Below the pieces are notes generated by a model that saw only the letters and a program-made list of their open reading frames with translations, made no database searches and was not told the DNA's origin. Below are positions 1 to 64,000 of a DNA stretch of 64,000 bases, one piece after another; the first letter of the stretch is position 1, and each line of letters begins with the position of its first letter. The position numbers were made by a program, and so were the translations under genes. The stretch covers positions 62,001-126,000 of the forward strand of contig NZ_JRAA01000001.1 in assembly GCF_000787395.1 (NCBI RefSeq), given 5' to 3'. The stretch comes from Solemya velum gill symbiont. GTDB lineage: Bacteria; Pseudomonadota; Gammaproteobacteria; Chromatiales; Chromatiaceae.

Positions 1-92
1 CCAGTATCGATGCCCTGGCAGAAGAGCCCGGCTTCATGAAGAAGGGGCTGACCAGCCTGCAAGAGAAGGTGTTTACTCTCTCGGTTCGCTGA
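1..92 (+). CDS. C-terminal end of an unidentified protein
   Basis: An open frame enters from the left edge and ends at a TGA at 90-92, giving about 29 residues ending in VFTLSVR. Nothing in this tail identifies a family. It converges on the roxA-like gene and the two overlap by about 20 bases at their 3' ends. The short length means this could be a chance open frame, although the tight convergent overlap is typical of real gene pairs. Confidence 0.4.
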   Translation, partial: SIDALAEEPGFMKKGLTSLQEKVFTLSVR

Positions 93-1224
93 CTATTGAA
101 CCCAGTTCGTATAGCGCTTCCAGTAGTTCAATAACAGTTTCCTGCTGCAGCCATGGTGCAAGATCATTGCCTGTCAGTGACTCACTGTTGCACAGCATGC
201 TGGCAAACTCTGCCAGTTCGAGGGGAAGCTGGAATGATTCACCATCAGCATAGAGGGTGATGCCGTTATCAGCTCTGCGGTAGAGCAGATGGCTGAAACC
301 ATGTCGCTGTATTCCTCTTTCAGCAATCACAGCTAGATCGCAATCACTCTCCGGCAGATCCGGGTAGAGGTGCGGTTTTGGTTCTGATAAGTAGCAGCCC
401 AGCCATTCGGCCATTGCCTCTTTGCCCTGCGGTATTGCACTGTTCAGGCACTCGATGAGGCTGTCGATATCGTCAGGGCTGATTTCCGCTGCATTCTGTG
501 GATTGATAATCGGGCGTTGCGGATCACTGAAACGCTCAGCCTGCCCGGTTTCCAGTAGGTGCCCGACCCAGCCTTCGAGCAAATCGTGGGATGTCGGGGC
601 GCGGAAGCCGACTGATGCGGTTATGCACTCTCCCTCGGCTACTCCCCAGTGTGCGACACCGGGTGGAAGATAGAGAATATCGCCTGGTTCCAGCAGCCAC
701 TCCTGTTCGGTTTCAAACTGCCTGAGGATGCGCAGGTCAATATCAGGCAGCAGGTTGTCGTTTTCGATCGCATTTGTATCGATTTTCCAGCGTCTTTGCC
801 CGTGTGCCTGGATCAGAAAAACATCATATTCATCGACATGAGGCCCCACAGAACCCTGGTCGGCGGCATAGCTGATCATGATGTCATCGATGCGCCAGCG
901 AGGAATAAAATGGAACAAATGCAGTATTGAAGTCAGCTGCGGGAGGTGTTTGTCCATATCCTGAAGCAGCAATGTCCAGCGGGATTCCCCGAAATCCTTG
1001 TCAAAACCGCTCTCAAAAGGTCCTTCTTCGAGTTGCCAGAATGGAGCTGATGCCAGTTCCCGTACAATGCGTGATTCGACAGCATCATTTTCGGCCAAAC
1101 TGTATAGCTCTGATTTACAAGGGATTTTCTCAGTATCGAGAGCATTTCTGATTAACAGGGGAGATTGTTGCCAGATCTTCCCGAGAAAATAGTCTTCGGA
1201 AATGCTTGCCGGGAGTCTGAGCAT
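73..1224 (-). CDS. roxA: JmjC/cupin ribosomal oxygenase, RoxA (YcfD) type
   Basis: 383 residues. RoxA is a Fe(II)/2-oxoglutarate oxygenase that hydroxylates an arginine of ribosomal protein L16. The cupin core is visible: the metal-binding HVD triad around residue 130 (GPHVDEYDVFLIQAHG) and a second His in LYLPPGVAHWG about 60 residues later, followed by the smaller dimerisation and winged-helix region. Length fits the family (about 370-390). It reads alone on the minus strand, upstream of no co-directional partner, with a 236-base gap to the divergent OmpA gene. The assignment rests on motif and overall similarity; substrate is inferred from the family. Confidence 0.88.
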   Translation of the reverse strand: MLRLPASISEDYFLGKIWQQSPLLIRNALDTEKIPCKSELYSLAENDAVESRIVRELASAPFWQLEEGPFESGFDKDFGESRWTLLLQDMDKHLPQLTSILHLFHFIPRWRIDDIMISYAADQGSVGPHVDEYDVFLIQAHGQRRWKIDTNAIENDNLLPDIDLRILRQFETEQEWLLEPGDILYLPPGVAHWGVAEGECITASVGFRAPTSHDLLEGWVGHLLETGQAERFSDPQRPIINPQNAAEISPDDIDSLIECLNSAIPQGKEAMAEWLGCYLSEPKPHLYPDLPESDCDLAVIAERGIQRHGFSHLLYRRADNGITLYADGESFQLPLELAEFASMLCNSESLTGNDLAPWLQQETVIELLEALYELGSIVSEPRE

Positions 1225-1375
1225 TCTGATTCTCGCTTAATCAGCTATTGAGTTTGTATGAAATTACCATATACTTACCAGATAGAGTACAGGAGTGGCG
1301 GGAGCAAATCTGTATTTCAGAGCGCTTGTGCACTGTAACTCTTGTCATGTCATCATATTTGTCATGGAAAAATTG

Positions 1376-1404
1376 TTGGCGTATGTTGGAACTTGTTGTA
1401 TGAT
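1376..1404 (+). promoter_or_regulatory. Sigma-70-type promoter of the OmpA-family gene
   Basis: A TTGGCG -35 box (1376-1381) and TATGAT -10 box (1399-1404) are separated by 17 bases and lie about 55 bases before the start codon of the OmpA-like gene. The spacing is ideal and the gene is expected to be strongly expressed. Confidence 0.55.
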
Positions 1405-1460
1405 CCTAATCGCCATGAAGAAAATTATGAGCGTCTAATACCGAAATCAAGGGGAGTATT

Positions 1461-1958
1461 ATGTCTCAGTTTAAAAATAAATTTGCAGCAATCGCAGTTT
1501 TGACTGCTGGTCTCGCTGCTATGCCAGCAAGTGCTGCAGAGTACCTGTCAGATTCACAGGGTGAAGTTGTTAAGAACGCATACGATGAGTGTTGGGAAGT
1601 ATCTTACGGTCTGCCCACTTGTGGACAGAAAATCACCTTCCAGGGTGTACTGTTCGATTTCAACAAGACCAACATCAAGCCTGAGTTCGCTGCACAGCTG
1701 AACGATCTGGCTGGTAGCCTTTCAGGTGGTTTCGGTAGCATGGTTATCGAAGGTCACACTGATAGCGTCGGTTCTGACTCTTACAACCAGGGCCTGTCAC
1801 AGCGTCGCGCTGACTCTGTAGCAATCTACCTGGCTGGTCAAGGTCTGGATCGCGGTAGCATGACTGGCGTTGGCATGGGTGAGTCTAGCCCGGTCAAGCC
1901 TAACGATACTGAAGAGAATCGTTACCAGAACCGTCGTGTTGAGATCACTATCAAGTAA
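1461..1958 (+). CDS. Small OmpA-family outer membrane/periplasmic protein
   Basis: 165 residues. An N-terminal signal peptide (residues 1-25, ending PASAAE) precedes a short linker containing two Cys (DECW and PTCG) and a complete OmpA C-terminal peptidoglycan-binding domain: FDFNKTNIKPEF, IEGHTDSVGS, NQGLSQRRADSV and the closing NRRVEI. There is no beta-barrel, so the protein is a periplasmic or envelope peptidoglycan-binding protein like the Pal/OmpA-domain small proteins. The start is preceded by AAGGGGAG. A good promoter lies upstream and a strong terminator downstream, so it is monocistronic. Codon use is biased to common codons, in keeping with high expression. Confidence 0.9.
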   Translation: MSQFKNKFAAIAVLTAGLAAMPASAAEYLSDSQGEVVKNAYDECWEVSYGLPTCGQKITFQGVLFDFNKTNIKPEFAAQLNDLAGSLSGGFGSMVIEGHTDSVGSDSYNQGLSQRRADSVAIYLAGQGLDRGSMTGVGMGESSPVKPNDTEENRYQNRRVEITIK

Positions 1959-1996
1959 GATAGCGAGATGACATGAGGCAGAATTTTCTGCCAACG

Positions 1997-2026
1997 AAAA
2001 AGCCGCGCATTGCGCGGCTTTTTTGT
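1997..2026 (+). terminator. Rho-independent terminator after the OmpA gene
   Basis: A GC-rich hairpin AGCCGCGC-ATT-GCGCGGCT is followed by six T. It begins about 40 bases past the stop codon of the OmpA-family gene and has a run of A on its 5' side, so it may work in both directions. Confidence 0.85.
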
Positions 2027-2052
2027 GCCTGGGGAAAAGTGTGCCACACACG

Positions 2053-2124
2053 AAATAGGGGACAGACCATGATTTTTCGCTAGAAAAACGTGGTCTGTCC
2101 CCTATTTTCTCCTGGTCTGTCCCC
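2053..2124. repeat. GGGGACAGACCA palindromic (REP-like) repeat
   Basis: A perfect 17-base inverted repeat (arms 2053-2069 and 2091-2107, core GGGGACAGACCA / TGGTCTGTCCCC) is followed by a third half-copy TGGTCTGTCCCC at 2113-2124. A shortened relative occurs at 51721-51760. Sequences with this core are common dispersed palindromes in gammaproteobacteria and are often associated with REP-type (TnpA_REP) transposases; no such transposase is present in this window. Confidence 0.75.
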
Positions 2125-2158
2125 GGTTTTCGATCGCGGCGAGGCGCCGCAATCCAGT

Positions 2159-3559
<1,401 letters not shown>

Positions 3560-3575
3560 TTATACAGGGCAGGCT

Positions 3576-3944
3576 CTACTTATCCCAGCGTTTGAAGCGT
3601 TTCCTGCAATAGTCGAGGAGTTCGTTGTAATCGCGAAAGTGGTAGATGAAGTGTTTGCTGGCGGGTTCATCATATTCACACCAGTCATTTTCATAGTCTC
3701 GGCAAATCTGCGGACGTGTTTCGTAGATGCCACAGAGGCCATCAGGCTGCAGAAACTGGCATGTACCTGTGTAGAGCAGGTACCAGCCGCTGTCATCCTT
3801 GTAGGCTTCAACGCCTTCATGGGCCACTTGCCACAAGAGGTGCTCGAAATCACTCTTGGAGCGCATGGTGCCAAGTGCCTCTGTGGTATAGGAGCAGCAC
3901 TTGCCTTTGCAGAGAAAGCACTTGTTGTCGTTTGTCTGGCTCAT
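3576..3944 (-). CDS. YkgJ-type cysteine-cluster protein
   Basis: 122 residues. Cysteines are arranged as in the YkgJ/UPF0153 family: KCFLCKGKCC near the N-terminus, then TCQFLQPDGLCGIYETRPQICRDY and a further WCEY. The family is predicted to bind zinc or an iron-sulfur cluster, and no biochemical role is established. It sits 22 bases past the stop of nothing co-directional on one side and about 60 bases below the rhlB stop, so it may be read through from rhlB. Function is left open. Confidence 0.8.
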   Translation of the reverse strand: MSQTNDNKCFLCKGKCCSYTTEALGTMRSKSDFEHLLWQVAHEGVEAYKDDSGWYLLYTGTCQFLQPDGLCGIYETRPQICRDYENDWCEYDEPASKHFIYHFRDYNELLDYCRKRFKRWDK

Positions 3945-4006
3945 TGGTCGTGAGTAGTGGAAAAGGTTAACTGTCTGCTAATGACTTGTACGTTTCACCT
4001 TGAACC

Positions 4007-5329
4007 TCAACTGTTGTTGCGTCTGCGCCCCTGACCACCTCTGCCTCGACCGCCACCACTTGAGTTTCTGCCTCTGCCTCCGCCGCGATTGCCGCCACGG
4101 TTAGAGCCATGCATCGGTTTCCTGCGTTCAGTTCTGACGCGACTGCCAGGATCGACTTCAGCAAGCAGTTCTGCAGGAGGCATGGTGACATCGAGTTTCT
4201 GCTCGATGTAGGTTTCGATATCCGGAAGTGCCATGGCATAGGACTCACATACGAAACTGATGGCATCACCATCGCTGCCGGCACGTGCTGTACGTCCGAT
4301 ACGGTGGACATAGTCCTCGGGATCATCCGGCAGGTCGTAATTGATAACGTGCGAAACATCTTCAATATGCAGTCCGCGTGCTGCAACGTCAGTAGCTACA
4401 AGTACGGAGAGCTCGCCATCCTGAAAGCGTTTCAGTAGGGCCAGGCGTTTCTTTTGAGGTACGTCTCCCGAGAGAATGCTTGCCGGAAAACCATTGCCTT
4501 CAAGAAATCCCCAGATGATATCCGCAGCGCGCTTGGTGTTGACGAAAACGATCGCCCGATGTTCCTCAAATGATCGTAACAGACCGATCAACAGCGGAAT
4601 CTTCTCGTCATTGGCGACCATGTAGCCTTTCTGACGGATGCGATCTGCTGTGAGTGTGTCGGATTCGACCTTGATCTGGGTCGGATTGTTCATATGTTCG
4701 TAGGCAAGTTCTGTGACACGGTAACTGAGCGTCGCAGAGAACATCAGGCCGAGGCGCTCTGCCGGTGGTGGTGTGCGCCTGATGAGGTAACGGATGTCCT
4801 TAATGAAACCCAGGTCGAACATGCGGTCAGCCTCGTCCAGTACGACGACTTGCGTGGCTTTTAGATCAAATACTTTCTGCTTGAAGTAATCGATCAGGCG
4901 TCCTGGAGTACCGATCAATATATCAACGCCATCTTCCAGGTCCTTGCGCTGTTTTTCATATGCAGTGCCACCAAATACAGCACGAATCTTGAAATTGGTA
5001 TGTGCTCCCAGCTGCAGGGCGTCCTTGTGAATCTGTACTGCGAGCTCGCGTGTTGGTGCAAGCATCAGGGCGCGGGGCTGGTTTTTTCTGCGATTCTCTT
5101 TCGCTGGATGCGTCAGCAGGTGCTGAAAGGTGGCAAGTAGGAAGGCGGCAGTTTTACCTGTACCTGTCTGCGCTTGTCCGGCAATGTCCTGGCCTGCGAG
5201 AGCCAGCGGCAGGGTTTCTGCCTGGATGGGTGTGCAGTAGTCGAAACCGGTATCCTTGATGCCTGCTGCAACGCGGGAATCAAATTCAAAGGAGTCGAAA
5301 CGTGTATCTGTCAGGTGGCTGTCACTCAT
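4007..5329 (-). CDS. rhlB: DEAD-box ATP-dependent RNA helicase RhlB
   Basis: About 440 residues. RhlB unwinds RNA and partners RNase E in the degradosome. Motifs in order: Q motif ([14 protein letters not shown]), [28 protein letters not shown] ([19 protein letters not shown]), [20 protein letters not shown] and [10 protein letters not shown]. The [13 protein letters not shown] and SATLSYRV stretches match RhlB better than RhlE or DeaD. The tail is an RGG/RGR-rich low-complexity segment of about 40 residues likely to bind RNA. I chose the ATG at 5329 ([11 protein letters not shown]) over an upstream in-frame ATG at 5365, because the latter would overlap the DUF167 gene and the chosen start aligns with known RhlB. 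Confidence 0.92.
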
Positions 5330-5348
5330 TATAGGGTGCTCATCATTG

Positions 5349-5642
5349 TTATTCCTGCATTTCAAGGTCGATTGGCATTCTGGTCGGAGAGTCGATGCAG
5401 ACCAGCTTGTCGCGGCTGCTTTCGCCCTTCACCAGGGTGACGGCATTTCTCGTCACGCCAAAATCTTTCGCAAGCATCTTGATCAGGTGGCTGTTGGCCT
5501 TGCCATCAACGGGGGGTGCCAGAATTTTTACCTTGAACTGGTCACCATGGGGACCTGCATATTCATTTCCTTTCGACCTGGGCAGGATTTTCAGTCTAAG
5601 GAACAGCTTGTTATCTTTCCAACGATACCACGCCTCGCTCAT
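5349..5642 (-). CDS. yggU: DUF167 (YggU) family protein
   Basis: 97 residues starting [12 protein letters not shown]. It contains the family core: [40 protein letters not shown] and [17 protein letters not shown]. The function of the family is unknown. Its ATG overlaps the yggT stop codon as ATGA, so the two are translationally coupled, and yggT-yggU adjacency is conserved in gammaproteobacteria. An in-frame upstream extension exists but runs inside yggT and is rejected. Confidence 0.88.
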
Positions 5643-6229
5643 CTTTGCAGTATTGGCGGTATACCAAATAGAGCAAACAGGGGCGGCAGGATAAGCATTT
5701 TCAGCACTATCAGTCCGATGATGGCCAGCATGGGTGTGAAATCGATACCAGAAGTACCTACGGGAAAGAGTCTTCTGACCGGGTTTGTGACAGTTGCTGC
5801 GATTTGAGAAACAAGCTGCTGCAGCGGGTGTCCATGCGTAGCGGGAAACCAGCTCATGATCGCCTGTATGACGATGGAGAAAATAAAAATCGTGAAGAGC
5901 AGGGAAACCAGTTGTGGCAGCGCCCATGGGAGTGCGGATAGCAGTGATCCTTGAAAACCGACAATCGCAAGAATTAGTACGCTTTCAATTGTAGTTACTA
6001 CCCATGCGGCGACCAGCGAGGCGATATCAAGTCCACGGTAGCCGGGTATGAAGCGACGAAACTGCCTGAGCACCGGTGCAGTGAAATTGACAATCATCTG
6101 TGAAATCGGATTGTAGAAATCTGCCCTTGTTGCCTGCAGCAGGAAACGCAGCAGAAGCAGCATGGTGTAGAAACCAAATCCGATCTGGATCAGGAATAGC
6201 AGCGGTGTAGAGAGATATCCGCCTTCCAT
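5639..6229 (-). CDS. yggT: YggT family membrane protein
   Basis: 196 residues with the two-copy YggT architecture: each half has a transmembrane helix, an amphipathic NPISQMIVNFTAPVLRQFRRFIP or NPVRRLFPVGTSGIDFTPMLA stretch, and a second helix. It is an inner-membrane protein of uncertain role; relatives in cyanobacteria and chloroplasts (YLMG/CCB3) influence nucleoid or cytochrome assembly and E. coli YggT has been tied to osmotic/ion homeostasis. It overlaps proC by one base upstream and DUF167 downstream, so this is one operon. Confidence 0.9.
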   Translation of the reverse strand: MEGGYLSTPLLFLIQIGFGFYTMLLLLRFLLQATRADFYNPISQMIVNFTAPVLRQFRRFIPGYRGLDIASLVAAWVVTTIESVLILAIVGFQGSLLSALPWALPQLVSLLFTIFIFSIVIQAIMSWFPATHGHPLQQLVSQIAATVTNPVRRLFPVGTSGIDFTPMLAIIGLIVLKMLILPPLFALFGIPPILQR

Positions 6230-7062
6230 TATGCCTGCTCTCCATTGACCTGGCTTGACAGCTCGATAGAGCGGTCACGTGCGGCAGTCAGTGCATCCTC
6301 GATGATCTGTTCCAGGCCGCTCTCATTGAAGACTGCAAGCGCTGCGGCCGTGGTTCCTCCGGGAGAGGTGACTTTTTCGCGCAGTACCGAGGGGTCCTCT
6401 GGATTCTCCAGTGCCATACGAGATGCACCAAGTGCCGTATGCAGTGTCAGCAGCTTCGCCGAGTTGTGATCCATGCCCATTTTTTCGGCTGCACTGATCA
6501 TGTGTTCCATGACCAGAAAAAAATAGGCGGGGCCACTGCCGGATACAGCAGTAACGCTGTCCATCATGGTTTCACTGTCAACCCACAAGGTCAGACCAAC
6601 CGCACGCATGATGGATTCAGCCAGGTTGCGCTGATCTTCATTTGTATTCGGGTTTGCATACAGGCCTGTCGTTCCTGTCTGCAGCATGGCTGGTGTGTTT
6701 GGCATGGTACGGATGATGGCAACGTCTTCACCGAGCCATTCTGCGAGGTGTTTGGTCTGGATGCCTGCAGCAATGGAGATGATCAGGGGTTTGCTGTTGC
6801 CGACAGCTCCAGCGATGTCTCGCGCAATTTGTGGCAACGCCTGTGGTTTAACTGCGAGAACAACGACGTCAGCCTCGAGTACGGCTGTCCGGTTTTCGTC
6901 CAATGTTCTGATTGCGCAGCACTCCTTGATGAAATCAGTACGTTTATGATCCGGATCTGATGCAATGATGTTGTCAGCAGGATAGCCATCTTCGACCAGT
7001 CCCTTGATCAGGGCTGCTGCCATGTTGCCGGCGCCGATAAAAGCGATTGTCCGGTTTGTCAT
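6229..7062 (-). CDS. proC: Pyrroline-5-carboxylate reductase
   Basis: 277 residues. It reduces 1-pyrroline-5-carboxylate to L-proline with NAD(P)H, the last step of proline synthesis. The N-terminal Rossmann motif is IAFIGAGNMAAALIKGL, followed by VLAVKPQALPQI, RTMPNTPAMLQTGTTGLY, the VTAVSGSGPAYFFL signature and the C-terminal VTSPGGTTAAAL. It stands in the conserved yggS-proC-yggT cluster, 49 bases after yggS. Confidence 0.97.
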   Translation of the reverse strand: MTNRTIAFIGAGNMAAALIKGLVEDGYPADNIIASDPDHKRTDFIKECCAIRTLDENRTAVLEADVVVLAVKPQALPQIARDIAGAVGNSKPLIISIAAGIQTKHLAEWLGEDVAIIRTMPNTPAMLQTGTTGLYANPNTNEDQRNLAESIMRAVGLTLWVDSETMMDSVTAVSGSGPAYFFLVMEHMISAAEKMGMDHNSAKLLTLHTALGASRMALENPEDPSVLREKVTSPGGTTAAALAVFNESGLEQIIEDALTAARDRSIELSSQVNGEQA

Positions 7063-7111
7063 AGGGTTTACCTCTCAGATTAAACGTTCGTTTCTTGCTG
7101 TAATAATTCTA

Positions 7112-7795
7112 TCAGTCACGTTGACCGAAAATTGCTGTTCCAACACGCACGATGGTTGCGCCGTGGCGGATTGCCTCTTCCATGTCATTCGACATGCCCA
7201 TCGAGAGAGTGTCGAGATTCAATCCTTTACTGTTGAGTTGCTCAAAAAGCTGCTGCATCTGCGAGAATATACCGGCCTGCTGCTGCAGGTTATTCGTTGG
7301 AGCCGGTAGTGCCATTAGGCCCCTCAGCTGTACATTTGGCAGCCTGCTGATCTCTGTAGCGATTGATTCGGTCTCCTGAATGTCAATGCCACCTTTGGAT
7401 TCCTCGTTGCTGATATTGATCTGCAGGCAGATATTCAGTGGATTTAAATCAGCAGGTCGCTGACTGCTGAGCCTGTGCGCCTGCCTGAGTGAATCAACTC
7501 CATGCACCCAGTCAAAATTTTCTGCAATCAGGCGAGTCTTGTTGCTCTGGATCGAGCCGATGTAGTGCCATTCGATAGGAAGATCATGCAGTGCGGTGAT
7601 CTTCTCAATGGCCTCCTGCACATAGTTTTCACCGAATCGACGCTGACCGGCGTCCCAGGCCTCGCGGATCGTTCCGACAGGCTTCTTTTTACTCACTGCC
7701 AGTAGCGTGATTTCATCAGGTGAGCGACCACACCTGAGAGCAGTTGTGTGTATTCTCTCGTTGATTGTCGAAAGGTTGTCAGAAATTCGTGTCAT
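7112..7795 (-). CDS. yggS: PLP homeostasis protein YggS/PipY
   Basis: 227 residues. Members bind pyridoxal 5'-phosphate without known catalysis and keep the PLP and amino-acid pools balanced. The PLP lysine lies in LLAVSKKKP, and GENYVQEAIEK, WHYIGSIQSNK, GLMALPAP and SMGMSNDMEEAIRHGATIVRVGTAIFG are all present. It is the first gene of yggS-proC-yggT-yggU and is divergent from pilT across a 148-base gap that must hold both promoters. Confidence 0.95.
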   Translation of the reverse strand: MTRISDNLSTINERIHTTALRCGRSPDEITLLAVSKKKPVGTIREAWDAGQRRFGENYVQEAIEKITALHDLPIEWHYIGSIQSNKTRLIAENFDWVHGVDSLRQAHRLSSQRPADLNPLNICLQINISNEESKGGIDIQETESIATEISRLPNVQLRGLMALPAPTNNLQQQAGIFSQMQQLFEQLNSKGLNLDTLSMGMSNDMEEAIRHGATIVRVGTAIFGQRD

Positions 7796-7943
7796 TATCT
7801 GTAATAAACATTTGAATTAAAACTCTTCATCTGGCATTTTACTACTCAAGAGTATTGCTTACATACCTAGTGATGCAATGATTGAGCAGGATGTATTTAC
7901 CGGTTTCAGGGTAACCTGAATTATTTTGACTATAAAGGAAAAA

Positions 7944-8984
7944 ATGGCGAACATGGATATCACAGATCTTCTCACTTTTTCAGTCAAGCAGGGTGCATCC
8001 GATGTGCATATCGCTGCCGGGCTTCCACCGATGATCCGTGTCGACGGAGATATCCGACGCATCAACCTCCCTGCGCTTGAGCAGGAAGAGGCGCAGGAAA
8101 TGATCATGGATATCATGAACGACCGGCAGCGTCGTGAGTATGAAGAGCATCTTCAGATAGACTTCTCTTTCGACCTTCCCAAGGTCTCACGATTCCGTGT
8201 CAACGCATTTACCCAGGATCGTGGAAGCAGTGCAGTTTTTCGTCTGATTCCATCCGAGATACTGACACTTGAAGACCTCAACTGCCCTGATACTTTCAAG
8301 GATATCGTTAATGTGCCAAGCGGCCTTGTGCTAGTGACCGGGGTAACCGGTTCGGGAAAATCCACAACACTTGCAGCATTGGTTGACTATATCAACAAGG
8401 AAAGATACGAGCACATACTGACTGTCGAAGATCCGATTGAATTTGTTCACGAGAGCAAGAAGTGCCTGATCAACCAGCGAGAGGTGCACTCACACGTTTC
8501 CAGTTTTGCCGATGCTCTGCGCGCGGCACTGCGTGAGGATCCCGACGTGATACTCGTCGGCGAATTGCGTGATCTCGAGACGATCCGCCTGGCACTGACT
8601 GCAGCCGAAACCGGTCACCTGGTATTCGGCACGCTGCATACCAGTTCGGCTGCCAAGACGATTGACCGTGTTATTGACGTTTTTCCGGCAGCAGAAAAAG
8701 AGATGGTACGCTCAATGCTGTCAGAATCGTTGCGTTCAGTCATTTCACAAACCTTGCTGAAGAAAAAAGAGGGTGGCCGTACTGCTGCCTGGGAAATTAT
8801 GATTGCAACCTCTGCGATTCGTAACCTGATTCGAGAAAACAAGGTCCCACAGATGTATTCGGCAATTCAGACAGGGCAGGCGCTGGGAATGCAGACAATG
8901 GATCAGCATCTGAAAAAACTGGTTGAGAGCGGGGTCATCAGCAGCGATGTGGCCAGTACCCGAATGATGCACGCTGAAGACTAA
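7944..8984 (+). CDS. pilT: Type IV pilus retraction ATPase PilT
   Basis: 346 residues. PilT is the hexameric cytoplasmic ATPase that depolymerises the pilus for twitching. Visible are SVKQGASDVHIAAGLPPMIR, the Walker A GVTGSGKSTTLAAL, the Asp box VEDPIEFVH, Walker B ILVGELRDLETI, the His box TAAETGHLVFGTLHTSSAAKTIDR and the AIRNLIRENK plus C-terminal motifs. I chose ATG 7944 behind AAAGGA; ATG 7953 (MDITDLL) is a possible alternative. pilU follows after 15 bases. Confidence 0.96.
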   Translation: MANMDITDLLTFSVKQGASDVHIAAGLPPMIRVDGDIRRINLPALEQEEAQEMIMDIMNDRQRREYEEHLQIDFSFDLPKVSRFRVNAFTQDRGSSAVFRLIPSEILTLEDLNCPDTFKDIVNVPSGLVLVTGVTGSGKSTTLAALVDYINKERYEHILTVEDPIEFVHESKKCLINQREVHSHVSSFADALRAALREDPDVILVGELRDLETIRLALTAAETGHLVFGTLHTSSAAKTIDRVIDVFPAAEKEMVRSMLSESLRSVISQTLLKKKEGGRTAAWEIMIATSAIRNLIRENKVPQMYSAIQTGQALGMQTMDQHLKKLVESGVISSDVASTRMMHAED

Positions 8985-8999
8985 CCGAGAGGCACACTG

Positions 9000-10157
9000 A
9001 TGGATATTACACCACTATTAGAACTTGCAGTGAAACGACAGGCGTCGGACGTTTTCATTGCTGTTGGCCGTCCACCGTCACTGAAAATCAATGACAACAT
9101 TGAGCCAGTTGGTCAGAAAGAGATTACGATTAGTCAGTCGGAGGCGATTGTCAGTAATATCCTGCCTGATTATCTGAAAGACCGTTTTTTTACCGAACGT
9201 GAGGCAAACTTTGCCCATTTCGTTGAAGGTGTCGGACGTTTTCGTGTCAGTGCTTTTTTCCAGATGGACATGGTGTCCATTGTATTTCGTTATATCCAGG
9301 CTGATATTCCGAGGTTTGAGGAGCTGGAACTGCCGGATACCCTCAAGGAAATCTCCATGATCCAGCGTGGGCTGGTGCTGTGTGTAGGTGCTACCGGTAC
9401 TGGTAAATCCACCACCCTTGCGGCGATGGTCGGGTATCGCAATCACAACACCCATGGACATATACTGACAGTTGAGGATCCGGTTGAGTATATCCATACG
9501 CACGATGGCTGTATCGTCAACCAGCGCGAGGTTGGCGTTGATACCGAGTCATTCGAAATTGGCCTGAAAAACAGCCTGCGACAGGCACCTGATGTCATCC
9601 TGATCGGTGAGATTCGTTCGCGAGAAGTTATGCAGCATGCCATCACCTTTGCAGAGACGGGACATCTGTGTATCGCTACACTTCACGCAAATAATGCCAA
9701 CCAGGCACTTGACCGTATTATTAACTTCTTCCCCGAAGAGCGCCGCAACCAGTTGTTGCTGGACCTCTCTTTCAACTTGCACGCGATTATCGGTCAGCAA
9801 CTGATTCCAAGAATCGACGGTGGTGAACGCATGGCCGTTTGTGTTGAACTGCTGTTGAGAACACCCTACATGATGGATCTTATTCGTAATGGTGAAATCC
9901 ATGACGTTAAGGACCTGATGAAGCGCTCGGAAGAGCAGGGCATGGTCACATTCGACAAATCGCTGGTAAACCTCTACCAGAAAGGCACAATCAGTTACGA
10001 GGATGCCTTACGTTTTGCTGACTCATCCAACGAGGTGAGGCTGATGATCAAACTTTCAGCTGAAGCGAGTGGCAACCCCCTTGAATCGGGTGCTGATGAA
10101 CAGTTCCAGCTTGAAAAATCAGATGACGATGAGGAAGATGAGGGCTTTTTAAAGTAA
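9000..10157 (+). CDS. pilU: PilT-paralogue ATPase PilU
   Basis: 385 residues. PilU assists PilT-dependent pilus retraction. It has the same order of motifs: VKRQASDVFIAVGRPPSLK, Walker A GATGTGKSTTLAAMVG, VEDPVEYIHTH, ILIGEIRSREVMQHAI, ETGHLCIATLHANNANQALDR. The acidic C-terminal tail (SDDDEEDEGF) is characteristic of PilU rather than PilT. It is the second gene of the pilTU operon and is closed by a strong terminator. Confidence 0.95.
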   Translation: MDITPLLELAVKRQASDVFIAVGRPPSLKINDNIEPVGQKEITISQSEAIVSNILPDYLKDRFFTEREANFAHFVEGVGRFRVSAFFQMDMVSIVFRYIQADIPRFEELELPDTLKEISMIQRGLVLCVGATGTGKSTTLAAMVGYRNHNTHGHILTVEDPVEYIHTHDGCIVNQREVGVDTESFEIGLKNSLRQAPDVILIGEIRSREVMQHAITFAETGHLCIATLHANNANQALDRIINFFPEERRNQLLLDLSFNLHAIIGQQLIPRIDGGERMAVCVELLLRTPYMMDLIRNGEIHDVKDLMKRSEEQGMVTFDKSLVNLYQKGTISYEDALRFADSSNEVRLMIKLSAEASGNPLESGADEQFQLEKSDDDEEDEGFLK

Positions 10158-10200
10158 GCAGGAGAGTGATCTCATCCAGTATTGAGATTGAATAAAGCAA

Positions 10201-10232
10201 GACCGGAGCAGAGTTGCTCCGGTCTTTTTTTT
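10201..10232 (+). terminator. Rho-independent terminator after pilU
   Basis: Ten-base-pair hairpin GACCGGAGCA-GAGT-TGCTCCGGTC followed by eight T, about 45 bases past the pilU stop and directly at the stop of the convergent pyrK-like gene. Confidence 0.9.
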
Positions 10233-11107
10233 CAGGATTCAGAGAATACCAGGCGTCCGTCAAACACCGGGCCGTCGACACAGACACGTTTCATTTGTAC
10301 GCCACTGTCGCTTTCGACAGGTACAACACACCCGGCGCAGCCGCCTACTGCACACGCCATGAACTCTTCCAGTGATGTCTGAACATTGACATCGAATTCA
10401 CGCGCCAGGTCGACCACGGCCTGCAGCATTGGATGGGGTCCGCAGCTGTAGATAGTCGTATCGTCCAGTTCCTCTCTTGTCCGTTGTGCGAGATAGTTGC
10501 GAGCCACATCGGTCACATAGCCTTGCTGGCACCCGGCATAACCTTGCAGGCTGGCGAGTCTCGATGCAATGCCCCAGTCGTCCAATAGCGGCATTGCCGC
10601 GATGACTCCCTCGTCCATGCCGTCAACGATATGTTGTGAGGGTTTGGGAGTGAAAGGGAATGGAACCTCGGATCCAAGTACTGCAAAACAACTATGGCCA
10701 TCAAGATGACGCAGTTCATCAGCAAGAAAAATCATCGGTGGCATGCCGACGCCTCCGCCAATCAGGAGTGAACGCCCCGATTCGATTTCAAAACGGTTAC
10801 CGATGGGCCCCATGATGCTGATGTTTTCACCTGCCTGTCGCTGCGAAAGCAGTGACGTGCCCTGGCCGACGCGTTTATAAAGGAAATCTACCCACCCCTC
10901 TTTAACCGAGACACGCATGATGGAGATGGGGCGTCTCAGCGGCTGCAGTGGATCGACCTGCAGGTGGGAAAACTGCCCGGGCTTGGCTTCAGCTGCACAC
11001 TTTGGTGCGTGTACACGCATAACGAACTGCTCACCTTCATACTCTTCGTGCGACAGGATGAGTGCATCTTCAACGAAGATGGTATCGCGATGATTTTTCA
11101 TTTGCAT
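10232..11107 (-). CDS. Dihydroorotate dehydrogenase electron-transfer subunit-like (PyrK family)
   Basis: 291 residues (or 289 from the second ATG). Ferredoxin-reductase fold: FAD-binding RRPISIMRV, NAD-binding LLIGGGVGMPPMIFLADEL and SCGPHPMLQ, then a C-terminal [2Fe-2S] site CAVGGCAGC plus a Cys twelve to thirteen residues on, as in PyrK. In class 1B enzymes PyrK passes electrons from PyrD to NAD+. No pyrD lies nearby, so the partner is unknown; the protein could serve another oxidoreductase. It follows pyrC' by 11 bases in the pyr cluster, which supports a pyrimidine link. Confidence 0.8.
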   Translation of the reverse strand: MQMKNHRDTIFVEDALILSHEEYEGEQFVMRVHAPKCAAEAKPGQFSHLQVDPLQPLRRPISIMRVSVKEGWVDFLYKRVGQGTSLLSQRQAGENISIMGPIGNRFEIESGRSLLIGGGVGMPPMIFLADELRHLDGHSCFAVLGSEVPFPFTPKPSQHIVDGMDEGVIAAMPLLDDWGIASRLASLQGYAGCQQGYVTDVARNYLAQRTREELDDTTIYSCGPHPMLQAVVDLAREFDVNVQTSLEEFMACAVGGCAGCVVPVESDSGVQMKRVCVDGPVFDGRLVFSES

Positions 11108-11118
11108 AGGGAATCGTG

Positions 11119-12402
11119 TTAACTGGTGTAGGTCATTCGACCTTCAAAAAATGTATGTTTGATTTTACCGAGGAAGCGCCAGTCATCAAAAGGCGTATTC
11201 TGTCCTTCGCTGAGCATTTCATCAGCCTTGAATTGCCAATTGCATTCTGCATCGTAGAGACATAGGTCAGCCTCCTGGCCAACAGCAAGCTTTCCCATCG
11301 GCAGGCGTGCAATCCTGGCCGGCCCGGCGATCAGCAGTTCAAGTGCACGTTGCAGGGTAATAATATTCTCATCGACCAGTTTCAGCGTCAGTGGAAACAG
11401 CGTTTCCAGTCCGGAAAGCCCTGGTTCTGTCGAGGGGAAGGGCGCCATTTTGGCATCCGGTTCGTGTGGTTCATGTGCCGAGCAGATTGCCGAGATGGTT
11501 CCATCGGCAATTCCCCGGCGCAGGGCATCACGATCTTCCTGAGTGCGAAGAGGTGGCAGCAGGTGGCAGTTGGAATTGAATTCGTCAACATCCAGTTCAG
11601 TCAGGTGAAGCTGGTGAGCTGCGACATCGGCCGTGATTGGCAATCCTTCCGATTGTGCTGTAGCAATCATATCAACAGCAGCTGCTGTCGAAATTTGCTG
11701 CAGGTGGAGTTGTGCACCCGTAAAGCGAGCCAGTTCAATCATGCCTGAAACGGCTATACATTCAGCACTTGACGGGATGCCAGGGAGTCCAAGTCGAGCT
11801 GACACCTTGCCCTCGTGAGCAATGCCGTGATTGGCGAGTTCGTGATCGAGCGGCTGCAGAAACAGCGGGATATCCCAGGTTGATGCATACTCCATCGCTC
11901 GCCGCAGCACCAGGCTGTTGGCAAGAGGAAAGCGTGCATTGCTGATCGCGATACAGCCACCGGTGACCAGTGCCGCCATCTCTGTCAGGCGGTTGCCCTC
12001 GAGTCCGACTGTCATGGCACCGGTCGAGAGGACGCGACTGTTGGCGCTCATTTTTGCCCGGCGCCGGATGAGTTCGGCAACTGCAGGAGTATCGATAACG
12101 GGTGACGTATCAGGTGGGCAGATCACGGTTGTAACCCCGCCACGTGCAGCAGCCCGGGTTTCGGAAACAATAGTGCCTTTCTTCTCATCGCCTGGCTCGC
12201 GCAGTCTTGCGTTGAGATCGATAAAACCGGGAACCAGGGTTAGCCCTGAAGCGTCAATTTGTCTGTCGGGAGTGAAGTCATCCGGTGCTTCACCTATCGC
12301 GTAGATGCTTCCATCGGCGATGTGTAGATCACCTGTCTGGTCAAGACCGGTTTGCGGATCAAGAAGGCGTGCCGCTGTGATGCTGATGCGTTCGCTTTTC
12401 AT
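11119..12402 (-). CDS. pyrC': Dihydroorotase-like pseudoenzyme PyrC' (PyrX)
   Basis: 427 residues of class I dihydroorotase fold, but the catalytic metal ligands are gone. The DxHxH motif reads [12 protein letters not shown] (Asn64 and Arg66 in place of His), the HxxHxST region reads LHLQQIST, and the usual ICSDHAPH reads ICSAHEPH. In Pseudomonas such inactive PyrC' subunits are structural partners that are needed for the aspartate carbamoyltransferase PyrB to assemble and work. The ATGA overlap with pyrB and the tight pyrR-pyrB-pyrC' order are the same as there. A separate active PyrC must be encoded elsewhere. Confidence 0.9.
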
Positions 12403-13379
12403 GCGCTTTCTCCACCCAGTGCGCGTGGGTTCATTGCCATTGCCATGACGGCCATTCGAATCGCAATACCATTGCTGACCTGCTCAAGGATGACGGACTG
12501 CGGGCCATCTGCAACTTCCGACTCGATTTCAACTCCGCGGTTAAGCGGGCCCGGATGCATCACTATGGCATCGGGACTGGCCAGTTTCATACGTGCCTGG
12601 GTGACACCGAAGCGCTGAAAATACTCCTGTTCAGAAGCGAGCAGGGCGCCGTCCATACGCTCTTTCTGCAGTCTCAGCATGATGACGACATCGGCATCTG
12701 TAATGCCTTCCTCGAGATCGTGAAAGACATGTACGCCAAGTGACTCACGTGCATCGTGCGGTAGCAGTGTTTTCGGTGCGATAACGCGTACCTCGGAAAC
12801 ACCGAGAGTGTTGAGAGCAAGAATTTGTGAGCGTGCGACCCGTGAGTGAAGTATGTCACCGATAATGGCGACCTTCAGCGGTGTGAAATCTCCTTTCATC
12901 TGGCGAATGGTAAAGACGTCGAGCATCGCCTGTGTCGGGTGGGCATGTCTGCCGTCACCGGCGTTGATTACGCTGACTCCGGGGCGTGCATGTTGTGCAA
13001 TAAAATGCGCAGCACCACTGTCGGCGTGTCGAATCACGAACATGTCGACATGCATCGCTTCAAGATTGCGCAATGTGTCCAGCAGGGTTTCGCCCTTGGC
13101 TGTGGCAGAGACGCTGATATTCAGGTTGAGTACGTCGGCAGAGAGACGCTTTGCAGCCAGTTCGAAAGTTGTTCTTGTGCGTGTGCTGTTTTCAAAAAAG
13201 AGGTTGGCAACAACCTTGCCGCGCAGAGCCGGCACCTTTTTTACACTGCGGTCACTGACATTGAGAAATGATTCTGCAACATCGAGAATTGAGACGAGGT
13301 GTTCCCGTTTCAGGCCGTCGATAGTAAGGAAGTGTTTCAGGCTTCCGTTGTCATCGAGTTGCAGATTGGCTGAATTCAT
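12399..13379 (-). CDS. pyrB: Aspartate carbamoyltransferase catalytic chain
   Basis: 326 residues from the ATG at 13379 ([12 protein letters not shown]); a longer in-frame start would run into pyrR. It joins carbamoyl phosphate and aspartate, the first committed pyrimidine step. The carbamoyl-phosphate site [19 protein letters not shown], the [14 protein letters not shown] segment, [11 protein letters not shown] and [12 protein letters not shown] are all present. No pyrI is nearby, consistent with the class A PyrB-PyrC' dodecamer instead of the E. coli-type complex. Confidence 0.96.
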
Positions 13380-13392
13380 GGCGCGGATTATC

Positions 13393-13914
13393 TCATTGTC
13401 GTGACCCGATGACCAGTTCCATATCATCCTCGCCGGTCAGCTTGATCTGTTCGTTGGATGTGAGGGTGACTTCCAGGCCAATGATATCGGCCTGTACCGG
13501 CAGTTCTCTGCCGTCACGGTCAACCAGTGCGGCGAGCGTAACCGACGCAGGGCGCCCGTAATCAAATATCTCGTTGAGTGCGGCACGAATGGTGCGGCCT
13601 GTATGGATAACGTCATCTACCAGCAGGATATGGCGGCCATCGATATCAAAGGAAATCTGTGATGGTTTGACTTCCGGGTTGAGACCGATCTGGCTGAAAT
13701 CGTCACGGTAGAAAGCGATATCCAGGGTGCCCAGCGGTTCTGTTATACCCAGCTTTTCGTGCAGTGCCTCTGCGACAAGGACACCACCTGTTCGTATTCC
13801 GATGATGGCGAAATTTTCAAGGTTGCGCTGCTCAGCCAGGGCACGGGTTTTTTGTGCCATGCCGTCGATGACGCTGAGGATGCCTTCGTGCGAGAGAAAT
13901 GATTGTAATTCCAT
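13393..13914 (-). CDS. pyrR: PyrR: uracil phosphoribosyltransferase/pyr regulator homologue
   Basis: 173 residues. The PRPP-binding signature [18 protein letters not shown] and [17 protein letters not shown] are clear. In Bacillus PyrR is an attenuation protein binding pyr mRNA and also a uracil phosphoribosyltransferase; in gammaproteobacteria the regulatory role is less certain. It starts 20 bases after ruvX and ends 13 bases before pyrB. Confidence 0.94.
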
Positions 13915-13934
13915 AATAGTCTACTTTGTCTGTT

Positions 13935-14348
13935 TTATTGGTTCAGCCAGGTTTCGAGTATCAGGCTGGCAGCTGCTGCATCCAGTTCACCACTCGTTTC
14001 GGCATCTGCACCAAGGTGACGTTGTGCCTCGACAGAGGTAAGGCGTTCATCAATCATGTGCACCGGCAGATGAAAACGGCCATTCAGTTGTCTGGCAAAG
14101 CGTTTTGCTTTTTCGGCAACCTCTGATTCAGTATCGTCCATATTGTACGGCAGACCAACAACAAGTGCGCCGGGTTTCCACTCATCAATAATTGCGGCAA
14201 TTCGCACCCAGTCAGGTTTGCTATTGATTGTTTTGACTGTTTCAAGAGGATTTGCCGTACCAGTCAGGGTTTGTCCGACTGCCACGCCGATCCTGACGGT
14301 GCCATAATCAAAACCGAGAAGTGTTGATACCGGTTTGTCTGTGCTCAT
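13935..14348 (-). CDS. ruvX: RuvX/YqgF putative Holliday junction resolvase or pre-16S rRNA nuclease
   Basis: 137 residues, RNase H-like fold: LGFDYGTVRIGVAVGQ with the first catalytic Asp, VVGLPYNMD, and IDERLTSVEAQRHL, with a further Asp near the C-terminus (SGELDAAAASLIL). In E. coli YqgF matures the 5' end of 16S rRNA. It overlaps yqgE by four bases (ATGA-type), a pairing conserved across proteobacteria. Confidence 0.95.
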   Translation of the reverse strand: MSTDKPVSTLLGFDYGTVRIGVAVGQTLTGTANPLETVKTINSKPDWVRIAAIIDEWKPGALVVGLPYNMDDTESEVAEKAKRFARQLNGRFHLPVHMIDERLTSVEAQRHLGADAETSGELDAAAASLILETWLNQ

Positions 14349-14905
14349 GCGTGACCGGCTTCCGAGCTTAACAGGGAAATATCCACGCCGATCAGTTGCT
14401 CAGCTGCAGACCAGCGTTTCTCAACTGGCAGATTGAAAATGATGTCCTTGTCGGCACGCCCGGAGAGCCAGCTGTTTTCAGAGATTTCCCTCTCCAGCTG
14501 ACCGGCTGCCCAGCCGGCATAGCCAAGTGCCACCAGGCTGTTGCGTGGACCATTGCCTTGGGCAATAGCCTCGAGGATATCTTTCGAGGTGGTGACGCAC
14601 AGCGCTTTTTCTATCTGCAGTGATGATGCCCAGGTAACAGCATCCCCGTCATGCAGGACGAAGCCCCTGTCTTCCTGTACCGGGCCTCCGAGATAGAGGG
14701 AATTTCCGAGGGCTTTTGTGCCTGGCGAGGCTTCGATCTTTAACTGCCCGAACATCTCTTCAAGGGTAATTTCGAGTGGATGATTGATGACAATACCCAT
14801 GGCACCGTCTTCACTGTGCTCGACAATATAGGTGACCGACTGGAAAAAGTTCTGATCCATCAGTCCCGGCATTGCAATCAGAAAGTGATCCGTGAGCTTG
14901 TTCAT
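14345..14905 (-). CDS. yqgE: YqgE/AlgH family protein
   Basis: 186 residues with the family's opening NKLTDHFLIAMPGLMDQNFFQSVTYI..., the GAMGIVINHPL segment and the VALGYAGWAAGQLEREI signature. The family has a known fold but no agreed function; in Pseudomonas AlgH influences alginate regulation. It begins at the base after the tonB-like stop codon and overlaps ruvX. Confidence 0.95.
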   Translation of the reverse strand: MNKLTDHFLIAMPGLMDQNFFQSVTYIVEHSEDGAMGIVINHPLEITLEEMFGQLKIEASPGTKALGNSLYLGGPVQEDRGFVLHDGDAVTWASSLQIEKALCVTTSKDILEAIAQGNGPRNSLVALGYAGWAAGQLEREISENSWLSGRADKDIIFNLPVEKRWSAAEQLIGVDISLLSSEAGHA

Positions 14906-15790
14906 TCAATTGATCCTCGTTTCAAGAGAGCCATCATCAAGGAAATACCAGGTGCGACTGATAACCAGTTCATCATGCTTTTTTCTGAGTTCTTCATTAA
15001 AAGGAGGAAATGGGGCTGACAGGCGGGCAATTTCAAGTGCGGCATCATTGATAACTGAAGAATTGGATGGTTCCTGGAGTTGCACGTCCCGTAGTGTGCC
15101 ATCCGCTGTGACGGTGATAGTAACCAGCACCTTGCCGGAAGCACCGGCCGGGTAGTAGATCTTGCCGGTGCGCTCAATTTTTCTGCGCCACTGCTCCATG
15201 TATTCAGCGTAGATGTGTGCCTTGGTGGAGGCTGAAATAAACCCGCGCTTGGGAATCTTGGCATATGCACGTGTCTTCTCATCGAGTTCTGCGGTAAGAC
15301 GTTCGATGCGTTTCTGTGTATTGGCAAGCAGCTGTGCCGGTGTCTGCTGTCTTTCCGTGAGCTGGTTTTTGTCGGGCTGCTGACTCACCTGGTCCGGGCG
15401 TGGTTTGGAAACAGTCATGATCGGTGTGTCATCCGACCTTGCCATCTCATCCACCTGTGGAGGTGAGTATTCCGCCTTGTTGATAATGTCAGTCTGTATT
15501 TCAAAAGGCGCTTCCATGGCATTGCTCTGGGTCGGTTTTTCACGTTCCTGGGTGTTGCCGCTGCCAAGTTGTGACGCGGTTGCGAGGAAGTCTGCAATTT
15601 CAGGTTCCTCGGCGTCTGGATTCGGCCTGACCACGGTGATTTCCAGTTTTGTATCGATGGAGGTGTCTGCCGGACTGAAATCGAAATTGAGAACGAGTAT
15701 TCCGACCGCATGCAGCAGAGTTGCCGCAAGCAGCGTATGCCCAAGGCTGATCCGGTTCCAGTCGATTGTCAGTTCTGAAAAATTACGCAT
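14906..15790 (-). CDS. TonB-family energy transducer
   Basis: 294 residues. A single N-terminal transmembrane helix (about 18-36) follows a short cytoplasmic segment; a long Pro/Glu/Gln-rich periplasmic linker with a coiled-coil-like stretch (QKRIERLTAELDEKTRAYAK) leads to a C-terminal TonB domain (YPAGASGKVLVTITVTADGTLRDVQL... SAPFPPF). No exbB/exbD is adjacent. In gshB-tonB-yqgE-ruvX order this is the conserved chromosomal TonB-like gene found in many pseudomonads and relatives, whose receptor is unknown. Confidence 0.88.
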   Translation of the reverse strand: MRNFSELTIDWNRISLGHTLLAATLLHAVGILVLNFDFSPADTSIDTKLEITVVRPNPDAEEPEIADFLATASQLGSGNTQEREKPTQSNAMEAPFEIQTDIINKAEYSPPQVDEMARSDDTPIMTVSKPRPDQVSQQPDKNQLTERQQTPAQLLANTQKRIERLTAELDEKTRAYAKIPKRGFISASTKAHIYAEYMEQWRRKIERTGKIYYPAGASGKVLVTITVTADGTLRDVQLQEPSNSSVINDAALEIARLSAPFPPFNEELRKKHDELVISRTWYFLDDGSLETRIN

Positions 15791-15802
15791 GCTTCTGTAG
15801 TG

Positions 15803-16762
15803 CTAGCTGGCGCCTGCGCATCTCTCTTCGATGGCATCAAACAGGTCTGCACTGATATTGAGGTCAAATTGCGCATCAAGTTCACGGATGCAGGTGGGGC
15901 TGGTGATGTTGATTTCAGTCAGGTAATCACCAATGACATCGATGCCGGCAAACAGGATGCCCTGTTCTCGCAGAAACTCTCCGACTGTTGATGCAATTTC
16001 CAAGTCGCGTTCACTGAGTGGCTGACCAGCGCCTGTTCCACCGGCAGCAAGATTGCCACGGAATTCATCCTCGCTGGGTATACGGGCGAGAGCATAGGGG
16101 GCGGGTTTACCATCAACGATCAGGATGCGCTTGTCGCCAGCACTGATTTCCGGGATGAAGCCCTGTGCCATGATTACACGGCTGCTCCGGTTGGTCACAG
16201 TTTCCAGTATGACATTGGTATTGAGATCGCCGTGTTGCAGCTTGAATATCGATTCCCCACCCATGGTATCGATCGGTTTGACGACAATTTCACCGTGCGT
16301 TTCGAGGAAGGATTTCAATTCATCAGAATTGCCTGAAACCAGTGCAGGCGTACAGAATTGTGGGAAATGGCTGATCGCAAGTTTTTCGTTGAAGTTGCGC
16401 AGTGCTGCTGGAGGGTTTACGACCAGTGTTCCCTCGCTTTCGGCCAGGTCGAGAAACCATGTCAGGGTGATATAACCGATATCAAATGGCGGATCCTTGC
16501 GCATCAGTATGGTATCGCATTGCGAAAGTGGTACATGCCGTCCCTCGCCGAAACTGAACCACTCGTTATCGCTGTCGGTGACGCTCAGTGATCTCTGCCT
16601 GGCCCATGCCCGGCCATTGACGAGTGAGAGGTCACTCGCCTCCATGTACCAGATTTTGTGGCCACGCCTCTGCGCCTCGAGCAGCATTGCAAAACTGCTG
16701 TCCTTGTATCTCTTGATAGACTCAATAGGATCCATCAGGATCCCGACTGACAACTGGGTCAA
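15803..16762 (-). CDS. gshB: Glutathione synthetase
   Basis: 319 residues, full length. ATP-grasp enzyme that adds glycine to gamma-glutamylcysteine. Signatures: GILMDPIESIKRYKDSSFAMLLEAQRRGH, LMRKDPPFD, VVNPPAALRNFNEKLAI, KPIDTMGGESIF, RILIVDGKP and the GIDVIGDYLTEINITSPTCIREL metal/ADP site. It is divergent from the pil-chp operon across about 220 bases, an arrangement shared with Pseudomonas. Confidence 0.97.
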   Translation of the reverse strand: MTQLSVGILMDPIESIKRYKDSSFAMLLEAQRRGHKIWYMEASDLSLVNGRAWARQRSLSVTDSDNEWFSFGEGRHVPLSQCDTILMRKDPPFDIGYITLTWFLDLAESEGTLVVNPPAALRNFNEKLAISHFPQFCTPALVSGNSDELKSFLETHGEIVVKPIDTMGGESIFKLQHGDLNTNVILETVTNRSSRVIMAQGFIPEISAGDKRILIVDGKPAPYALARIPSEDEFRGNLAAGGTGAGQPLSERDLEIASTVGEFLREQGILFAGIDVIGDYLTEINITSPTCIRELDAQFDLNISADLFDAIEERCAGAS

Positions 16763-16986
16763 AACCGTACCTGTATATTGTCTTTAATATCTTTTTATTG
16801 TGCCATAGATAGCTACACGGTTGTTGTTCGTGAACACTCCCTGCATGTGCAGAATTTACCTCGTCAAAATAAGGGAGGGAAACGTTTTACCACCGGGCAA
16901 AGCCTGTATAATGGCGCAAATTGCCTGAGAACAGCCGCCCAGCGTGGGTCGGCGCCTTCAAAAGAACCGAATGGGAAGCACCTGCT

Positions 16987-17376
16987 GTGAGTGAACAGGG
17001 GAAACAGAATCGCACAGTGATGCTGGTAGATGACAGCCTCACAATCCGTCGCAGTGCGGAACTGCTTTTGACCCAGGCCGGTTTTGATGTGATCAGTGTT
17101 GCCGACGGCTTCGATGCGCTTGGGGCTGTGTCTGACCATGTGCCAGATATCATACTCATGGATATCAATATGCCGCGTCTTGATGGCTACCGGGCTTGTC
17201 TCCTGCTCAAGCAGAATGCATTAACCTGTGATATACCCATCATCATGCTGTCTGGCTCAAATAGCCCTTTTGACAGGGCGAGAGGAAACCTCGCAGGAGC
17301 GACAAGTTTCCTCACCAAGCCTTTTTCCGGCGATGAACTCCTGCGCGAAGTTCGTACACAATTGCCTGCATCCTGA
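16987..17376 (+). CDS. pilG: Twitching motility response regulator PilG
   Basis: About 129 residues from the GTG at 16987, preceded by GGGA; the longer frame to 16921 has an N-terminus unlike the family. A single CheY-type receiver domain: MLVDDSLTIRRSAE, phospho-acceptor Asp in IILMDINMPRLDGY, the conserved Ser/Thr in IIMLSGSN and Lys in FLTKPFS. PilG is phosphorylated by the ChpA kinase and promotes pilus extension and cAMP signalling. PilH, normally next, is missing here. It is first in the pil-chp operon. Confidence 0.86.
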   Translation: MSEQGKQNRTVMLVDDSLTIRRSAELLLTQAGFDVISVADGFDALGAVSDHVPDIILMDINMPRLDGYRACLLLKQNALTCDIPIIMLSGSNSPFDRARGNLAGATSFLTKPFSGDELLREVRTQLPAS

Positions 17377-17388
17377 GAGAGTTGACCT

Positions 17389-17910
17389 GTGTCGAATAAA
17401 AAAAGCGGACAATCAGTTTCCTCACCTATTGCACTTCTAAGGAACATGCAACTGGCAGCTCAGGAAAATCCGCTGTTTCAGGTTGAAGTGGAGAGCCGCA
17501 GGGAAGCCTTTGTGGGTTTCAGCTTGTGTGGTACCGATTACCTTGCACCTCTCGCTTCAGTTCCTGAAATCATCAGGATTCCGGAAAATTTCGTTCCGGT
17601 TCCCGGTGTGAAAAAGTGGATGGCAGGATTGGCAAATGTACGTGGGGCGCTATTACCGCTGGTCGACTTTCAGCAGTTCCTGTGCCAACAGTCGGTTCAT
17701 CTTTCCAGCGCTGCTCGTGTACTCGTGATTGATCATGCTGATCTTCGCACAGGCCTGATAGTTCCAATGGCACACGGCCTGATCTATCTGGATAGCATGG
17801 AGCAACTGACCGGTGAAGGTGAGTCAATTCGGGCAGAGGAACGAGATTGGAAGCTGCTCGACATGGAGTGGCTGGTCACGAACCAGGATTTCCGGCAGGC
17901 GGTCACCTGA
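17389..17910 (+). CDS. pilI: CheW-like coupling protein PilI
   Basis: 173 residues from a GTG start. CheW domain: FVGFSLCGTDYLAPLASVPEII, VPGVKKWMAGLANVRGALLPLVDFQQFL and LVIDHADLRTGLIV. It couples the PilJ receptor to the ChpA kinase. It follows pilG by 12 bases and is 32 bases before pilJ. Confidence 0.93.
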   Translation: MSNKKSGQSVSSPIALLRNMQLAAQENPLFQVEVESRREAFVGFSLCGTDYLAPLASVPEIIRIPENFVPVPGVKKWMAGLANVRGALLPLVDFQQFLCQQSVHLSSAARVLVIDHADLRTGLIVPMAHGLIYLDSMEQLTGEGESIRAEERDWKLLDMEWLVTNQDFRQAVT

Positions 17911-17942
17911 GAATCAATCACAGTAAACCTAAGAAACAGACT

Positions 17943-19985
17943 ATGAAAAATCAGGAAGAATCACGGGGAATGGTTGTCCCGAACCTGGCAGTACTATTAA
18001 TCATTGCACTTGCATTGCTGGTAGCAACCCTGGTTCATATTGGCTCGTCAGCATCAGATAACGAGGCTTACCTTTTGAATACGCTCGAGCAACAGCGTGT
18101 TGTCGAGGAGTCTTTGCGTCACCTGGATACGGCAGCAAGTGGAGATATGGATGCATTTCCGCTTCTCAGCAGCACTCGCGAAGAGTATGAGCTGCTTCTC
18201 GGGGAATTGAAGAACGGAAATTCTGTCACAGGTCTGTCGCCTTCACCTGCAGTGGTGAGAAGCACGTTAAATGAAGTCGAAATAGCATGGCTCGAGATGC
18301 GTGGCCAAATCGATGGTTTGCTCAACAGTGAAGAAAAAGTGAGAGAGACATCATCTCTTATCGAAACAACCATGCAGCAGTTCCAGCAGATACAGGAAGG
18401 CATCCTGCGTGTTGTCCTCAGACTTGAGAAAATCGCGGCGCCCAAAAACCAGGTCTATCTTGCGATTCACCAGTTGCACGTCACAGAGCGTCTGTTGCGA
18501 CATCTGGGAGGGCTATTCAATTCAAACGACAGAACGCCAAAGTCGTTCGAAAGTATTGGCCAGGATGCTGCTTCACTCTCCCAGGTGCTCGATGGCATGG
18601 TGGAAGGTAATACGGTTCTCGGAATTGACAAGGTCGAGGATGACGAGGCTCGCGCGGAACTGGATAAGCTCGCCGATACCATCAGCCAGGGTCATGACAA
18701 TAGTGTTGCCCTCATTTCTCAGATGGCACTACTGGGACCTGTTCTTGACTCACTATCGGAAGTTGAACGGGTTTCTGGTCGACTGGATACGGGGCTAAAA
18801 GGCCTGATAGACAGTTATAGCCAGGTTCCCGGGCGTATGTCTATATCAGGTATCAGAGTTGGCCCCCGGGTTGCCTGGATTCTTGCTGTCATCAGTGGAT
18901 TACTGATTATTCTGATCATGGTCAGGCTGGTGACTGATGCAGATTGCAAGGATCCGGAAGGACAGGTCGAATATGAACAATACCGTCAGGAAAACATGGC
19001 TCTGCTTGATGAACTGGCTGATCTCACTGACGGTGACCTGACTGTAAGGGCCAGTGAGTCGTCTGAAGTGACGGGAATGCTGGCTACACCCATCAATTAC
19101 ACGATTCAGCAACTCGGTGACCTGGTCTCTGCTATTCAAGGCGCAACAGCTTCAATGCGTGGCAACACGCGTCTGACTCGCCAGGCTGCACTGGTTCTTG
19201 AGCAGCATATGAAAAAGCAGGTTGAGATGGGTGCCGATGTAAATGACAGAATAGGAAAACTTGAAGTTGAAATGCAACAGGTGTCATCCGCAGCCAAGGA
19301 GTCAGTTACCGTTGCATCCGAGTCAGGCAAGCTTGCGGGTGAGGGAAGTCGTGTTGCCGGCAACACCATCGAATCGATGAACAGGGTGCGTGGGCAGATA
19401 CAGGATACGGCAAGGCGCATCAAGCGTCTCGGTGAAAGCTCGCAGCAGATTGGCGAGATTACGGAGCTGATCGAGGATATCGCAGAACAGACCAATATCC
19501 TGGCAATGAACGCTGCAATGCAGGCCGCAAGTGCAGGAGAGGCGGGGCGTGGTTTTGCTGTTATTGTCGATGAAGTGCAGCGCCTTGCGGAACGCTCAAC
19601 CGAGGCTACGCATCAGATCGATGCGCTGGTTAGCAGTATTCAGACCGATACGCGTGACGCTGTAGAGTCAATGGAGACGAGTACCGGCGGCATAGTCGAA
19701 GGTGCACGACTTGCTGAAGATACCGGAAAAGTGCTCGATCAAATCAACACTGTTTCTGATAAGACTGTTCAGATTACCCAGCAATTGCTGGGTCGAGCAG
19801 ATGATCGCTCAAAGGCAATTGTTGAGTTAGGCGTGGTAGTCAATTCAATCAGCAAAAGCTCAGAGTCCGCACAAAAAGATACCAGGTTGGCAAAATCAGC
19901 CATGCAGGAGTTCGACAGGCTGACAACAGAATTGCAGGAAGCGATCTCCGGTTTTCGACTACCCGATATTGACAAGAACGGTTAA
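17943..19985 (+). CDS. pilJ: Methyl-accepting chemotaxis protein PilJ
   Basis: 680 residues from ATG 17943. An N-terminal transmembrane helix (about 12-31), a periplasmic domain of roughly 270 residues with the PilJ-type helical repeats, a second helix (about 304-323, AWILAVISGLLIILIMVRLV), a HAMP-like region and a cytoplasmic signalling hairpin whose tip reads IAEQTNILAMNAAMQAASAGEAGRGFAVIVDEVQRLAERS. It senses pilus state or surface contact and drives ChpA. An upstream frame extension overlaps pilI and is rejected. Confidence 0.95.
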   Translation: MKNQEESRGMVVPNLAVLLIIALALLVATLVHIGSSASDNEAYLLNTLEQQRVVEESLRHLDTAASGDMDAFPLLSSTREEYELLLGELKNGNSVTGLSPSPAVVRSTLNEVEIAWLEMRGQIDGLLNSEEKVRETSSLIETTMQQFQQIQEGILRVVLRLEKIAAPKNQVYLAIHQLHVTERLLRHLGGLFNSNDRTPKSFESIGQDAASLSQVLDGMVEGNTVLGIDKVEDDEARAELDKLADTISQGHDNSVALISQMALLGPVLDSLSEVERVSGRLDTGLKGLIDSYSQVPGRMSISGIRVGPRVAWILAVISGLLIILIMVRLVTDADCKDPEGQVEYEQYRQENMALLDELADLTDGDLTVRASESSEVTGMLATPINYTIQQLGDLVSAIQGATASMRGNTRLTRQAALVLEQHMKKQVEMGADVNDRIGKLEVEMQQVSSAAKESVTVASESGKLAGEGSRVAGNTIESMNRVRGQIQDTARRIKRLGESSQQIGEITELIEDIAEQTNILAMNAAMQAASAGEAGRGFAVIVDEVQRLAERSTEATHQIDALVSSIQTDTRDAVESMETSTGGIVEGARLAEDTGKVLDQINTVSDKTVQITQQLLGRADDRSKAIVELGVVVNSISKSSESAQKDTRLAKSAMQEFDRLTTELQEAISGFRLPDIDKNG

Positions 19986-19990
19986 TCATA

Positions 19991-22900
19991 ATGCTGCCTG
20001 GAACCCCACACAGTGATTCACCGGATAATGTCATGAACTCCTGCAGTAAGCCGCAGGTGGTATGGGTTATCGAGGGACTCCATCAGCTACTGACAGCAGC
20101 CACGAGGGCGTTTTCAAACTTTTCTGAAAGTGGTGAGCCTGCTGAGTTGAACGATGCGTCAATGGCGGTTCGACAACTACGTAATGTCGTAAAGTTCAGC
20201 CGTCTGCATGGTGCAGAGATGTTGCTTGATGAGTTGGACAAGGTCGTTCAACGCTTGCAGGATAAAAAGATTCTTGATCAGCGTGGCACGCTGATCGTGT
20301 TGACATCCGGGCTCAAGGCCTTGGAGAAGCACCTTGACATGCTCGTCAGTGGTGGCCTGGATATCCCTCTCCACCTGATGCCCCAGATAAATGAATTACG
20401 TGCTGCACGTGATGCCTCGCTGCCCTCGGAGACAGTGATTTTTATTCCCCGGCTGGATGAGATCCTGCTGCTTGATCTGTGCGAACCGGTACCCGGTGAC
20501 GACTCCCTGATCGATTATCTCAATCAGCAGCGAGGAGAGTTCCATCGCTGCCTGCTCGAATGCTACCGAGGGGAAGCAGCACACGGCTTTGCTGAACTGG
20601 CAGAATTCTTCCTGCAGGCTGCTGACAAGGCTTCCGCTCCCGTACAACGTCTCTTCCTTCCAGCAAGCGTGCTTGCTAATCATCTCTCCGGTCAGCCGTC
20701 CGGAACGGCACTTGCCAGCCGCCTTGTTGTTGCAAAAATTGATGGCCTGATTCGCACTATTCTGCGCCACGGAGAGGATGAGGTTCGTGCCAACTACCCG
20801 ATTGGGCTGTTGAGGAACCTGCTCTACTATGTTGCGCAGATCGATGACGAATCACTGATGCATCTTGGCAGTCTCAAGCAAGAGTATGGACTGGACGAGG
20901 GGCTTGTCGCCCTGCACCAGGATAAGTCCGACAATGCCCAGGCAATTTCAGCGGAACTTGATGCGATTAGTGATGCAATGTCGAGAGAGATTGCATCGAC
21001 CATGAAGCGGCTCAGTTATTACCGGCGTGCAGTCAACCGGGACAAGGAGAGCCTGCATGCCATACGTCATCGCATTGATGCGGTTGCGGATGTTACGGGA
21101 TTACTCGGTTTTGGCGAATTACAGGAGAGTATGGTCGCTGTACAACAACCGCTTGATGATTCCGTTACCCACAGAATTGCTGATGCTCCCCTGCAGGCAT
21201 GTGAGCAGCTTTTACTGCAAACAGGTGATGACCTGCTTCAGCTGTCACAAGAGAGTGAGAATTCTGGTCTGTTTGCGACTCTTCTGGGCAAGGACTTACA
21301 TGGCGATGAGCTGATGCAGCGCAGGCAAGCTGCAGAGGAAGCGGGTGAGCTTGTAGAGCAGATTGAACGCAGTCTCAAGGCGTATCATCCGGGTTCAGAT
21401 GCATCAGATTTTCTCAACGCGGTTATCGGTAGACTTCGCCGAACAGCTGGCCTGGTTTCAAGTGTCAATGATGAGTGGCTATCAACTCGTTTAGAACGTT
21501 TTGCCGATAGACTCGATGCGGGATTCAGTCGCTTGCCCGAAAGTGTTTTGACACCATTTGCCGAGGTGCTTGGCGGGATAGCAAGTTACATCGAGCTGCT
21601 CCCTTATGCATGTGATACTTCTGTGAAAGTGAGTGCCTTCATTGATGAGACGATGTATCGCCTGGAGCCGGAGCTTGACGTTCTGTCTCTACGTGTGAGT
21701 TCGCAATTGCCTGAAGAGTCTGTTGCATCGGATGCATCAGTGGATGCACTGCTGGAAGAGGCGCTGGAAGAATCCGAGATATCACAGGAAGAGTCAAAAG
21801 AGTCAGTAGCTATCATCGTGGAAGAGCTGCCTGTTGTAGAGGAGCAGGGGAGTGAGGCGGCCTGGGATCAGAAAGGAGATCCTGATCCGGAACTGCTGGA
21901 GACTTTTCGTGCTGAAGCAAGCGAGTTGCTCGAACAGATTGAGACACTCTTCGCGAATTTACCTGAAGAGAGACTGAATGCTGAAATGGTTCAGCAGTTC
22001 AGACGCTATCTGCATACTATGAAAGGCTCTTCACGCCTGGTCGAACAGGAGCAGATTGGCCATCTTAGCCATGCAGTTGAAAGCATGCTGATCAATGCAG
22101 AATCTCAATCAGCACTTGGCCAGGAGCAGGTTTACAAACTTGCCCGGGAAGCTGTTGATCTACTCACGACACAAGTTGAATCGTTAACGAGTGAAGCTGT
22201 TCCCTCTGCCGCTGAATTCAGCACATCACTTCAGGAACTCGATATCACCGATCTTTCATCCTCGCCGGATGAGGGTGAAGCTGACAAACAAGTTGTACAG
22301 GAAACTTCGATACAGGAAGAGGCTGCAGACGATCAAGAGAGTATCGAAGAGACGGTTGAGTCTGAAGCGCCTGAAGAAGAGATTGAGGCAGAGGTCGCGA
22401 AAGAAGGTGAAGCCGAGGAAGAGATTGAGGAAGATGTCACGGAAGAAGATGAAGCAGAGGAAGATGCCTGGGAAGAGATCCCGGAAGAAGACGAAGTAGA
22501 GGAAGAAGTCGGGGAAGAGATCACGGAAGAAGACGAAGTAGATGAAGTGACCGGGGAAGAGATCCCGGAAGAAGATGAAGTAGATGAAGAAGTCGAGGGA
22601 ATAGCAATAGAGGAGGGTTTCGATGATGAATTTATCGGAATCCCGGCTGCAGTCACCTCTTACCCGCCTGCAGTCTCACATACCTCGCGAGCAGTCGACG
22701 AGAGTGCAGAAAGAAGCATCAGGGTTCCACTCAAGCTGCTGGAAGATATGTCGAGTGGATTTGCCGAACTCATGGCTTTTGGCTCCCGTCTGCAAGAGCA
22801 GAAAAATCGAGTCTCGTCTGACTTGACTGAACTCGGACGGACTGTCATGCGCCTGGGTGAACAGTTACGTCGCATGGAGAATGAAACCGAATCACACATT

Positions 22901-24535
22901 CTCAACCAGAATGAACCGGTTCCCTCGACAACAGATGAAAATTTCGACCCGCTTGAACTGGACAGATTTACATCGATCCACGAGGTGTCGCGCGCTCTTG
23001 CTGAAACCAGGCATGATCTCTCGTCGATCAAAAAGAGTATCGATATTGTTCAGCAGGAGTCGGGGCACTTGTTGTCAAGGCATACGGATCTCTCGACAAA
23101 TCTCTATCACCAGTTGATCGATAGTCGCACACTGGCATTTGAAACCCAGGTGCCGCGCCTGCAGCGCCTTGTCAGGCAGGTCTCTTCAGATCTCGACAAA
23201 AAAGCACGCCTGACGGTATCGGGCCAGCAGCTGCAGATTGACAGAAATATGCTTGAACGCATTATGCCGTTGCTGGAGCACCTGGTGCGCAATGCGCTTT
23301 TCCATGGTATTGAAATGCCACGGCAGCGTGAAGAGGCAGGCAAGCGCAAGAACGGCAAGCTGACGCTGGACATCCACCGCCATGGCATGGAAGTCATACT
23401 TGGCTTTAGCGATGACGGGCGTGGTTTTGACCGTGAAAAGATTGCCGTCCATGGACATGAGCTCGGTTTGGTCGAATCGAAAAGCAGCCTCTCTGATGAG
23501 GAGATGACACGCATCATCACCACTCCGGGTTTCTCCACCAGCGAGGAGGTAGACCAGGTTTCAGGACGTGGTGTGGGGCTTGATGTGGTAGCGAGTGGTA
23601 TCGATGCACTGGGTGGCCGCCTGCGTATTGCTGAATCAGTAGATGGTGGCGCACGTTTTGTTATCCATTTACCGTGCAATCGCGCAATCATGGATGCCTT
23701 GATTCTCAAGCTGGATAATGCCTGCTATGCCATTCCTGATTCGATGATAGAAGCCGTTGTGCGTGTTGACAGTAGCGAGGTTGAGGCATGCATGAAAGGC
23801 CGTATGCCTGGTATCGACTACAATGGGCAGACTTATCCTTTAAGGCGCTTTGATCATCTTCTGGCTTCTGAAACTTCCTATGTCATCGACGAAAAGAGAA
23901 AATGGCTGCCACTGGTACTGTTGCGTGGCGAATCGCCTGTAGCTCTGTTTGCGGGTGATCTTTACGGTAACCGCCAGATTGTCATCAGGAGTGTCGGAGT
24001 ACAGCTGGAGTCCGTTCCCTGGATAAACGGTGGAACAGTTCTCGCCAGTGGCGAGGTGGCACTGATTGTCGATCCTGGTGTATTGCTTGATGCCTTTGAC
24101 CCTGACGCCATCGTTCCACCTGATGCGATTGTTTCTGAAAGTGAGAGGGGCAGGGGAGTGATCCTCGCGGTAGACGATTCGGTTACCATGCGCAAATTTG
24201 TCACTTCCATGCTTGAGCGCAAGGAGTATCAGGTCATCACGGCGAACGACGGTCTCGATGCGCTGACAAAGTTGAAACGGACTCGTCCTGACCTGGTGTT
24301 GGTGGACATCGAAATGCCACGCATGGACGGATTTGAATTTACCCGTCATTTGCGTGCTTCGCCTGAAACAGAAGAGCTGCCGGTGATCATGATTACATCC
24401 CGTTCTGGTGGCAAGCATCGGCAGCAGGCAAATGAACTTGGCGTCGATGCTTTTCTTGTCAAACCATACAAGGAGAAGGAGTTGATGGAAAAACTCGATG
24501 AATTGCTGCACAGCGAGGAGCAGGAGAATGAGTAG
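19991..24535 (+). CDS. chpA: ChpA/PilL hybrid chemotaxis histidine kinase
   Basis: 1514 residues. N-terminal roughly 580 residues are helical Hpt-like segments without a clear phospho-His. A canonical Hpt lies near residues 628-700 with the acceptor His675 in LHTMKGSS. A Glu-rich spacer (about 760-875) follows, then dimerisation, the CheA ATPase (LVRNALFHGIE, FSDDGRGFD, GRGVGLDVV), a CheW-like domain and a C-terminal receiver with Asp1439 in LVLVDIEMPRMDG. P. aeruginosa ChpA has several Xpt domains; this one seems to keep only one intact site. It begins five bases after pilJ; ATG 20033 is an alternative start. Confidence 0.94.
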   Translation: MLPGTPHSDSPDNVMNSCSKPQVVWVIEGLHQLLTAATRAFSNFSESGEPAELNDASMAVRQLRNVVKFSRLHGAEMLLDELDKVVQRLQDKKILDQRGTLIVLTSGLKALEKHLDMLVSGGLDIPLHLMPQINELRAARDASLPSETVIFIPRLDEILLLDLCEPVPGDDSLIDYLNQQRGEFHRCLLECYRGEAAHGFAELAEFFLQAADKASAPVQRLFLPASVLANHLSGQPSGTALASRLVVAKIDGLIRTILRHGEDEVRANYPIGLLRNLLYYVAQIDDESLMHLGSLKQEYGLDEGLVALHQDKSDNAQAISAELDAISDAMSREIASTMKRLSYYRRAVNRDKESLHAIRHRIDAVADVTGLLGFGELQESMVAVQQPLDDSVTHRIADAPLQACEQLLLQTGDDLLQLSQESENSGLFATLLGKDLHGDELMQRRQAAEEAGELVEQIERSLKAYHPGSDASDFLNAVIGRLRRTAGLVSSVNDEWLSTRLERFADRLDAGFSRLPESVLTPFAEVLGGIASYIELLPYACDTSVKVSAFIDETMYRLEPELDVLSLRVSSQLPEESVASDASVDALLEEALEESEISQEESKESVAIIVEELPVVEEQGSEAAWDQKGDPDPELLETFRAEASELLEQIETLFANLPEERLNAEMVQQFRRYLHTMKGSSRLVEQEQIGHLSHAVESMLINAESQSALGQEQVYKLAREAVDLLTTQVESLTSEAVPSAAEFSTSLQELDITDLSSSPDEGEADKQVVQETSIQEEAADDQESIEETVESEAPEEEIEAEVAKEGEAEEEIEEDVTEEDEAEEDAWEEIPEEDEVEEEVGEEITEEDEVDEVTGEEIPEEDEVDEEVEGIAIEEGFDDEFIGIPAAVTSYPPAVSHTSRAVDESAERSIRVPLKLLEDMSSGFAELMAFGSRLQEQKNRVSSDLTELGRTVMRLGEQLRRMENETESHILNQNEPVPSTTDENFDPLELDRFTSIHEVSRALAETRHDLSSIKKSIDIVQQESGHLLSRHTDLSTNLYHQLIDSRTLAFETQVPRLQRLVRQVSSDLDKKARLTVSGQQLQIDRNMLERIMPLLEHLVRNALFHGIEMPRQREEAGKRKNGKLTLDIHRHGMEVILGFSDDGRGFDREKIAVHGHELGLVESKSSLSDEEMTRIITTPGFSTSEEVDQVSGRGVGLDVVASGIDALGGRLRIAESVDGGARFVIHLPCNRAIMDALILKLDNACYAIPDSMIEAVVRVDSSEVEACMKGRMPGIDYNGQTYPLRRFDHLLASETSYVIDEKRKWLPLVLLRGESPVALFAGDLYGNRQIVIRSVGVQLESVPWINGGTVLASGEVALIVDPGVLLDAFDPDAIVPPDAIVSESERGRGVILAVDDSVTMRKFVTSMLERKEYQVITANDGLDALTKLKRTRPDLVLVDIEMPRMDGFEFTRHLRASPETEELPVIMITSRSGGKHRQQANELGVDAFLVKPYKEKELMEKLDELLHSEEQENE
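22374..22610 (+). repeat. Imperfect tandem repeat encoding the acidic ChpA linker
   Basis: Units of the type GAAGAAGACGAAGTAGA and GGGGAAGAGATC recur several times, encoding EEIPEEDEVEEEV, EEITEEDEVDEV and EEIPEEDEVDEEV. The stretch is in frame within chpA between the Hpt and the kinase core and probably varies in length between strains by slippage. Confidence 0.8.
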
Positions 24536-24989
24536 CAAGGATCCTGTACGAACTCTCGTGTTACCACTACAGGGGGCCACGGCAGTCCTGCCGCAGGCAG
24601 GGATAGCCGAAATCGTATCTTTCAGTGAGACCGAGGCGATTGAAAGACCACAGGGTGAAATCGAAATTCTCGGCCTGATTGACTGGCATCAGTTCAGTGT
24701 GCCGGTTATCGCACTCGAATCAGTTGTCGGCAGACCATTCGGAGAGCCCGGAGCAAAGGCGAAAGTTGCTATTTGTAACGCACTTGATAACAGTCAACAG
24801 CACCCGGCGATCGGCATTGTGCTCGAGAGTGTTCCTCGTGTACTTGTTGTCGAAGATGGCAGGCGGCTTCCTGCAGCCCAGGAAAAGAGTGAGTTCGCCC
24901 TGTCGTCACGCCACCAGGGAGACCTGGTTTGGATTCCGGATATGGAAAAGATTGGCCACTCGGTCAATCAGCAGCTGGCGCTCGACTAA
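24528..24989 (+). CDS. chpC: ChpC-like CheW-domain protein
   Basis: 153 residues from ATG 24528, which lies behind a GGAGCAGGAG sequence and overlaps the chpA stop by eight bases. A CheW fold is visible (LPLQGATAVLPQAGIAEIVSF, LGLIDWHQFSVPVIALESVVG, VAICNAL). It occupies the ChpC position of the pil-chp cluster and may be a second coupling protein linking other receptors to ChpA. The 3' end overlaps convergent rsmE by four bases. Confidence 0.82.
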   Translation: MSSKDPVRTLVLPLQGATAVLPQAGIAEIVSFSETEAIERPQGEIEILGLIDWHQFSVPVIALESVVGRPFGEPGAKAKVAICNALDNSQQHPAIGIVLESVPRVLVVEDGRRLPAAQEKSEFALSSRHQGDLVWIPDMEKIGHSVNQQLALD

Positions 24990-25720
24990 CAAAAATCCCC
25001 GTGCAGCGTCTGCAAGACAGAAACTGCTGCAAGCGGTGCTGTTTCAGCACGCAGTATCCGGTTTCCCAGGCGTACAGACTGCACACCCTGGCCAACAAGA
25101 CTCATCACCTCATCGTTGCTGAAGCCTCCTTCGGGGCCTACTGCAAGGGCAACGGAGTGAAAATCTGTCAGCTCCCTCATGCTGACTGACGCCCTCGGAT
25201 CAAGTATCAGGCGCATATCCTCCATGCACAGACCGGGCCACTCGTCGATACTGCAGACATCGCTAATTTCCGGAATGATGCAGCGACCAGATTGTTCGCA
25301 TGCAGAAATGATCACGCCGTGCCAGTGTGCCAGGCGGCTTGCTTCACGCTTTTGATCAAGTTTAACGACAGAGCGTGAGCCTACCAGTGGTGTGATGCGG
25401 TTAACGCCCAGTTCAACCAGTTTCTGGATGGCAAGGTCCATTTTCTGACCTTTTGTCAGGGCAAGTCCGACATGAATATGCAGAGGTGATTCACGATGAT
25501 GGCAGCTGTTCGCCCGCCCATCGAGGCGCACATTGACATGGCGCTTTTCAAGTGACTCTATGCTTGCGTTGTACTCGTATCCATTGCCGTTGAATAGAGT
25601 CAGTCTGTCCCCGGGCTTGCGCCTGAGGACAGTAGACAGGTGGTGAGCAGCTTCCCGTGGAAGTTCCAGCAGACCGGCATCCTGTAGTTCGCAATCGATG
25701 AAGATGCGCGGAACCGTCAT
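24986..25720 (-). CDS. rsmE: 16S rRNA m3U1498 methyltransferase RsmE
   Basis: 244 residues. SPOUT-fold enzyme that methylates U1498 of 16S rRNA. Present are HHLSTVLRRKPGDRLTLFNGNG, LALTKGQKMDLAIQKLVELGV, SERSVV-like SRSVVKL, ACEQSGRC, VGPEGGFSNDEV and the knot motif LGNRILRAETAPLAAVSVLQ. It follows metF by five bases. Confidence 0.96.
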   Translation of the reverse strand: MTVPRIFIDCELQDAGLLELPREAAHHLSTVLRRKPGDRLTLFNGNGYEYNASIESLEKRHVNVRLDGRANSCHHRESPLHIHVGLALTKGQKMDLAIQKLVELGVNRITPLVGSRSVVKLDQKREASRLAHWHGVIISACEQSGRCIIPEISDVCSIDEWPGLCMEDMRLILDPRASVSMRELTDFHSVALAVGPEGGFSNDEVMSLVGQGVQSVRLGNRILRAETAPLAAVSVLQTLHGDFC

Positions 25721-25725
25721 CGCAA

Positions 25726-26580
25726 TCAGCCTGTGATGCCGAGCCTGTCGCAGAGTATTTGTGTCGCCCCTGCCTGGTTCATGGTGTAGAAATGCAATCC
25801 GGGTGCACCGTTGGCAATAAGGCGTTCACACATATCCGAAACCACATCTGCACCAAAAGAGCGGATGCTGTTGGTATCATCACCAAAAGCTTCAAGACGA
25901 CGCCTGATCCAGCGCGGGATCTCGGCACCACATGAATCCGAGAAACGGGCTAGTGAGCTGTAGTTGGTAATGGGCATGATACCGGGCACGATGGGAACCG
26001 TGACATTCAGCGCCTCGCAGGCATCGACAAAACGGAAATAGGCATCCGCATTGTAGAAATACTGCGTTATCGCCGCGTTTGCACCGGCGCTGACTTTGTT
26101 TGCAAAATACTCGATATCCTTGAATGGATCGGTCGCCTGCGGATGAAATTCCGGATAGGCGGCTACCTCGATATGGAAATGATCGCCCGTGGTTTCACGA
26201 ATGTAGGCAACCAGTTCATCTGCATGGCTGAAATCATGTATCTCACCAAGACCTGCACCGGACGGCAGGTCACCACGCAGCGCGACCAGGCGAGTAATAC
26301 CCTGGCCGATATAGCGTTGCAGCAGCGAATCAATTTCATCTTTTGAAGCGCCGATACAGGAGATGTGCGGTGCCGTCTCAATCTCTTCACTGCGAAGCCA
26401 GTCAACCGCGGCAAAGGTGGTTGACTGGGTCGAGCCACCCGCACCGTAGGTGACGGAGAAGTAAGCTGGTTTGAGAAGATTCAGCTGCGTGACTGTCTGC
26501 CGCATTTTCTCGATGCCTTTTTCCGTCTTCGGCGGAAAGAGTTCGAAACTGAACTGTTTTGTATTATCTTGTGCTGTCAT
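25726..26580 (-). CDS. metF: 5,10-methylenetetrahydrofolate reductase
   Basis: 284 residues. FAD-dependent reduction of methylene-THF to methyl-THF for methionine synthesis. FELFPPKTEKGIEKM, FSVTYGAGGSTQ, RLVALRGDLPSG, AAYPEFHPQA, the ITQYFYNADAYFRFVDAC stretch and IVPGIMPI are typical. It stands 14 bases after ahcY, so the SAM cycle genes ahcY and metF are co-transcribed and would both come under the SAH riboswitch. Confidence 0.97.
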   Translation of the reverse strand: MTAQDNTKQFSFELFPPKTEKGIEKMRQTVTQLNLLKPAYFSVTYGAGGSTQSTTFAAVDWLRSEEIETAPHISCIGASKDEIDSLLQRYIGQGITRLVALRGDLPSGAGLGEIHDFSHADELVAYIRETTGDHFHIEVAAYPEFHPQATDPFKDIEYFANKVSAGANAAITQYFYNADAYFRFVDACEALNVTVPIVPGIMPITNYSSLARFSDSCGAEIPRWIRRRLEAFGDDTNSIRSFGADVVSDMCERLIANGAPGLHFYTMNQAGATQILCDRLGITG

Positions 26581-26594
26581 TTTTCGGTCCGTGA

Positions 26595-28007
26595 TCAGTA
26601 ACGGTAGTGATCCGGCTTGTAGGGGCCATCGACAGCCACGCCGATATAGTCGGCCTGGAAATCTGTCAGTGTCGTCATGTCGGCGCCGATCTTCTCAAGG
26701 TGAAGACGTGCAACTTCTTCATCAAGGTGTTTCGGCAGCGTATAGACGGCGGTTGGGTATTCGTCAGCTTTTGTCCACAGCTCGATCTGTGCCAATACCT
26801 GGTTGGTGAAGGAGTTGGACATGACGAAACTCGGGTGGCCTGTTGCGCAACCGAGATTCACAAGGCGACCTTGTGCAAGCAAGATGATGCGCTTGCCATC
26901 CGGGAAGATGATGTGATCGACCTGTGGCTTGATCTCTTCCCACTCATACTTTTCAAGACTTGCGACATCGATTTCGTTATCGAAGTGACCGATGTTGCAG
27001 ACGATGGCCTGGTCCTTCATCTTCGCCATGTGGTCGTGGGTGATGACATGGTAGTTACCGGTTGCGGTAACGAAAATATCAACCTTGTCACATGCCTCAT
27101 CCATGGTGACGACGCGATAGCCTTCCATTGCCGCCTGCAGGGCACAGATGGGATCAATCTCGGTAATCAATACAGTCGCGCCAAGACCGCGCAGCGACTG
27201 TGCCGAACCCTTGCCGACATCGCCATAACCACATACGAGGGCAACCTTGCCGGCAACCATGACATCGGTTGCGCGCTTGATGCCGTCGACGAGTGACTCA
27301 CGGCAGCCATAGAGGTTGTCGAATTTCGACTTGGTGACCGAGTCGTTGACGTTGATGGCAGGGCAGTAGAGTTCACCGCTTTTCTGCATCTGGTAGAGAC
27401 GATGTACGCCGGTGGTTGTCTCTTCAGTAACGCCCTGGATATTCTCCATGATGCGACTGTACCAACCCGGTGATGTTTTCAGCTTCTCCTTGATGGCATT
27501 GTAGAGAGATACCTCTTCCTCGCTGCCGGGGTTGTCGAGAATTGAAATATCCTTTTCTGCCTTGGCGCCGAGGGCGACCAGCAGGGTGGCATCACCACCA
27601 TCATCGAGAATCATGTTCGGTGTGCCGCCGTCATGCCATTCCATGATGCGGTGAGCATAGTCCCAATATTCATTGAGGTTTTCGCCCTTGAAGGCAAATA
27701 CCGGAATGCCGTCTTCTGCGATGGCCGCAGCAGCATGATCCTGGGTTGAAAAAATGTTACATGATGCCCAGCGCACCTCGGCACCCAGTGCAACCAGTGT
27801 CTCGATAAGCACGGCGGTCTGGATTGTCATATGCAGGCTGCCTGCAATGCGAGCGCCTTTCAGGGGTTGTTCATCACCGAATTTTTCACGCAGTGCCATG
27901 AGACCGGGCATCTCGGTTTCGGCAATAGCAATCTCCTTGCGGCCCCAGGCGGCAAGTGACATGTCGGCAACAATGTAGTTCTGATCTGATTCCGCAACAG
28001 CGTTCAT
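26595..28007 (-). CDS. ahcY: S-adenosylhomocysteine hydrolase
   Basis: 470 residues, the long form with the insert seen in many proteobacteria. NAD-dependent hydrolysis of SAH to homocysteine and adenosine. Diagnostic: [68 protein letters not shown] and the C-terminal [12 protein letters not shown] strong RBS (GAGGAGACT) precedes the ATG, downstream of an SAH aptamer and a sigma-70 promoter on the same strand. Confidence 0.98.
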
Positions 28008-28036
28008 CTCTAGAGTCTCCTCAATTAGAATTCACA

Positions 28037-28118
28037 CTGAGCGCCGTTGCTATTTGTGCCGTCAACCTGAGCCTGGCAGATGCACCGTTGGTGATCTGTC
28101 GCAACGCTCCTCAGGTTG
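28037..28118 (-). promoter_or_regulatory. SAH riboswitch upstream of ahcY
   Basis: On the minus strand the leader reads CAACCTGAGGAGCGTTGCGAC, then GCCAGGCTCAGGTTG, then CAACGGCGCTC. CAACCTGAG pairs with CTCAGGTTG to make P1, and GAGCGTTG can pair with CAACGGCGCTC to form the pseudoknot, which matches the known SAH riboswitch consensus. It lies about 30 bases before the ahcY start. By family knowledge SAH binding turns expression on, so ahcY-metF would be induced when SAH builds up. Confidence 0.93.
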
Positions 28119-28148
28119 CGGTGTCCGTCTGGACAATTTGAGCCGGCT

Positions 28149-28177
28149 ATTTTAGCCTTGTCGCGCCGGCAACGCAA
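28149..28177 (-). promoter_or_regulatory. Sigma-70 promoter of ahcY
   Basis: On the minus strand TTGCGT (28177-28172) and TAAAAT (28154-28149) are spaced by 17 bases, about 30 bases upstream of the SAH aptamer. This would start the leader RNA just before the P1 stem. Confidence 0.6.
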
Positions 28178-28181
28178 AACA

Positions 28182-29477
28182 TCATGCCGTGAACCATTCG
28201 AAAATGAAGAGGGCTGCAATTTCAATCAGCAACATCGGTAGAAGAAAGCCGATATTAGCCTGGGCGATTTTGTGTGCGACTACCCCGTATCTTCCCTGCA
28301 TTGCCAAGTGTATGCCAGACAGGGGCGAGACCATGACACCGGTTGACCAGCACATTAGGTAGAGCATACCTAGCAGGTTCGGGTCATCGACAATCGGTAA
28401 CAGCAAAGGACTTGAGGTGGCTATGCCGATAATGGGATGCACGCCAATAGCGGCAAGGATGGTTATGGCAACCAGGAACAAGCTGGCTTGCGCTGCTCCG
28501 AAACTATCCAGGCCGGGTTCCAGTTGGTAGGCGAACACAACCGAGGTGACTCCCGTGGCCAACACGCCTGCGGCAAGGAACAGGATCAGTTCTCCCGACA
28601 TGCGGTGTAGGCCATTGAGAACGAAGCTGGCGCTTTTGTGCATTACATGATGCGGTTCGCGTAGTGAGAGAACCATGAGTGTGAGCGTGACAGAAAGCAG
28701 CGCAATCAGCGTGATAATCGGTATGTCAGGCAGGTAGTTGTGCAGGACAAGAACGGCGACAGCGAGTATGGCAGGTGTCAGTAGTGCCTCGAAATGCATC
28801 GGGTAGCCGCGGAATTCTTCAGATAGTGACGATTGATTCAACTGCCAGGCTGCAATACCGAGCATGAGTGTCGCTATTGGAATGCCTGCCAGGGTCATGG
28901 TTAACAGTTGTGAACCATCGGCATTGGTCAGGGCGACTCCCATTGCAGCAAAGAAAGGAGACCAGAGTGCTGCCAGTGCAAAACCGCGTGACAGTACGGT
29001 TGCTTGCAGCAGTGACAGGGGGCGTTTCATTGATTGGCGGTCTGCAATGATCATGATGGTCGACAGGTTGATGACTGCACCAAACAGGTGTGTACCGAGC
29101 AGGGTGCGCCAGATCGCTTTTTTTCCAGTCGGTGTGCTTTGTTCTGTCTTATCACTGTCGGGCAGGGCGATGAGGCGCAGAAAGCCGACAGCTGCAAGCA
29201 TTGCCAAAAGAGCCTGGTTACTGGCGATTGCCTGGCTTAAATCAAATTGCCCGGACTTGAGCCAGCCCCACAGCATGCCGATTGCGCCGATAGAGACCAT
29301 TGCCAGGGATTGCCAGCGCTGCAGAAGTGAAACATTTCTGAATAGAAGAAGTCCGGCAAGCCAGCCAGTTGTACCGGCAAGCAGGTAACCATTGCCTGTA
29401 AATCCGTTGGTCACGGACAGGATGATCATTAACAGCAGCAGGATGCCGCCAAGGCGTTGGTGGAGGTTTTCTTGCAT
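28182..29477 (-). CDS. Polytopic membrane protein of the ion-transporter type, function unknown
   Basis: 431 residues, about eleven or twelve hydrophobic helices. The C-terminal part has a polar helical-hairpin motif typical of ion-transporter (IT) superfamily carriers: GVHPIIGIATSSPLLLPIVDDP followed by CWSTGVMVSPLSGIHLAMQG. That resembles C4-dicarboxylate or related anion permeases but I cannot assign a substrate. It is a single gene on the minus strand, stopping close to the ahcY promoter, with about 100 bases to the receiver gene behind it. Confidence 0.65.
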   Translation of the reverse strand: MQENLHQRLGGILLLLMIILSVTNGFTGNGYLLAGTTGWLAGLLLFRNVSLLQRWQSLAMVSIGAIGMLWGWLKSGQFDLSQAIASNQALLAMLAAVGFLRLIALPDSDKTEQSTPTGKKAIWRTLLGTHLFGAVINLSTIMIIADRQSMKRPLSLLQATVLSRGFALAALWSPFFAAMGVALTNADGSQLLTMTLAGIPIATLMLGIAAWQLNQSSLSEEFRGYPMHFEALLTPAILAVAVLVLHNYLPDIPIITLIALLSVTLTLMVLSLREPHHVMHKSASFVLNGLHRMSGELILFLAAGVLATGVTSVVFAYQLEPGLDSFGAAQASLFLVAITILAAIGVHPIIGIATSSPLLLPIVDDPNLLGMLYLMCWSTGVMVSPLSGIHLAMQGRYGVVAHKIAQANIGFLLPMLLIEIAALFIFEWFTA

Positions 29478-29582
29478 GGAGTGGCTGGTTATTTCCGTAT
29501 GCTGCTGTCCATGAACCAGGGGTTCGGGGAAAAGTAAGTATAGTTTACTGCGTCACTTTCCCTGCTGATTATTTGCTCTTTG

Positions 29583-29963
29583 TTATTTCATCCACTGTGT
29601 CAGAATGTCTTCAAGGGTATCCAGTTTTGATGGCTTGGCCAGGTGACCGTCCATACCGCTGTCACGATAGAGTTGAATGTCATCGGGCATTGCATAATCT
29701 GTAACACCGATAATCGGAATATGACCGCCTTCCATCTCTTCCGCTTTACGAATCTTCCTTGCCAGTTCACAACCGTCCATCAGCGGCATGTTGATGTCTG
29801 TCAGAATAATGGAGTATGAATGCATCTTCCAGAGTTCCAGTGCCTCGATGCCGTCTTTTGCGCAATCGCCAGCTAATCCGAGTAATTCCACCTGCTGCAG
29901 CAGAACATCCTGGCTGGTGGGATTGTCTTCTACGATCAGTACTCTTGCGTTCTTTGCGGTCAT
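29583..29963 (-). CDS. Stand-alone response regulator receiver
   Basis: 126 residues made only of a receiver domain: VLIVEDNPTSQDVLLQQ, phospho-acceptor Asp in IILTDINMPLMDGCELARKIR, Thr in GVTDYAMPDD and Lys in GHLAKPSKLDTL. The sequence resembles the receiver modules of hybrid sensor kinases (the DNPTSQD and MDG patterns) more than CheY. No kinase lies next to it in the window, so its partner is unknown. It could be a shed hybrid-kinase module or an Spo0F-like relay. Confidence 0.85.
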   Translation of the reverse strand: MTAKNARVLIVEDNPTSQDVLLQQVELLGLAGDCAKDGIEALELWKMHSYSIILTDINMPLMDGCELARKIRKAEEMEGGHIPIIGVTDYAMPDDIQLYRDSGMDGHLAKPSKLDTLEDILTQWMK

Positions 29964-30037
29964 GCCTAGATAACACCTGGATTATTATTAATGTACAAAG
30001 ATAATCATACTGGAATGCTTTTGATAATCCTACAGCA

Positions 30038-30090
30038 GTGAATGGTGCGCCTGACAAGGTGAGGTGAACCCTTGGTCCGGTAGATCAAGG
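30038..30090 (-). pseudogene. 3' remnant of a tRNA-Arg-like gene
   Basis: On the minus strand CAAGG...CCTTG can form a T-stem, followed by TCAGGCGC-A-CCA and ATTCACT. The last 20 bases nearly repeat the 3' end of the intact tRNA-Arg and its flank (30149-30170). No matching 5' half precedes it directly, so it is a broken tRNA copy or a duplicated attachment core. Confidence 0.5.
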
Positions 30091-30154
30091 AAGTGACCGA
30101 ACGCCCCGAAGGGGCTGGTACTCCTGGTGCTTTTGCGTCATGAACGGAAGTGAA

Positions 30155-30231
30155 TGGCGCGCCTGACAGGAGTCGAACCTGTGACCTTCGCCTTCGGAGG
30201 GCGACACTCTATCCAGCTGAGCTACAGGCGC
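30155..30231 (-). tRNA. tRNA-Arg (anticodon CCG)
   Basis: 77 bases including encoded CCA. Acceptor stem GCGCCTG/CAGGCGC with G discriminator, D arm GCTCAGCTGGATAGAGT, anticodon stem TCGCC/GGCGA with loop CTCCGAA giving anticodon CCG, and T arm with GTTCGACTC. Reads CGG codons. It is flanked on both sides by fragments resembling parts of itself. Confidence 0.96.
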
Positions 30232-30263
30232 TTAAGGGTTGTAATGATAACTGTCTGTTCTGT

Positions 30264-30345
30264 CACACGTCCATGTGGATTGGCTCCGCCCCGGCCATCC
30301 CTGGCCGGTCGTTCGCGCCACTGCGTCATGCCACCGGCATGACGG
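30264..30345. repeat. Nested palindromic element beside the tRNA
   Basis: The stretch between the intact tRNA and the tRNA 5' fragment contains two nested inverted repeats, CCGGCCA-TCCC-TGGCCGG (about 30291-30308) and GTCATGCC-ACC-GGCATGAC (about 30325-30343). The look is of a short dispersed palindromic repeat unit. I see no other copy in this window. The 331-base gap to the next gene otherwise holds only the tRNA fragment and an AT-rich upstream region. Confidence 0.5.
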
Positions 30346-30375
30346 TTGTCGCTCACCCAGCTGAGCTACAGGTGC
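30346..30375 (-). pseudogene. 5' remnant of a tRNA gene
   Basis: On the minus strand GCACCTGTA is followed by a complete D arm GCTCAGCTGGGTGAGC (30366-30351), nearly the same as the 5' part of the intact tRNA-Arg (GCGCCTGTAGCTCAGCTGG). After the D arm the sequence runs into the palindromic element and no anticodon arm is present. Confidence 0.6.
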
Positions 30376-30562
30376 ATCGTGATGAATTGTAACTGATTTT
30401 TTTACACCATTGTGATATTTCCAATAGGGAACAATTATGTGTATTATCAAACAATAACGTTTGAAAGTTCTAGTTAAGAGACACAAATATGATTTGTAAA
30501 AGGGAACGGCAGAGGCTAATATTGGCCCACACAGGGACTTGTACCTACACGAGGTATTCAGG

Positions 30563-33049
30563 ATGAGACGGATTTCAACTATTGCATCCCCAATTACATT
30601 GATCATGTTGCTTCAGCTTACGGGCTGCGGCGATAGTATTCAGAGTTCAACCGCTCAGCAGTCCAGTCAGGCAGTGATTTCTACCACGAATGAACAGTCT
30701 GGACAGCAAACTTCTGTAGAAGAAATTCCATCCGTTGATGAAAAACCGGTTATCTCTCCTTCGACTCCTGTTCAGATCAGTCTGCCCGGATGGTCTCGTG
30801 AGTCTGATAACAAGAAAGCCCGACCGAAAGAAAACAGGGACGAATGGTCCGAGTGGCGTTCTATGGCCGCCGGTTTTGTCGCACGCAAGCGCAAGATGCC
30901 TGAGACAGATACCCAACAGGTACTCAAGCGTTATGCCTCGCGTGATGAACTCAAGAAGAACCTCAAAAAAGGCCGGTCTGGGAAACAGGCACACCTGGTT
31001 AAAACCAGTGAAGCTGGACTTTACAAGCTCACGGTTCCGATGCTGGCTGACCTCATGGGCAAGCGAGAGTCCAAGGTGCGGAAGCTGTTGTCAAAGGGTA
31101 AGTATGTCAAGCTGGGATACCAGGGTGATAAAGCCCAATGGCATTACGATGCCGCTTCCGATGCACTCTATTTTGTAGCTCAGCCGTACAAATCACTTTT
31201 TACCACTGATAATGCATTTCAGTTGTCCCAGCAAGGCAACGGCAAGTTCGCCATGCCGCAGAGTGGACGTAAAGCAGGCAAACCGTCACTAGCGGTGGCG
31301 CCTGGAACTTTCACCCACACCGAGCTCATCGAACAGGACAACTTCAGTTATCCGCACCTGTTCAAAACAGCGGATGCAAACTACTGGGTGTGGAAGCTGG
31401 TTCGTGACATTGCTCCTTTCGAGGAGTCCATTCAAGTCACATCGCCAGCTGAGTCAGGTGTTGCCAGGATGCGCATCTATCTCTCAGGTGCATCAGATAT
31501 TCAGGGGGGCGATGATCACAGGGTGACAGCCACTTTCGTTTCTGATGGCATTGAAGTGGAAAAATTCGTCACTTGGGACGGGTTTGAAAAGAAAATCATC
31601 GAGCTGGAAATTGACCAGGCAGCATTGGCATCCGGTAATGGCAAGTTACGCCTCACCACTGAGCTTAGTGGTTCATGGGAGCTTCTGGACAGAATCGAGA
31701 TCGATTATCAGCGAGAAATGCATGCTGACTCCAACCAGTTATGGATGAAAGGACTTGAAGCGGGTACGCATACTGTTCGGGGGCTGAGCTCAGCGAACGT
31801 ATATCTTGTCGAATTACCTACAGATCAACCTGTATGGCGAAGCGATCTGCTGGTGACGCCTGAAGGTGACGGCAACTACTCAGCCACTTTCAAGCTAACA
31901 GCTACTTCAGACGTACTTGTATCAGCGGATACTGCTATCAACGAACCCCTGGTTACTGCTGATGTTCCATCAAATCTGAAGAGCCGCAACAAGCGTGCTA
32001 ATTACCTGATCATTGCGCCTCGTGGACTGACAGATACCGCCAACACACTGAAAGCGTATCGCCAAGGGACGCACGGAAAAGTGAAAATTGTCTGGCTGCA
32101 GGATATCTATGACGAGTTCTCATTCGGACGTGCCGATCCGCAGGCAATCAGAGACTTTCTCAAGTACACCAAAGAACGCTGGAGAAAAGCGCCAGAGTTC
32201 GTTGCGCTGATCGGTCGTGGTACTGCTGACCATACAAACATCCAGGGTAAGCTCGACAGTTGGGTGCCTCTGCAGATGGCCGTTACACCCTGGGGATTGG
32301 CTTCTTCAGATGCGAGCTATTTTGATGTCGATGCAGATGGCGTCAATGATTTTTCTGCCGGTCGCATATCTGTCGTGACTGATGAAGAGGGTGTTGCTTA
32401 CGTCAACAAGGTGAAGAACTACGAATCTCTCGCGTTCGATGGGAATTGGATGCGCCGTGTTGTCCTGGCTGCCGATGATCCTGACAGTGCCGGTGACTTT
32501 CATGCTGATGTTGCGACTGCAGCTGCCCATGTCAGTCAGCTGGGTTATGACAGTGAGGCCTATTATTATCCAACGAATGATATCGGGGCGGTCCTGAGAG
32601 ACTCCACAACCTGGGAAAGCAGTGTGGTCGGCTACATGGGGCACGGTCTGACTGGCAGGCTGGACAAATTCCTGAAGAAAGAGGATGTAGCATCATTTGA
32701 CAACAGCAAGGGGCAGGCACTCTTCCTGCTGTTGACCTGTAGTGCTGGCAACAGCAACTACCCTGGCTACAAGTCACTCAGTGAAACGCTGGTATTTCCT
32801 GACCAGGCTGAACTTGATGCAAGCGGACGTTTCCTCAAGGGAGCGATCGCCTCGGTTGCACCAACCGGAAAATCACTGAATGCTGATGCCGGTGTACTGG
32901 CAACCGCATTTTACAATGCTGCACTTGCCGAGCACCGTTCTCTGGGTGATGCGGTGACCGTGATGCAGTCTCAGTCGGTTGGGCAGGTCAATGACTTCAT
33001 GCTCAACATCTACTGGCTGCTTGGTGATCCTGCACTGGTGCTGAATTAA
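30563..33049 (+). CDS. C25 (gingipain-type) cysteine peptidase, lipoprotein
   Basis: 828 residues from ATG 30563, preceded by GAGGT. A signal peptide ends in a lipobox (LLQLTGC), so the protein is probably membrane-anchored outside the cytoplasm. The N-terminal 450 residues are Lys-rich then beta-rich; the catalytic domain starts at about residue 480 (YLIIAPRGLTDTANTL), with DFSAGRISV, His694 in YMGHGLTG and Cys726 in LLTCSAGN as the likely dyad. C25 enzymes cut after Arg or Lys. No C-terminal sorting domain is visible. It lies 43 bases before the small peptide gene and in the same direction, suggesting it belongs to the peptide locus. Confidence 0.88.
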   Translation: MRRISTIASPITLIMLLQLTGCGDSIQSSTAQQSSQAVISTTNEQSGQQTSVEEIPSVDEKPVISPSTPVQISLPGWSRESDNKKARPKENRDEWSEWRSMAAGFVARKRKMPETDTQQVLKRYASRDELKKNLKKGRSGKQAHLVKTSEAGLYKLTVPMLADLMGKRESKVRKLLSKGKYVKLGYQGDKAQWHYDAASDALYFVAQPYKSLFTTDNAFQLSQQGNGKFAMPQSGRKAGKPSLAVAPGTFTHTELIEQDNFSYPHLFKTADANYWVWKLVRDIAPFEESIQVTSPAESGVARMRIYLSGASDIQGGDDHRVTATFVSDGIEVEKFVTWDGFEKKIIELEIDQAALASGNGKLRLTTELSGSWELLDRIEIDYQREMHADSNQLWMKGLEAGTHTVRGLSSANVYLVELPTDQPVWRSDLLVTPEGDGNYSATFKLTATSDVLVSADTAINEPLVTADVPSNLKSRNKRANYLIIAPRGLTDTANTLKAYRQGTHGKVKIVWLQDIYDEFSFGRADPQAIRDFLKYTKERWRKAPEFVALIGRGTADHTNIQGKLDSWVPLQMAVTPWGLASSDASYFDVDADGVNDFSAGRISVVTDEEGVAYVNKVKNYESLAFDGNWMRRVVLAADDPDSAGDFHADVATAAAHVSQLGYDSEAYYYPTNDIGAVLRDSTTWESSVVGYMGHGLTGRLDKFLKKEDVASFDNSKGQALFLLLTCSAGNSNYPGYKSLSETLVFPDQAELDASGRFLKGAIASVAPTGKSLNADAGVLATAFYNAALAEHRSLGDAVTVMQSQSVGQVNDFMLNIYWLLGDPALVLN

Positions 33050-33092
33050 TCGGTTTCCAACCGTATCAACGGGAAACTTAGAGATTGCATAT

Positions 33093-33293
33093 ATGACAAA
33101 TGATGAGAATAAAGCGAGTAACCAGGAAGGAACTGGCAAACCCGCATGGGAGGCACCTGTCGTTATTAGTGTCGAGGTGATGGAGGTGATGGCATCTTCA
33201 TGTGCATACGGTTCTGATCCCGAGTGTTCTTCACCACCTGCTACCTTGGGTAAAAACCAGGGTACCTGTACCTGCACAACTTACGGAAGCTGA
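33093..33293 (+). CDS. Candidate RiPP precursor peptide (66 residues)
   Basis: Leader-like residues 1-36 are polar then hydrophobic and include KPAWEAPVV, a WxxP motif comparable with the YxxP recognition motif of lasso-peptide leaders. The C-terminal part begins at Cys37 and has four Cys (37, 45, 59, 61), many Ser, Thr and Gly, and ends in Ser66. The gene is followed at once by a kinase-like, a PqqD-like and a radical SAM gene, the usual surroundings of a modified peptide. I cannot match the core to a known product. Size, Cys content, position and WxxP motif support the call; the modification is unknown. Confidence 0.75.
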   Translation: MTNDENKASNQEGTGKPAWEAPVVISVEVMEVMASSCAYGSDPECSSPPATLGKNQGTCTCTTYGS

Positions 33294-33302
33294 TTGTTCG
33301 AA

Positions 33303-34187
33303 ATGATAGGGATTGGGCCGCTAGATCACCAGATTATTGGAGTAGACCAATCCATAAAGAGCCATATAAATGAGTCATATCAAGGGTTTATAGATAATAT
33401 ACCACCTTATTTATATGATAAATCACTGGTCATTTGTGAAGTCCGTAACTCGAAATGTCTTGATCTACCGAAGATGCGGCAATTGGCTAGCGGCGGATGG
33501 TGCTTTTGGAATCCTCTTGGCAAGATAGAAACAATCGATGCTCTCGATTTCATAGTTGCTCTCTCTCCCGATAGACGTCACAACAGGCTCTACATTCAGG
33601 CAACTGAACTTCTCCTTAACCGAATCGTTATCGAAAACTATCTGCGTATTGCAACTGCTCATCTCCTGTTGAAGCAGGGTGGCTGCCTGCTGCACAGCGG
33701 TGGATTTATTCATGATGGGCTCGCGTGGTTGTTCGTGGGTATTTCTGGCGCAGGTAAGACGACGTTGACAAAAATAGCTCACGAGGGCGGGGCAACAATT
33801 CTCAGTGATGATATCAACGTCCTGTTTCGTGATACGGAAGGTCAATTTCTTGCGACTCCAGTGCCTTTTGCCGGTGAGTTCGGACGACAGCACAACATGA
33901 AACGCGATGCCAGTGGAGGTATTCCTGTCGGAGGTGTTTACCGAATTGAGAAGTCTGACAGGCTCAGTATCAAACCACTAGCAACTGTTTCACAGCATGT
34001 CACCCTGCTGTCAAATATGCCTTTCGTCAATAATATCCCTGAATTTACAGACGATGTTGACACTGTCGTCAGCGCCCTGGCCGACAGGCATCCCCTGCAA
34101 ACATTGCAATTCAGTAAAGAGATGCAGTTTGATGAACTCGCCGATGGACTGGAAAAATCAAGAATGGAGCAACAGCATGCAGCATGA
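33303..34187 (+). CDS. HprK-related kinase of the peptide locus
   Basis: 294 residues from ATG 33303 (a TTG at 33294 is an alternative). The C-terminal half has an HPr kinase-type nucleotide site: LLHSGGFI, the P-loop FVGISGAGKTT (Lys152) and LSDDINVLF. No HPr or PTS protein is nearby. Relatives occur with PqqD-like proteins, and in lasso-peptide clusters such as paeninodin an HprK-like kinase phosphorylates the precursor's C-terminal Ser; here the precursor also ends in Ser. The first 150 bases are clearly more AT-rich than the neighbours. It overlaps the PqqD-like gene by 11 bases. Confidence 0.82.
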   Translation: MIGIGPLDHQIIGVDQSIKSHINESYQGFIDNIPPYLYDKSLVICEVRNSKCLDLPKMRQLASGGWCFWNPLGKIETIDALDFIVALSPDRRHNRLYIQATELLLNRIVIENYLRIATAHLLLKQGGCLLHSGGFIHDGLAWLFVGISGAGKTTLTKIAHEGGATILSDDINVLFRDTEGQFLATPVPFAGEFGRQHNMKRDASGGIPVGGVYRIEKSDRLSIKPLATVSQHVTLLSNMPFVNNIPEFTDDVDTVVSALADRHPLQTLQFSKEMQFDELADGLEKSRMEQQHAA

Positions 34188-34464
34188 AACATTAAACATC
34201 AGCAGCCGGGCACGATTTCGCTCAGTCGGGTCGGAAGGTGTAGTGGTACAAGTGGAGCGCGGCGAGGTGATGGTTGTCAATGGAGTTGGCCTGCGTGTGC
34301 TTGAACTCGTCAAGGAGAGTGGTTCACGTAGTGCGATTATTCAGCAACTCTCTCGTGAATATGCAACAGGCAGTGCCAACGTGGCACAGCAGGTTGATGA
34401 TTATATTGAGGAACTCTACGCATGGGGTGTTCTCGAACAGCCTGAAACAGGTTCCGGGGAGTAG
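34177..34464 (+). CDS. PqqD-like peptide recognition protein (RRE)
   Basis: 95 residues from ATG 34177, inside the 3' end of the kinase gene; a longer upstream frame is only a shadow. The PqqD fold is visible: beta strands around GVVVQVERGEVMVVNGVGLRVLELV followed by the helical IIQQLSREY and VAQQVDDYIEELYAWGVLE. Such domains bind the leader of a precursor peptide and hand it to the modifying enzyme. It lies five bases before the radical SAM gene, matching the PqqD-PqqE pairing. Confidence 0.88.
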   Translation: MQHETLNISSRARFRSVGSEGVVVQVERGEVMVVNGVGLRVLELVKESGSRSAIIQQLSREYATGSANVAQQVDDYIEELYAWGVLEQPETGSGE

Positions 34465-34469
34465 TCAAC

Positions 34470-35495
34470 ATGTACAAGTCGGTGGTCGCCAATATTCGTA
34501 CCAACAGGCTGTTGCACGAAGTGATGCTCGAATTGACATTCGACTGCAATCTTGATTGTTTTTACTGCTACAACGACAAGAATGCCAATGGCAAACCACT
34601 GTCGCTCGATCAGTACCAAGTGCTTTTCGATGATCTCGAGAGGATGCAGGTGCTCGGTATCTCCCTGACTGGTGGAGAGCCGATGGCGCACCCGCATTTT
34701 TTTGAAATCGGCAAGATGGCTCGGGAGCGTGGATTCGTGGTACGCATCAAGTCGAATGGGCATGCCTTGCGGGCAAAGGCTGTCGACCGGATCAAGCAGG
34801 AGATGGATCCGCTGAACATCGAAATGAGTCTGCATGGAGCGACGCCAGAAACTCACGACAGGCAAACCAGGGTCAAGGGAAGTTTTGAACGACTCATCTC
34901 CAATATCCGATATATGAAGTCAATTGGGTTGCGTACCAGCCTGATTACCACACCCACTGCCTGGAACTGGCACGAATTCGAACAGATGATAGATCTTGCC
35001 GAGGAACTTGGTGTGCGTCTCTCCATGCAGGGTCCGGTGGCGCCGCGTGACAATGGTGACAATGAACCATTGGAAATTCAGCCAACCGATGAGCAATGGG
35101 AAGCGGTCAATGCCATTGCACGCAGACGGCAACTTGGCAGTCGCAATCAACGCGAAACACTCAAAGCACCTAGTGCACAGACAGCACTGAACTACAGTGC
35201 CAACAAGGTGCCCAAGAATTGTGGCTCCGGCCTGGATTCCATTGTTATCGATCCATTCGGTGAAGTGTTAACTTGCCTGCACCTGCGTTGGTCAGGTGGC
35301 AACCTGCATGTTCAGGATATCGATACCATCTGGAATCATTCACCGGTTTTTGGAAACGCTTCAGATATGACTGAACGTGCATTTGCCCAATTTGGCGATC
35401 AACAGCCATCACTGTTTGGTGCTCAAACCTTCTGTCCCGCAGTACAGATCAACAGCGGTTGCGGTGGCTGTGGCGGAAAATGCGGGGGAGGTTAA
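34470..35495 (+). CDS. Radical SAM/SPASM peptide-modifying enzyme
   Basis: 341 residues. Radical SAM cluster CNLDCFYC (Cys26, 30, 33), SAM-binding LTGGEPMAHP, then MSLHGATPETHD. The C-terminal SPASM region is recognisable as CGSGLDSIVIDPFGEVLTC (C-x12-G-x4-C) followed by FC, then a tail CGGCGGKCGGG that gives further cluster ligands. PqqE-type enzymes of this group make C-C, thioether or other crosslinks on peptides. Position beside a PqqD-like protein and a Cys-rich peptide points to the 66-residue peptide as substrate. Bond type is unknown. Confidence 0.9.
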   Translation: MYKSVVANIRTNRLLHEVMLELTFDCNLDCFYCYNDKNANGKPLSLDQYQVLFDDLERMQVLGISLTGGEPMAHPHFFEIGKMARERGFVVRIKSNGHALRAKAVDRIKQEMDPLNIEMSLHGATPETHDRQTRVKGSFERLISNIRYMKSIGLRTSLITTPTAWNWHEFEQMIDLAEELGVRLSMQGPVAPRDNGDNEPLEIQPTDEQWEAVNAIARRRQLGSRNQRETLKAPSAQTALNYSANKVPKNCGSGLDSIVIDPFGEVLTCLHLRWSGGNLHVQDIDTIWNHSPVFGNASDMTERAFAQFGDQQPSLFGAQTFCPAVQINSGCGGCGGKCGGG

Positions 35496-35500
35496 TTTCG

Positions 35501-35941
35501 GTGAACCGGTTTCAGCAGCAAGTTGTTATTGATCTTCTTGCCAGTTCGCAAGGGGACGAGGGGTTCACTCTCTCTGTGAGTGGCAGTTGCATGGAGCCAA
35601 TCATCAGGGATGGAGACCAGTTGGAAGTAGTCCGCTGCCCCCGTTACTATCCGGGTGACTTGCTGGTGATTGCCAATGCCGAAGGGAAGCTTGTTTCCCA
35701 CAGGTTTCTCGGCTGGATTCCAGGGGTAAACGGCGCGCGCGTAATGACCAGGGCTGACAACCGGCACAAAATAGATCCATTAACAGACGCGCACAGAGTG
35801 CTCGGCAGGGTAGTGAGTGTGGCTGGTTTCGATTTATCCATTCCGTTAAGCCACAGGCTTTTCTCTATGCTTCGCTATGGCTTCTATTCTGTGCAGCTAC
35901 CTGCTAGAAAACTACTGTCGTTCACCTCTTTGCAGGGATAA
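35501..35941 (+). CDS. S24/S26-type peptidase with Cys at the nucleophile position
   Basis: 146 residues from GTG 35501, behind GGGGAGG with normal spacing; it begins six bases after the radical SAM stop. The signal-peptidase-like core is FTLSVSGSCMEPIIRDGDQLEV, PGDLLVIAN and KLVSHRF, then GRVVSV. In the family the residue before Met-x-Pro is the catalytic Ser; here it is Cys30. His67 in SHRF matches the His of ER-type signal peptidases. A hydrophobic C-terminal stretch exists but no clear N-terminal anchor. It probably trims the modified peptide, as an inference from position. Confidence 0.75.
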   Translation: MNRFQQQVVIDLLASSQGDEGFTLSVSGSCMEPIIRDGDQLEVVRCPRYYPGDLLVIANAEGKLVSHRFLGWIPGVNGARVMTRADNRHKIDPLTDAHRVLGRVVSVAGFDLSIPLSHRLFSMLRYGFYSVQLPARKLLSFTSLQG

Positions 35942-36032
35942 TCATCCCGCGGCTACAAAAAATAGCTGAAAATCGCTATAATCCCGCGAGCATTAATTTT
36001 TCATAACATACTAATTCAGAGAGGTGCACAGG

Positions 36033-36911
36033 GTGTCTTCACAAATTGATGATAAAGGCTTCATACGCAAAGTTGCGTTTCTGGCGATTATCTCCGCCTT
36101 TACTGTCTCTATTACTGGCTGTAGCAGTGATGAAGCAGAAGATAACGAGATGGCAAGAAAAGCGATTGAAGAGCGCCTTGCGCCGGTCGCCACAGTAGCA
36201 GTTGCCGGTAAGAGTGCCGACGATGCAAGCGCAGCTCCGGCTGCAGCCAAGTCCGGTGCTGACATTGTTGCTTCAGCCTGTGCCGCATGTCACACAACCG
36301 GCGTTGCCAATGCACCAAAAATTGGTGATAACGCTGCATGGCAGCCCCGTTTTGATACAGGTATGGATGCCCTGATGAACTCTGCACTGAACGGAAAAGG
36401 TGCAGCCATGCCTGCTCGCGGTGGTAACCCGGCTCTGACTGACGATGAGATCAAGGCAGCTGTTGTACATATGTTGACGGAATCAGGTATCGATGCTGAT
36501 GCTCCTGCAGCCCCTGCAGCAGCACCAGAAGTGCCCGCAGAACCGGCAATGCTTGCTGCACCAGCTATGCCCGCAGCCGCACCAGCAATGCCTGCACCAG
36601 CCGCACCGGCAATGCCTGCACCAGCACCAGAAGCTTCGGCTACAGCAGGTCCGGATCTGGCAAAGGGTGAAGCAGTCTATAAAAGCAGCTGTTTGGCCTG
36701 TCATGGCATGGGTATTGCCGGAGCCCCCAAGCTGGGTGATGCGAATGCCTGGTCTGCACGCATTCCACAGGGTCTCGACGTTCTCACACAGCACGCCATT
36801 ACCGGTTTTGCCGGTTCAACCGGTTTCATGCCGGCGAAAGGCGGAAATACTTCAATTCCTGATGCCGATATTGCAGCAGCTGTCGCCTACATGGTGAGCC
36901 AGTCACAGTAA
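36033..36911 (+). CDS. Di-haem c-type cytochrome lipoprotein
   Basis: 292 residues from GTG 36033, preceded by GAGAGG. A lipobox (VSITGC) near residue 30 suggests an anchored protein. Two cytochrome c5-like domains carry CAACH and CLACH haem sites, each with a distal Met region (GAAMPARGG, GFMPAKGG). They are joined by a linker of about 45 residues rich in Ala, Pro and Met (repeats of PAMPAP). It probably carries electrons to a terminal oxidase or reductase in the periplasm. It is followed by a strong terminator. The start lies about 90 bases after the peptidase gene and a separate AT-rich upstream region suggests its own promoter. Confidence 0.9.
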   Translation: MSSQIDDKGFIRKVAFLAIISAFTVSITGCSSDEAEDNEMARKAIEERLAPVATVAVAGKSADDASAAPAAAKSGADIVASACAACHTTGVANAPKIGDNAAWQPRFDTGMDALMNSALNGKGAAMPARGGNPALTDDEIKAAVVHMLTESGIDADAPAAPAAAPEVPAEPAMLAAPAMPAAAPAMPAPAAPAMPAPAPEASATAGPDLAKGEAVYKSSCLACHGMGIAGAPKLGDANAWSARIPQGLDVLTQHAITGFAGSTGFMPAKGGNTSIPDADIAAAVAYMVSQSQ

Positions 36912-36931
36912 GCTGAATTAGCGATTGGAAT

Positions 36932-36963
36932 AAAAAGCCCCGTCAACTGACGGGGCTTTTTTG
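36932..36963 (+). terminator. Rho-independent terminator after the di-haem cytochrome
   Basis: Hairpin AGCCCCGTCA-AC-TGACGGGGCT followed by six T, about 25 bases past the stop codon. A 5' run of A suggests activity toward the convergent gene too. Confidence 0.9.
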
Positions 36964-37026
36964 TTGCCTGTAGTGCGGGGTGTTTTGCAGCGACGCAGTG
37001 AAGAGCAGAGTTTTATTGTGCGACTT

Positions 37027-37725
37027 CTACGCCGACAGCTGTTTGCCGTGGGCCTCACGCTGCCCCATTATCTCCCTGATCTTTCCGGCCACATCATCCG
37101 GGCTATGGAGAGCGTCAGTCTCTTCAGCAGGAAATGCCTGCCGACGGATGCCGGTGGCAACAATGCCCGGGTCATAGCTGTTGACCCTGATGGAGCTGTT
37201 CTCGAGCTCATATGCGAGAATCGACATCAGTGCCTTGCTTCCTGCTTTCGAGACGCCATAGGCACCCTGGTAGGCTTTCGCCTCGCTGCCCAAACCATCG
37301 GCACAGAAAAGGATCGATGCAGCTTGTGACTTTCTCAGCAATGGTAAAAGTGCCCGGGTCAACAGAAAGGGGGCATTGAGATTGGTCTGCATCACCTTGA
37401 ACCAGTTCTCGATATCATAATCATCTACACGGCTCATCACGCCGAGCATTGCGGCGCAGTGCAGCAGTCCATCTAATTGTTCGAAATTATCTGCTACTGT
37501 GTTGGCCAGCTGTTCATAATCATCACCCGTCGCACCGTTTAAATCCATCGGGTAGATGGCGGCTTCCGGAAAACCGGCTGCCTCGATCTCGTCGTAGAGT
37601 GATTCAAGACCTGCGACATCCTTATCGAGAAGGATAACTGTTACACCTGACTCGGCCAGGGCCTTGCTGGCAGCTCTGCCTATGTCATTGGCAGCACCGG
37701 TAACCAGTATTGTTGAGTTGGACAT
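37027..37725 (-). CDS. Short-chain dehydrogenase (YciK-like)
   Basis: 232 residues from ATG 37725 (MSNSTILVTGAAND). Rossmann motif TGAANDIGRAASKAL, the NxxG-like CAAMLGV and catalytic YGVSKAGSKAL with Ser in SILFCADGLG. Its place at the end of the ubiG-mupP group matches YciK of Pseudomonas, whose substrate is not established. It lies 26 bases after the isoprenoid-synthase-like gene and is convergent with the cytochrome gene. Confidence 0.85.
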   Translation of the reverse strand: MSNSTILVTGAANDIGRAASKALAESGVTVILLDKDVAGLESLYDEIEAAGFPEAAIYPMDLNGATGDDYEQLANTVADNFEQLDGLLHCAAMLGVMSRVDDYDIENWFKVMQTNLNAPFLLTRALLPLLRKSQAASILFCADGLGSEAKAYQGAYGVSKAGSKALMSILAYELENSSIRVNSYDPGIVATGIRRQAFPAEETDALHSPDDVAGKIREIMGQREAHGKQLSA

Positions 37726-37751
37726 GCGTCGTTTTCCTGTCAAATATTTTG

Positions 37752-38435
37752 CTATTGTCTCATTGCATGACGTTTGCGCCAAACATGCCAGAGGATTTCA
37801 ATTGGTGTCAGTTCCAGGGGGGCATTCTCTTTGCTTCCTTGTCCACGCCTGATTTTTTCTGCAAGTCTGTCAGCAACGACCGCCTGTGCGGTGACAGGCC
37901 CCGGTGGTAATTCACATTTGGGTAATTCTATCTCCTCAAGGGGGGCGGGATTAGCAACGGGTTCTTTTGCAAGCTGCCGTACAAGGTAATCGAAGCTGCC
38001 GACTTGTGCCGCAGTTTCAAGCGCTGCTGGTTCTTCAGTATAGGGCAGGGTGAGCAACTGGCTGAAGCTGCCACCGATTAACCTTGCCTCGTTGACCGAA
38101 AACCGGTTTTCCTGAACAAGCGTGGCAATACCATTGAGCATATCGAGAAGATGCTCTTGCCGATTGATCTTTTGTTGTTGCATCGCCTCTACCAGTGGAT
38201 GTCTGCTGGTGTCGAAGTTGTCTGTGATTTCTGTGAGCCACCAGGCGAGTTTTGCACTTGCAACAGCCCTCTCTTCAATTTCTGTCAGGCGTTGCAGTTC
38301 CCGGTACCAGGCAAACAGCAATGCCTGTCTCTGTTGCAGTTGTTGCGGCGAAAAGCGAACAATATAGTAGGCTGTAGAGCCTGCCGGAGTTGTGCTGTTG
38401 GGAAATCCGTATTCCTCTGCTGCCTGCTCGTGCAT
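37752..38435 (-). CDS. Short squalene/phytoene synthase-superfamily protein
   Basis: 227 residues from ATG 38435, one base after the mupP stop. The N-terminal part has the helical isoprenoid-synthase pattern: YYIVRFSPQQLQQRQALLFAWYRELQRL and AKLAWWLTEI, similar to NDUFAF6-like and squalene/phytoene synthase proteins. The DxxxD metal motifs of active enzymes are not evident (RHPLVEAM, DNFDTSRH), and the protein is about 60 residues shorter than typical synthases. It may be a divergent or noncatalytic member. The link to ubiG and mupP suggests an envelope or quinone role, but this is only context. Confidence 0.6.
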   Translation of the reverse strand: MHEQAAEEYGFPNSTTPAGSTAYYIVRFSPQQLQQRQALLFAWYRELQRLTEIEERAVASAKLAWWLTEITDNFDTSRHPLVEAMQQQKINRQEHLLDMLNGIATLVQENRFSVNEARLIGGSFSQLLTLPYTEEPAALETAAQVGSFDYLVRQLAKEPVANPAPLEEIELPKCELPPGPVTAQAVVADRLAEKIRRGQGSKENAPLELTPIEILWHVWRKRHAMRQ

Positions 38436-38436
38436 A

Positions 38437-39099
38437 TCAGTCGGGCTGCAGCAGTAGAGAGAGTTGCTCAGGCGTCTCAAGGGTGATATCGGCATTCCAC
38501 TCGTCGGGCTGATCTTCATCCTGAATATAGCCCCACAAGGCGACAGCTGATTGCATGCCTGCATCATTTCCTGCCCTGATGTCCCGTTCCGCGTCACCAA
38601 CATAGAGACATTGTGGCGGCGGCACCCTGATCAATTCGCTTGCGTGCAGCAGGGGCATCGGGTGAGGTTTGTTCTTTTCGCATGTATCGCCGCTGACAAT
38701 GCAACTGCTGCGTTCACTCAGGCCCATGGCATCCATCAATGGGTCAGTCAGCCATGCCGGTTTGTTGGTGACGATCCCCCATGGCATATGTTGCCGCTCG
38801 AGAAGATTCATTACCTCGTCCATGCCGTCAAACAGGCGCGTGTGACGGGCGATGTTCTCTTCGTATACTGATAACAGGTGGGCCTTGCGAGATTCGAAAC
38901 CTTCATCTTTCGGCTCGAGTCCGAAGCCGAGCCTGATCAGTGCAACCCCGCCGTGGGAGACCACGGGCCGGATCTTTTTATATTCTAGTAGCGGACGATC
39001 GAATGCTTCCAGCGTACGATTCAGCGCATAGGCGAGATCAGGTGCAGTGTCGGCAAAGGTGCCATCCAGGTCAAACAGGACAGCTTTAATCATTTCCAT
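38437..39099 (-). CDS. mupP: HAD phosphatase, MupP/Gph type
   Basis: 220 residues. HAD motifs: DLDGTFADTAPDLAYALNRTL, WGIVTNKPAW, KPHPMPLLHA and YVGDAERDIRAGNDAG. Directly after ubiG (three-base gap), as in Pseudomonas, where MupP dephosphorylates MurNAc-6-phosphate in cell-wall recycling. A phosphoglycolate phosphatase role is possible; the family cannot be split from sequence alone. Confidence 0.85.
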   Translation of the reverse strand: MEMIKAVLFDLDGTFADTAPDLAYALNRTLEAFDRPLLEYKKIRPVVSHGGVALIRLGFGLEPKDEGFESRKAHLLSVYEENIARHTRLFDGMDEVMNLLERQHMPWGIVTNKPAWLTDPLMDAMGLSERSSCIVSGDTCEKNKPHPMPLLHASELIRVPPPQCLYVGDAERDIRAGNDAGMQSAVALWGYIQDEDQPDEWNADITLETPEQLSLLLQPD

Positions 39100-39102
39100 A
39101 GA

Positions 39103-39816
39103 TTAAGGCTTGACCGCAGTCATCAGGTAATTGACATCAAAGTCGCATGGATTGAGCTTGTAGGTACGGGCCAGAGGGTTGTAGGTCATGCCGGTCAGGT
39201 CAGTGACGCCAAGGCCAGCAAGTCTGCAGCACTCTTCGAGTTCCGACGGGCGCATGAATTTGCGGTATTCATGTGTGCCTTTCGGCAGCATGTTGAGAAT
39301 GTATTCTGCGCCGACAACGGCCATCAGCCAGGCCTTGGGATTACGGTTAATTGTCGACAGGAAGAGTGTGCCACCAGGCTTTAACAGCTTTGCACAACTG
39401 GCTACGACAGAGGAGGGATCAGGTACGTGTTCGAGCATTTCCATGCAAGTGACGACATCAAAAGTAGCGGGCCTCTCGTCTGCGAATTTTTCAACCATGA
39501 CCTGTTGATAATCAACTTCGAGGCCTGACTCAAGCAGATGCAGACGGGCGACCTCCAGAGGTGCCTTGCCGGCATCTATACCTGTGACATGTGCGCCTCG
39601 TGCAGCCATGGATTCAGACAGGATGCCGCCTCCGCAGCCGACATCGAGAACCTGTTTGCCTGCCAGAGGGGCCGCAGAGTCAATATAATCGAGGCGTAGC
39701 GGATTAATATCGTGCAGCGGTTTGAATTCGCTTTGCGGATCCCACCAGCGTGACGCCAGCTCTTCGAATTTCTTGACCTCGGCTTGATCGACATTGTCAG
39801 CGGTAGTTGTACTCAT
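39103..39816 (-). CDS. ubiG: Ubiquinone biosynthesis O-methyltransferase
   Basis: 237 residues. SAM-dependent methylation of two hydroxyl groups on the ubiquinone ring. [20 protein letters not shown] and [15 protein letters not shown] are hallmark N-terminal motifs, then [29 protein letters not shown] and the C-terminal [13 protein letters not shown]... First gene of the ubiG-mupP group. Confidence 0.97.
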
Positions 39817-39846
39817 GAGTCTCTCCCTGATTGGCTCAGGCTTCTA

Positions 39847-40647
39847 TTATAGAAAAAGTATCAGCAGAATTGCGCCGAGAATGACACGATAGATGACATA
39901 CGGCAGCATGCCTGTTTTGTCGAGCAGTTTGAGGAACCAGTGGATTGCGAGCCAGGCGAACAGGAAAGAGAGCACGGCTCCGATCAGCATGTCGCCCCAG
40001 TTGACTGCATCATCTCCGGAAATCAGCTTGTAGCTCACCAACACACCGGAAAGCAGAATTGTCGGAATCGCGAGAAAAAAGGAGAAGCGCGAAGCTTCCC
40101 GAGGCTTGTAGCCAAGCAGCAGGCCAGCGGTAATAGTGATACCAGAGCGTGAGGTTCCCGGTATAATTGCAAAAGCCTGCAGCAGGCCGATGAGCAATGC
40201 ATCCGTCACCTTCATGCTGTCGAGAGTGCGCTTCTTCTCACCACGCCAGTCGCTGTACCAGAGCAGCAGGCCGAAAAGAATACTGGCCAGTCCGATAACA
40301 ACAGGACTACGCAGGTCATCCATGGCAAACCCGACAGTCACCGCACCGATAATAACAATCGGCAGGGTCGCTATGATGATGTGTTTGCCGAGGTGGCTGT
40401 GGCTTGTCTCTGGCCCACGCAGCAGGTAATGCCGGGTCGTATCGATGGTGAGTGCCAGTACATCCTTGCGGAAATAGAGAATAACGGCGAGAAGTGAACC
40501 GACGTGGATGGCGACGTCAAATGAGAGTCCCTGGTCAGCCATACCATCGATATAAGGCGCAAGTGCCAGGTGCGCGGAACTCGAAATCGGAAGAAATTCA
40601 GTGATGCCCTGTACGAAGGCGAGAAACAGTATGTGTAGGAAATCCAC
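39847..40647 (-). CDS. uppP: Undecaprenyl-diphosphatase UppP (BacA)
   Basis: 266 residues, about eight membrane helices. Dephosphorylates undecaprenyl pyrophosphate to recycle the lipid carrier for peptidoglycan synthesis. FVQGITEFLPISSSAHL (Glu-rich motif) and IIPGTSRSGITITAGLLLG are the two catalytic signatures. It ends 30 bases before ubiG. Confidence 0.97.
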   Translation of the reverse strand: MDFLHILFLAFVQGITEFLPISSSAHLALAPYIDGMADQGLSFDVAIHVGSLLAVILYFRKDVLALTIDTTRHYLLRGPETSHSHLGKHIIIATLPIVIIGAVTVGFAMDDLRSPVVIGLASILFGLLLWYSDWRGEKKRTLDSMKVTDALLIGLLQAFAIIPGTSRSGITITAGLLLGYKPREASRFSFFLAIPTILLSGVLVSYKLISGDDAVNWGDMLIGAVLSFLFAWLAIHWFLKLLDKTGMLPYVIYRVILGAILLILFL

Positions 40648-40787
40648 TGAGCGGGCTATATGGCGAAAGAATGGCCATATGATACGGAATTAAGCCGCTT
40701 ATTGCACCAGTAGATGATCCACGATGAAGAGAGCCCCGTATCCCGGGCAGTTGGCGACCGTTGCGGAATGCGGGGGGCACAAGCCCT

Positions 40788-41663
40788 TTATTGCGTGGAA
40801 TTTTCCAGCGCGATGATGCGTTCATCCAGCGGCGGGTGGCTGCTGAAAAGGCTTTTAACCTTGCCACTGATGCCGAATGCCGCCATCTCGTCCGGCAGGG
40901 GCTCCGGATCATGCGCTGTCTGCAGGCGCCTGAGAGCAGCAATCATCTTGTGTCTGCCTGCCAGGGCGGCGCCTCCTGCATCGGCGCGAAACTCGCGGCG
41001 GCGTGAGAACCACATGACGATCATCGAGGCGAGCAGCGAGAAAATGATCTGCGCAACAATTGACCCAATGTAATAGCCGGGACCGTATCCACGTTCTGTT
41101 TTGAAAACAACCCGGTCAACCAGGTGTCCGACAACGCGTGAGAAGAAGATGACGAAGCTGTTTACTATTCCCTGTATCAGGGTCAGTGTCACCATGTCAC
41201 CATTCGCCACGTGAGTGACTTCATGGGCAAGTACGGCTTCAACCTCGTCGCGGTTCATGTTCTCCAGCAGACCGGTACTGACGGCAACCAGTGAATTATT
41301 GCGGTTGGCTCCGGTTGCAAAGGCATTCGGTGCGGGTGAGTTGAAGATACCAACTTCAGGCATGCCGATACCTGCCTGCTGAGCCTGGCGGGTGACTGTA
41401 TCGACGAGCCACTGTTCGGCCTGGCCGCTTGGCGTCTCGATGATCTGAACACCCATGCTGCGCTTTGCCAACCACTTGGACATAAACAGGGAGAAGAAGG
41501 AACCACCGAAACCGATCACCACAGAAAGCACCAGCAGTGCCTGCAGGTTCATATCAGCGCCGTTCTCCTGCAGTATGCCCTCGATGCCGAGCAGCTGGAA
41601 AATAATACCAACAAGCAGTAAGACGGCGAAGTTGGTCGCCAGGAAGAGAAAAATGCGTTGCAT
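40788..41663 (-). CDS. htpX: Membrane metalloprotease HtpX
   Basis: 291 residues. M48 family inner-membrane protease for misfolded membrane proteins. Two N-terminal helices, the zinc motif [19 protein letters not shown] with HEVTH, further helices and the third ligand Glu in [16 protein letters not shown]. It ends with the usual [15 protein letters not shown]. Divergent from dcd; a GC-rich hairpin lies in the gap (41683-41701). Between its stop and uppP is a 140-base gap without a gene. Confidence 0.96.
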
Positions 41664-41835
41664 CTGTTACTCCGAAATAGGGGAGCCCCGTCCCGGGGCT
41701 CTGAAAAATCGTCAATATGGTCTGTTTATATGGGCTTTGGGCGTCAATTTCAAGTAGGGGGCTCGCCAATTGCCGGGTGTCGGAGTACACTCTCGCCTGG
41801 TTTTATCGATATTGGCAGGAACAGAGAGTTTTCGC

Positions 41836-42402
41836 ATGACAATCAAGTCTGACAAATGGATTCGCCGCATGGCCGAGAGCCACGGCATGATAGAGCCCTT
41901 TGAAGCGGGGCAGGTACGTGATCTCGAGCATGGGCGCGCGATCTCCTATGGAACCTCCAGCTACGGCTACGATGTACGCTGTGCGGATGAGTTCAAGATT
42001 TTTACCAATATCAATTCAGCTGTAGTTGACCCCAAAAATTTTGACGACGAGAGTTTCGTTGATGTGACCTCGGATGTCTGTATTATCCCGCCGAACTCTT
42101 TTGCGCTGGCACGTACGGTTGAATATTTGCGCATTCCACGCAACGTGCTGACAATCTGTCTTGGCAAGTCAACCTATGCCCGCTGCGGCATCATCGTTAA
42201 TGTCACGCCGCTTGAGCCGGAATGGGAAGGACACGTGACGCTCGAGTTTTCTAACACCACGCCGCTGCCGGCAAAAATCTACGCCAACGAGGGTGTTGCC
42301 CAGTTTCTCTTCTTTGAGTCTGACGAGGTGTGTGAAACTTCCTACAAGGATCGTGGCGGCAAGTACCATGGCCAGACAGGTGTGACCCTGCCGCGTTCCT
42401 GA
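41836..42402 (+). CDS. dcd: dCTP deaminase
   Basis: 188 residues from ATG 41836; the upstream extension is not conserved. Converts dCTP to dUTP for thymidylate synthesis. IEPF then [60 protein letters not shown] with the catalytic Glu, and [12 protein letters not shown] all match. It faces purN with a 27-base gap. Confidence 0.96.
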
Positions 42403-42429
42403 TCAATATTCAGGAGCAGTGATTCCCGC

Positions 42430-43071
42430 TTACAACTCATCCAGCTGTAGCGGGGCGTCGAGAGGTTCTCCGTCAAACAGCGGTTTGTTATCTTTACACG
42501 TAAGGCGTCCTTCAGCGATCCAGTTAACCACCAGCGGGTAGATCTGGTGCTCTTTTTTGAGCAGGCGTTCAGCGAGACTGTCGCTGGTGTCATCTTTCTC
42601 TACCCCGATCCTGGCCTGTAAAACAACCGGGCCACCATCGAGTTCCTCGGTAACGAAATGGACACTGGCGCCATGGGTGGTGTCGCCGTTTTCCAGAACG
42701 CGGCGATGTGTGTGCAGACCCTTGTAATCGGGCAGCAGCGACGGATGGATGTTTAGCAAGCGGCAGCTGTAGTGGCGCACAAAGTCACTCGTCAGAATGC
42801 GCATGAAACCGGCAAGCAGTACAAGCGACGGTTTAAAGCTGTCGATCGTATTGATTAGCTCGGCATCGTAGCTGTCGCGGTCAGCGAAACCGGCATGGTC
42901 AACCACAACTGATTTGACGCCAGCGTTTGCTGCGCGTTGCAGTGCATAGGCATCGGGCCTGTTGCTGACGACAGCAACGACTTCCGCAGCAAAGTCAGGC
43001 TCGGCGACAGCATCCAGGATTGCCTGCAGGTTACTGCCATTACCGGAAACAAGAACGACAATACGAAGCAT
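42430..43071 (-). CDS. purN: Phosphoribosylglycinamide formyltransferase
   Basis: 213 residues from ATG 43071 (MLRIVVLVSGNGSNLQAI). Transfers formyl from 10-formyl-THF to GAR. The formyl-binding NIHPSLLPDYKGLHTHRRVL and HFVTEELDGGPVV are present. It starts 13 bases after purM and a long upstream frame extension inside purM is rejected. Confidence 0.97.
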   Translation of the reverse strand: MLRIVVLVSGNGSNLQAILDAVAEPDFAAEVVAVVSNRPDAYALQRAANAGVKSVVVDHAGFADRDSYDAELINTIDSFKPSLVLLAGFMRILTSDFVRHYSCRLLNIHPSLLPDYKGLHTHRRVLENGDTTHGASVHFVTEELDGGPVVLQARIGVEKDDTSDSLAERLLKKEHQIYPLVVNWIAEGRLTCKDNKPLFDGEPLDAPLQLDEL

Positions 43072-43084
43072 GCGTCTGATCGTA

Positions 43085-44122
43085 TTAGCTGTAGATAACC
43101 CGAGAGCCTTCGTCACCCTTGACGATACGGCCGATACGGTAGACTGTCTCTCCCTCAGCTTGCAGCAGTTCAGTGGCGCGCTCGCTTTCATCTTCGGGAA
43201 CAACGACAACCATGCCGACTCCACAGTTGAAAGTACGCAGCATTTCCGACTCTTCGACACCACCTTTGTCCTGCAACCAGCGGAACAGGGGAGGCATCTC
43301 CCAGCTGTCGAGACTGATTTCTGCATTGAGGCCGTCAGGCAGAACGCGCGGCAGGTTCTCCGGCAGGCCACCTCCGGTGATATGTGCAAGTGCATGCACT
43401 TCAGATGATTCGATCACTTTCAGCAGTTGCTTGACGTAAATACGCGTCGGTGCAATCAGCGCATCACCAAGTGGACGGCCATCGATCTCTTCAGCGAGAT
43501 CGGCATCAGCTGCCTGCAGAATACGGCGAATCAGCGAATAGCCATTGGAGTGCGGGCCGGATGAGGCGAGCCCCAGAATAACGTCGCCCTCGTTGACGGC
43601 CTCGGGAGAGAGCAGCTTGCTCTTTTCGACAATGCCAACCGCAAAGCCCGCAAGGTCATAATCCTCACCCTCGTACATACCGGGCATTTCAGCAGTTTCA
43701 CCGCCAATCAGTGCGGCACCCGACTGCAAGCATCCCTCTGCAATACCGGTGACGATCTGCACGCCGGTTTCAACTTCGAGTTTGCCGGTTGCATAGTAAT
43801 CAAGAAAGAAGAGGGGCTCGGCACCGGCAACGATGATGTCATTGACGCACATGGCAACCAGGTCGATTCCGATGGTGTCATGCTTGCCGAGCATCATGGC
43901 AACTTTCAGCTTGGTGCCGACGCCATCAGTACCGGAAACCAGCACCGGCTGCTTGTATTGATCAGTCGGCAGTTCAAAGAGGCCGCCGAAGCCACCGAGT
44001 CCGGCAAGTACACCAGGACGAAAGGTTTTTTTGACGACAGGGCCGATACGGTCAACCAGTCTGTTTCCGGCGTCGATGTCGACACCCGCATCGCGGTAGC
44101 TGAGAGAAGTTTTGTCGCTCAC
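43085..44122 (-). CDS. purM: Phosphoribosylformylglycinamidine cyclo-ligase
   Basis: 345 residues. AIR synthetase. The family motifs [70 protein letters not shown] and [17 protein letters not shown] are in order. It forms a purM-purN operon. Confidence 0.98.
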
Positions 44123-44271
44123 TTGGCAGATCTTTCAGGTGGAATGAAAACCTGTTCATTCTAGCAGAGATTTGCGTGCGAATCGGATCGGTTTTCCCTC
44201 TTTATCACGCTTTTGCCGTTTGTCTTCTAACAGGATATGATTTCTCTATTACAACACGAGGAAAATGCGTT

Positions 44272-44742
44272 TTGCAGGCAAGCACACTCGACAGATCACT
44301 GGCCAGACAACTGCCGTCCGGGGCGACCCTCGGTGCGCTCGGCCGTCTGTGCGAGGAGAACTACGCGCTGTTGACGTCACTCGTGCCAACAGTTTCGTCA
44401 CTCAGCGGGCGTTTCTGTGCAAACCCATCCAACTATCCACCGTTAGTGATGTTGGTGACTCGCGAGGGGCCCTATACCCAGCGTCTTTTCATGACACACC
44501 TCTTCAGCGGAGATCAGGATGCGGCGCCGGTCAGTATCCCGGATGCCCACCTGGTTCTCTATCATGACGCACAGACTCTTGAGGTGGAGCACTTCGGCAA
44601 GCAGATGATTCTTCCTGTCGACGGCCTCTATTCCAACCCCGGCCTCCACCAGAAATGGCGTGCCAACCTCTTTCTGAACCGCTGGTTGCGCTTCTGCTTG
44701 TCGCATACCTATATGTTAACTGACATTAATAAAGAAGAATAA
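44272..44742 (+). CDS. yqiB: DUF1249 (YqiB) family protein
   Basis: About 156 residues from a TTG at 44272 with a GAGGA ribosome site eight bases upstream. A frame reaching 44176 exists but its N-terminus does not align with the family. Conserved pieces are LCEENYALLTSLVP, LVLYHDAQTLEVEHF and the closing NPGLHQKWRANLFLNRWLRFCLSHTY. The family is uncharacterised. It is convergent with nothing and divergent from purM. Confidence 0.8.
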   Translation: MQASTLDRSLARQLPSGATLGALGRLCEENYALLTSLVPTVSSLSGRFCANPSNYPPLVMLVTREGPYTQRLFMTHLFSGDQDAAPVSIPDAHLVLYHDAQTLEVEHFGKQMILPVDGLYSNPGLHQKWRANLFLNRWLRFCLSHTYMLTDINKEE

Positions 44743-44801
44743 GTCACTAATATATAACTAAAAATAACATCCATAATCCTCTTCGTGTTTTCCGCAAAAA
44801 T

Positions 44802-44835
44802 AATTGTTGACTAAAATACTAGGTTATCTAATAAT
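44802..44835 (+). promoter_or_regulatory. iscR promoter with an IscR type 1-like site
   Basis: TTGACT at 44807-44812 and TAATAA around 44829-44834 form a sigma-70 promoter. The overlapping TTGACTAAAATACTAGGTTAT resembles the type 1 IscR operator at the E. coli isc promoter, so IscR with its [2Fe-2S] cluster probably represses its own gene here. Confidence 0.55.
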
Positions 44836-44879
44836 TACCTACAAGATAACTCGGAAATCATCCGTGTGGAGAATCGAAT

Positions 44880-45341
44880 ATGCGTTTATCAACAAAAGGT
44901 CGTTATGCAGTTACCGCAATGCTGGATCTGGCACTACATGGTGAAAAGGGTCCGGTAACACTGGCAGATATCTCTGAGAATCAGGGCATCTCCCTCTCTT
45001 ACCTGGAGCAGCTGTTTGCTTCTCTGCGTAGCAAGGGACTGGTTCGTGGTGTGCGTGGTCCGGGTGGTGGTTACTATCTCGGACGTGAAATGGACGAGAT
45101 TACGATCGCTAACATCATCTGTGCAGTCGATGAGTGGGTAGAGTTTACCCGCTGCCAGGGCAAGGGCAACTGCCGTGGTGGACAGCGCTGCCTGACTCAC
45201 TCCCTGTGGGATGAACTGAGTGAGCAGATATACAACTTTCTTGAAGGCATCACCCTCGGTGACCTGGTCAAGCGTGGTGATATCCTCGATGTGGTTAAAT
45301 CACAGCGCCAGGACAAAGAGGGAATGCGCGTCGTAATATAG
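44880..45341 (+). CDS. iscR: Iron-sulfur cluster regulator IscR (Rrf2 family)
   Basis: 153 residues. Winged-helix [19 protein letters not shown] and the recognition region [29 protein letters not shown]. Cluster ligands Cys92, Cys98, Cys104 and His107 are in place ([17 protein letters not shown]). No iscS/iscU follows; the next genes are on the other strand, so the isc operon must be elsewhere or the gene is orphaned. It could also be an RsrR/NsrR-like paralogue, but ligand spacing fits IscR. Confidence 0.93.
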
Positions 45342-45343
45342 TC

Positions 45344-45583
45344 TCAGCAGAGCCAGCGAACCAGGTGATAAACCCGCTGGCTCTCTGATGAAAACGATGG
45401 TCCATAGACGACTGCGGCATGAATGCCGCGGTCGGGATCATGACCTGCAAGGGCGCTCTGCTCATCCTGCATCTCCCTGACACACCCCTCTGAAAAGCGT
45501 TTCCTGTTTTTTCGCTTGCTTGATACAAGTGCGAATACAGTTGCCTGCACACTTGCATCCGGATCAACGGGGAAGGGTGTCAT
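45344..45583 (-). CDS. Small hypothetical protein downstream of the FNR-type regulator
   Basis: 79 residues from ATG 45583, 11 bases after the regulator stop. No domain is recognised; the sequence is polar with SSKRKNRKRF basic and RVYHLVRWLC at the end. It fills the space between convergent iscR and the regulator. A competing frame (45295-45567) overlaps the iscR end and looks like a shadow. It may be a real small gene or chance. Confidence 0.4.
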   Translation of the reverse strand: MTPFPVDPDASVQATVFALVSSKRKNRKRFSEGCVREMQDEQSALAGHDPDRGIHAAVVYGPSFSSESQRVYHLVRWLC

Positions 45584-45594
45584 GGGACGACCGC

Positions 45595-46308
45595 TTACTC
45601 CTCTTCTATCAGCAGGGCAAGTTCATCCCTGTCAATTCGTGCGCGCTGGCCGGGTAGCATGCTGACGATGTCTGAACGCCGTAATTCGGCAACGATACGA
45701 CTGACAGTTTCTGTTGTCAGTGCCACCATTGCGCCGATATCCTCTCGAACAGGCAGAGTGAAACTGCCATCCGCCTGGGTTGTATTCGCGTCGAGCCACA
45801 ACAGCAGGTTGATCACACGGTTGCGTGCCGTGCCTGTAGAGAGTTGGGTCAGCCAGGAATCTGCAGTAATGAGTGCATTTTTCCAACGTTCCAGCAACTG
45901 GCGATGCAGGCGCGGTGTCTCTTCCGAGAGCGTGTTGATGACAGTCATGGGGATCTGGCAGGTTTCCACCGGGGTCAGGGCGATTGCATCGTGCTGATAA
46001 TTACCACCAGTGGTTATCTCGATACCGGCAAGGTCACCAGGCCTGAGAATGCGCACGATTCTCGGCGTACCGTCAGGCAGATACTGCACCAGCTTAACCA
46101 GTCCTGAGCGCACTGTGTAGACATGCTCGGCGGCGCTCTCCAGGTGATAAAGTGCCTCACCATGTTTGAAAACGACCTCATGGATGGGATTGTGGATATG
46201 CACGAAATCTTCGTGTTCAAGATCCGCAAAGAGCGCCAGGTGACGTATGCCACAAGTTTCGCATTTCTCAGCGCCTGACCATGCTGTCTCTATCTTGTCC
46301 TGTTTCAT
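45595..46308 (-). CDS. Crp/FNR-family transcription regulator
   Basis: 237 residues from ATG 46308. A cyclic-nucleotide-fold sensor domain and a C-terminal HTH (EDIGAMVALTTETVSRIVAELRRS) whose E-xx-SR-type recognition helix fits TTGAT-N4-ATCAA sites. Cysteines are C16, C19 and C117 (EKCETC, VETCQIP). FNR has four cluster ligands; the position matching E. coli C29 is not Cys here, so a standard [4Fe-4S] site is incomplete. It may be an FNR relative with changed sensing, or DNR-like. Single gene with a promoter region of about 165 bases upstream. Confidence 0.85.
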   Translation of the reverse strand: MKQDKIETAWSGAEKCETCGIRHLALFADLEHEDFVHIHNPIHEVVFKHGEALYHLESAAEHVYTVRSGLVKLVQYLPDGTPRIVRILRPGDLAGIEITTGGNYQHDAIALTPVETCQIPMTVINTLSEETPRLHRQLLERWKNALITADSWLTQLSTGTARNRVINLLLWLDANTTQADGSFTLPVREDIGAMVALTTETVSRIVAELRRSDIVSMLPGQRARIDRDELALLIEEE

Positions 46309-46475
46309 ATATGCCTGGTTACCTTTTGATCCCGATCGCGTGGGCAATTAAAACAACATACTCTTCTCACATGGAGCCCGGGTTGCTGTTACTTCTCTAA
46401 TTCGTGTACCTTAGCCACTTTCTTTTATTGTATCAATTGATATGATAATTAAATGATATGGCATTGCTGTGTAAA

Positions 46476-48293
46476 TTATTGTCTGTGTCCGCTGTAAAGT
46501 GATGCAAACAGGCCGCCTTGCTGCATCAGCTTCTGGTGGTGTCCATCTTCCACGATTCTGCCATCCTCGAAAACCAATACCCTGTCTGCCTGTTGAACAG
46601 CACTGAGGCGGTGCGCAACGATGATGGTTGTGCGTCCCTTGAGAAAGGTTTCGAGTGCATCGTGCAAGCGCTGCTCGGTAGATGTATCGAGCGCCGATGT
46701 TGCTTCGTCGAGAATCACTACTTTCGGGTTTGTCAGCAGCATGCGAGCAATTGCAAGACGCTGGCGTTGGCCGCCGGAGAGGCGAATACCATCATTGCCG
46801 ACCAGGGTATCAAGCCCTTCAGGCATAGCCTCGATTGTTGCTTTCAACTGGGCGATTTCCAGCGCTTTCCAGAGTGCTTCGTCATTGACTTCACACCCTA
46901 GTGTCAGGTTAATGCGAACCGTGTCATTGAGAAGGGCGGGATGCTGGAGAACGGAAGCGATATTATCCCTGACAGTATCTAGGCCGATTTCGGTTACCGG
47001 AATACCATCGAAACAGACATTGCCACTGTCAGCCTCGTAGAGCCCCAGGAGTATTTGCACCAGGGTTGTCTTGCCGCCTCCGGAAGCGCCTACAACTGCC
47101 ACTTTCTCTCCGGCAGGTATATCCAGCGAGAGATTGTTCAGAACCGGTTTCGATTCTTCGTCTTCCCTGTTGCCATAGGAAAAATTGACCTGGTGCAGTT
47201 GTATCGAGACAGTCTGCTTGCCTTCAAAGGGGTTCTCATTGTGTGCATAGCTGGGTTCCAGCGACACATCAAAGAGGCTGTTAATGCGCTCCAGCGCTGC
47301 CTTTGCCCCGTGCCATGCGTACTGTACGCTCAGTACCTCCTGTACTGGGCCCATCATGAACCAGAGATAGGCAAATACTGCCAGCATTTCACCTATAGTC
47401 AGGTCGGAATAGAGCACCATGAACATGCTCACGGCGCGAAACACATCGAAACCGAAGAGGAAGATGACGAATGAAAAGCGTGATGCGGCGTCACTTTTCC
47501 AGGCGAAATTTGCGGAGTCCTCACGAACCTTTCCGGCCACCTCGATAATGCGACCGAAATAGTGTTTTTCGCGGTTGGATGCCCGAATCTGCACGATTGC
47601 ATCGAGAGTTTCCGAGAGCGACTCCTGAAAAAGCTGAAAGGCGCTGTTTTCTCGTCGTTTCAACTGTTTGACCTTGCGTCCAAACAGGGTCGTGACATAG
47701 ATAACCACCGGGTTTAGCAGCAGGATGAATAGTGCAAGTTGCCAGTGCATCCATAGAAGCACAGCTGCCGTACCGAGGATGCTGAGTACGGCGACCAGGG
47801 TTTTGCTGACACTGACGCTGACAAAGTCATCGAGTGCCTGCAGGTCAGTGACAAGATGAGATGCGACTGTTCCAGACCCGATGGTTTCGTATTCGGCCAT
47901 TGATATGCGCTGCAGGCGTTGCAGCAGTGTGCGGCGAATACGGAAAATGACATCTTTCGAGATCAGTGTGAATTCACGGCTCTGCCACACGCTGAAAATC
48001 AGTGATGACAGCCTCAGCAGCAGGGTCACCGCGAGGACAATCAGTATATATAGAGCCGGCCCGTGCCAGCTTTCGGGGAAGAGGGGGTTGATGAAACCGA
48101 TTGCTGCCCCTGGTTTGTCCAGCAACACCTCGTCGACCAGAAGGGGTATCAGAAGTGGAACAGGAACCGCCAGTGCAGTACCGATAATGGCGACAATATT
48201 TGCTACAAGCAGTTCGTGTCTATGGCCTAACACCATCTTGACCAAATTGTTCCAACTGTAGGTCTGCTCTGGAGTTGTCTTGTTATTCTTCAT
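46476..48293 (-). CDS. ABC exporter, fused membrane and ATPase domains
   Basis: 605 residues from ATG 48293. Six predicted helices in residues 20-310, then ATPase: Walker A VGASGGGKTTLVQ, Q-loop VLQHPALL, signature LSGGQRQRLAIARMLL, Walker B KVVILDEATSALD and His switch VAHRL. The class includes lipid, peptide and drug exporters such as MsbA. Substrate is unknown. It is divergent from the TolC homologue, about 125 bases away; both could make an export route, but no membrane-fusion protein is present here. Confidence 0.9.
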   Translation of the reverse strand: MKNNKTTPEQTYSWNNLVKMVLGHRHELLVANIVAIIGTALAVPVPLLIPLLVDEVLLDKPGAAIGFINPLFPESWHGPALYILIVLAVTLLLRLSSLIFSVWQSREFTLISKDVIFRIRRTLLQRLQRISMAEYETIGSGTVASHLVTDLQALDDFVSVSVSKTLVAVLSILGTAAVLLWMHWQLALFILLLNPVVIYVTTLFGRKVKQLKRRENSAFQLFQESLSETLDAIVQIRASNREKHYFGRIIEVAGKVREDSANFAWKSDAASRFSFVIFLFGFDVFRAVSMFMVLYSDLTIGEMLAVFAYLWFMMGPVQEVLSVQYAWHGAKAALERINSLFDVSLEPSYAHNENPFEGKQTVSIQLHQVNFSYGNREDEESKPVLNNLSLDIPAGEKVAVVGASGGGKTTLVQILLGLYEADSGNVCFDGIPVTEIGLDTVRDNIASVLQHPALLNDTVRINLTLGCEVNDEALWKALEIAQLKATIEAMPEGLDTLVGNDGIRLSGGQRQRLAIARMLLTNPKVVILDEATSALDTSTEQRLHDALETFLKGRTTIIVAHRLSAVQQADRVLVFEDGRIVEDGHHQKLMQQGGLFASLYSGHRQ

Positions 48294-48419
48294 GCGCCCG
48301 ATTGTAGCACCGTGTCGATGCTCTTCATTCACGAAAATTACATGCGTGATCTATTTCTGTTAGCCTTTCGTGCATCTGCTAAAATAATCTGCAATATTGA
48401 ACATGACGGGGATCCGGGA

Positions 48420-49727
48420 ATGCAGTGCATTCAATCAATTTTCAAAACTGCCGGTGCTGTTTCACTTCTGAGCGCAATACTCATATCGGGTGTTATTGCA
48501 GATGATCTGCGAGATATCTACGACCAGGCAAAATCGAATGATGCGCAATATCGTGCTGCCGGTTACACGCTTGAGGCAAGCCGTGAGGCCAAGCCGCTGG
48601 CCAAATCAGGCCTGTTGCCACAAGTGGTCCTGAATGCAGGCACGACCTGGGGTAATGGCGATTCCTATTCTGGTTCAAATAATACTGGCTCCGCATCACT
48701 CGATTTGACACAGCCGCTTTTCAATCGCGGAAATTTCATGCAGTACAAGCAGGCTGATAGTGTTGTGGCTAAAGCAGAAGCTGAGTACACGACCGAAGAG
48801 CAGGGACTGATTATTCGTGTTGCAGAGGCCTATTTCAACGTACTTGCAGCAGAGGATAATCTGCGTTTCACACGCTCCGAGACCAAGGCGATATACAATC
48901 AGCTTGACCAGGCCAAGCAACGTTACGAAGTGGGTCTGATTGCAATTACAGATGTCCATGAGGCACAGGCTTCTTACGATAATGCGCGTTCAAACCAGAT
49001 CCAGGCTAATAACGAGCTCGATAATGCCAGAGAGGCGTTACGTGTCATCGTTGGTGGGGGCAGTATCGGTGAGCTGGCAAAGCTCAAGCCCTCGATTCCA
49101 CTCAGGCGTCCAAACCCGTCAAGCCTGGATTACTGGAGTAAGCAGGCACTGGAGAACAATCCATCTGTGAGTGCTGCACACCAGGCGGTTGAAATTGCGC
49201 GCAAGGAAGTTGAAGTTAAGAAATCGGGTCATTATCCAACACTCGATCTGGTTGCATCAAAATCAGAGGTGTGGGACTCCCCCTCAACAGGAACTGATTT
49301 TAGTGACGAGATGATTGGATTGCAGCTGACATTGCCTATATACCTGGGCGGATCAGTCTCATCCAATGTACGCAAGACACGTCACGAACTGAAAGCTGCG
49401 CTTGAGAGTTATGAAGGACAGAAACGGCTAGCAAATCGCCAGGTTAGAGATGCATATCGTGGAGTGGAATCAGCAATCAGCCAGGTCAAGGCCTTGCAGG
49501 CTTCAACTGTATCTGCACAGAGTGCTCTGGATGCGACAACTGCCGGTTACGAGGTTGGCAGTCGAACCCTGGTCGATGTTTTGATCGCACAGCGCAATCT
49601 CTTCGGGGCTCGTAGTAACTATGCGAGTGCACGTTACCAGTATGTACTCAATGGTCTCTACCTTCGACAGGCTGCCGGGAATCTTTCTGAGTCTGATCTC
49701 GATGACGTCAACAAATTGCTGAAGTAA
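48420..49727 (+). CDS. TolC-family outer membrane channel
   Basis: 435 residues from ATG 48420 (GGATCCGGGA upstream). Signal peptide to about residue 24 (SGVIADDL). Two outer-membrane efflux repeats of long coiled helices: DIYDQAKSNDAQYRAAGY at the start, AQKAV/RYEVGLIAITDVHEAQASYDNAR and, in the second half, GYEVGSRTLVDVLIAQRNLFGARSNYASARY. The family pairs with type I secretion or RND/ABC efflux systems. It precedes crcB by nine bases and so may be co-transcribed with it. Confidence 0.93.
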   Translation: MQCIQSIFKTAGAVSLLSAILISGVIADDLRDIYDQAKSNDAQYRAAGYTLEASREAKPLAKSGLLPQVVLNAGTTWGNGDSYSGSNNTGSASLDLTQPLFNRGNFMQYKQADSVVAKAEAEYTTEEQGLIIRVAEAYFNVLAAEDNLRFTRSETKAIYNQLDQAKQRYEVGLIAITDVHEAQASYDNARSNQIQANNELDNAREALRVIVGGGSIGELAKLKPSIPLRRPNPSSLDYWSKQALENNPSVSAAHQAVEIARKEVEVKKSGHYPTLDLVASKSEVWDSPSTGTDFSDEMIGLQLTLPIYLGGSVSSNVRKTRHELKAALESYEGQKRLANRQVRDAYRGVESAISQVKALQASTVSAQSALDATTAGYEVGSRTLVDVLIAQRNLFGARSNYASARYQYVLNGLYLRQAAGNLSESDLDDVNKLLK

Positions 49728-49736
49728 GCTGTTGCC

Positions 49737-50110
49737 GTGAACCAGCTACTACTGATCGGGGCTGGAGGTGCACTTGGTGCAATCGGGCGTTACTGGATGT
49801 CGACGCTTGTCTACCAGTTTGCGGGGCGCGGTTTCCCGTGGGGCACCCTGGCTGTCAACCTGCTTGGTTCACTGTTGATGGGAGTTTTCTATGTGCTGCT
49901 GGTTGAGCGCCTGGCGAGCAACGGTGACTTGCGAGCGTTTCTGATGATTGGCTTTCTGGGCGCATTTACAACTTTTTCGACTTTTTCCATAGAGACCCTG
50001 ATGCTGATCGAGGAGGGGGCATTACTGCGAGCTGTCGGTAATGTACTGCTTTCGGTCGTCAGCTGTGTGACTGCAGCCTGGATCGGAATCATGCTTGCAA
50101 GGAGTATCTG

Positions 50111-50111
<1 letters not shown>
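49737..50111 (+). CDS. crcB: Fluoride channel FluC (CrcB)
   Basis: 124 residues from a GTG start. Four short helices, with LIGAGGALGAIGRYW, GTLAVNLLGSLLMG (the channel Asn) and LGAFTTFSTFSIE, which carries the fluoride-path Phe and Thr/Ser residues. It exports toxic fluoride. No fluoride riboswitch is seen because the gene follows tolC closely. Confidence 0.95.
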
Positions 50112-51705
<1,594 letters not shown>

Positions 51706-51720
51706 AGAGAGCTGCAAAAA

Positions 51721-51768
51721 GGGGACAGACCACGTTTTTTCGCAGTAAAACCTGGTCTGTTTTTTTGT
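51721..51768 (+). repeat. Second GGGGACAGACCA palindrome, acting as serS terminator
   Basis: GGGGACAGACCACGTTTTTTCG then CCTGGTCTGTTTTTTTG. The arms ACAGACCA (51725-51732) and TGGTCTGT (51753-51760) pair and a run of seven T follows. It is a partial copy of the element at 2053-2124 and sits about 15 bases past the serS stop, so it can end transcription. Confidence 0.75.
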
Positions 51769-51777
51769 GCAATATTC

Positions 51778-51802
51778 AGATTCCCGCTTTCGCGGGGATG
51801 AC
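51778..51802. repeat. Short CCCGC-TTTC-GCGGG palindrome
   Basis: A sequence ATTCCCGCTTTCGCGGGGATGACG lies just behind the serS terminator and resembles dispersed ATTCCCGC...GCGGGAAT repeats found in several proteobacteria. Only one copy is seen in this window. The gap 51803-51878 holds no gene. Confidence 0.45.
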
Positions 51803-51878
51803 GAGTTGGGATGAAGGTTCTGCCCCAGGGGCAAGCCGGGATAACGGAAAAGAGGAGGCGGCCGTGAAGGCAGTTGCT

Positions 51879-52385
51879 TTACTTTTTCGGAATCAGTTCG
51901 CTGATCTGCTTGACCAGTTCAGGGTCATCCCACTCAACGCCACCAAACAGCGTGTAGCGAATCTTGCCTTGTGTATCGATAATGAAACTCGAAGGTGCGG
52001 CAAAAACCTGCCATGCACCGATCGAGGCACCGCTCTCATCCATCAGGATGGTGAACTCGGGTTTGACCTCTTCAACGAAAGCCCTGACCTCAGCCTCTGT
52101 TTCTGCCATATCGACGGCGAGTATCTTGAAGTTCTCTTCCCCAAGCTGTGCCTGCAGGCGGTTCATTGAGGGCATCTCGGTGCGGCACGGAGCGCAGTAG
52201 GTTGCCCAGAACTGCACCATGACAACACGGTCCTTGTAGTCTGCCAGGTTATGAACCTTACCGTCCAGGTCAGTGAGTTCCAGCGTTGGCGTCAGGTCAC
52301 CCGTGTAGGGCTTGAGGCTGCCAATACCGGCAATTGCAGTTGCCGAGAGCAGCAGTAGTACAACAGTTTTCAGCAAGGTTTTCAT
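51879..52385 (-). CDS. TlpA/ResA-like thiol-disulfide reductase
   Basis: 168 residues. An N-terminal signal or anchor helix (residues 4-20) and a thioredoxin fold with the site FWATYCAPCRTEMPSM (C-A-P-C). Periplasmic reductant for cytochrome c maturation or other disulfide exchange. It overlaps the upstream gene by four bases (ATGA), so the two are coupled. Confidence 0.93.
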   Translation of the reverse strand: MKTLLKTVVLLLLSATAIAGIGSLKPYTGDLTPTLELTDLDGKVHNLADYKDRVVMVQFWATYCAPCRTEMPSMNRLQAQLGEENFKILAVDMAETEAEVRAFVEEVKPEFTILMDESGASIGAWQVFAAPSSFIIDTQGKIRYTLFGGVEWDDPELVKQISELIPKK

Positions 52386-53155
52386 TGTTCAGGTTCTCTC
52401 AGGTAGAAAAGACCTGCCTTGATCAATCCGGCAAGTTGAAAGGTGACAGTCTCCTCAGGCAGGTTGGCATCCTCGCGCTTGAAGAAGTAACCGCGCACAC
52501 TCGGGATGACTTTACTATGCACGGTGCTACCACCTGCGCTGAGAGATTCGGATAAGTGCTTGATGCCCCAGCGATTGGGTGTGCGGCCACCCTCGAACAG
52601 CATCAGGTCGAGTTTTGTCTTGCCGACTGACTCCTTGTAAACCGGTGGCATACCGGGTTGTGGCTTACCTTCATTGAGGCGTGGAAAAAGCAGGATGGCG
52701 CCTTTCAGCCGGTCATCGTCAGGATGGAGTTCTTCCCACAGGGCAACACCACGCAATAGCAGGTCGGTATCCGGGCCGCTTGCGATCAGGTAGATTTTTT
52801 TATCACTCTCGGCAACTGCCATGTCGAGCAAGGCGATGACATCCTCTGTAGCGATTGATTCAACACTGCTCTTGAGTTTCGGCAGCATGTAGCCGGTTAA
52901 CATGTCTGGCATCCACACTTCCACACCATCTTCAGAGAGGGCTTTCGCTGTTTCCTCCTCATGCAGGCCCGCACCTGCGTCACAGGCAAAACCGAGCAGC
53001 AATCTGTCTCCGTCAGCAGGGAAGATACGGATTTCTATGTCTGTACCGTCAGGCATTTCGATTTCGCGTAGCTCAGACTCCAATTCGGCACTGAGTGGAG
53101 CTACAAGCAAAACAGCAAGTAGAAGTGTGACCAGATTTTTCAACAAGTAGCGCAT
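52382..53155 (-). CDS. Periplasmic alpha/beta-hydrolase-like protein, function unknown
   Basis: 257 residues from ATG 53155. Signal peptide to about residue 22 (APLSAELE). The fold pattern LLLGFACDAGAGLHEEETAKALSEDGVEVWMPDMLTGYMLP and IYLIASGPDTDLLLRGVALWEEL is that of hydrolases, but the nucleophile motif GxSxG is not kept (ASGPDTD). Catalytic activity is doubtful. It is in operon with the TlpA-like gene, so may act in the same periplasmic process. Confidence 0.6.
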   Translation of the reverse strand: MRYLLKNLVTLLLAVLLVAPLSAELESELREIEMPDGTDIEIRIFPADGDRLLLGFACDAGAGLHEEETAKALSEDGVEVWMPDMLTGYMLPKLKSSVESIATEDVIALLDMAVAESDKKIYLIASGPDTDLLLRGVALWEELHPDDDRLKGAILLFPRLNEGKPQPGMPPVYKESVGKTKLDLMLFEGGRTPNRWGIKHLSESLSAGGSTVHSKVIPSVRGYFFKREDANLPEETVTFQLAGLIKAGLFYLREPEQ

Positions 53156-53224
53156 AGGATTGTATGAATCGTTGCAGTACAATGAATCGAAAAGAAGTAT
53201 CTCAGAAATGAGCCTGCTTCAACC

Positions 53225-53238
53225 TTGACCAATATCAA
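53225..53238 (+). promoter_or_regulatory. FNR-type binding site upstream of a cytochrome c gene
   Basis: TTGACCAATATCAA matches the FNR consensus TTGAT-N4-ATCAA at nine of ten defined positions. It lies 57 bases before the start codon of the di-haem cytochrome gene, in a place suited to activation. The site also overlaps a TTGACC-N18-TATATT promoter-like pair. Confidence 0.5.
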
Positions 53239-53294
53239 TAATTACTAATATATTAATGATAGCATAGATCAATTAAGGATAACGGGTATTCTAC

Positions 53295-53951
53295 ATGCCA
53301 GTCACCAGAAATCTAATTGCGGCACTCATGTTTTTTGCACCACCATTTGCTGCTGCAGAGACTGCATCATATGTCAGCATGCCCGAAGAAATGATCCTGG
53401 CGACTGAACTGGACGCGGATATTGAGAGGGGCAAGGAGCTGTTTGCGCTTTGTGCTACCTGTCATTATGAAAATGCACTTGGAAAAGCGGATGGCAGTTT
53501 CCCTTCAATAGCAGGACAGCACAAGAGTGTTGTTATCAAGCAGATGGCCGACTTTCGTGCCGGTAATCGTGATAATCCGACCATGTTTCCCTTCTCGGAT
53601 GCCGCCACAATCGGTGGTGCCCAGGCGTTAGCGGATGTAGCCGCATATATTGCCAGTATGCCGTCCAATACTGAACCGGGTCAGGGGAGTGGTGAAGACC
53701 TTGATACCGGTGCTGTACTGTTCAAGGAGCATTGTGTTCTATGCCATGCTGAAGATGGAACTGGAAGTGCTGATTTCGCATTCCCGCGCTTGCAGAGTCA
53801 GCACTATGAATATCTTAAACGGCAGATGCTGTGGATTCGTGATGGCCATCGTCGCAATCCGAATCCCGAGATGAAAAGACGCCTGTCGTTGATGGATGAT
53901 GCACAGATCGAAGCAGTTGCCGACTATATTTCACGCATCAGGCTCGACTGA
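53295..53951 (+). CDS. Di-haem cytochrome c (c4-like)
   Basis: 218 residues. Signal peptide to about residue 21 (FAAAETAS). Two cytochrome c domains with CATCH (LFALCATCHYENA) and CVLCH (KEHCVLCHAEDG), each followed by the FPSIAGQ or FPRLQSQ pattern and distal Met-containing segments (NPTMFPFSD, NPEMKRRL). This is the cytochrome c4 architecture, an electron carrier to cbb3-type oxidases. An FNR-type box upstream suggests induction at low oxygen. Confidence 0.92.
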   Translation: MPVTRNLIAALMFFAPPFAAAETASYVSMPEEMILATELDADIERGKELFALCATCHYENALGKADGSFPSIAGQHKSVVIKQMADFRAGNRDNPTMFPFSDAATIGGAQALADVAAYIASMPSNTEPGQGSGEDLDTGAVLFKEHCVLCHAEDGTGSADFAFPRLQSQHYEYLKRQMLWIRDGHRRNPNPEMKRRLSLMDDAQIEAVADYISRIRLD

Positions 53952-53990
53952 GTACGGGGCATCTCAACAACTCTTCCCGGATCGAGTGGG

Positions 53991-54536
53991 TTATTTCGCA
54001 ATCCACATAATGGCCGCATCCTCGTGGCGCTTCGGCACTATGCGATTCAACAGCACGACCCCGGCTGGTGTGCGCCACTGGATCATTTCTGATGAGAAGT
54101 CGAGTGGCTGGCCTTCGGCCTTGACCTGGATTTCCATCTTTTCTACTGCCAGGTCGTGATAGGCGAGTTGGTAAACAACTTTCAATGCCTGAAGCGAGTT
54201 GTTGCTGAAAAAAAGCGACATGTGCTGGGATGGCAGTTCGTTGAAGGCTCCGAGCGATGCCTGGCAGAGGCGATCGCCGAACTCGGTACTCCTGTCTTCA
54301 CAGACAATGTCGACATCCGGAAACTGTTCCAGGAACATCTCTTCGGTGATGTCGGCACCAAGATTCTCGATTTTCAGACTGATGGTGTCTTTACCAAACA
54401 GGCTGAGCAGCATCTGGTCGTAGCTGAGGCGACCATGCTCGGTCATGATGAGCCAGTAGAGTGGTGCAATGACGATAACGATCAGGAACAGGGTTCTGAC
54501 CGGTTTTGGCAGATTTGGGGCTTTTGACTCACTCAT
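53991..54536 (-). CDS. Single-pass membrane protein, function unknown
   Basis: 181 residues: one transmembrane helix near residues 15-31 (TLFLIVIVIAPLYWLIMT), then a soluble domain with two Cys (IVCEDR, DRLCQAS) that probably form a disulfide in the periplasm. No family is recognised. It stands alone between the convergent cytochrome gene and the small membrane-protein gene. Confidence 0.6.
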   Translation of the reverse strand: MSESKAPNLPKPVRTLFLIVIVIAPLYWLIMTEHGRLSYDQMLLSLFGKDTISLKIENLGADITEEMFLEQFPDVDIVCEDRSTEFGDRLCQASLGAFNELPSQHMSLFFSNNSLQALKVVYQLAYHDLAVEKMEIQVKAEGQPLDFSSEMIQWRTPAGVVLLNRIVPKRHEDAAIMWIAK

Positions 54537-54638
54537 GGGACTCGTTTCTCGGTGGTGTCTGTTTTGCGGAGGCTATTCTGACAGAGTGGTGACGGGCTGA
54601 CTATAGTTAATTGGATACTGGCCGACCTGGTGCGGGAT

Positions 54639-54827
54639 CTATCCCCTGACCATAGCGATCAAGAGTGCCACAAAGAGCACAACTGCAAGGAGAATGATGG
54701 CAAAGCCGCGCCACTCGGCACTGCTGCCTTTCGGGCCATTCTCCATCTGGTCCTTTGCCGCCGGCCACAGTCGCCACACCATCATCAGCAACAAGATCGC
54801 AAAGGTAATCTTCAGAAAGAGTTCCAT
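54639..54827 (-). CDS. Small two-helix membrane protein
   Basis: 62 residues with an N-terminal helix (FLKITFAILLLMMVWRLW), a short polar loop (PAAKDQMENGPKGSSAEWRG) and a second helix (FAIILLAVVLFVALLIAMV). The sequence is typical of short conserved hypothetical inner-membrane proteins. It lies after the yccA-like gene, separated by a hairpin. Confidence 0.6.
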   Translation of the reverse strand: MELFLKITFAILLLMMVWRLWPAAKDQMENGPKGSSAEWRGFAIILLAVVLFVALLIAMVRG

Positions 54828-54852
54828 CGTGTTGTTTTCCCTGAAATAAGAA

Positions 54853-54871
54853 CCCCGGCCTTAAGCCGGGG
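54853..54871 (-). terminator. Hairpin after the Bax-inhibitor-type gene
   Basis: CCCCGGC-CTTAA-GCCGGGG forms a seven-pair stem about 25 bases past the yccA-like stop. On the minus strand it is followed by a weak T-rich stretch, so it could be a partial terminator or an mRNA end-stabilising hairpin between the two genes. Confidence 0.5.
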
Positions 54872-54894
54872 TAGATGCCATAGCCTGGTATTGT

Positions 54895-55560
54895 TTAGTC
54901 GTCAGACATGATGCCGAGAAGACTCAGCAGATGAATGAAGATGTTGAAGATAGTCAGGTAGAGGCCATAGGTGGCCATGATGTAGTTGGTTTCGCCACCA
55001 TTGATGATACGGCTGGTGTCAAACAGGATAAAACCACTCATCAGCAGGATGACCGCACCTGAAATTGCCATCGAGAGTGCAGGCATGTTGAAGAACAGGC
55101 TGGCGACAATGGCAACGATCACAGCGATCATGCCGGCAAACAGGAAACCGCCGAGAAAGCTGAAATTCTTGCGGGTAGTGAGCGCATAGCCCGACAGTGC
55201 AAGAAATATGATGCCGGTTCCGGCAAATGCAGTACCGATGATTTGAGGGCCTTTAGGCAATTGCAGGTAGATGCTCAGCAACGCTCCCAGGCCAAAACCC
55301 AGCATGCCGGTGATGAGGAAAATGACACCAATGCCGGATGTTGAGTTGGCAGTACGTGGCAGTACGAACATGCCCAGTACCATGGCGCCGATGACGCTGA
55401 TCATGTATGCCATTGGTGGCACTTGCAGAAAGAGTGAAACTGTTGCCATGACCGCGCTGAATAAGAGCGTGGCGGATAGCAGCATATAGGTATTTTTCAG
55501 TACCTTGTTGGTGGACAGTACCTGTTCCTGTGAACGTGGTGCACTGATTACACGACTCAT
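54895..55560 (-). CDS. yccA: Bax inhibitor-1/YccA family protein
   Basis: 221 residues, seven hydrophobic helices. The family motifs STNKVLKNTYMLLSATLLFSAVMA, GTGIIFLALSGYALTTRKNFSFLG and LFDTSRIINGGETNYIMATYGLYLTIFNIFIHLLSLLGIMS are present. In E. coli YccA modulates the FtsH protease. It is divergent from the S8 protease across a 232-base AT-rich gap. Confidence 0.95.
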   Translation of the reverse strand: MSRVISAPRSQEQVLSTNKVLKNTYMLLSATLLFSAVMATVSLFLQVPPMAYMISVIGAMVLGMFVLPRTANSTSGIGVIFLITGMLGFGLGALLSIYLQLPKGPQIIGTAFAGTGIIFLALSGYALTTRKNFSFLGGFLFAGMIAVIVAIVASLFFNMPALSMAISGAVILLMSGFILFDTSRIINGGETNYIMATYGLYLTIFNIFIHLLSLLGIMSDD

Positions 55561-55792
55561 GTCATAAACTCCGTTATATTCGATTGAATTGATTCAATAG
55601 TGGTTAGAATATCCTGTTCGCTGCAAAGTTCAACTGATTTTGCTTCATATTCCGGTAAATTGTATGGTTTTAACCCGCGTGGGAATAGATATCGGACATT
55701 ATATATATCTACAGACTACAGTGGTGGTCAGATTGGCATTTGCAGATTATGATACAGATTATATTTCCTGACATCACAGCTACAAAGGCGCC

Positions 55793-58423
55793 ATGAATAC
55801 GAGCGATCAGAACAGTTTTTCCTATATGAATTTGATCCTTTTGCTGGCAACGATGCTGCTTATGCTATCTGCTTGCGGTGGTGGTGGCGGAGGCGGTTCA
55901 ACGCCGGTTGCGAATATTATTCCAAATGCAGTTGCTGGTGGTGATCAGCAGGTCACTGAAGGTGACAGTGTTACCCTTGACGGTACTGCGAGTAGTGACC
56001 CGGATGGAAACATTACCGGTTATGTATGGCAGCAAATAGCAGGGACCAGTGTTGGCAGTCTGAATGATGCTGGTGAGGGTAAGGTCAGTTTTACTGCACC
56101 CAATGGTGACCATGACCTGACTTTTCAGTTGACGGTGACGGATAATGACACAGCAAACGACACGGATACTGTCAACGTGGCGGTTTCGGCCCAGAGTGTT
56201 TCAAACCTTGCCCCCACAGCCAATGCCGGAGATGATATTTTTGCTGACGAAGGCGATGTGGTCTCCCTGGATGGTCGAGCAAGCAGCGACTCTGATGGTA
56301 CTGTTGATCACTATCAATGGTCGCTCTTTAATAAAGATACCGGGGAGAGCGATCCGGTACTGGCTGGCGCATCAAGCGCGGAGGCAACAGCTACCCTTCC
56401 CGCATCAATGACAACTGATACGGTTTATACCTACAAGCTGACTGTGACTGACAATCTCGGTGCCACGAATTCGGATTATGTCGATATTACAGCGAACGCA
56501 AATCCCGTTACCGGCCAGACCGTCAGTGGTTCCATTGCGATTCCACCCGGTAACCGTGTAGACCTTGATACCCTGGATCCGAATACAACACCTGGCAATA
56601 ATGATTCAATCGGATTTGCCCAGTCAATGCCTAACCCGGCCGTGGTTGGCGGCTACAGCAGAAATAGCGATGATGAATACGACTATTATTCTGCAACGCT
56701 ATCTGCAGGAGAGGCGATATCACTCCTGATCGGGCGTAAGAGTGAGGCGGACCTCGATCTTTACCTGAAGACACTCGGTGGCACAACTGTGGATGCGTCC
56801 CTTAGCTATGACTCTGACGAGAGTGTCACAGTACCCTCCAGCGGAACCTATATCATTGAAGTTCATGCATGGTCAGGTGCGTCTGCCTATCACCTTGTTA
56901 TAGGTGAAAATGCCACAGCCGTGGCTTCTAACGGCTACCGCCTGAGCGATGATTTTGTTGCTGATGAGGTGCTTGTCAGGCACAAGCCTGCTGTAAAAGC
57001 AGGCGTTGAACTGCAGCTCGACAATACGCTTATGACTAATCTTGGTATGGTTAAGCAGGCTGGTCAGGCTGGTGATATTCAACTCTATAGAGTGAAACCA
57101 CAAAAAAATCTTCAGGCATTCGCTGACTCACAGCTGTTCAGCAGCAGAGTGAGGACGATGAGTTCCAGCCAGCAGCAGAAATATGAAACCCTGACATCGA
57201 TCAAACTGCTGGCATCTGATCCGTCGGTTGCCTTTGCAGAGCCTAACCGGATACTCAAACCTTTAGCGACACCAAATGATACGGATTACGGTCTGCAGTG
57301 GCACTATCACCAGATCGGATTGCCAGCGGCATGGGATGAAACCTATGCCTCTTCAGCGAAAATTGCCGTGATCGATACAGGAGTGCTTCTGTCACATCCC
57401 GATCTTACGAACCAGTTGAGCGCGGACGGATATGACTTTATCAGTAGTACATCGATCAGTGCGGACGGCGATGGTATCGATAATAATCCTGATGACCCAG
57501 GTGATTCTTCCAATCCGGGCGTCTCGAACAGCAGCTTTCACGGTACCCATGTTGCGGGTACTGTTGCAGCGGAGAGCAACAATAGTATCGGTGGTGCCGG
57601 GGTGACATGGAAAACATCCAGCCAGATTGTTCCTGTGCGGGTGCTGGGAGTCGGTGGTGGTACAACCTATGATGTTTTGCAGGGAGTCAAGTGGGCTTCT
57701 GGACAGGTAAATGATGCACCAGCACCAGACCAACTCGCTGCACCGGTTGATGTGATCAATCTGAGCCTTGGAGGCAGCGGTTCCTGTGGTGTATCTGAAC
57801 AAGCCGTCTACTCGGCTGCGAAAGCAAACGGTGTTACCGTGGTTGTGGCAGCGGGTAATTCGGGCGGCAATGCAGCAAATTTTTCTCCAGCAAATTGTGA
57901 CGATGTTCTGACAGTCAGCGCTGTCGGTTATGACAAGAGCCTCGCCTACTACTCAAACTTTGGTCTGGATATCGATGTTGCTGCACCCGGGGGTAATATG
58001 AGCCAGGACCTCGACGGTAACGGTGATCCGGATGGTGTCTACAGCACTCTGGGTGATGATACCCCGACATATGTGACTTATAATTACGATTACTATCATG
58101 GTACCTCGATGGCAACACCACACGTTGCCGGTGTAATCGGCTTGATGAAGTCAGCAAACAATACACTCACTCCTGACGATATCGAGGCGATGCTGATCAA
58201 TGGTTACCTCACGGAAGATATCGGACCTACCGGTTTTGACACCAGCTTTGGACATGGTCTGATCAGGGCTGACCTGGCTGTGACTGCAGCCAAGAATCCG
58301 CCTGTCATTCCCCCGAATCTTGCTGTCTATCCGGGTGTACTCGACTTCGGTTCAATTTTTACTCTTGCAACTCTGACGGCTTCCAATACAGGTGCCAGTG
58401 GGTTGAATATTATTGGTGTCTAG
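55793..58423 (+). CDS. S8 subtilisin-like serine peptidase, lipoprotein (ends at an in-frame TAG)
   Basis: 876 residues. A lipobox (MLSAC) followed by a Gly run precedes two PKD-type domains (about 45-120 and 135-235), a PPC-type prepeptidase domain (about 290-370), an inhibitor-like region and the peptidase domain with Asp528 (AVIDTG), His586 (HGTHVAG) and Ser772 (HGTSMATPH). A secreted surface protease. The frame stops at TAG 58421-58423 within a BACON/Ig-like domain and resumes without a shift downstream, so the protein is cut short. The catalytic domain is intact, so a shortened enzyme may still work. Confidence 0.9.
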   Translation: MNTSDQNSFSYMNLILLLATMLLMLSACGGGGGGGSTPVANIIPNAVAGGDQQVTEGDSVTLDGTASSDPDGNITGYVWQQIAGTSVGSLNDAGEGKVSFTAPNGDHDLTFQLTVTDNDTANDTDTVNVAVSAQSVSNLAPTANAGDDIFADEGDVVSLDGRASSDSDGTVDHYQWSLFNKDTGESDPVLAGASSAEATATLPASMTTDTVYTYKLTVTDNLGATNSDYVDITANANPVTGQTVSGSIAIPPGNRVDLDTLDPNTTPGNNDSIGFAQSMPNPAVVGGYSRNSDDEYDYYSATLSAGEAISLLIGRKSEADLDLYLKTLGGTTVDASLSYDSDESVTVPSSGTYIIEVHAWSGASAYHLVIGENATAVASNGYRLSDDFVADEVLVRHKPAVKAGVELQLDNTLMTNLGMVKQAGQAGDIQLYRVKPQKNLQAFADSQLFSSRVRTMSSSQQQKYETLTSIKLLASDPSVAFAEPNRILKPLATPNDTDYGLQWHYHQIGLPAAWDETYASSAKIAVIDTGVLLSHPDLTNQLSADGYDFISSTSISADGDGIDNNPDDPGDSSNPGVSNSSFHGTHVAGTVAAESNNSIGGAGVTWKTSSQIVPVRVLGVGGGTTYDVLQGVKWASGQVNDAPAPDQLAAPVDVINLSLGGSGSCGVSEQAVYSAAKANGVTVVVAAGNSGGNAANFSPANCDDVLTVSAVGYDKSLAYYSNFGLDIDVAAPGGNMSQDLDGNGDPDGVYSTLGDDTPTYVTYNYDYYHGTSMATPHVAGVIGLMKSANNTLTPDDIEAMLINGYLTEDIGPTGFDTSFGHGLIRADLAVTAAKNPPVIPPNLAVYPGVLDFGSIFTLATLTASNTGASGLNIIGV

Positions 58424-58909
58424 GACAACCAGTCATGGCTTACGGTGACAGAGCCAGAGACAACGGATGGGCTTGGCACCTACACGGTTCATGTCGACAG
58501 AAGTGGTCTTTCTGCCGGCACTCACAATGCGACGATCAGTTTTGACTCAAATAATAATGACATCAACGTCAATGTCAGTATGTCTGTTGGTCCAGCTGAT
58601 GCTTCGGCAGATGTAGGTTATATCTATGTTCAACTGATCGATGCCGGTACTGATAGCGTTGTTGATACGGTGACTCCGAATGGCTCCGGAGCCTACAGCT
58701 TTACCGGTGTTCAGGACGGTGACTATAAAATAGTTGCTGGTACTGATTATAACAACGATGGCGCCATCTGTAGCAGAGGTGAAGCCTGTGGTGCATATAC
58801 AAGCCTCTATGATCAACAGACTGTCAATGTCTCAGGTTCTGATGAAAGCGGAAATAACTTCACAGTTGGTCATGATGTCGCTTTTACACCTGCATCAGCA
58901 GCGCGCTAA
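58424..58909 (+). pseudogene. Detached C-terminal domain of the S8 peptidase
   Basis: The same reading frame continues from the codon after TAG to a TAA at 58907, for 161 residues. The sequence continues the interrupted repeat domain (DNQSWLTV...GTYTVHVDRSGLSAGTHNATISF) and ends in a second module (YVQLIDAGTDSVVDTVTP). Without readthrough it has no start site or RBS of its own. One base change at the TAG (for example to TCG) would restore the full 1,038-codon frame. Confidence 0.8.
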
Positions 58910-58926
58910 TCAGGATTAAACGCTGT

Positions 58927-58957
58927 AATCGGCCGATTTTTTCTGAATCGGCCGATT
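58927..58957 (+). terminator. Inverted repeat after the S8 peptidase region
   Basis: AATCGGCCGATT occurs twice (58927-58938 and 58946-58957), each a palindrome, separated by TTTTCTG. Either copy or both together can fold, with a T-rich stretch between. It lies 18 bases past the TAA and likely ends the protease transcript. Confidence 0.5.
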
Positions 58958-59062
58958 GCATATGTTTTAAGAGAAAACACATTATTAACAATAAGATAGG
59001 CAAAGTACGAGAATACGTACTGGCAGGAAATTTCAAATTTATTCATTTTTTTTCAAATTGTC

Positions 59063-59093
59063 TGTAAGGATTTCTTCCTGCAGACGACTAAAC
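59063..59093 (+). promoter_or_regulatory. Candidate ECF sigma promoter for the EGKCG peptide operon
   Basis: TGTAAGG (59063-59069) and CGACTAAAC (59085-59093) are separated by 15 bases, a layout resembling ECF-type promoters of the TGTAACC/CGA kind, and no good sigma-70 box is obvious here. It lies about 65 bases before the start codon. The ECF sigma gene at the end of the operon is the natural candidate to use it, which is an inference. Confidence 0.4.
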
Positions 59094-59159
59094 TTGTGAA
59101 CCCGAAACTAAATCAGGTTTTTTTATAAATAACTTTGCTGTTCTTAAGGAGAATGGAAT

Positions 59160-59543
59160 ATGAGTAAGTACGACGCAAACTTCCGCACTGTAGCTTCTGG
59201 TGCAATTATCGCTCTCGGTATGGCTGGTACTGCACACGCTGCAGCCGATGCCAACCCGTTTGGGCTGACTGCACTCGACAACGGTTATCGCGTTGCCCAG
59301 TCCGCTACTGAAGGTAAGTGCGGCGAAGGCAAGTGCGGCGGCAACAAGGCCAAGTCAGCGATTGAAGCTAGCTGTGGTGGTGACAAGAAAGCCGGTGAAG
59401 GCAGCTGTGGTGGTGACAAGAAAGCCGGTGAAGGCAACTGCGGTGGCAACAAGGCAGCAGGCGAAGGCAACTGCGGCGCTGACAAGGCCAAGGCAGCCGG
59501 TGAAAACAAGTGCGGCGAAGGCAAGTGCGGCGGTAAGAAGTAA
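59160..59543 (+). CDS. hvfA: Exported EGKCG-repeat peptide, HvfA/bufferin-type precursor
   Basis: 127 residues behind AAGGAGAATGG. An N-terminal signal sequence (residues 5-27, GTAHAAA) precedes ANPFGLTALDNGY and a C-terminal low-complexity repeat of E-G-x-C-G-G units (KCGEGKCGG, SCGGDKKAGEG, NCGG...) with eight Cys. Such peptides next to DUF692 genes are substrates of MNIO enzymes that modify Cys, giving copper-binding peptides (bufferins) or oxazolone-bearing peptides (Haemophilus HvfA). It is the first gene of the set. Internal 33-base units repeat with few changes. Confidence 0.85.
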   Translation: MSKYDANFRTVASGAIIALGMAGTAHAAADANPFGLTALDNGYRVAQSATEGKCGEGKCGGNKAKSAIEASCGGDKKAGEGSCGGDKKAGEGNCGGNKAAGEGNCGADKAKAAGENKCGEGKCGGKK

Positions 59544-59656
59544 TATACCGTCTACCGGGGGCAGGTGACTGCTCCCGGTAATCTTGTCTCCCAATCAGAA
59601 TGTGCAGGTGCTCAGCCTGCAATATCAAAAATAAATCTACGGCATACCTTATCAAT

Positions 59657-60508
59657 ATGACTATCGATACTGAAAAAGTCACAGGAGCAGGGCTCGGGCT
59701 ACGCCGGGGGTTACTTGAAGAGTGGCACGAACTTGAAGAGAAACAGCCGGAACTCCTGCCTGATTTCATCGAGGTAACGCCGGATAATTGGATGGGCCTG
59801 GGTGGTCGATATGCGCGTGAAATGCGCCACTTTACTGATCGTTACCCGACTTTGAGCCACGGCCTGTCATTGTCGCTTGGTGGTCCCGATCCACTTGATA
59901 CTAAATTCATTGACCGTCTCGGTCGCTTCATGGATGAGTACAATATCACCTCATTCAGTGAGCACCTGAGCTACTGTACCGATGGTGGTCATCTTTACGA
60001 TTTGCTCCCGCTGCCCTTTACCGGGGAGGCCGTTGAGCATGTCAGTTCGCGCATCCGCGCTGTTCAGGAACAACTGGGCAGGCGTATCGCTATTGAAAAT
60101 GTTTCCTTTTATGCAGCACCCGAGGGCGAGATGAGCGAGATCGATTTCCTCAACGCGGTGCTCTCGGAAGCGGACTGTGATCTGCTGCTGGACGTCAACA
60201 ACGTCTACGTCAACAGCCACAATCACGCATACGATGCGCATGATTTTATCTCTGCTGTACCAACAGAACGCATCTCCTGGCTGCATATGGCAGGACATCT
60301 GCAAGAAGCCCCGGATCTGATTATCGATACCCACGGCGATAGTGTTGTCGATCCGGTGTGGGATCTGCTGCAGTACACCTACAGCTGTCATGGCGTTCAA
60401 CCAACCCTGCTTGAGCGTGATTTTAATCTGCCGCCGATGCATGAATTGATCGATGAGCTGGCGATCATCAGGCAGTACCAGCAGGGGGTGTCGAGTGACG
60501 CAGCATAA
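59657..60508 (+). CDS. hvfB: DUF692/MNIO multinuclear iron oxygenase (HvfB type)
   Basis: 283 residues from ATG 59657. TIM-barrel family with GLGLRRGLLEEW, IEVTPDNWMGLGG, LSHGLSLSLGG, SFSEHLSYC, LLLDVNNVYVNSHNHAYD and the His/Asp-rich WLHMAGHLQE...DTHGDSVVDPVW metal-binding residues. It modifies Cys side chains in a partner peptide, here very likely the adjacent EGKCG protein, together with the DUF2063 protein. Confidence 0.94.
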   Translation: MTIDTEKVTGAGLGLRRGLLEEWHELEEKQPELLPDFIEVTPDNWMGLGGRYAREMRHFTDRYPTLSHGLSLSLGGPDPLDTKFIDRLGRFMDEYNITSFSEHLSYCTDGGHLYDLLPLPFTGEAVEHVSSRIRAVQEQLGRRIAIENVSFYAAPEGEMSEIDFLNAVLSEADCDLLLDVNNVYVNSHNHAYDAHDFISAVPTERISWLHMAGHLQEAPDLIIDTHGDSVVDPVWDLLQYTYSCHGVQPTLLERDFNLPPMHELIDELAIIRQYQQGVSSDAA

Positions 60509-61274
60509 ATCACGTCTTGCGCAACAGCAGTTCGAATTTACCAGCGCATTACGAGACCCGGATTGCACCACGATTCCGGCCGGCGTTCCGCATGAACGCC
60601 TGGAGGTCTACCGGGAGCTGTTTTTTAACAATGTACGCGGTATTCTTGAAAGTGCCTTTCCGGTCATACACGAGATACTGCCAACCGAATTGAGTGAAAC
60701 CCTGGCGCGTCGTTTCTTCAGGGAACACAGCAGCCACACGCCTGAGTTTCCCCGTTTTCCGCGCGAGTTTCTGTTGTGGCTGGAGCAGCGTGAAATGGCC
60801 GAAGAGGGAGAGCCTCCATTTCTCTACCAGCTTGCGTTATGGGAATGGACTGAACTTGATGTCTTGCTGGACCCGGCAGCTGAACCACAGCCAGCAGGTG
60901 CGATGGATGATGTACTGGCACAGGTACCACTGCTGGCGCCGACCCTTCAATTGCATGCATTTGACTACCCGGTACACAGGATTTCGGCCGATTTTATCCC
61001 CGAAGAACCCCTTGAGACACAGGTCTACCTGGTCGCATTTCGTACACCTGATGAAGGTATTGAATTTATCGAACTTAACCAGGCGAGCGCTGCGCTGGTG
61101 CAGGTCATGCTGGAAAGCCCGGGAAAAACGGGCGAAGAGTATCTGCGCGCCCTGGCTGAATTGATGGGGTATGCCGATGCTGAACAACTGCTTGGATTCG
61201 GCAGGGAGTTTTTCAACGATTTATATCAACAGGGTGTGTTGGTTGGCACGCTCGAACATAACAAGAGTGAATAA
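60495..61274 (+). CDS. hvfC: DUF2063 partner of the MNIO enzyme (HvfC type)
   Basis: 259 residues from GTG 60495, overlapping hvfB by 14 bases after a CAGGGGG ribosome site. N-terminal DUF2063 (HERLEVYRELFFNNVRGILESAFPVIHEIL and FPRFPREFLLWL) and a C-terminal PqqD-like or winged-helix stretch (VQVMLESPGKTGEEYLRALAELMGY). By analogy with MbnC and HvfC it binds the precursor and forms a complex with the enzyme. Confidence 0.92.
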   Translation: MTQHKSRLAQQQFEFTSALRDPDCTTIPAGVPHERLEVYRELFFNNVRGILESAFPVIHEILPTELSETLARRFFREHSSHTPEFPRFPREFLLWLEQREMAEEGEPPFLYQLALWEWTELDVLLDPAAEPQPAGAMDDVLAQVPLLAPTLQLHAFDYPVHRISADFIPEEPLETQVYLVAFRTPDEGIEFIELNQASAALVQVMLESPGKTGEEYLRALAELMGYADAEQLLGFGREFFNDLYQQGVLVGTLEHNKSE

Positions 61275-61279
61275 GAAAA

Positions 61280-61876
61280 ATGATCAAGCTGATTAACAAG
61301 CTGCAGGATCTACTTGATGCAACGAGATCAATCGATTTCCTGGCACCACTGGCACTGCGACTCTACCTGGCCCCTGTTTTCTGGATGGCTGGAACCAATA
61401 AACTTTCCGACATGGATAGCACGATCGCCTGGTTTGGGAACCCGGAGTGGGGCCTCGGTCTGCCGTATCCAGAGCTGCTGGCATGGGCTGCGACGCTCAC
61501 CGAGGCTGGCGGTGCGATTCTACTGGTACTGGGTCTCGCGGTACGCTGGATCTCATTACCATTGATGGTCACCATGGTGGTTGCAGCAGTGACTGTTCAT
61601 CTTGAGAATGGCTGGCTGGCAATTGCAGAGGGCAGTGGTTTGTTTGCTACCGAGCGTACCATCGAGGCCAGCGAGAAACTCGACCGCGCCAGGTTGATCC
61701 TGCAAGAACATGGAAATTACGATTGGCTGACATCAAGCGGCAGCTACGTGGTTCTCAATAACGGTATTGAGTTCGCGGCAACCTACTTCATTATGCTGCT
61801 GGCGTTGTTTTTCATCGGTGCCGGCAAATATCTCAGTGTGGATGACTGGCTCTACAGGCGATTTCGCCAGAATTGA
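61280..61876 (+). CDS. hvfD: DoxX-family membrane protein (HvfD type)
   Basis: 198 residues, four or five helices. LALRLYLAPVFWMAGTNKL is the usual DoxX opening, with LLAWAATLTEAGGAILLVLGLAVRW and NNGIEFAATYFIMLLALFFIGAGKYLSVDDWL. Such proteins complete bufferin/Gig operons; the exact role, perhaps in quinone-linked redox or peptide handling, is unknown. It starts five bases after hvfC. Confidence 0.92.
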   Translation: MIKLINKLQDLLDATRSIDFLAPLALRLYLAPVFWMAGTNKLSDMDSTIAWFGNPEWGLGLPYPELLAWAATLTEAGGAILLVLGLAVRWISLPLMVTMVVAAVTVHLENGWLAIAEGSGLFATERTIEASEKLDRARLILQEHGNYDWLTSSGSYVVLNNGIEFAATYFIMLLALFFIGAGKYLSVDDWLYRRFRQN

Positions 61877-62014
61877 TCCGGCTTGCATGTTGACATGAGA
61901 GTTATCGACCATGAGTCCCAGCAAACCCTGAATACGGGTGCTCATCCGGTCGATATACCTTTCCTGCTCACTCGCGGGTACAATAGACTCTGTTTCATTC
62001 TTTTCGGACCAGCA

Positions 62015-62608
62015 ATGGATACAGATCCATCCGCCAACTGGATGCAGGAAGCCGAGTTAGCCGATTTGCGGCACGATCTGCTGCGTTTTGTGCGCCTGCA
62101 ACTGCGCGATGATGCTGCAATGGCAGAAGATATTGTCCAGGAAGCGCTCGTGGCGGCCTATACCAACAGGGATAAGTTCTCTGGCAGGGCGCAGGTCAAA
62201 ACCTGGGTTTTCTCAATTCTGCGCAACAAGATTGTCGATTATTTTCGTACCAACAGCCGACGCCCGGAGCAGAGCCTTACCAGGGATGATGGCAGTGAAG
62301 CGGAAATCAATGAACTGTTTGATGACAAGGGTCACTGGAACAAAGGCCTGCAGCCAAAAAAATGGGGCGACCCTGAAAGCTCCCTGGAAAACCAGCAGTT
62401 CTGGGAGATTTTTGAAATCTGCCTCAATGGCATGAATGAGGCCACTGCGCGTGTTTTCGGTATGCGTGAACTGCTTGGTCTTGAAACTGCAGAGATCTGC
62501 CAACAACTCGATATGAGTGAAAACAACTGCTGGGTTGTCCTGCATCGCGCACGTGCAAAGCTACGCCTTTGTCTTGAACACAAGTGGATAGGGGCAGAGT
62601 CATGCTGA
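62015..62608 (+). CDS. ECF RNA polymerase sigma factor
   Basis: 197 residues from ATG 62015. Region 2: MAEDIVQEALVAAYTNRDKFSGRAQVKTWVFSILRNKIVDYFR; region 4: FGMRELLGLETAEICQQLDMSENNCWVVLHRARAKLRLCL. In between is a longer linker (NSRRPEQSL...KKWGDPES), as in the TIGR02943-type subfamily associated with DUF692 operons, and comparable to RpoQ of the Gig cluster. It follows hvfD after 138 bases, which include a TACAAT-like -10 element, so it may also be read on its own. Confidence 0.9.
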   Translation: MDTDPSANWMQEAELADLRHDLLRFVRLQLRDDAAMAEDIVQEALVAAYTNRDKFSGRAQVKTWVFSILRNKIVDYFRTNSRRPEQSLTRDDGSEAEINELFDDKGHWNKGLQPKKWGDPESSLENQQFWEIFEICLNGMNEATARVFGMRELLGLETAEICQQLDMSENNCWVVLHRARAKLRLCLEHKWIGAESC

Positions 62609-62781
62609 GCTGCAAAGACGCGACAAAACTGGTCTCACAGAAGCAGGATGCACAGCTCTCCCTGATGCAACGTATCTCCCTGCGCCTGCACCTGATGATG
62701 TGCTCCGGCTGTAAAAACTATGAACGGCAAATCGATGTGATCCACAAGGCATGCCGGCGTATTTCGGGATCTGATGACTGA
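62602..62781 (+). CDS. Zinc-finger anti-sigma factor (zf-HC2)
   Basis: 59 residues, overlapping the sigma gene by seven bases. The HCC zinc motif H-x3-C-x2-C is visible in HLMMCSGC, after LSCKDATKLVSQ. There is no membrane helix, so it is a short soluble anti-sigma that would hold the ECF factor until a redox or metal signal is sensed. The 62782-63025 gap after it shows no gene. Confidence 0.85.
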   Translation: MLSCKDATKLVSQKQDAQLSLMQRISLRLHLMMCSGCKNYERQIDVIHKACRRISGSDD

Positions 62782-63025
62782 TTCAGGCTTGGCTGTTCGA
62801 TCCTGGTTGAATGATCCCTTCAGGAAACAGGTGAATTCTCTCTCCTTCTGAATACTCTGTTTCAGGCGCTGATCAAGCAGTGTAAGTTCTTACGATTGCC
62901 GACAGGCATGACAAAATATGATGATGAACTGGTAGCTCGCTTGCGGATACTGCATACTCAGGTATGTAATCATTTATCTGTAGTCGAACGTTTATCAATC
63001 AAAATGATGTACAAGGGAGAGATTT

Positions 63026-63694
63026 GTGAATTTGGACGATTTTCTTTCTGCAGGCCACAGTTTCGGTCCTGACGAGGAACTGCTCAAGGTCAAGATTCAG
63101 TCGGTAGTATTGATTACCGTCATTGGCGGGCTTGTTCTGCTGGCAACCAGCCTGTTTCGATTTGGTGAGGAGAACAGTACACAGGGTGTATTGATCGGCT
63201 TGCTCTTTTTCTTTCTCGTGATTGGTTCAAATATCGCCTTGCGCATTTCCAAGCGATATTACCCGATGGTTTCGCGCATAATTATCGGGGCATCCTATTT
63301 CATTGTTCTCCTCGTTCTCTACGAAATGACTGATAGCGCCTCGCGCGTTATCTGGCCAACGCTCTTGACGGTCGTTGTCTTTCTGTTGCGTGACCGACAA
63401 GAAGGATTTGTCCTGACCGTGATTTTCACAGCTTTACTGATGCTGCCGGAGATGTTTATACCTGGTTTTTTTCAGCTGTCCAGGGTGGACCTGCTGATTA
63501 TCCTGATGAATATCATGCTGGTTGCACTGGCGATGCAGCGCTATGAAAAGATCAAGGAAAATGATCAGGCGAAACTCCTGGAAATACAGGCACAGGAAGC
63601 ATATCTGCAACAACTCTTTGATGTTTCCCCCAACATGGTCGTTACCTCGGATCGTGAATTCAATTTCCAAGTGCAACTCAACAGAGTTGGTTAG
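63026..63694 (+). pseudogene. Membrane sensor gene cut by an IS30-family insertion
   Basis: 222 codons from GTG 63026 behind AGGGAG. Six hydrophobic helices (about 25-175) lead to a coiled segment (ENDQAKLLEIQAQEAYLQQL) and the start of a PAS domain (FDVSPNMVVTSDREFNF), after which the sequence changes abruptly and stops within the insertion. The 5' part looks like the sensor half of a histidine kinase or diguanylate cyclase; the output domain is missing from the window. The last 8-10 residues probably come from insertion-element DNA. Confidence 0.75.
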
Positions 63695-64000
63695 AGGGCA
63701 AGCTGCGGTAGCATAGGTAGCTTCTCTCACCGACCAAAGTTAGAGGAGCACCATGTACACGCAGCTTACCCAGGAAGAACGATACCAGATTCAGGCACTG
63801 ATGAAAGCAGGTCACAATCAAACAGAGATAGCCAAGATACTTGGGCGCCACAAATCCACTGTCAGCCGCGAACTGAGGCGTAACCGTGGCTTGCGCGGCT
63901 ATCGCCCCAAACAGGCCCATCGGCTGTCTGTAGAGCGCCGTCAGAGCAAGAGCCAGCCCCGTATTGCCACTACCCACTGGGAGCGAGTCGAGCATCTGTT
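63670..64000 (+). mobile_element. IS30-family insertion element, left part
   Basis: Begins near 63670 where the PAS-encoding sequence breaks off (GTGCAACTCAACAGAGTTGG with an internal hairpin CAACTC-AACA-GAGTTG) and runs past the right edge. The exact left end cannot be fixed because the other end and target duplication are outside the window. Confidence 0.75.
63753..64000 (+). CDS. IS30-family transposase, N-terminal part
   Basis: About 82 residues from ATG 63753 (RBS AGAGGAGC). YTQLTQEERYQIQALMKAGHNQTEIAKILGRHKSTVSRELRRNRG is the IS30 N-terminal helix-turn-helix, which binds the inverted repeats; GYRPKQAHRLSVERRQ follows. The DDE catalytic domain lies beyond the edge. Confidence 0.92.
   Translation, partial: MYTQLTQEERYQIQALMKAGHNQTEIAKILGRHKSTVSRELRRNRGLRGYRPKQAHRLSVERRQSKSQPRIATTHWERVEHL

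Follow-up and report, generated by a model that had tools for sequence, protein, structure and literature searches.

A conserved RiPP-type cassette with a radical SAM enzyme and a kinase that co-occurs with a C25 peptidase and C-terminally tagged secreted proteins

RiPPs are commonly interpreted as antibiotics, signals or cofactors. Among the closest described systems are lasso peptide clusters, in which HprK-like kinases such as PadeK add a phosphate to the precursor's C-terminal Ser; in one such cluster an NTase-like protein is responsible for adding a hexose to it (reviewed in PMC9266682). On the peptidase side, PorU has been proposed to remove a C-terminal domain and attach an amine at the newly formed end; where A-LPS is lacking, it accepts free peptide amines (PMC4560394). 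In the open-access papers searched, we found none joining a C25 peptidase with RiPP genes.

The locus described here lies in a stretch of 64,000 nucleotides (the window) from the gill symbiont of Solemya velum, whose assembly comprises 2.70 Mb in 10 contigs; the published genome of this symbiont is 2.70 Mb with 51% GC (PMC4287430). Six genes, all on the + strand, follow one another in the order C25 peptidase, peptide, HprK-like kinase, PqqD, radical SAM enzyme and S26 peptidase:

30563..33049, + strand: C25-family cysteine peptidase, lipoprotein; 828 aa; Pfam Peptidase_C25 1e-53; lipobox MRRISTIASPITLIMLLQLTGC; His694/Cys726
33093..33293, + strand: RiPP precursor peptide; 66 aa; leader ..KPAWEAPVVISVEVMEVMASS, core CAYGSDPECSSPPATLGKNQGTCTCTTYGS; 22 homologous precursors
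33303..34187, + strand: HprK/PEPCK-fold kinase; 294 aa; P-loop GISGAGKTT and ILSDD motif; alignment A1, AF2 model, ScmC 5.6e-7
34177..34464, + strand: PqqD-type RRE; 95 aa; Pfam PqqD 5.3e-10
34470..35495, + strand: radical SAM enzyme; Pfam Radical_SAM 1.6e-23; C26/C30/C33 and one twitch-like auxiliary cluster, C251/C269/C322
35501..35941, + strand: S26-like peptidase; GTG start; Cys30/His67 replacing Ser/Lys; Pfam Peptidase_S24 1.1e-5

These coordinates agree with the original prediction of six co-directional genes separated by at most 43 bases, none of them encoding a transporter. The C25 and peptide genes are 43 nt apart, the kinase ATG follows the peptide gene after 9 nt (an in-frame TTG at 33294 would leave no gap), the kinase and PqqD genes overlap by 11 nt, and gaps of 5 nt precede both the radical SAM and the S26 gene. 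Genes packed in this manner are likely to form one transcript. A promoter scan gave nothing above shuffles, terminator-like matches numbered 9 against the 5.1 expected and were given no weight, and a search of Rfam returned no RNA element. A defence-system reading was considered and rejected, PADLOC having given only generic viperin matches to the radical SAM core. Of the genomes found, that of the Solemya elarraichensis gill symbiont (L025) is nearest, its radical SAM protein being 95% identical.

The peptide belongs to a family of 22 homologous precursors of 56-71 aa, from 22 loci, which have in common a YxxP-type leader and the pattern [KR]x[YW]xxPxxLSxExLExxAxxC, after which come a short core, the second Cys and a Ser at the C-terminus. 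Among the 17 precursors that were aligned, P, E, E, A, C and C are invariant. The C-terminal Ser is present in 21 of the 22, the exception (L026) ending in Ala, and equally many carry a Lys between the two Cys (single in 20, two in L115, none in L026); the cores are nearly free of other basic residues. In three species pairs the core shows a dN of 0 despite a dS of 0.39-1.27, which establishes that the reading frame is translated and under constraint. Taken together, the leader, the two-Cys core, the inter-Cys Lys and the C-terminal Ser support a RiPP. A precursor with the conserved leader lies beside PqqD and radical SAM genes in nearly all intact loci, as expected of an RRE-dependent RiPP, and the proposal of an RRE/radical SAM locus with a true precursor is borne out.

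Between the two Solemya symbionts, DNA identity of the precursor gene is 90% in the leader and 47% in the core. The N-terminal third of the kinase (dS 1.5) and the S26 gene (dS 1.8-2.1) have diverged along with the core, and dS is 0.5-0.6 for radical SAM, PqqD and the tail of C25. The simplest reading of this pattern would be recombination that swapped matched pieces, and, judging from the co-divergence, the kinase N-terminus and the S26 peptidase may be responsible for recognizing the core. A peptide that regulates or inhibits the co-transcribed C25 protease would also fit the rapid change of the core and the tight pairing of the C25 and precursor genes. We consider such a role distinctly improbable, as C25 itself has not diverged along with the core (92% in the part of its tail that is available) and the core is fully conserved in other pairs.

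The PqqD protein, the sole one in the genome scan, is encoded next to a radical SAM enzyme whose matches in the PDB are SkfB (1.7e-9), PqqE (5e-9) and 5wgg (4.9e-7). The SPASM label first given to this enzyme has to be corrected. Its Pfam SPASM match spans 46 of 67 positions, and only three auxiliary Cys (C251, C269 and C322) are invariant across 23 homologues (alignment A5), so that the enzyme is better described as twitch-like than as a 7-Cys SPASM protein. The SPASM maturase with two auxiliary clusters by which sactipeptides and ranthipeptides are recognized is not what this locus encodes. By profile, the radical SAM protein is nearest to mycofactocin and heme maturases, and this is the observation that would favor a peptide-derived redox cofactor comparable to PQQ or mycofactocin. 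With scores far below the cut-offs, a core that varies widely in sequence and length, and no oxidoreductase family recurring in the cassette neighbourhoods, a redox cofactor is highly improbable.

The kinase falls below every Pfam cut-off, its best NCBIfam matches being the ScmC/HprK_rel families. Its AF2 model (pLDDT 85.6) has a PEPCK/HPr-kinase fold, with Foldseek matches to PEPCK (7.5e-7) and HPr kinase 1knx (3.5e-5), and compares with PEPCK at Z 13.3 and an rmsd of 5.0 over 246 residues. Phosphorylation, previously raised as a possibility, is plausible and can be narrowed to the C-terminal Ser found in 21 of 22 precursors, by analogy with the lasso kinases (PMC9266682); this is the best-supported of our chemical predictions. 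The remaining enzyme was correctly recognized as a Cys-type S26 peptidase: the active-site Ser is replaced by Cys and its partner by His, and C30-M31, H67-R68 and D86 are invariant in 15 homologues (alignment A3), with a Sec11-like match at 1.3e-6. No N-terminal membrane helix is seen in its sequence, which together with the Cys-Met/His-Arg site fits a cytosolic enzyme, the predicted leader peptidase of the precursor.

The combination of C25, peptide, kinase, PqqD and radical SAM genes is found again in several gammaproteobacterial families. The gene set is found in more than 20 genomes, which indicates a conserved system rather than a chance cluster and bears out the anticipated linkage of all six genes. 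Searched with the radical SAM protein, the 195 genomes of the order yielded 16 with a match, 15 of which score at least 230 bits, and a kinase search brought in five cassette genomes from families elsewhere in the class. A scan of genome contigs added Halioglobus and MAGs labelled Thermoanaerobaculaceae and Verrucomicrobiae; the cassette thus also occurs in MAGs labelled Acidobacteriota and Verrucomicrobia, on MAG contigs whose taxonomy is given by label alone. In these loci C25, kinase, PqqD, radical SAM and S26 are grouped, with varying order and strand. The system is sparse: even sampling across the phylum (398 genomes) with the kinase profile turned up no further true member and only other HprK-like families at about 45 bits. 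One kinase match (G490, 5.5e-7) was treated as false, as that genome has neither peptide nor C25.

The peptide accompanies the radical SAM gene, as the original prediction would have it, in 12 of 15 cases. Two of the three loci without it lie at contig ends, and the third, G124, is a genuine exception, without C25 as well. Nor was a C25 found in G174, which like G124 retains the radical SAM gene, and no precursor was found for the second cluster of L026 or in L035 and L036. In most loci the precursor follows immediately after C25 in the same orientation, with spacing that ranges across loci from an overlap to 174 nt. In one genome (G064) the cassette is split, with C25, precursor, kinase and two domain-bearing secreted proteins on one contig and PqqD and radical SAM on another. 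We count this pairing of precursor and C25 genes, including the split case, in favor of a peptide-C25 system.

The cassette also tracks an FnIII-like domain at the extreme C-terminus of secreted LamG, GEVED and DUF11 proteins, referred to here as clients. The domain is about 150 residues long, and a copy from the host genome was modelled (pLDDT 91.5) as a helical lead-in followed by an FnIII-like sandwich, with a best structural match at Z 11.0 and an rmsd of 2.1 over 96 residues. VIA-align listed FnIII domains and no T9SS tail, an absence that proves nothing there, and six clients compared with the NCBIfam T9SS tail models gave no match. The host genome holds four copies, all outside the window and C-terminal on LamG, GEVED and DUF6923 proteins. 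Elsewhere the domain is linked to C25: secreted proteins adjoining C25 end in the domain in four loci (L026, L028, L029, L030), and in six others (L033, L034, L042, L043, L046, L048) it lies inside long proteins, upstream of a fused C25 module.

Of the 195 order genomes, 11 carry the domain; every one of these has the cassette radical SAM, precursor and C25, and the domain is absent from all 180 that lack the radical SAM. The association has a Fisher P of 5e-15 uncorrected for relatedness and of 1e-4 at genus level, where 4 of the 7 genera that have the radical SAM carry the domain and none of the 49 that lack it does; since the genomes are related (4 genera), the counts are not independent and the P values are only descriptive. 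The sole genome of the order with a precursor and no domain (G173) is a MAG, 84% complete, in which C25 was also not found. In a second sample, of 369 genomes of the class, the domain is present in 6 of 6 cassette genomes, and there are two more matches, one beside a cassette-type S26 gene at a contig end (G387) and one weak (G425). C25 is not merely the protease of a peptide cluster, and goes with secreted proteins tagged by an FnIII-like domain, encoded elsewhere in the genome or fused to it. This tie formed no part of the earlier interpretation of the locus.

These observations bear directly on whether the product is an ordinary secreted RiPP, a bacteriocin or signal that C25 would mature outside the cell, its cut falling perhaps at the single Lys, with the domain proteins as unrelated passengers. 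The RiPP tool set is complete, gingipain-family C25 enzymes cut after Lys or Arg, and nearly every core offers one Lys. A distant cluster (L119) supplies a further example. It lies in a genome without the cassette (G129) whose C25 matches the cassette C25 at 3.7e-15, and here C25 directly precedes a lasso-type precursor, accompanied by an Asn-synthase-like cyclase and an HprK-like kinase; the core has one Lys and, despite the kinase, no C-terminal Ser. This arrangement suggests that C25 can be paired with RiPPs of more than one chemical type. Against an ordinary RiPP, the genes conserved in the neighbourhoods of homologous loci include neither a transporter nor an immunity gene, and the client domain is found in all sampled cassette genomes that keep C25, unlinked in the host and fused to C25 elsewhere. 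We therefore regard an ordinary RiPP as rather unlikely.

The C25 proteins themselves retain H694 and C726 in 15 of 15 cassette homologues, and the lipobox of a lipoprotein signal is seen in the sequence of the C25 encoded in the window. The C25s of four genomes without the cassette (G003, G016, G139, G155) have no phmmer match to the cassette C25 and, on this comparison, belong to a different subgroup. PorU is the only match of C25 in the PDB (5.4e-6). One possible hypothesis is that C25 acts as a sortase that swaps the C-terminal domain of a client for the RiPP, the Lys amine serving as acceptor in the way that PorU uses A-LPS. The C25 fold, the C-terminal position of the client domain, the single Lys per core and the ability of PorU to accept free peptide amines without A-LPS (PMC4560394) are all consistent with such an exchange. 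Arg722 of the PorU sortase, about 32 residues after the Cys, is however aligned with Gly769, which is invariant in the 15 cassette C25s, the curated T9SS_sortase model NF033707 scores 154.4 against a cut-off of 420, and no cleavage site was identified. With this Arg replaced by an invariant Gly, sortase action is unproven and transfer is rated well below plain proteolysis; a covalent anchor of this kind is improbable.

Overall, we give about even weight to the proposal that the cassette makes a RiPP dedicated to a C25-based system for processing C-terminally tagged surface proteins. In this proposal PqqD would bind the YxxP leader and pass the precursor to the radical SAM enzyme, which would modify the two-Cys core by forming a thioether or another cross-link in which the single Lys may take part. 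The kinase would place a phosphate on the conserved C-terminal Ser and the Cys-type S26 peptidase would cut off the leader. Synthesis and trimming would both be cytoplasmic, and the peptide would get to the envelope by a route not encoded in the locus. C25 and the clients, both with signal sequences, would be exported and meet the peptide in the envelope, where the lipoprotein C25, acting with the peptide, may recognize LamG/GEVED/DUF11 clients by their C-terminal FnIII-like domain; the peptide could be a substrate, an activator or an attached group. Weighing against the proposal are the absence of a transporter from the conserved set, although C25 is extracytoplasmic, the genomes G124 and G174 with a radical SAM gene and no C25 found, the L026 precursor and the L119 core that lack the C-terminal Ser, and the relatedness of the sampled genomes; with no conserved transporter, the exported peptide of the original prediction is likewise unproven. 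More tentatively, and as a possibility that we hold to be somewhat short of even, the modified and phosphorylated peptide may be part of a new type of C-terminal-domain processing outside Bacteroidota. It would work there as a cofactor, an activator or a covalent anchor, and C25 would act on lectin-like surface clients bearing the FnIII-like domain.

The RiPP part of the cassette is a new radical SAM/kinase version of a known RiPP type; the novel claim is the proposed link to C-terminally tagged surface proteins. If true, it would give RiPPs a new role, connected through gene linkage, fusions and the phylogenetic profile with a protease and tagged surface proteins, and would offer a candidate route by which an uncultured animal symbiont builds host-facing lectin-like surface proteins.

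No protein of the locus scores above any NCBIfam equivalog cut-off, in keeping with the earlier view that this is not a characterised system. Like the paeninodin and pseudomycoidin lasso clusters (PadeK/PsmK, PsmN), it combines a PqqD-type RRE, a YxxP leader, an HprK-like kinase and a C-terminal Ser, and one homologous cassette (L026) includes an NTP_transf_5 gene (cf. PsmN). Unlike them, it has a radical SAM enzyme, a Cys-type S26 peptidase and C25 instead, and neither an Asn-synthase-like lasso cyclase nor a B2 protease is found among the six genes or in the next gene downstream. SynChlorMet (ScmC/ScmD/ScmE/ScmF) resembles the cassette in its PqqD and radical SAM genes and in its kinase, ScmC being the nearest to ours (5.6e-7; 5.8e-11 for L028), and differs in having two radical SAM genes rather than one, whereas C25, S26 and the precursor family are present here. 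Scores stay far below the equivalog cut-offs for ScmC (29.2 vs 125), ScmE (63.6 vs 400) and ScmF (80.8 vs 400), as they do across the cassettes examined (kinase 29-42 vs 125, radical SAM 64-91 vs 400), and the HPr-rel-A families are below theirs (HprK_rel_A 17.6 vs 200, PqqD_rel_X 23.0 vs 35). The T9SS likewise pairs a C25 protein, PorU, with secreted cargo sharing a C-terminal beta-sandwich domain, and the C25 His and Cys are kept. It differs in the Arg722 that is Gly here and in its tails, the client domain being FnIII-like with an alpha-helical lead-in and outside the T9SS tail models, and has no counterpart to the RiPP genes. Finally, the twitch/SPASM maturases SkfB, CteB and PqqE share with the cassette a radical SAM core, an RRE partner and a Cys-containing precursor, whereas the cassette enzyme, of low similarity to them, has three invariant auxiliary Cys and works beside a kinase and C25 as partners.

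Between the two Solemya symbionts, the peptide core, the N-terminal third of the kinase and S26 diverge far more than the remaining operon.

window 33204-33600, divergent segment, peptide core and kinase N-terminal third
window 35501-35941, divergent segment, S26

Because this divergence so far exceeds that of the rest of the operon, the sequence comparison suggests that the core with the kinase N-terminal third, and S26, were swapped by recombination. Just upstream of the cassette, short partial copies of both ends of a tRNA-Arg(CCG) flank the tRNA gene (window 30032-30375), and these are possibly integration relics.

window 30155-30231, tRNA-Arg(CCG)
window 30032-30056 and 30357-30375, short partial repeats of its ends

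The window's genome has four client genes, and one of them looks split: an IS30-like transposase ORF separates the LamG/F5_F8C portion from the portion with the C-terminal domain.

L130 (G000:C3:770000-789500) 6887-10940, apparently split client gene

Gene arrangement varies among the other loci.

L036 (G064:C18) 8899-10204, detached PqqD and radical SAM
L046 10086-10364, tandem PqqD-like genes
L026 7143-14549, second, divergent cassette
L116 (G251:C27) 1-3257, second PqqD-precursor pair and client-domain protein

The L036 pair is split off from the other cassette genes and preceded by a response-regulator/DUF4388 gene. Two tandem PqqD-like genes precede radical SAM in L046; L047 also has a second, weaker PqqD-like copy. 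In L026, the second cassette adjoins the first and comprises kinase, PqqD, radical SAM, NTP_transf_5 (in the S26 position) and a large client-domain protein, which is cut by the locus end and has no Pfam C25 match; no precursor was found within this cassette. The L116 pair, accompanied by its client-domain protein, lies apart from the main cassette of that genome (precursor core CSGPTAKADVITCSGGPIGS).

A second C25-RiPP pairing is lasso-based, with the precursor (leader YQPPTLTPHGALVAVT) directly 3′ of the C25 gene.

L119 (G129:C232) 4055-8590, C25 peptidase, lasso-type precursor, Asn-synthase-like cyclase and HprK-like kinase
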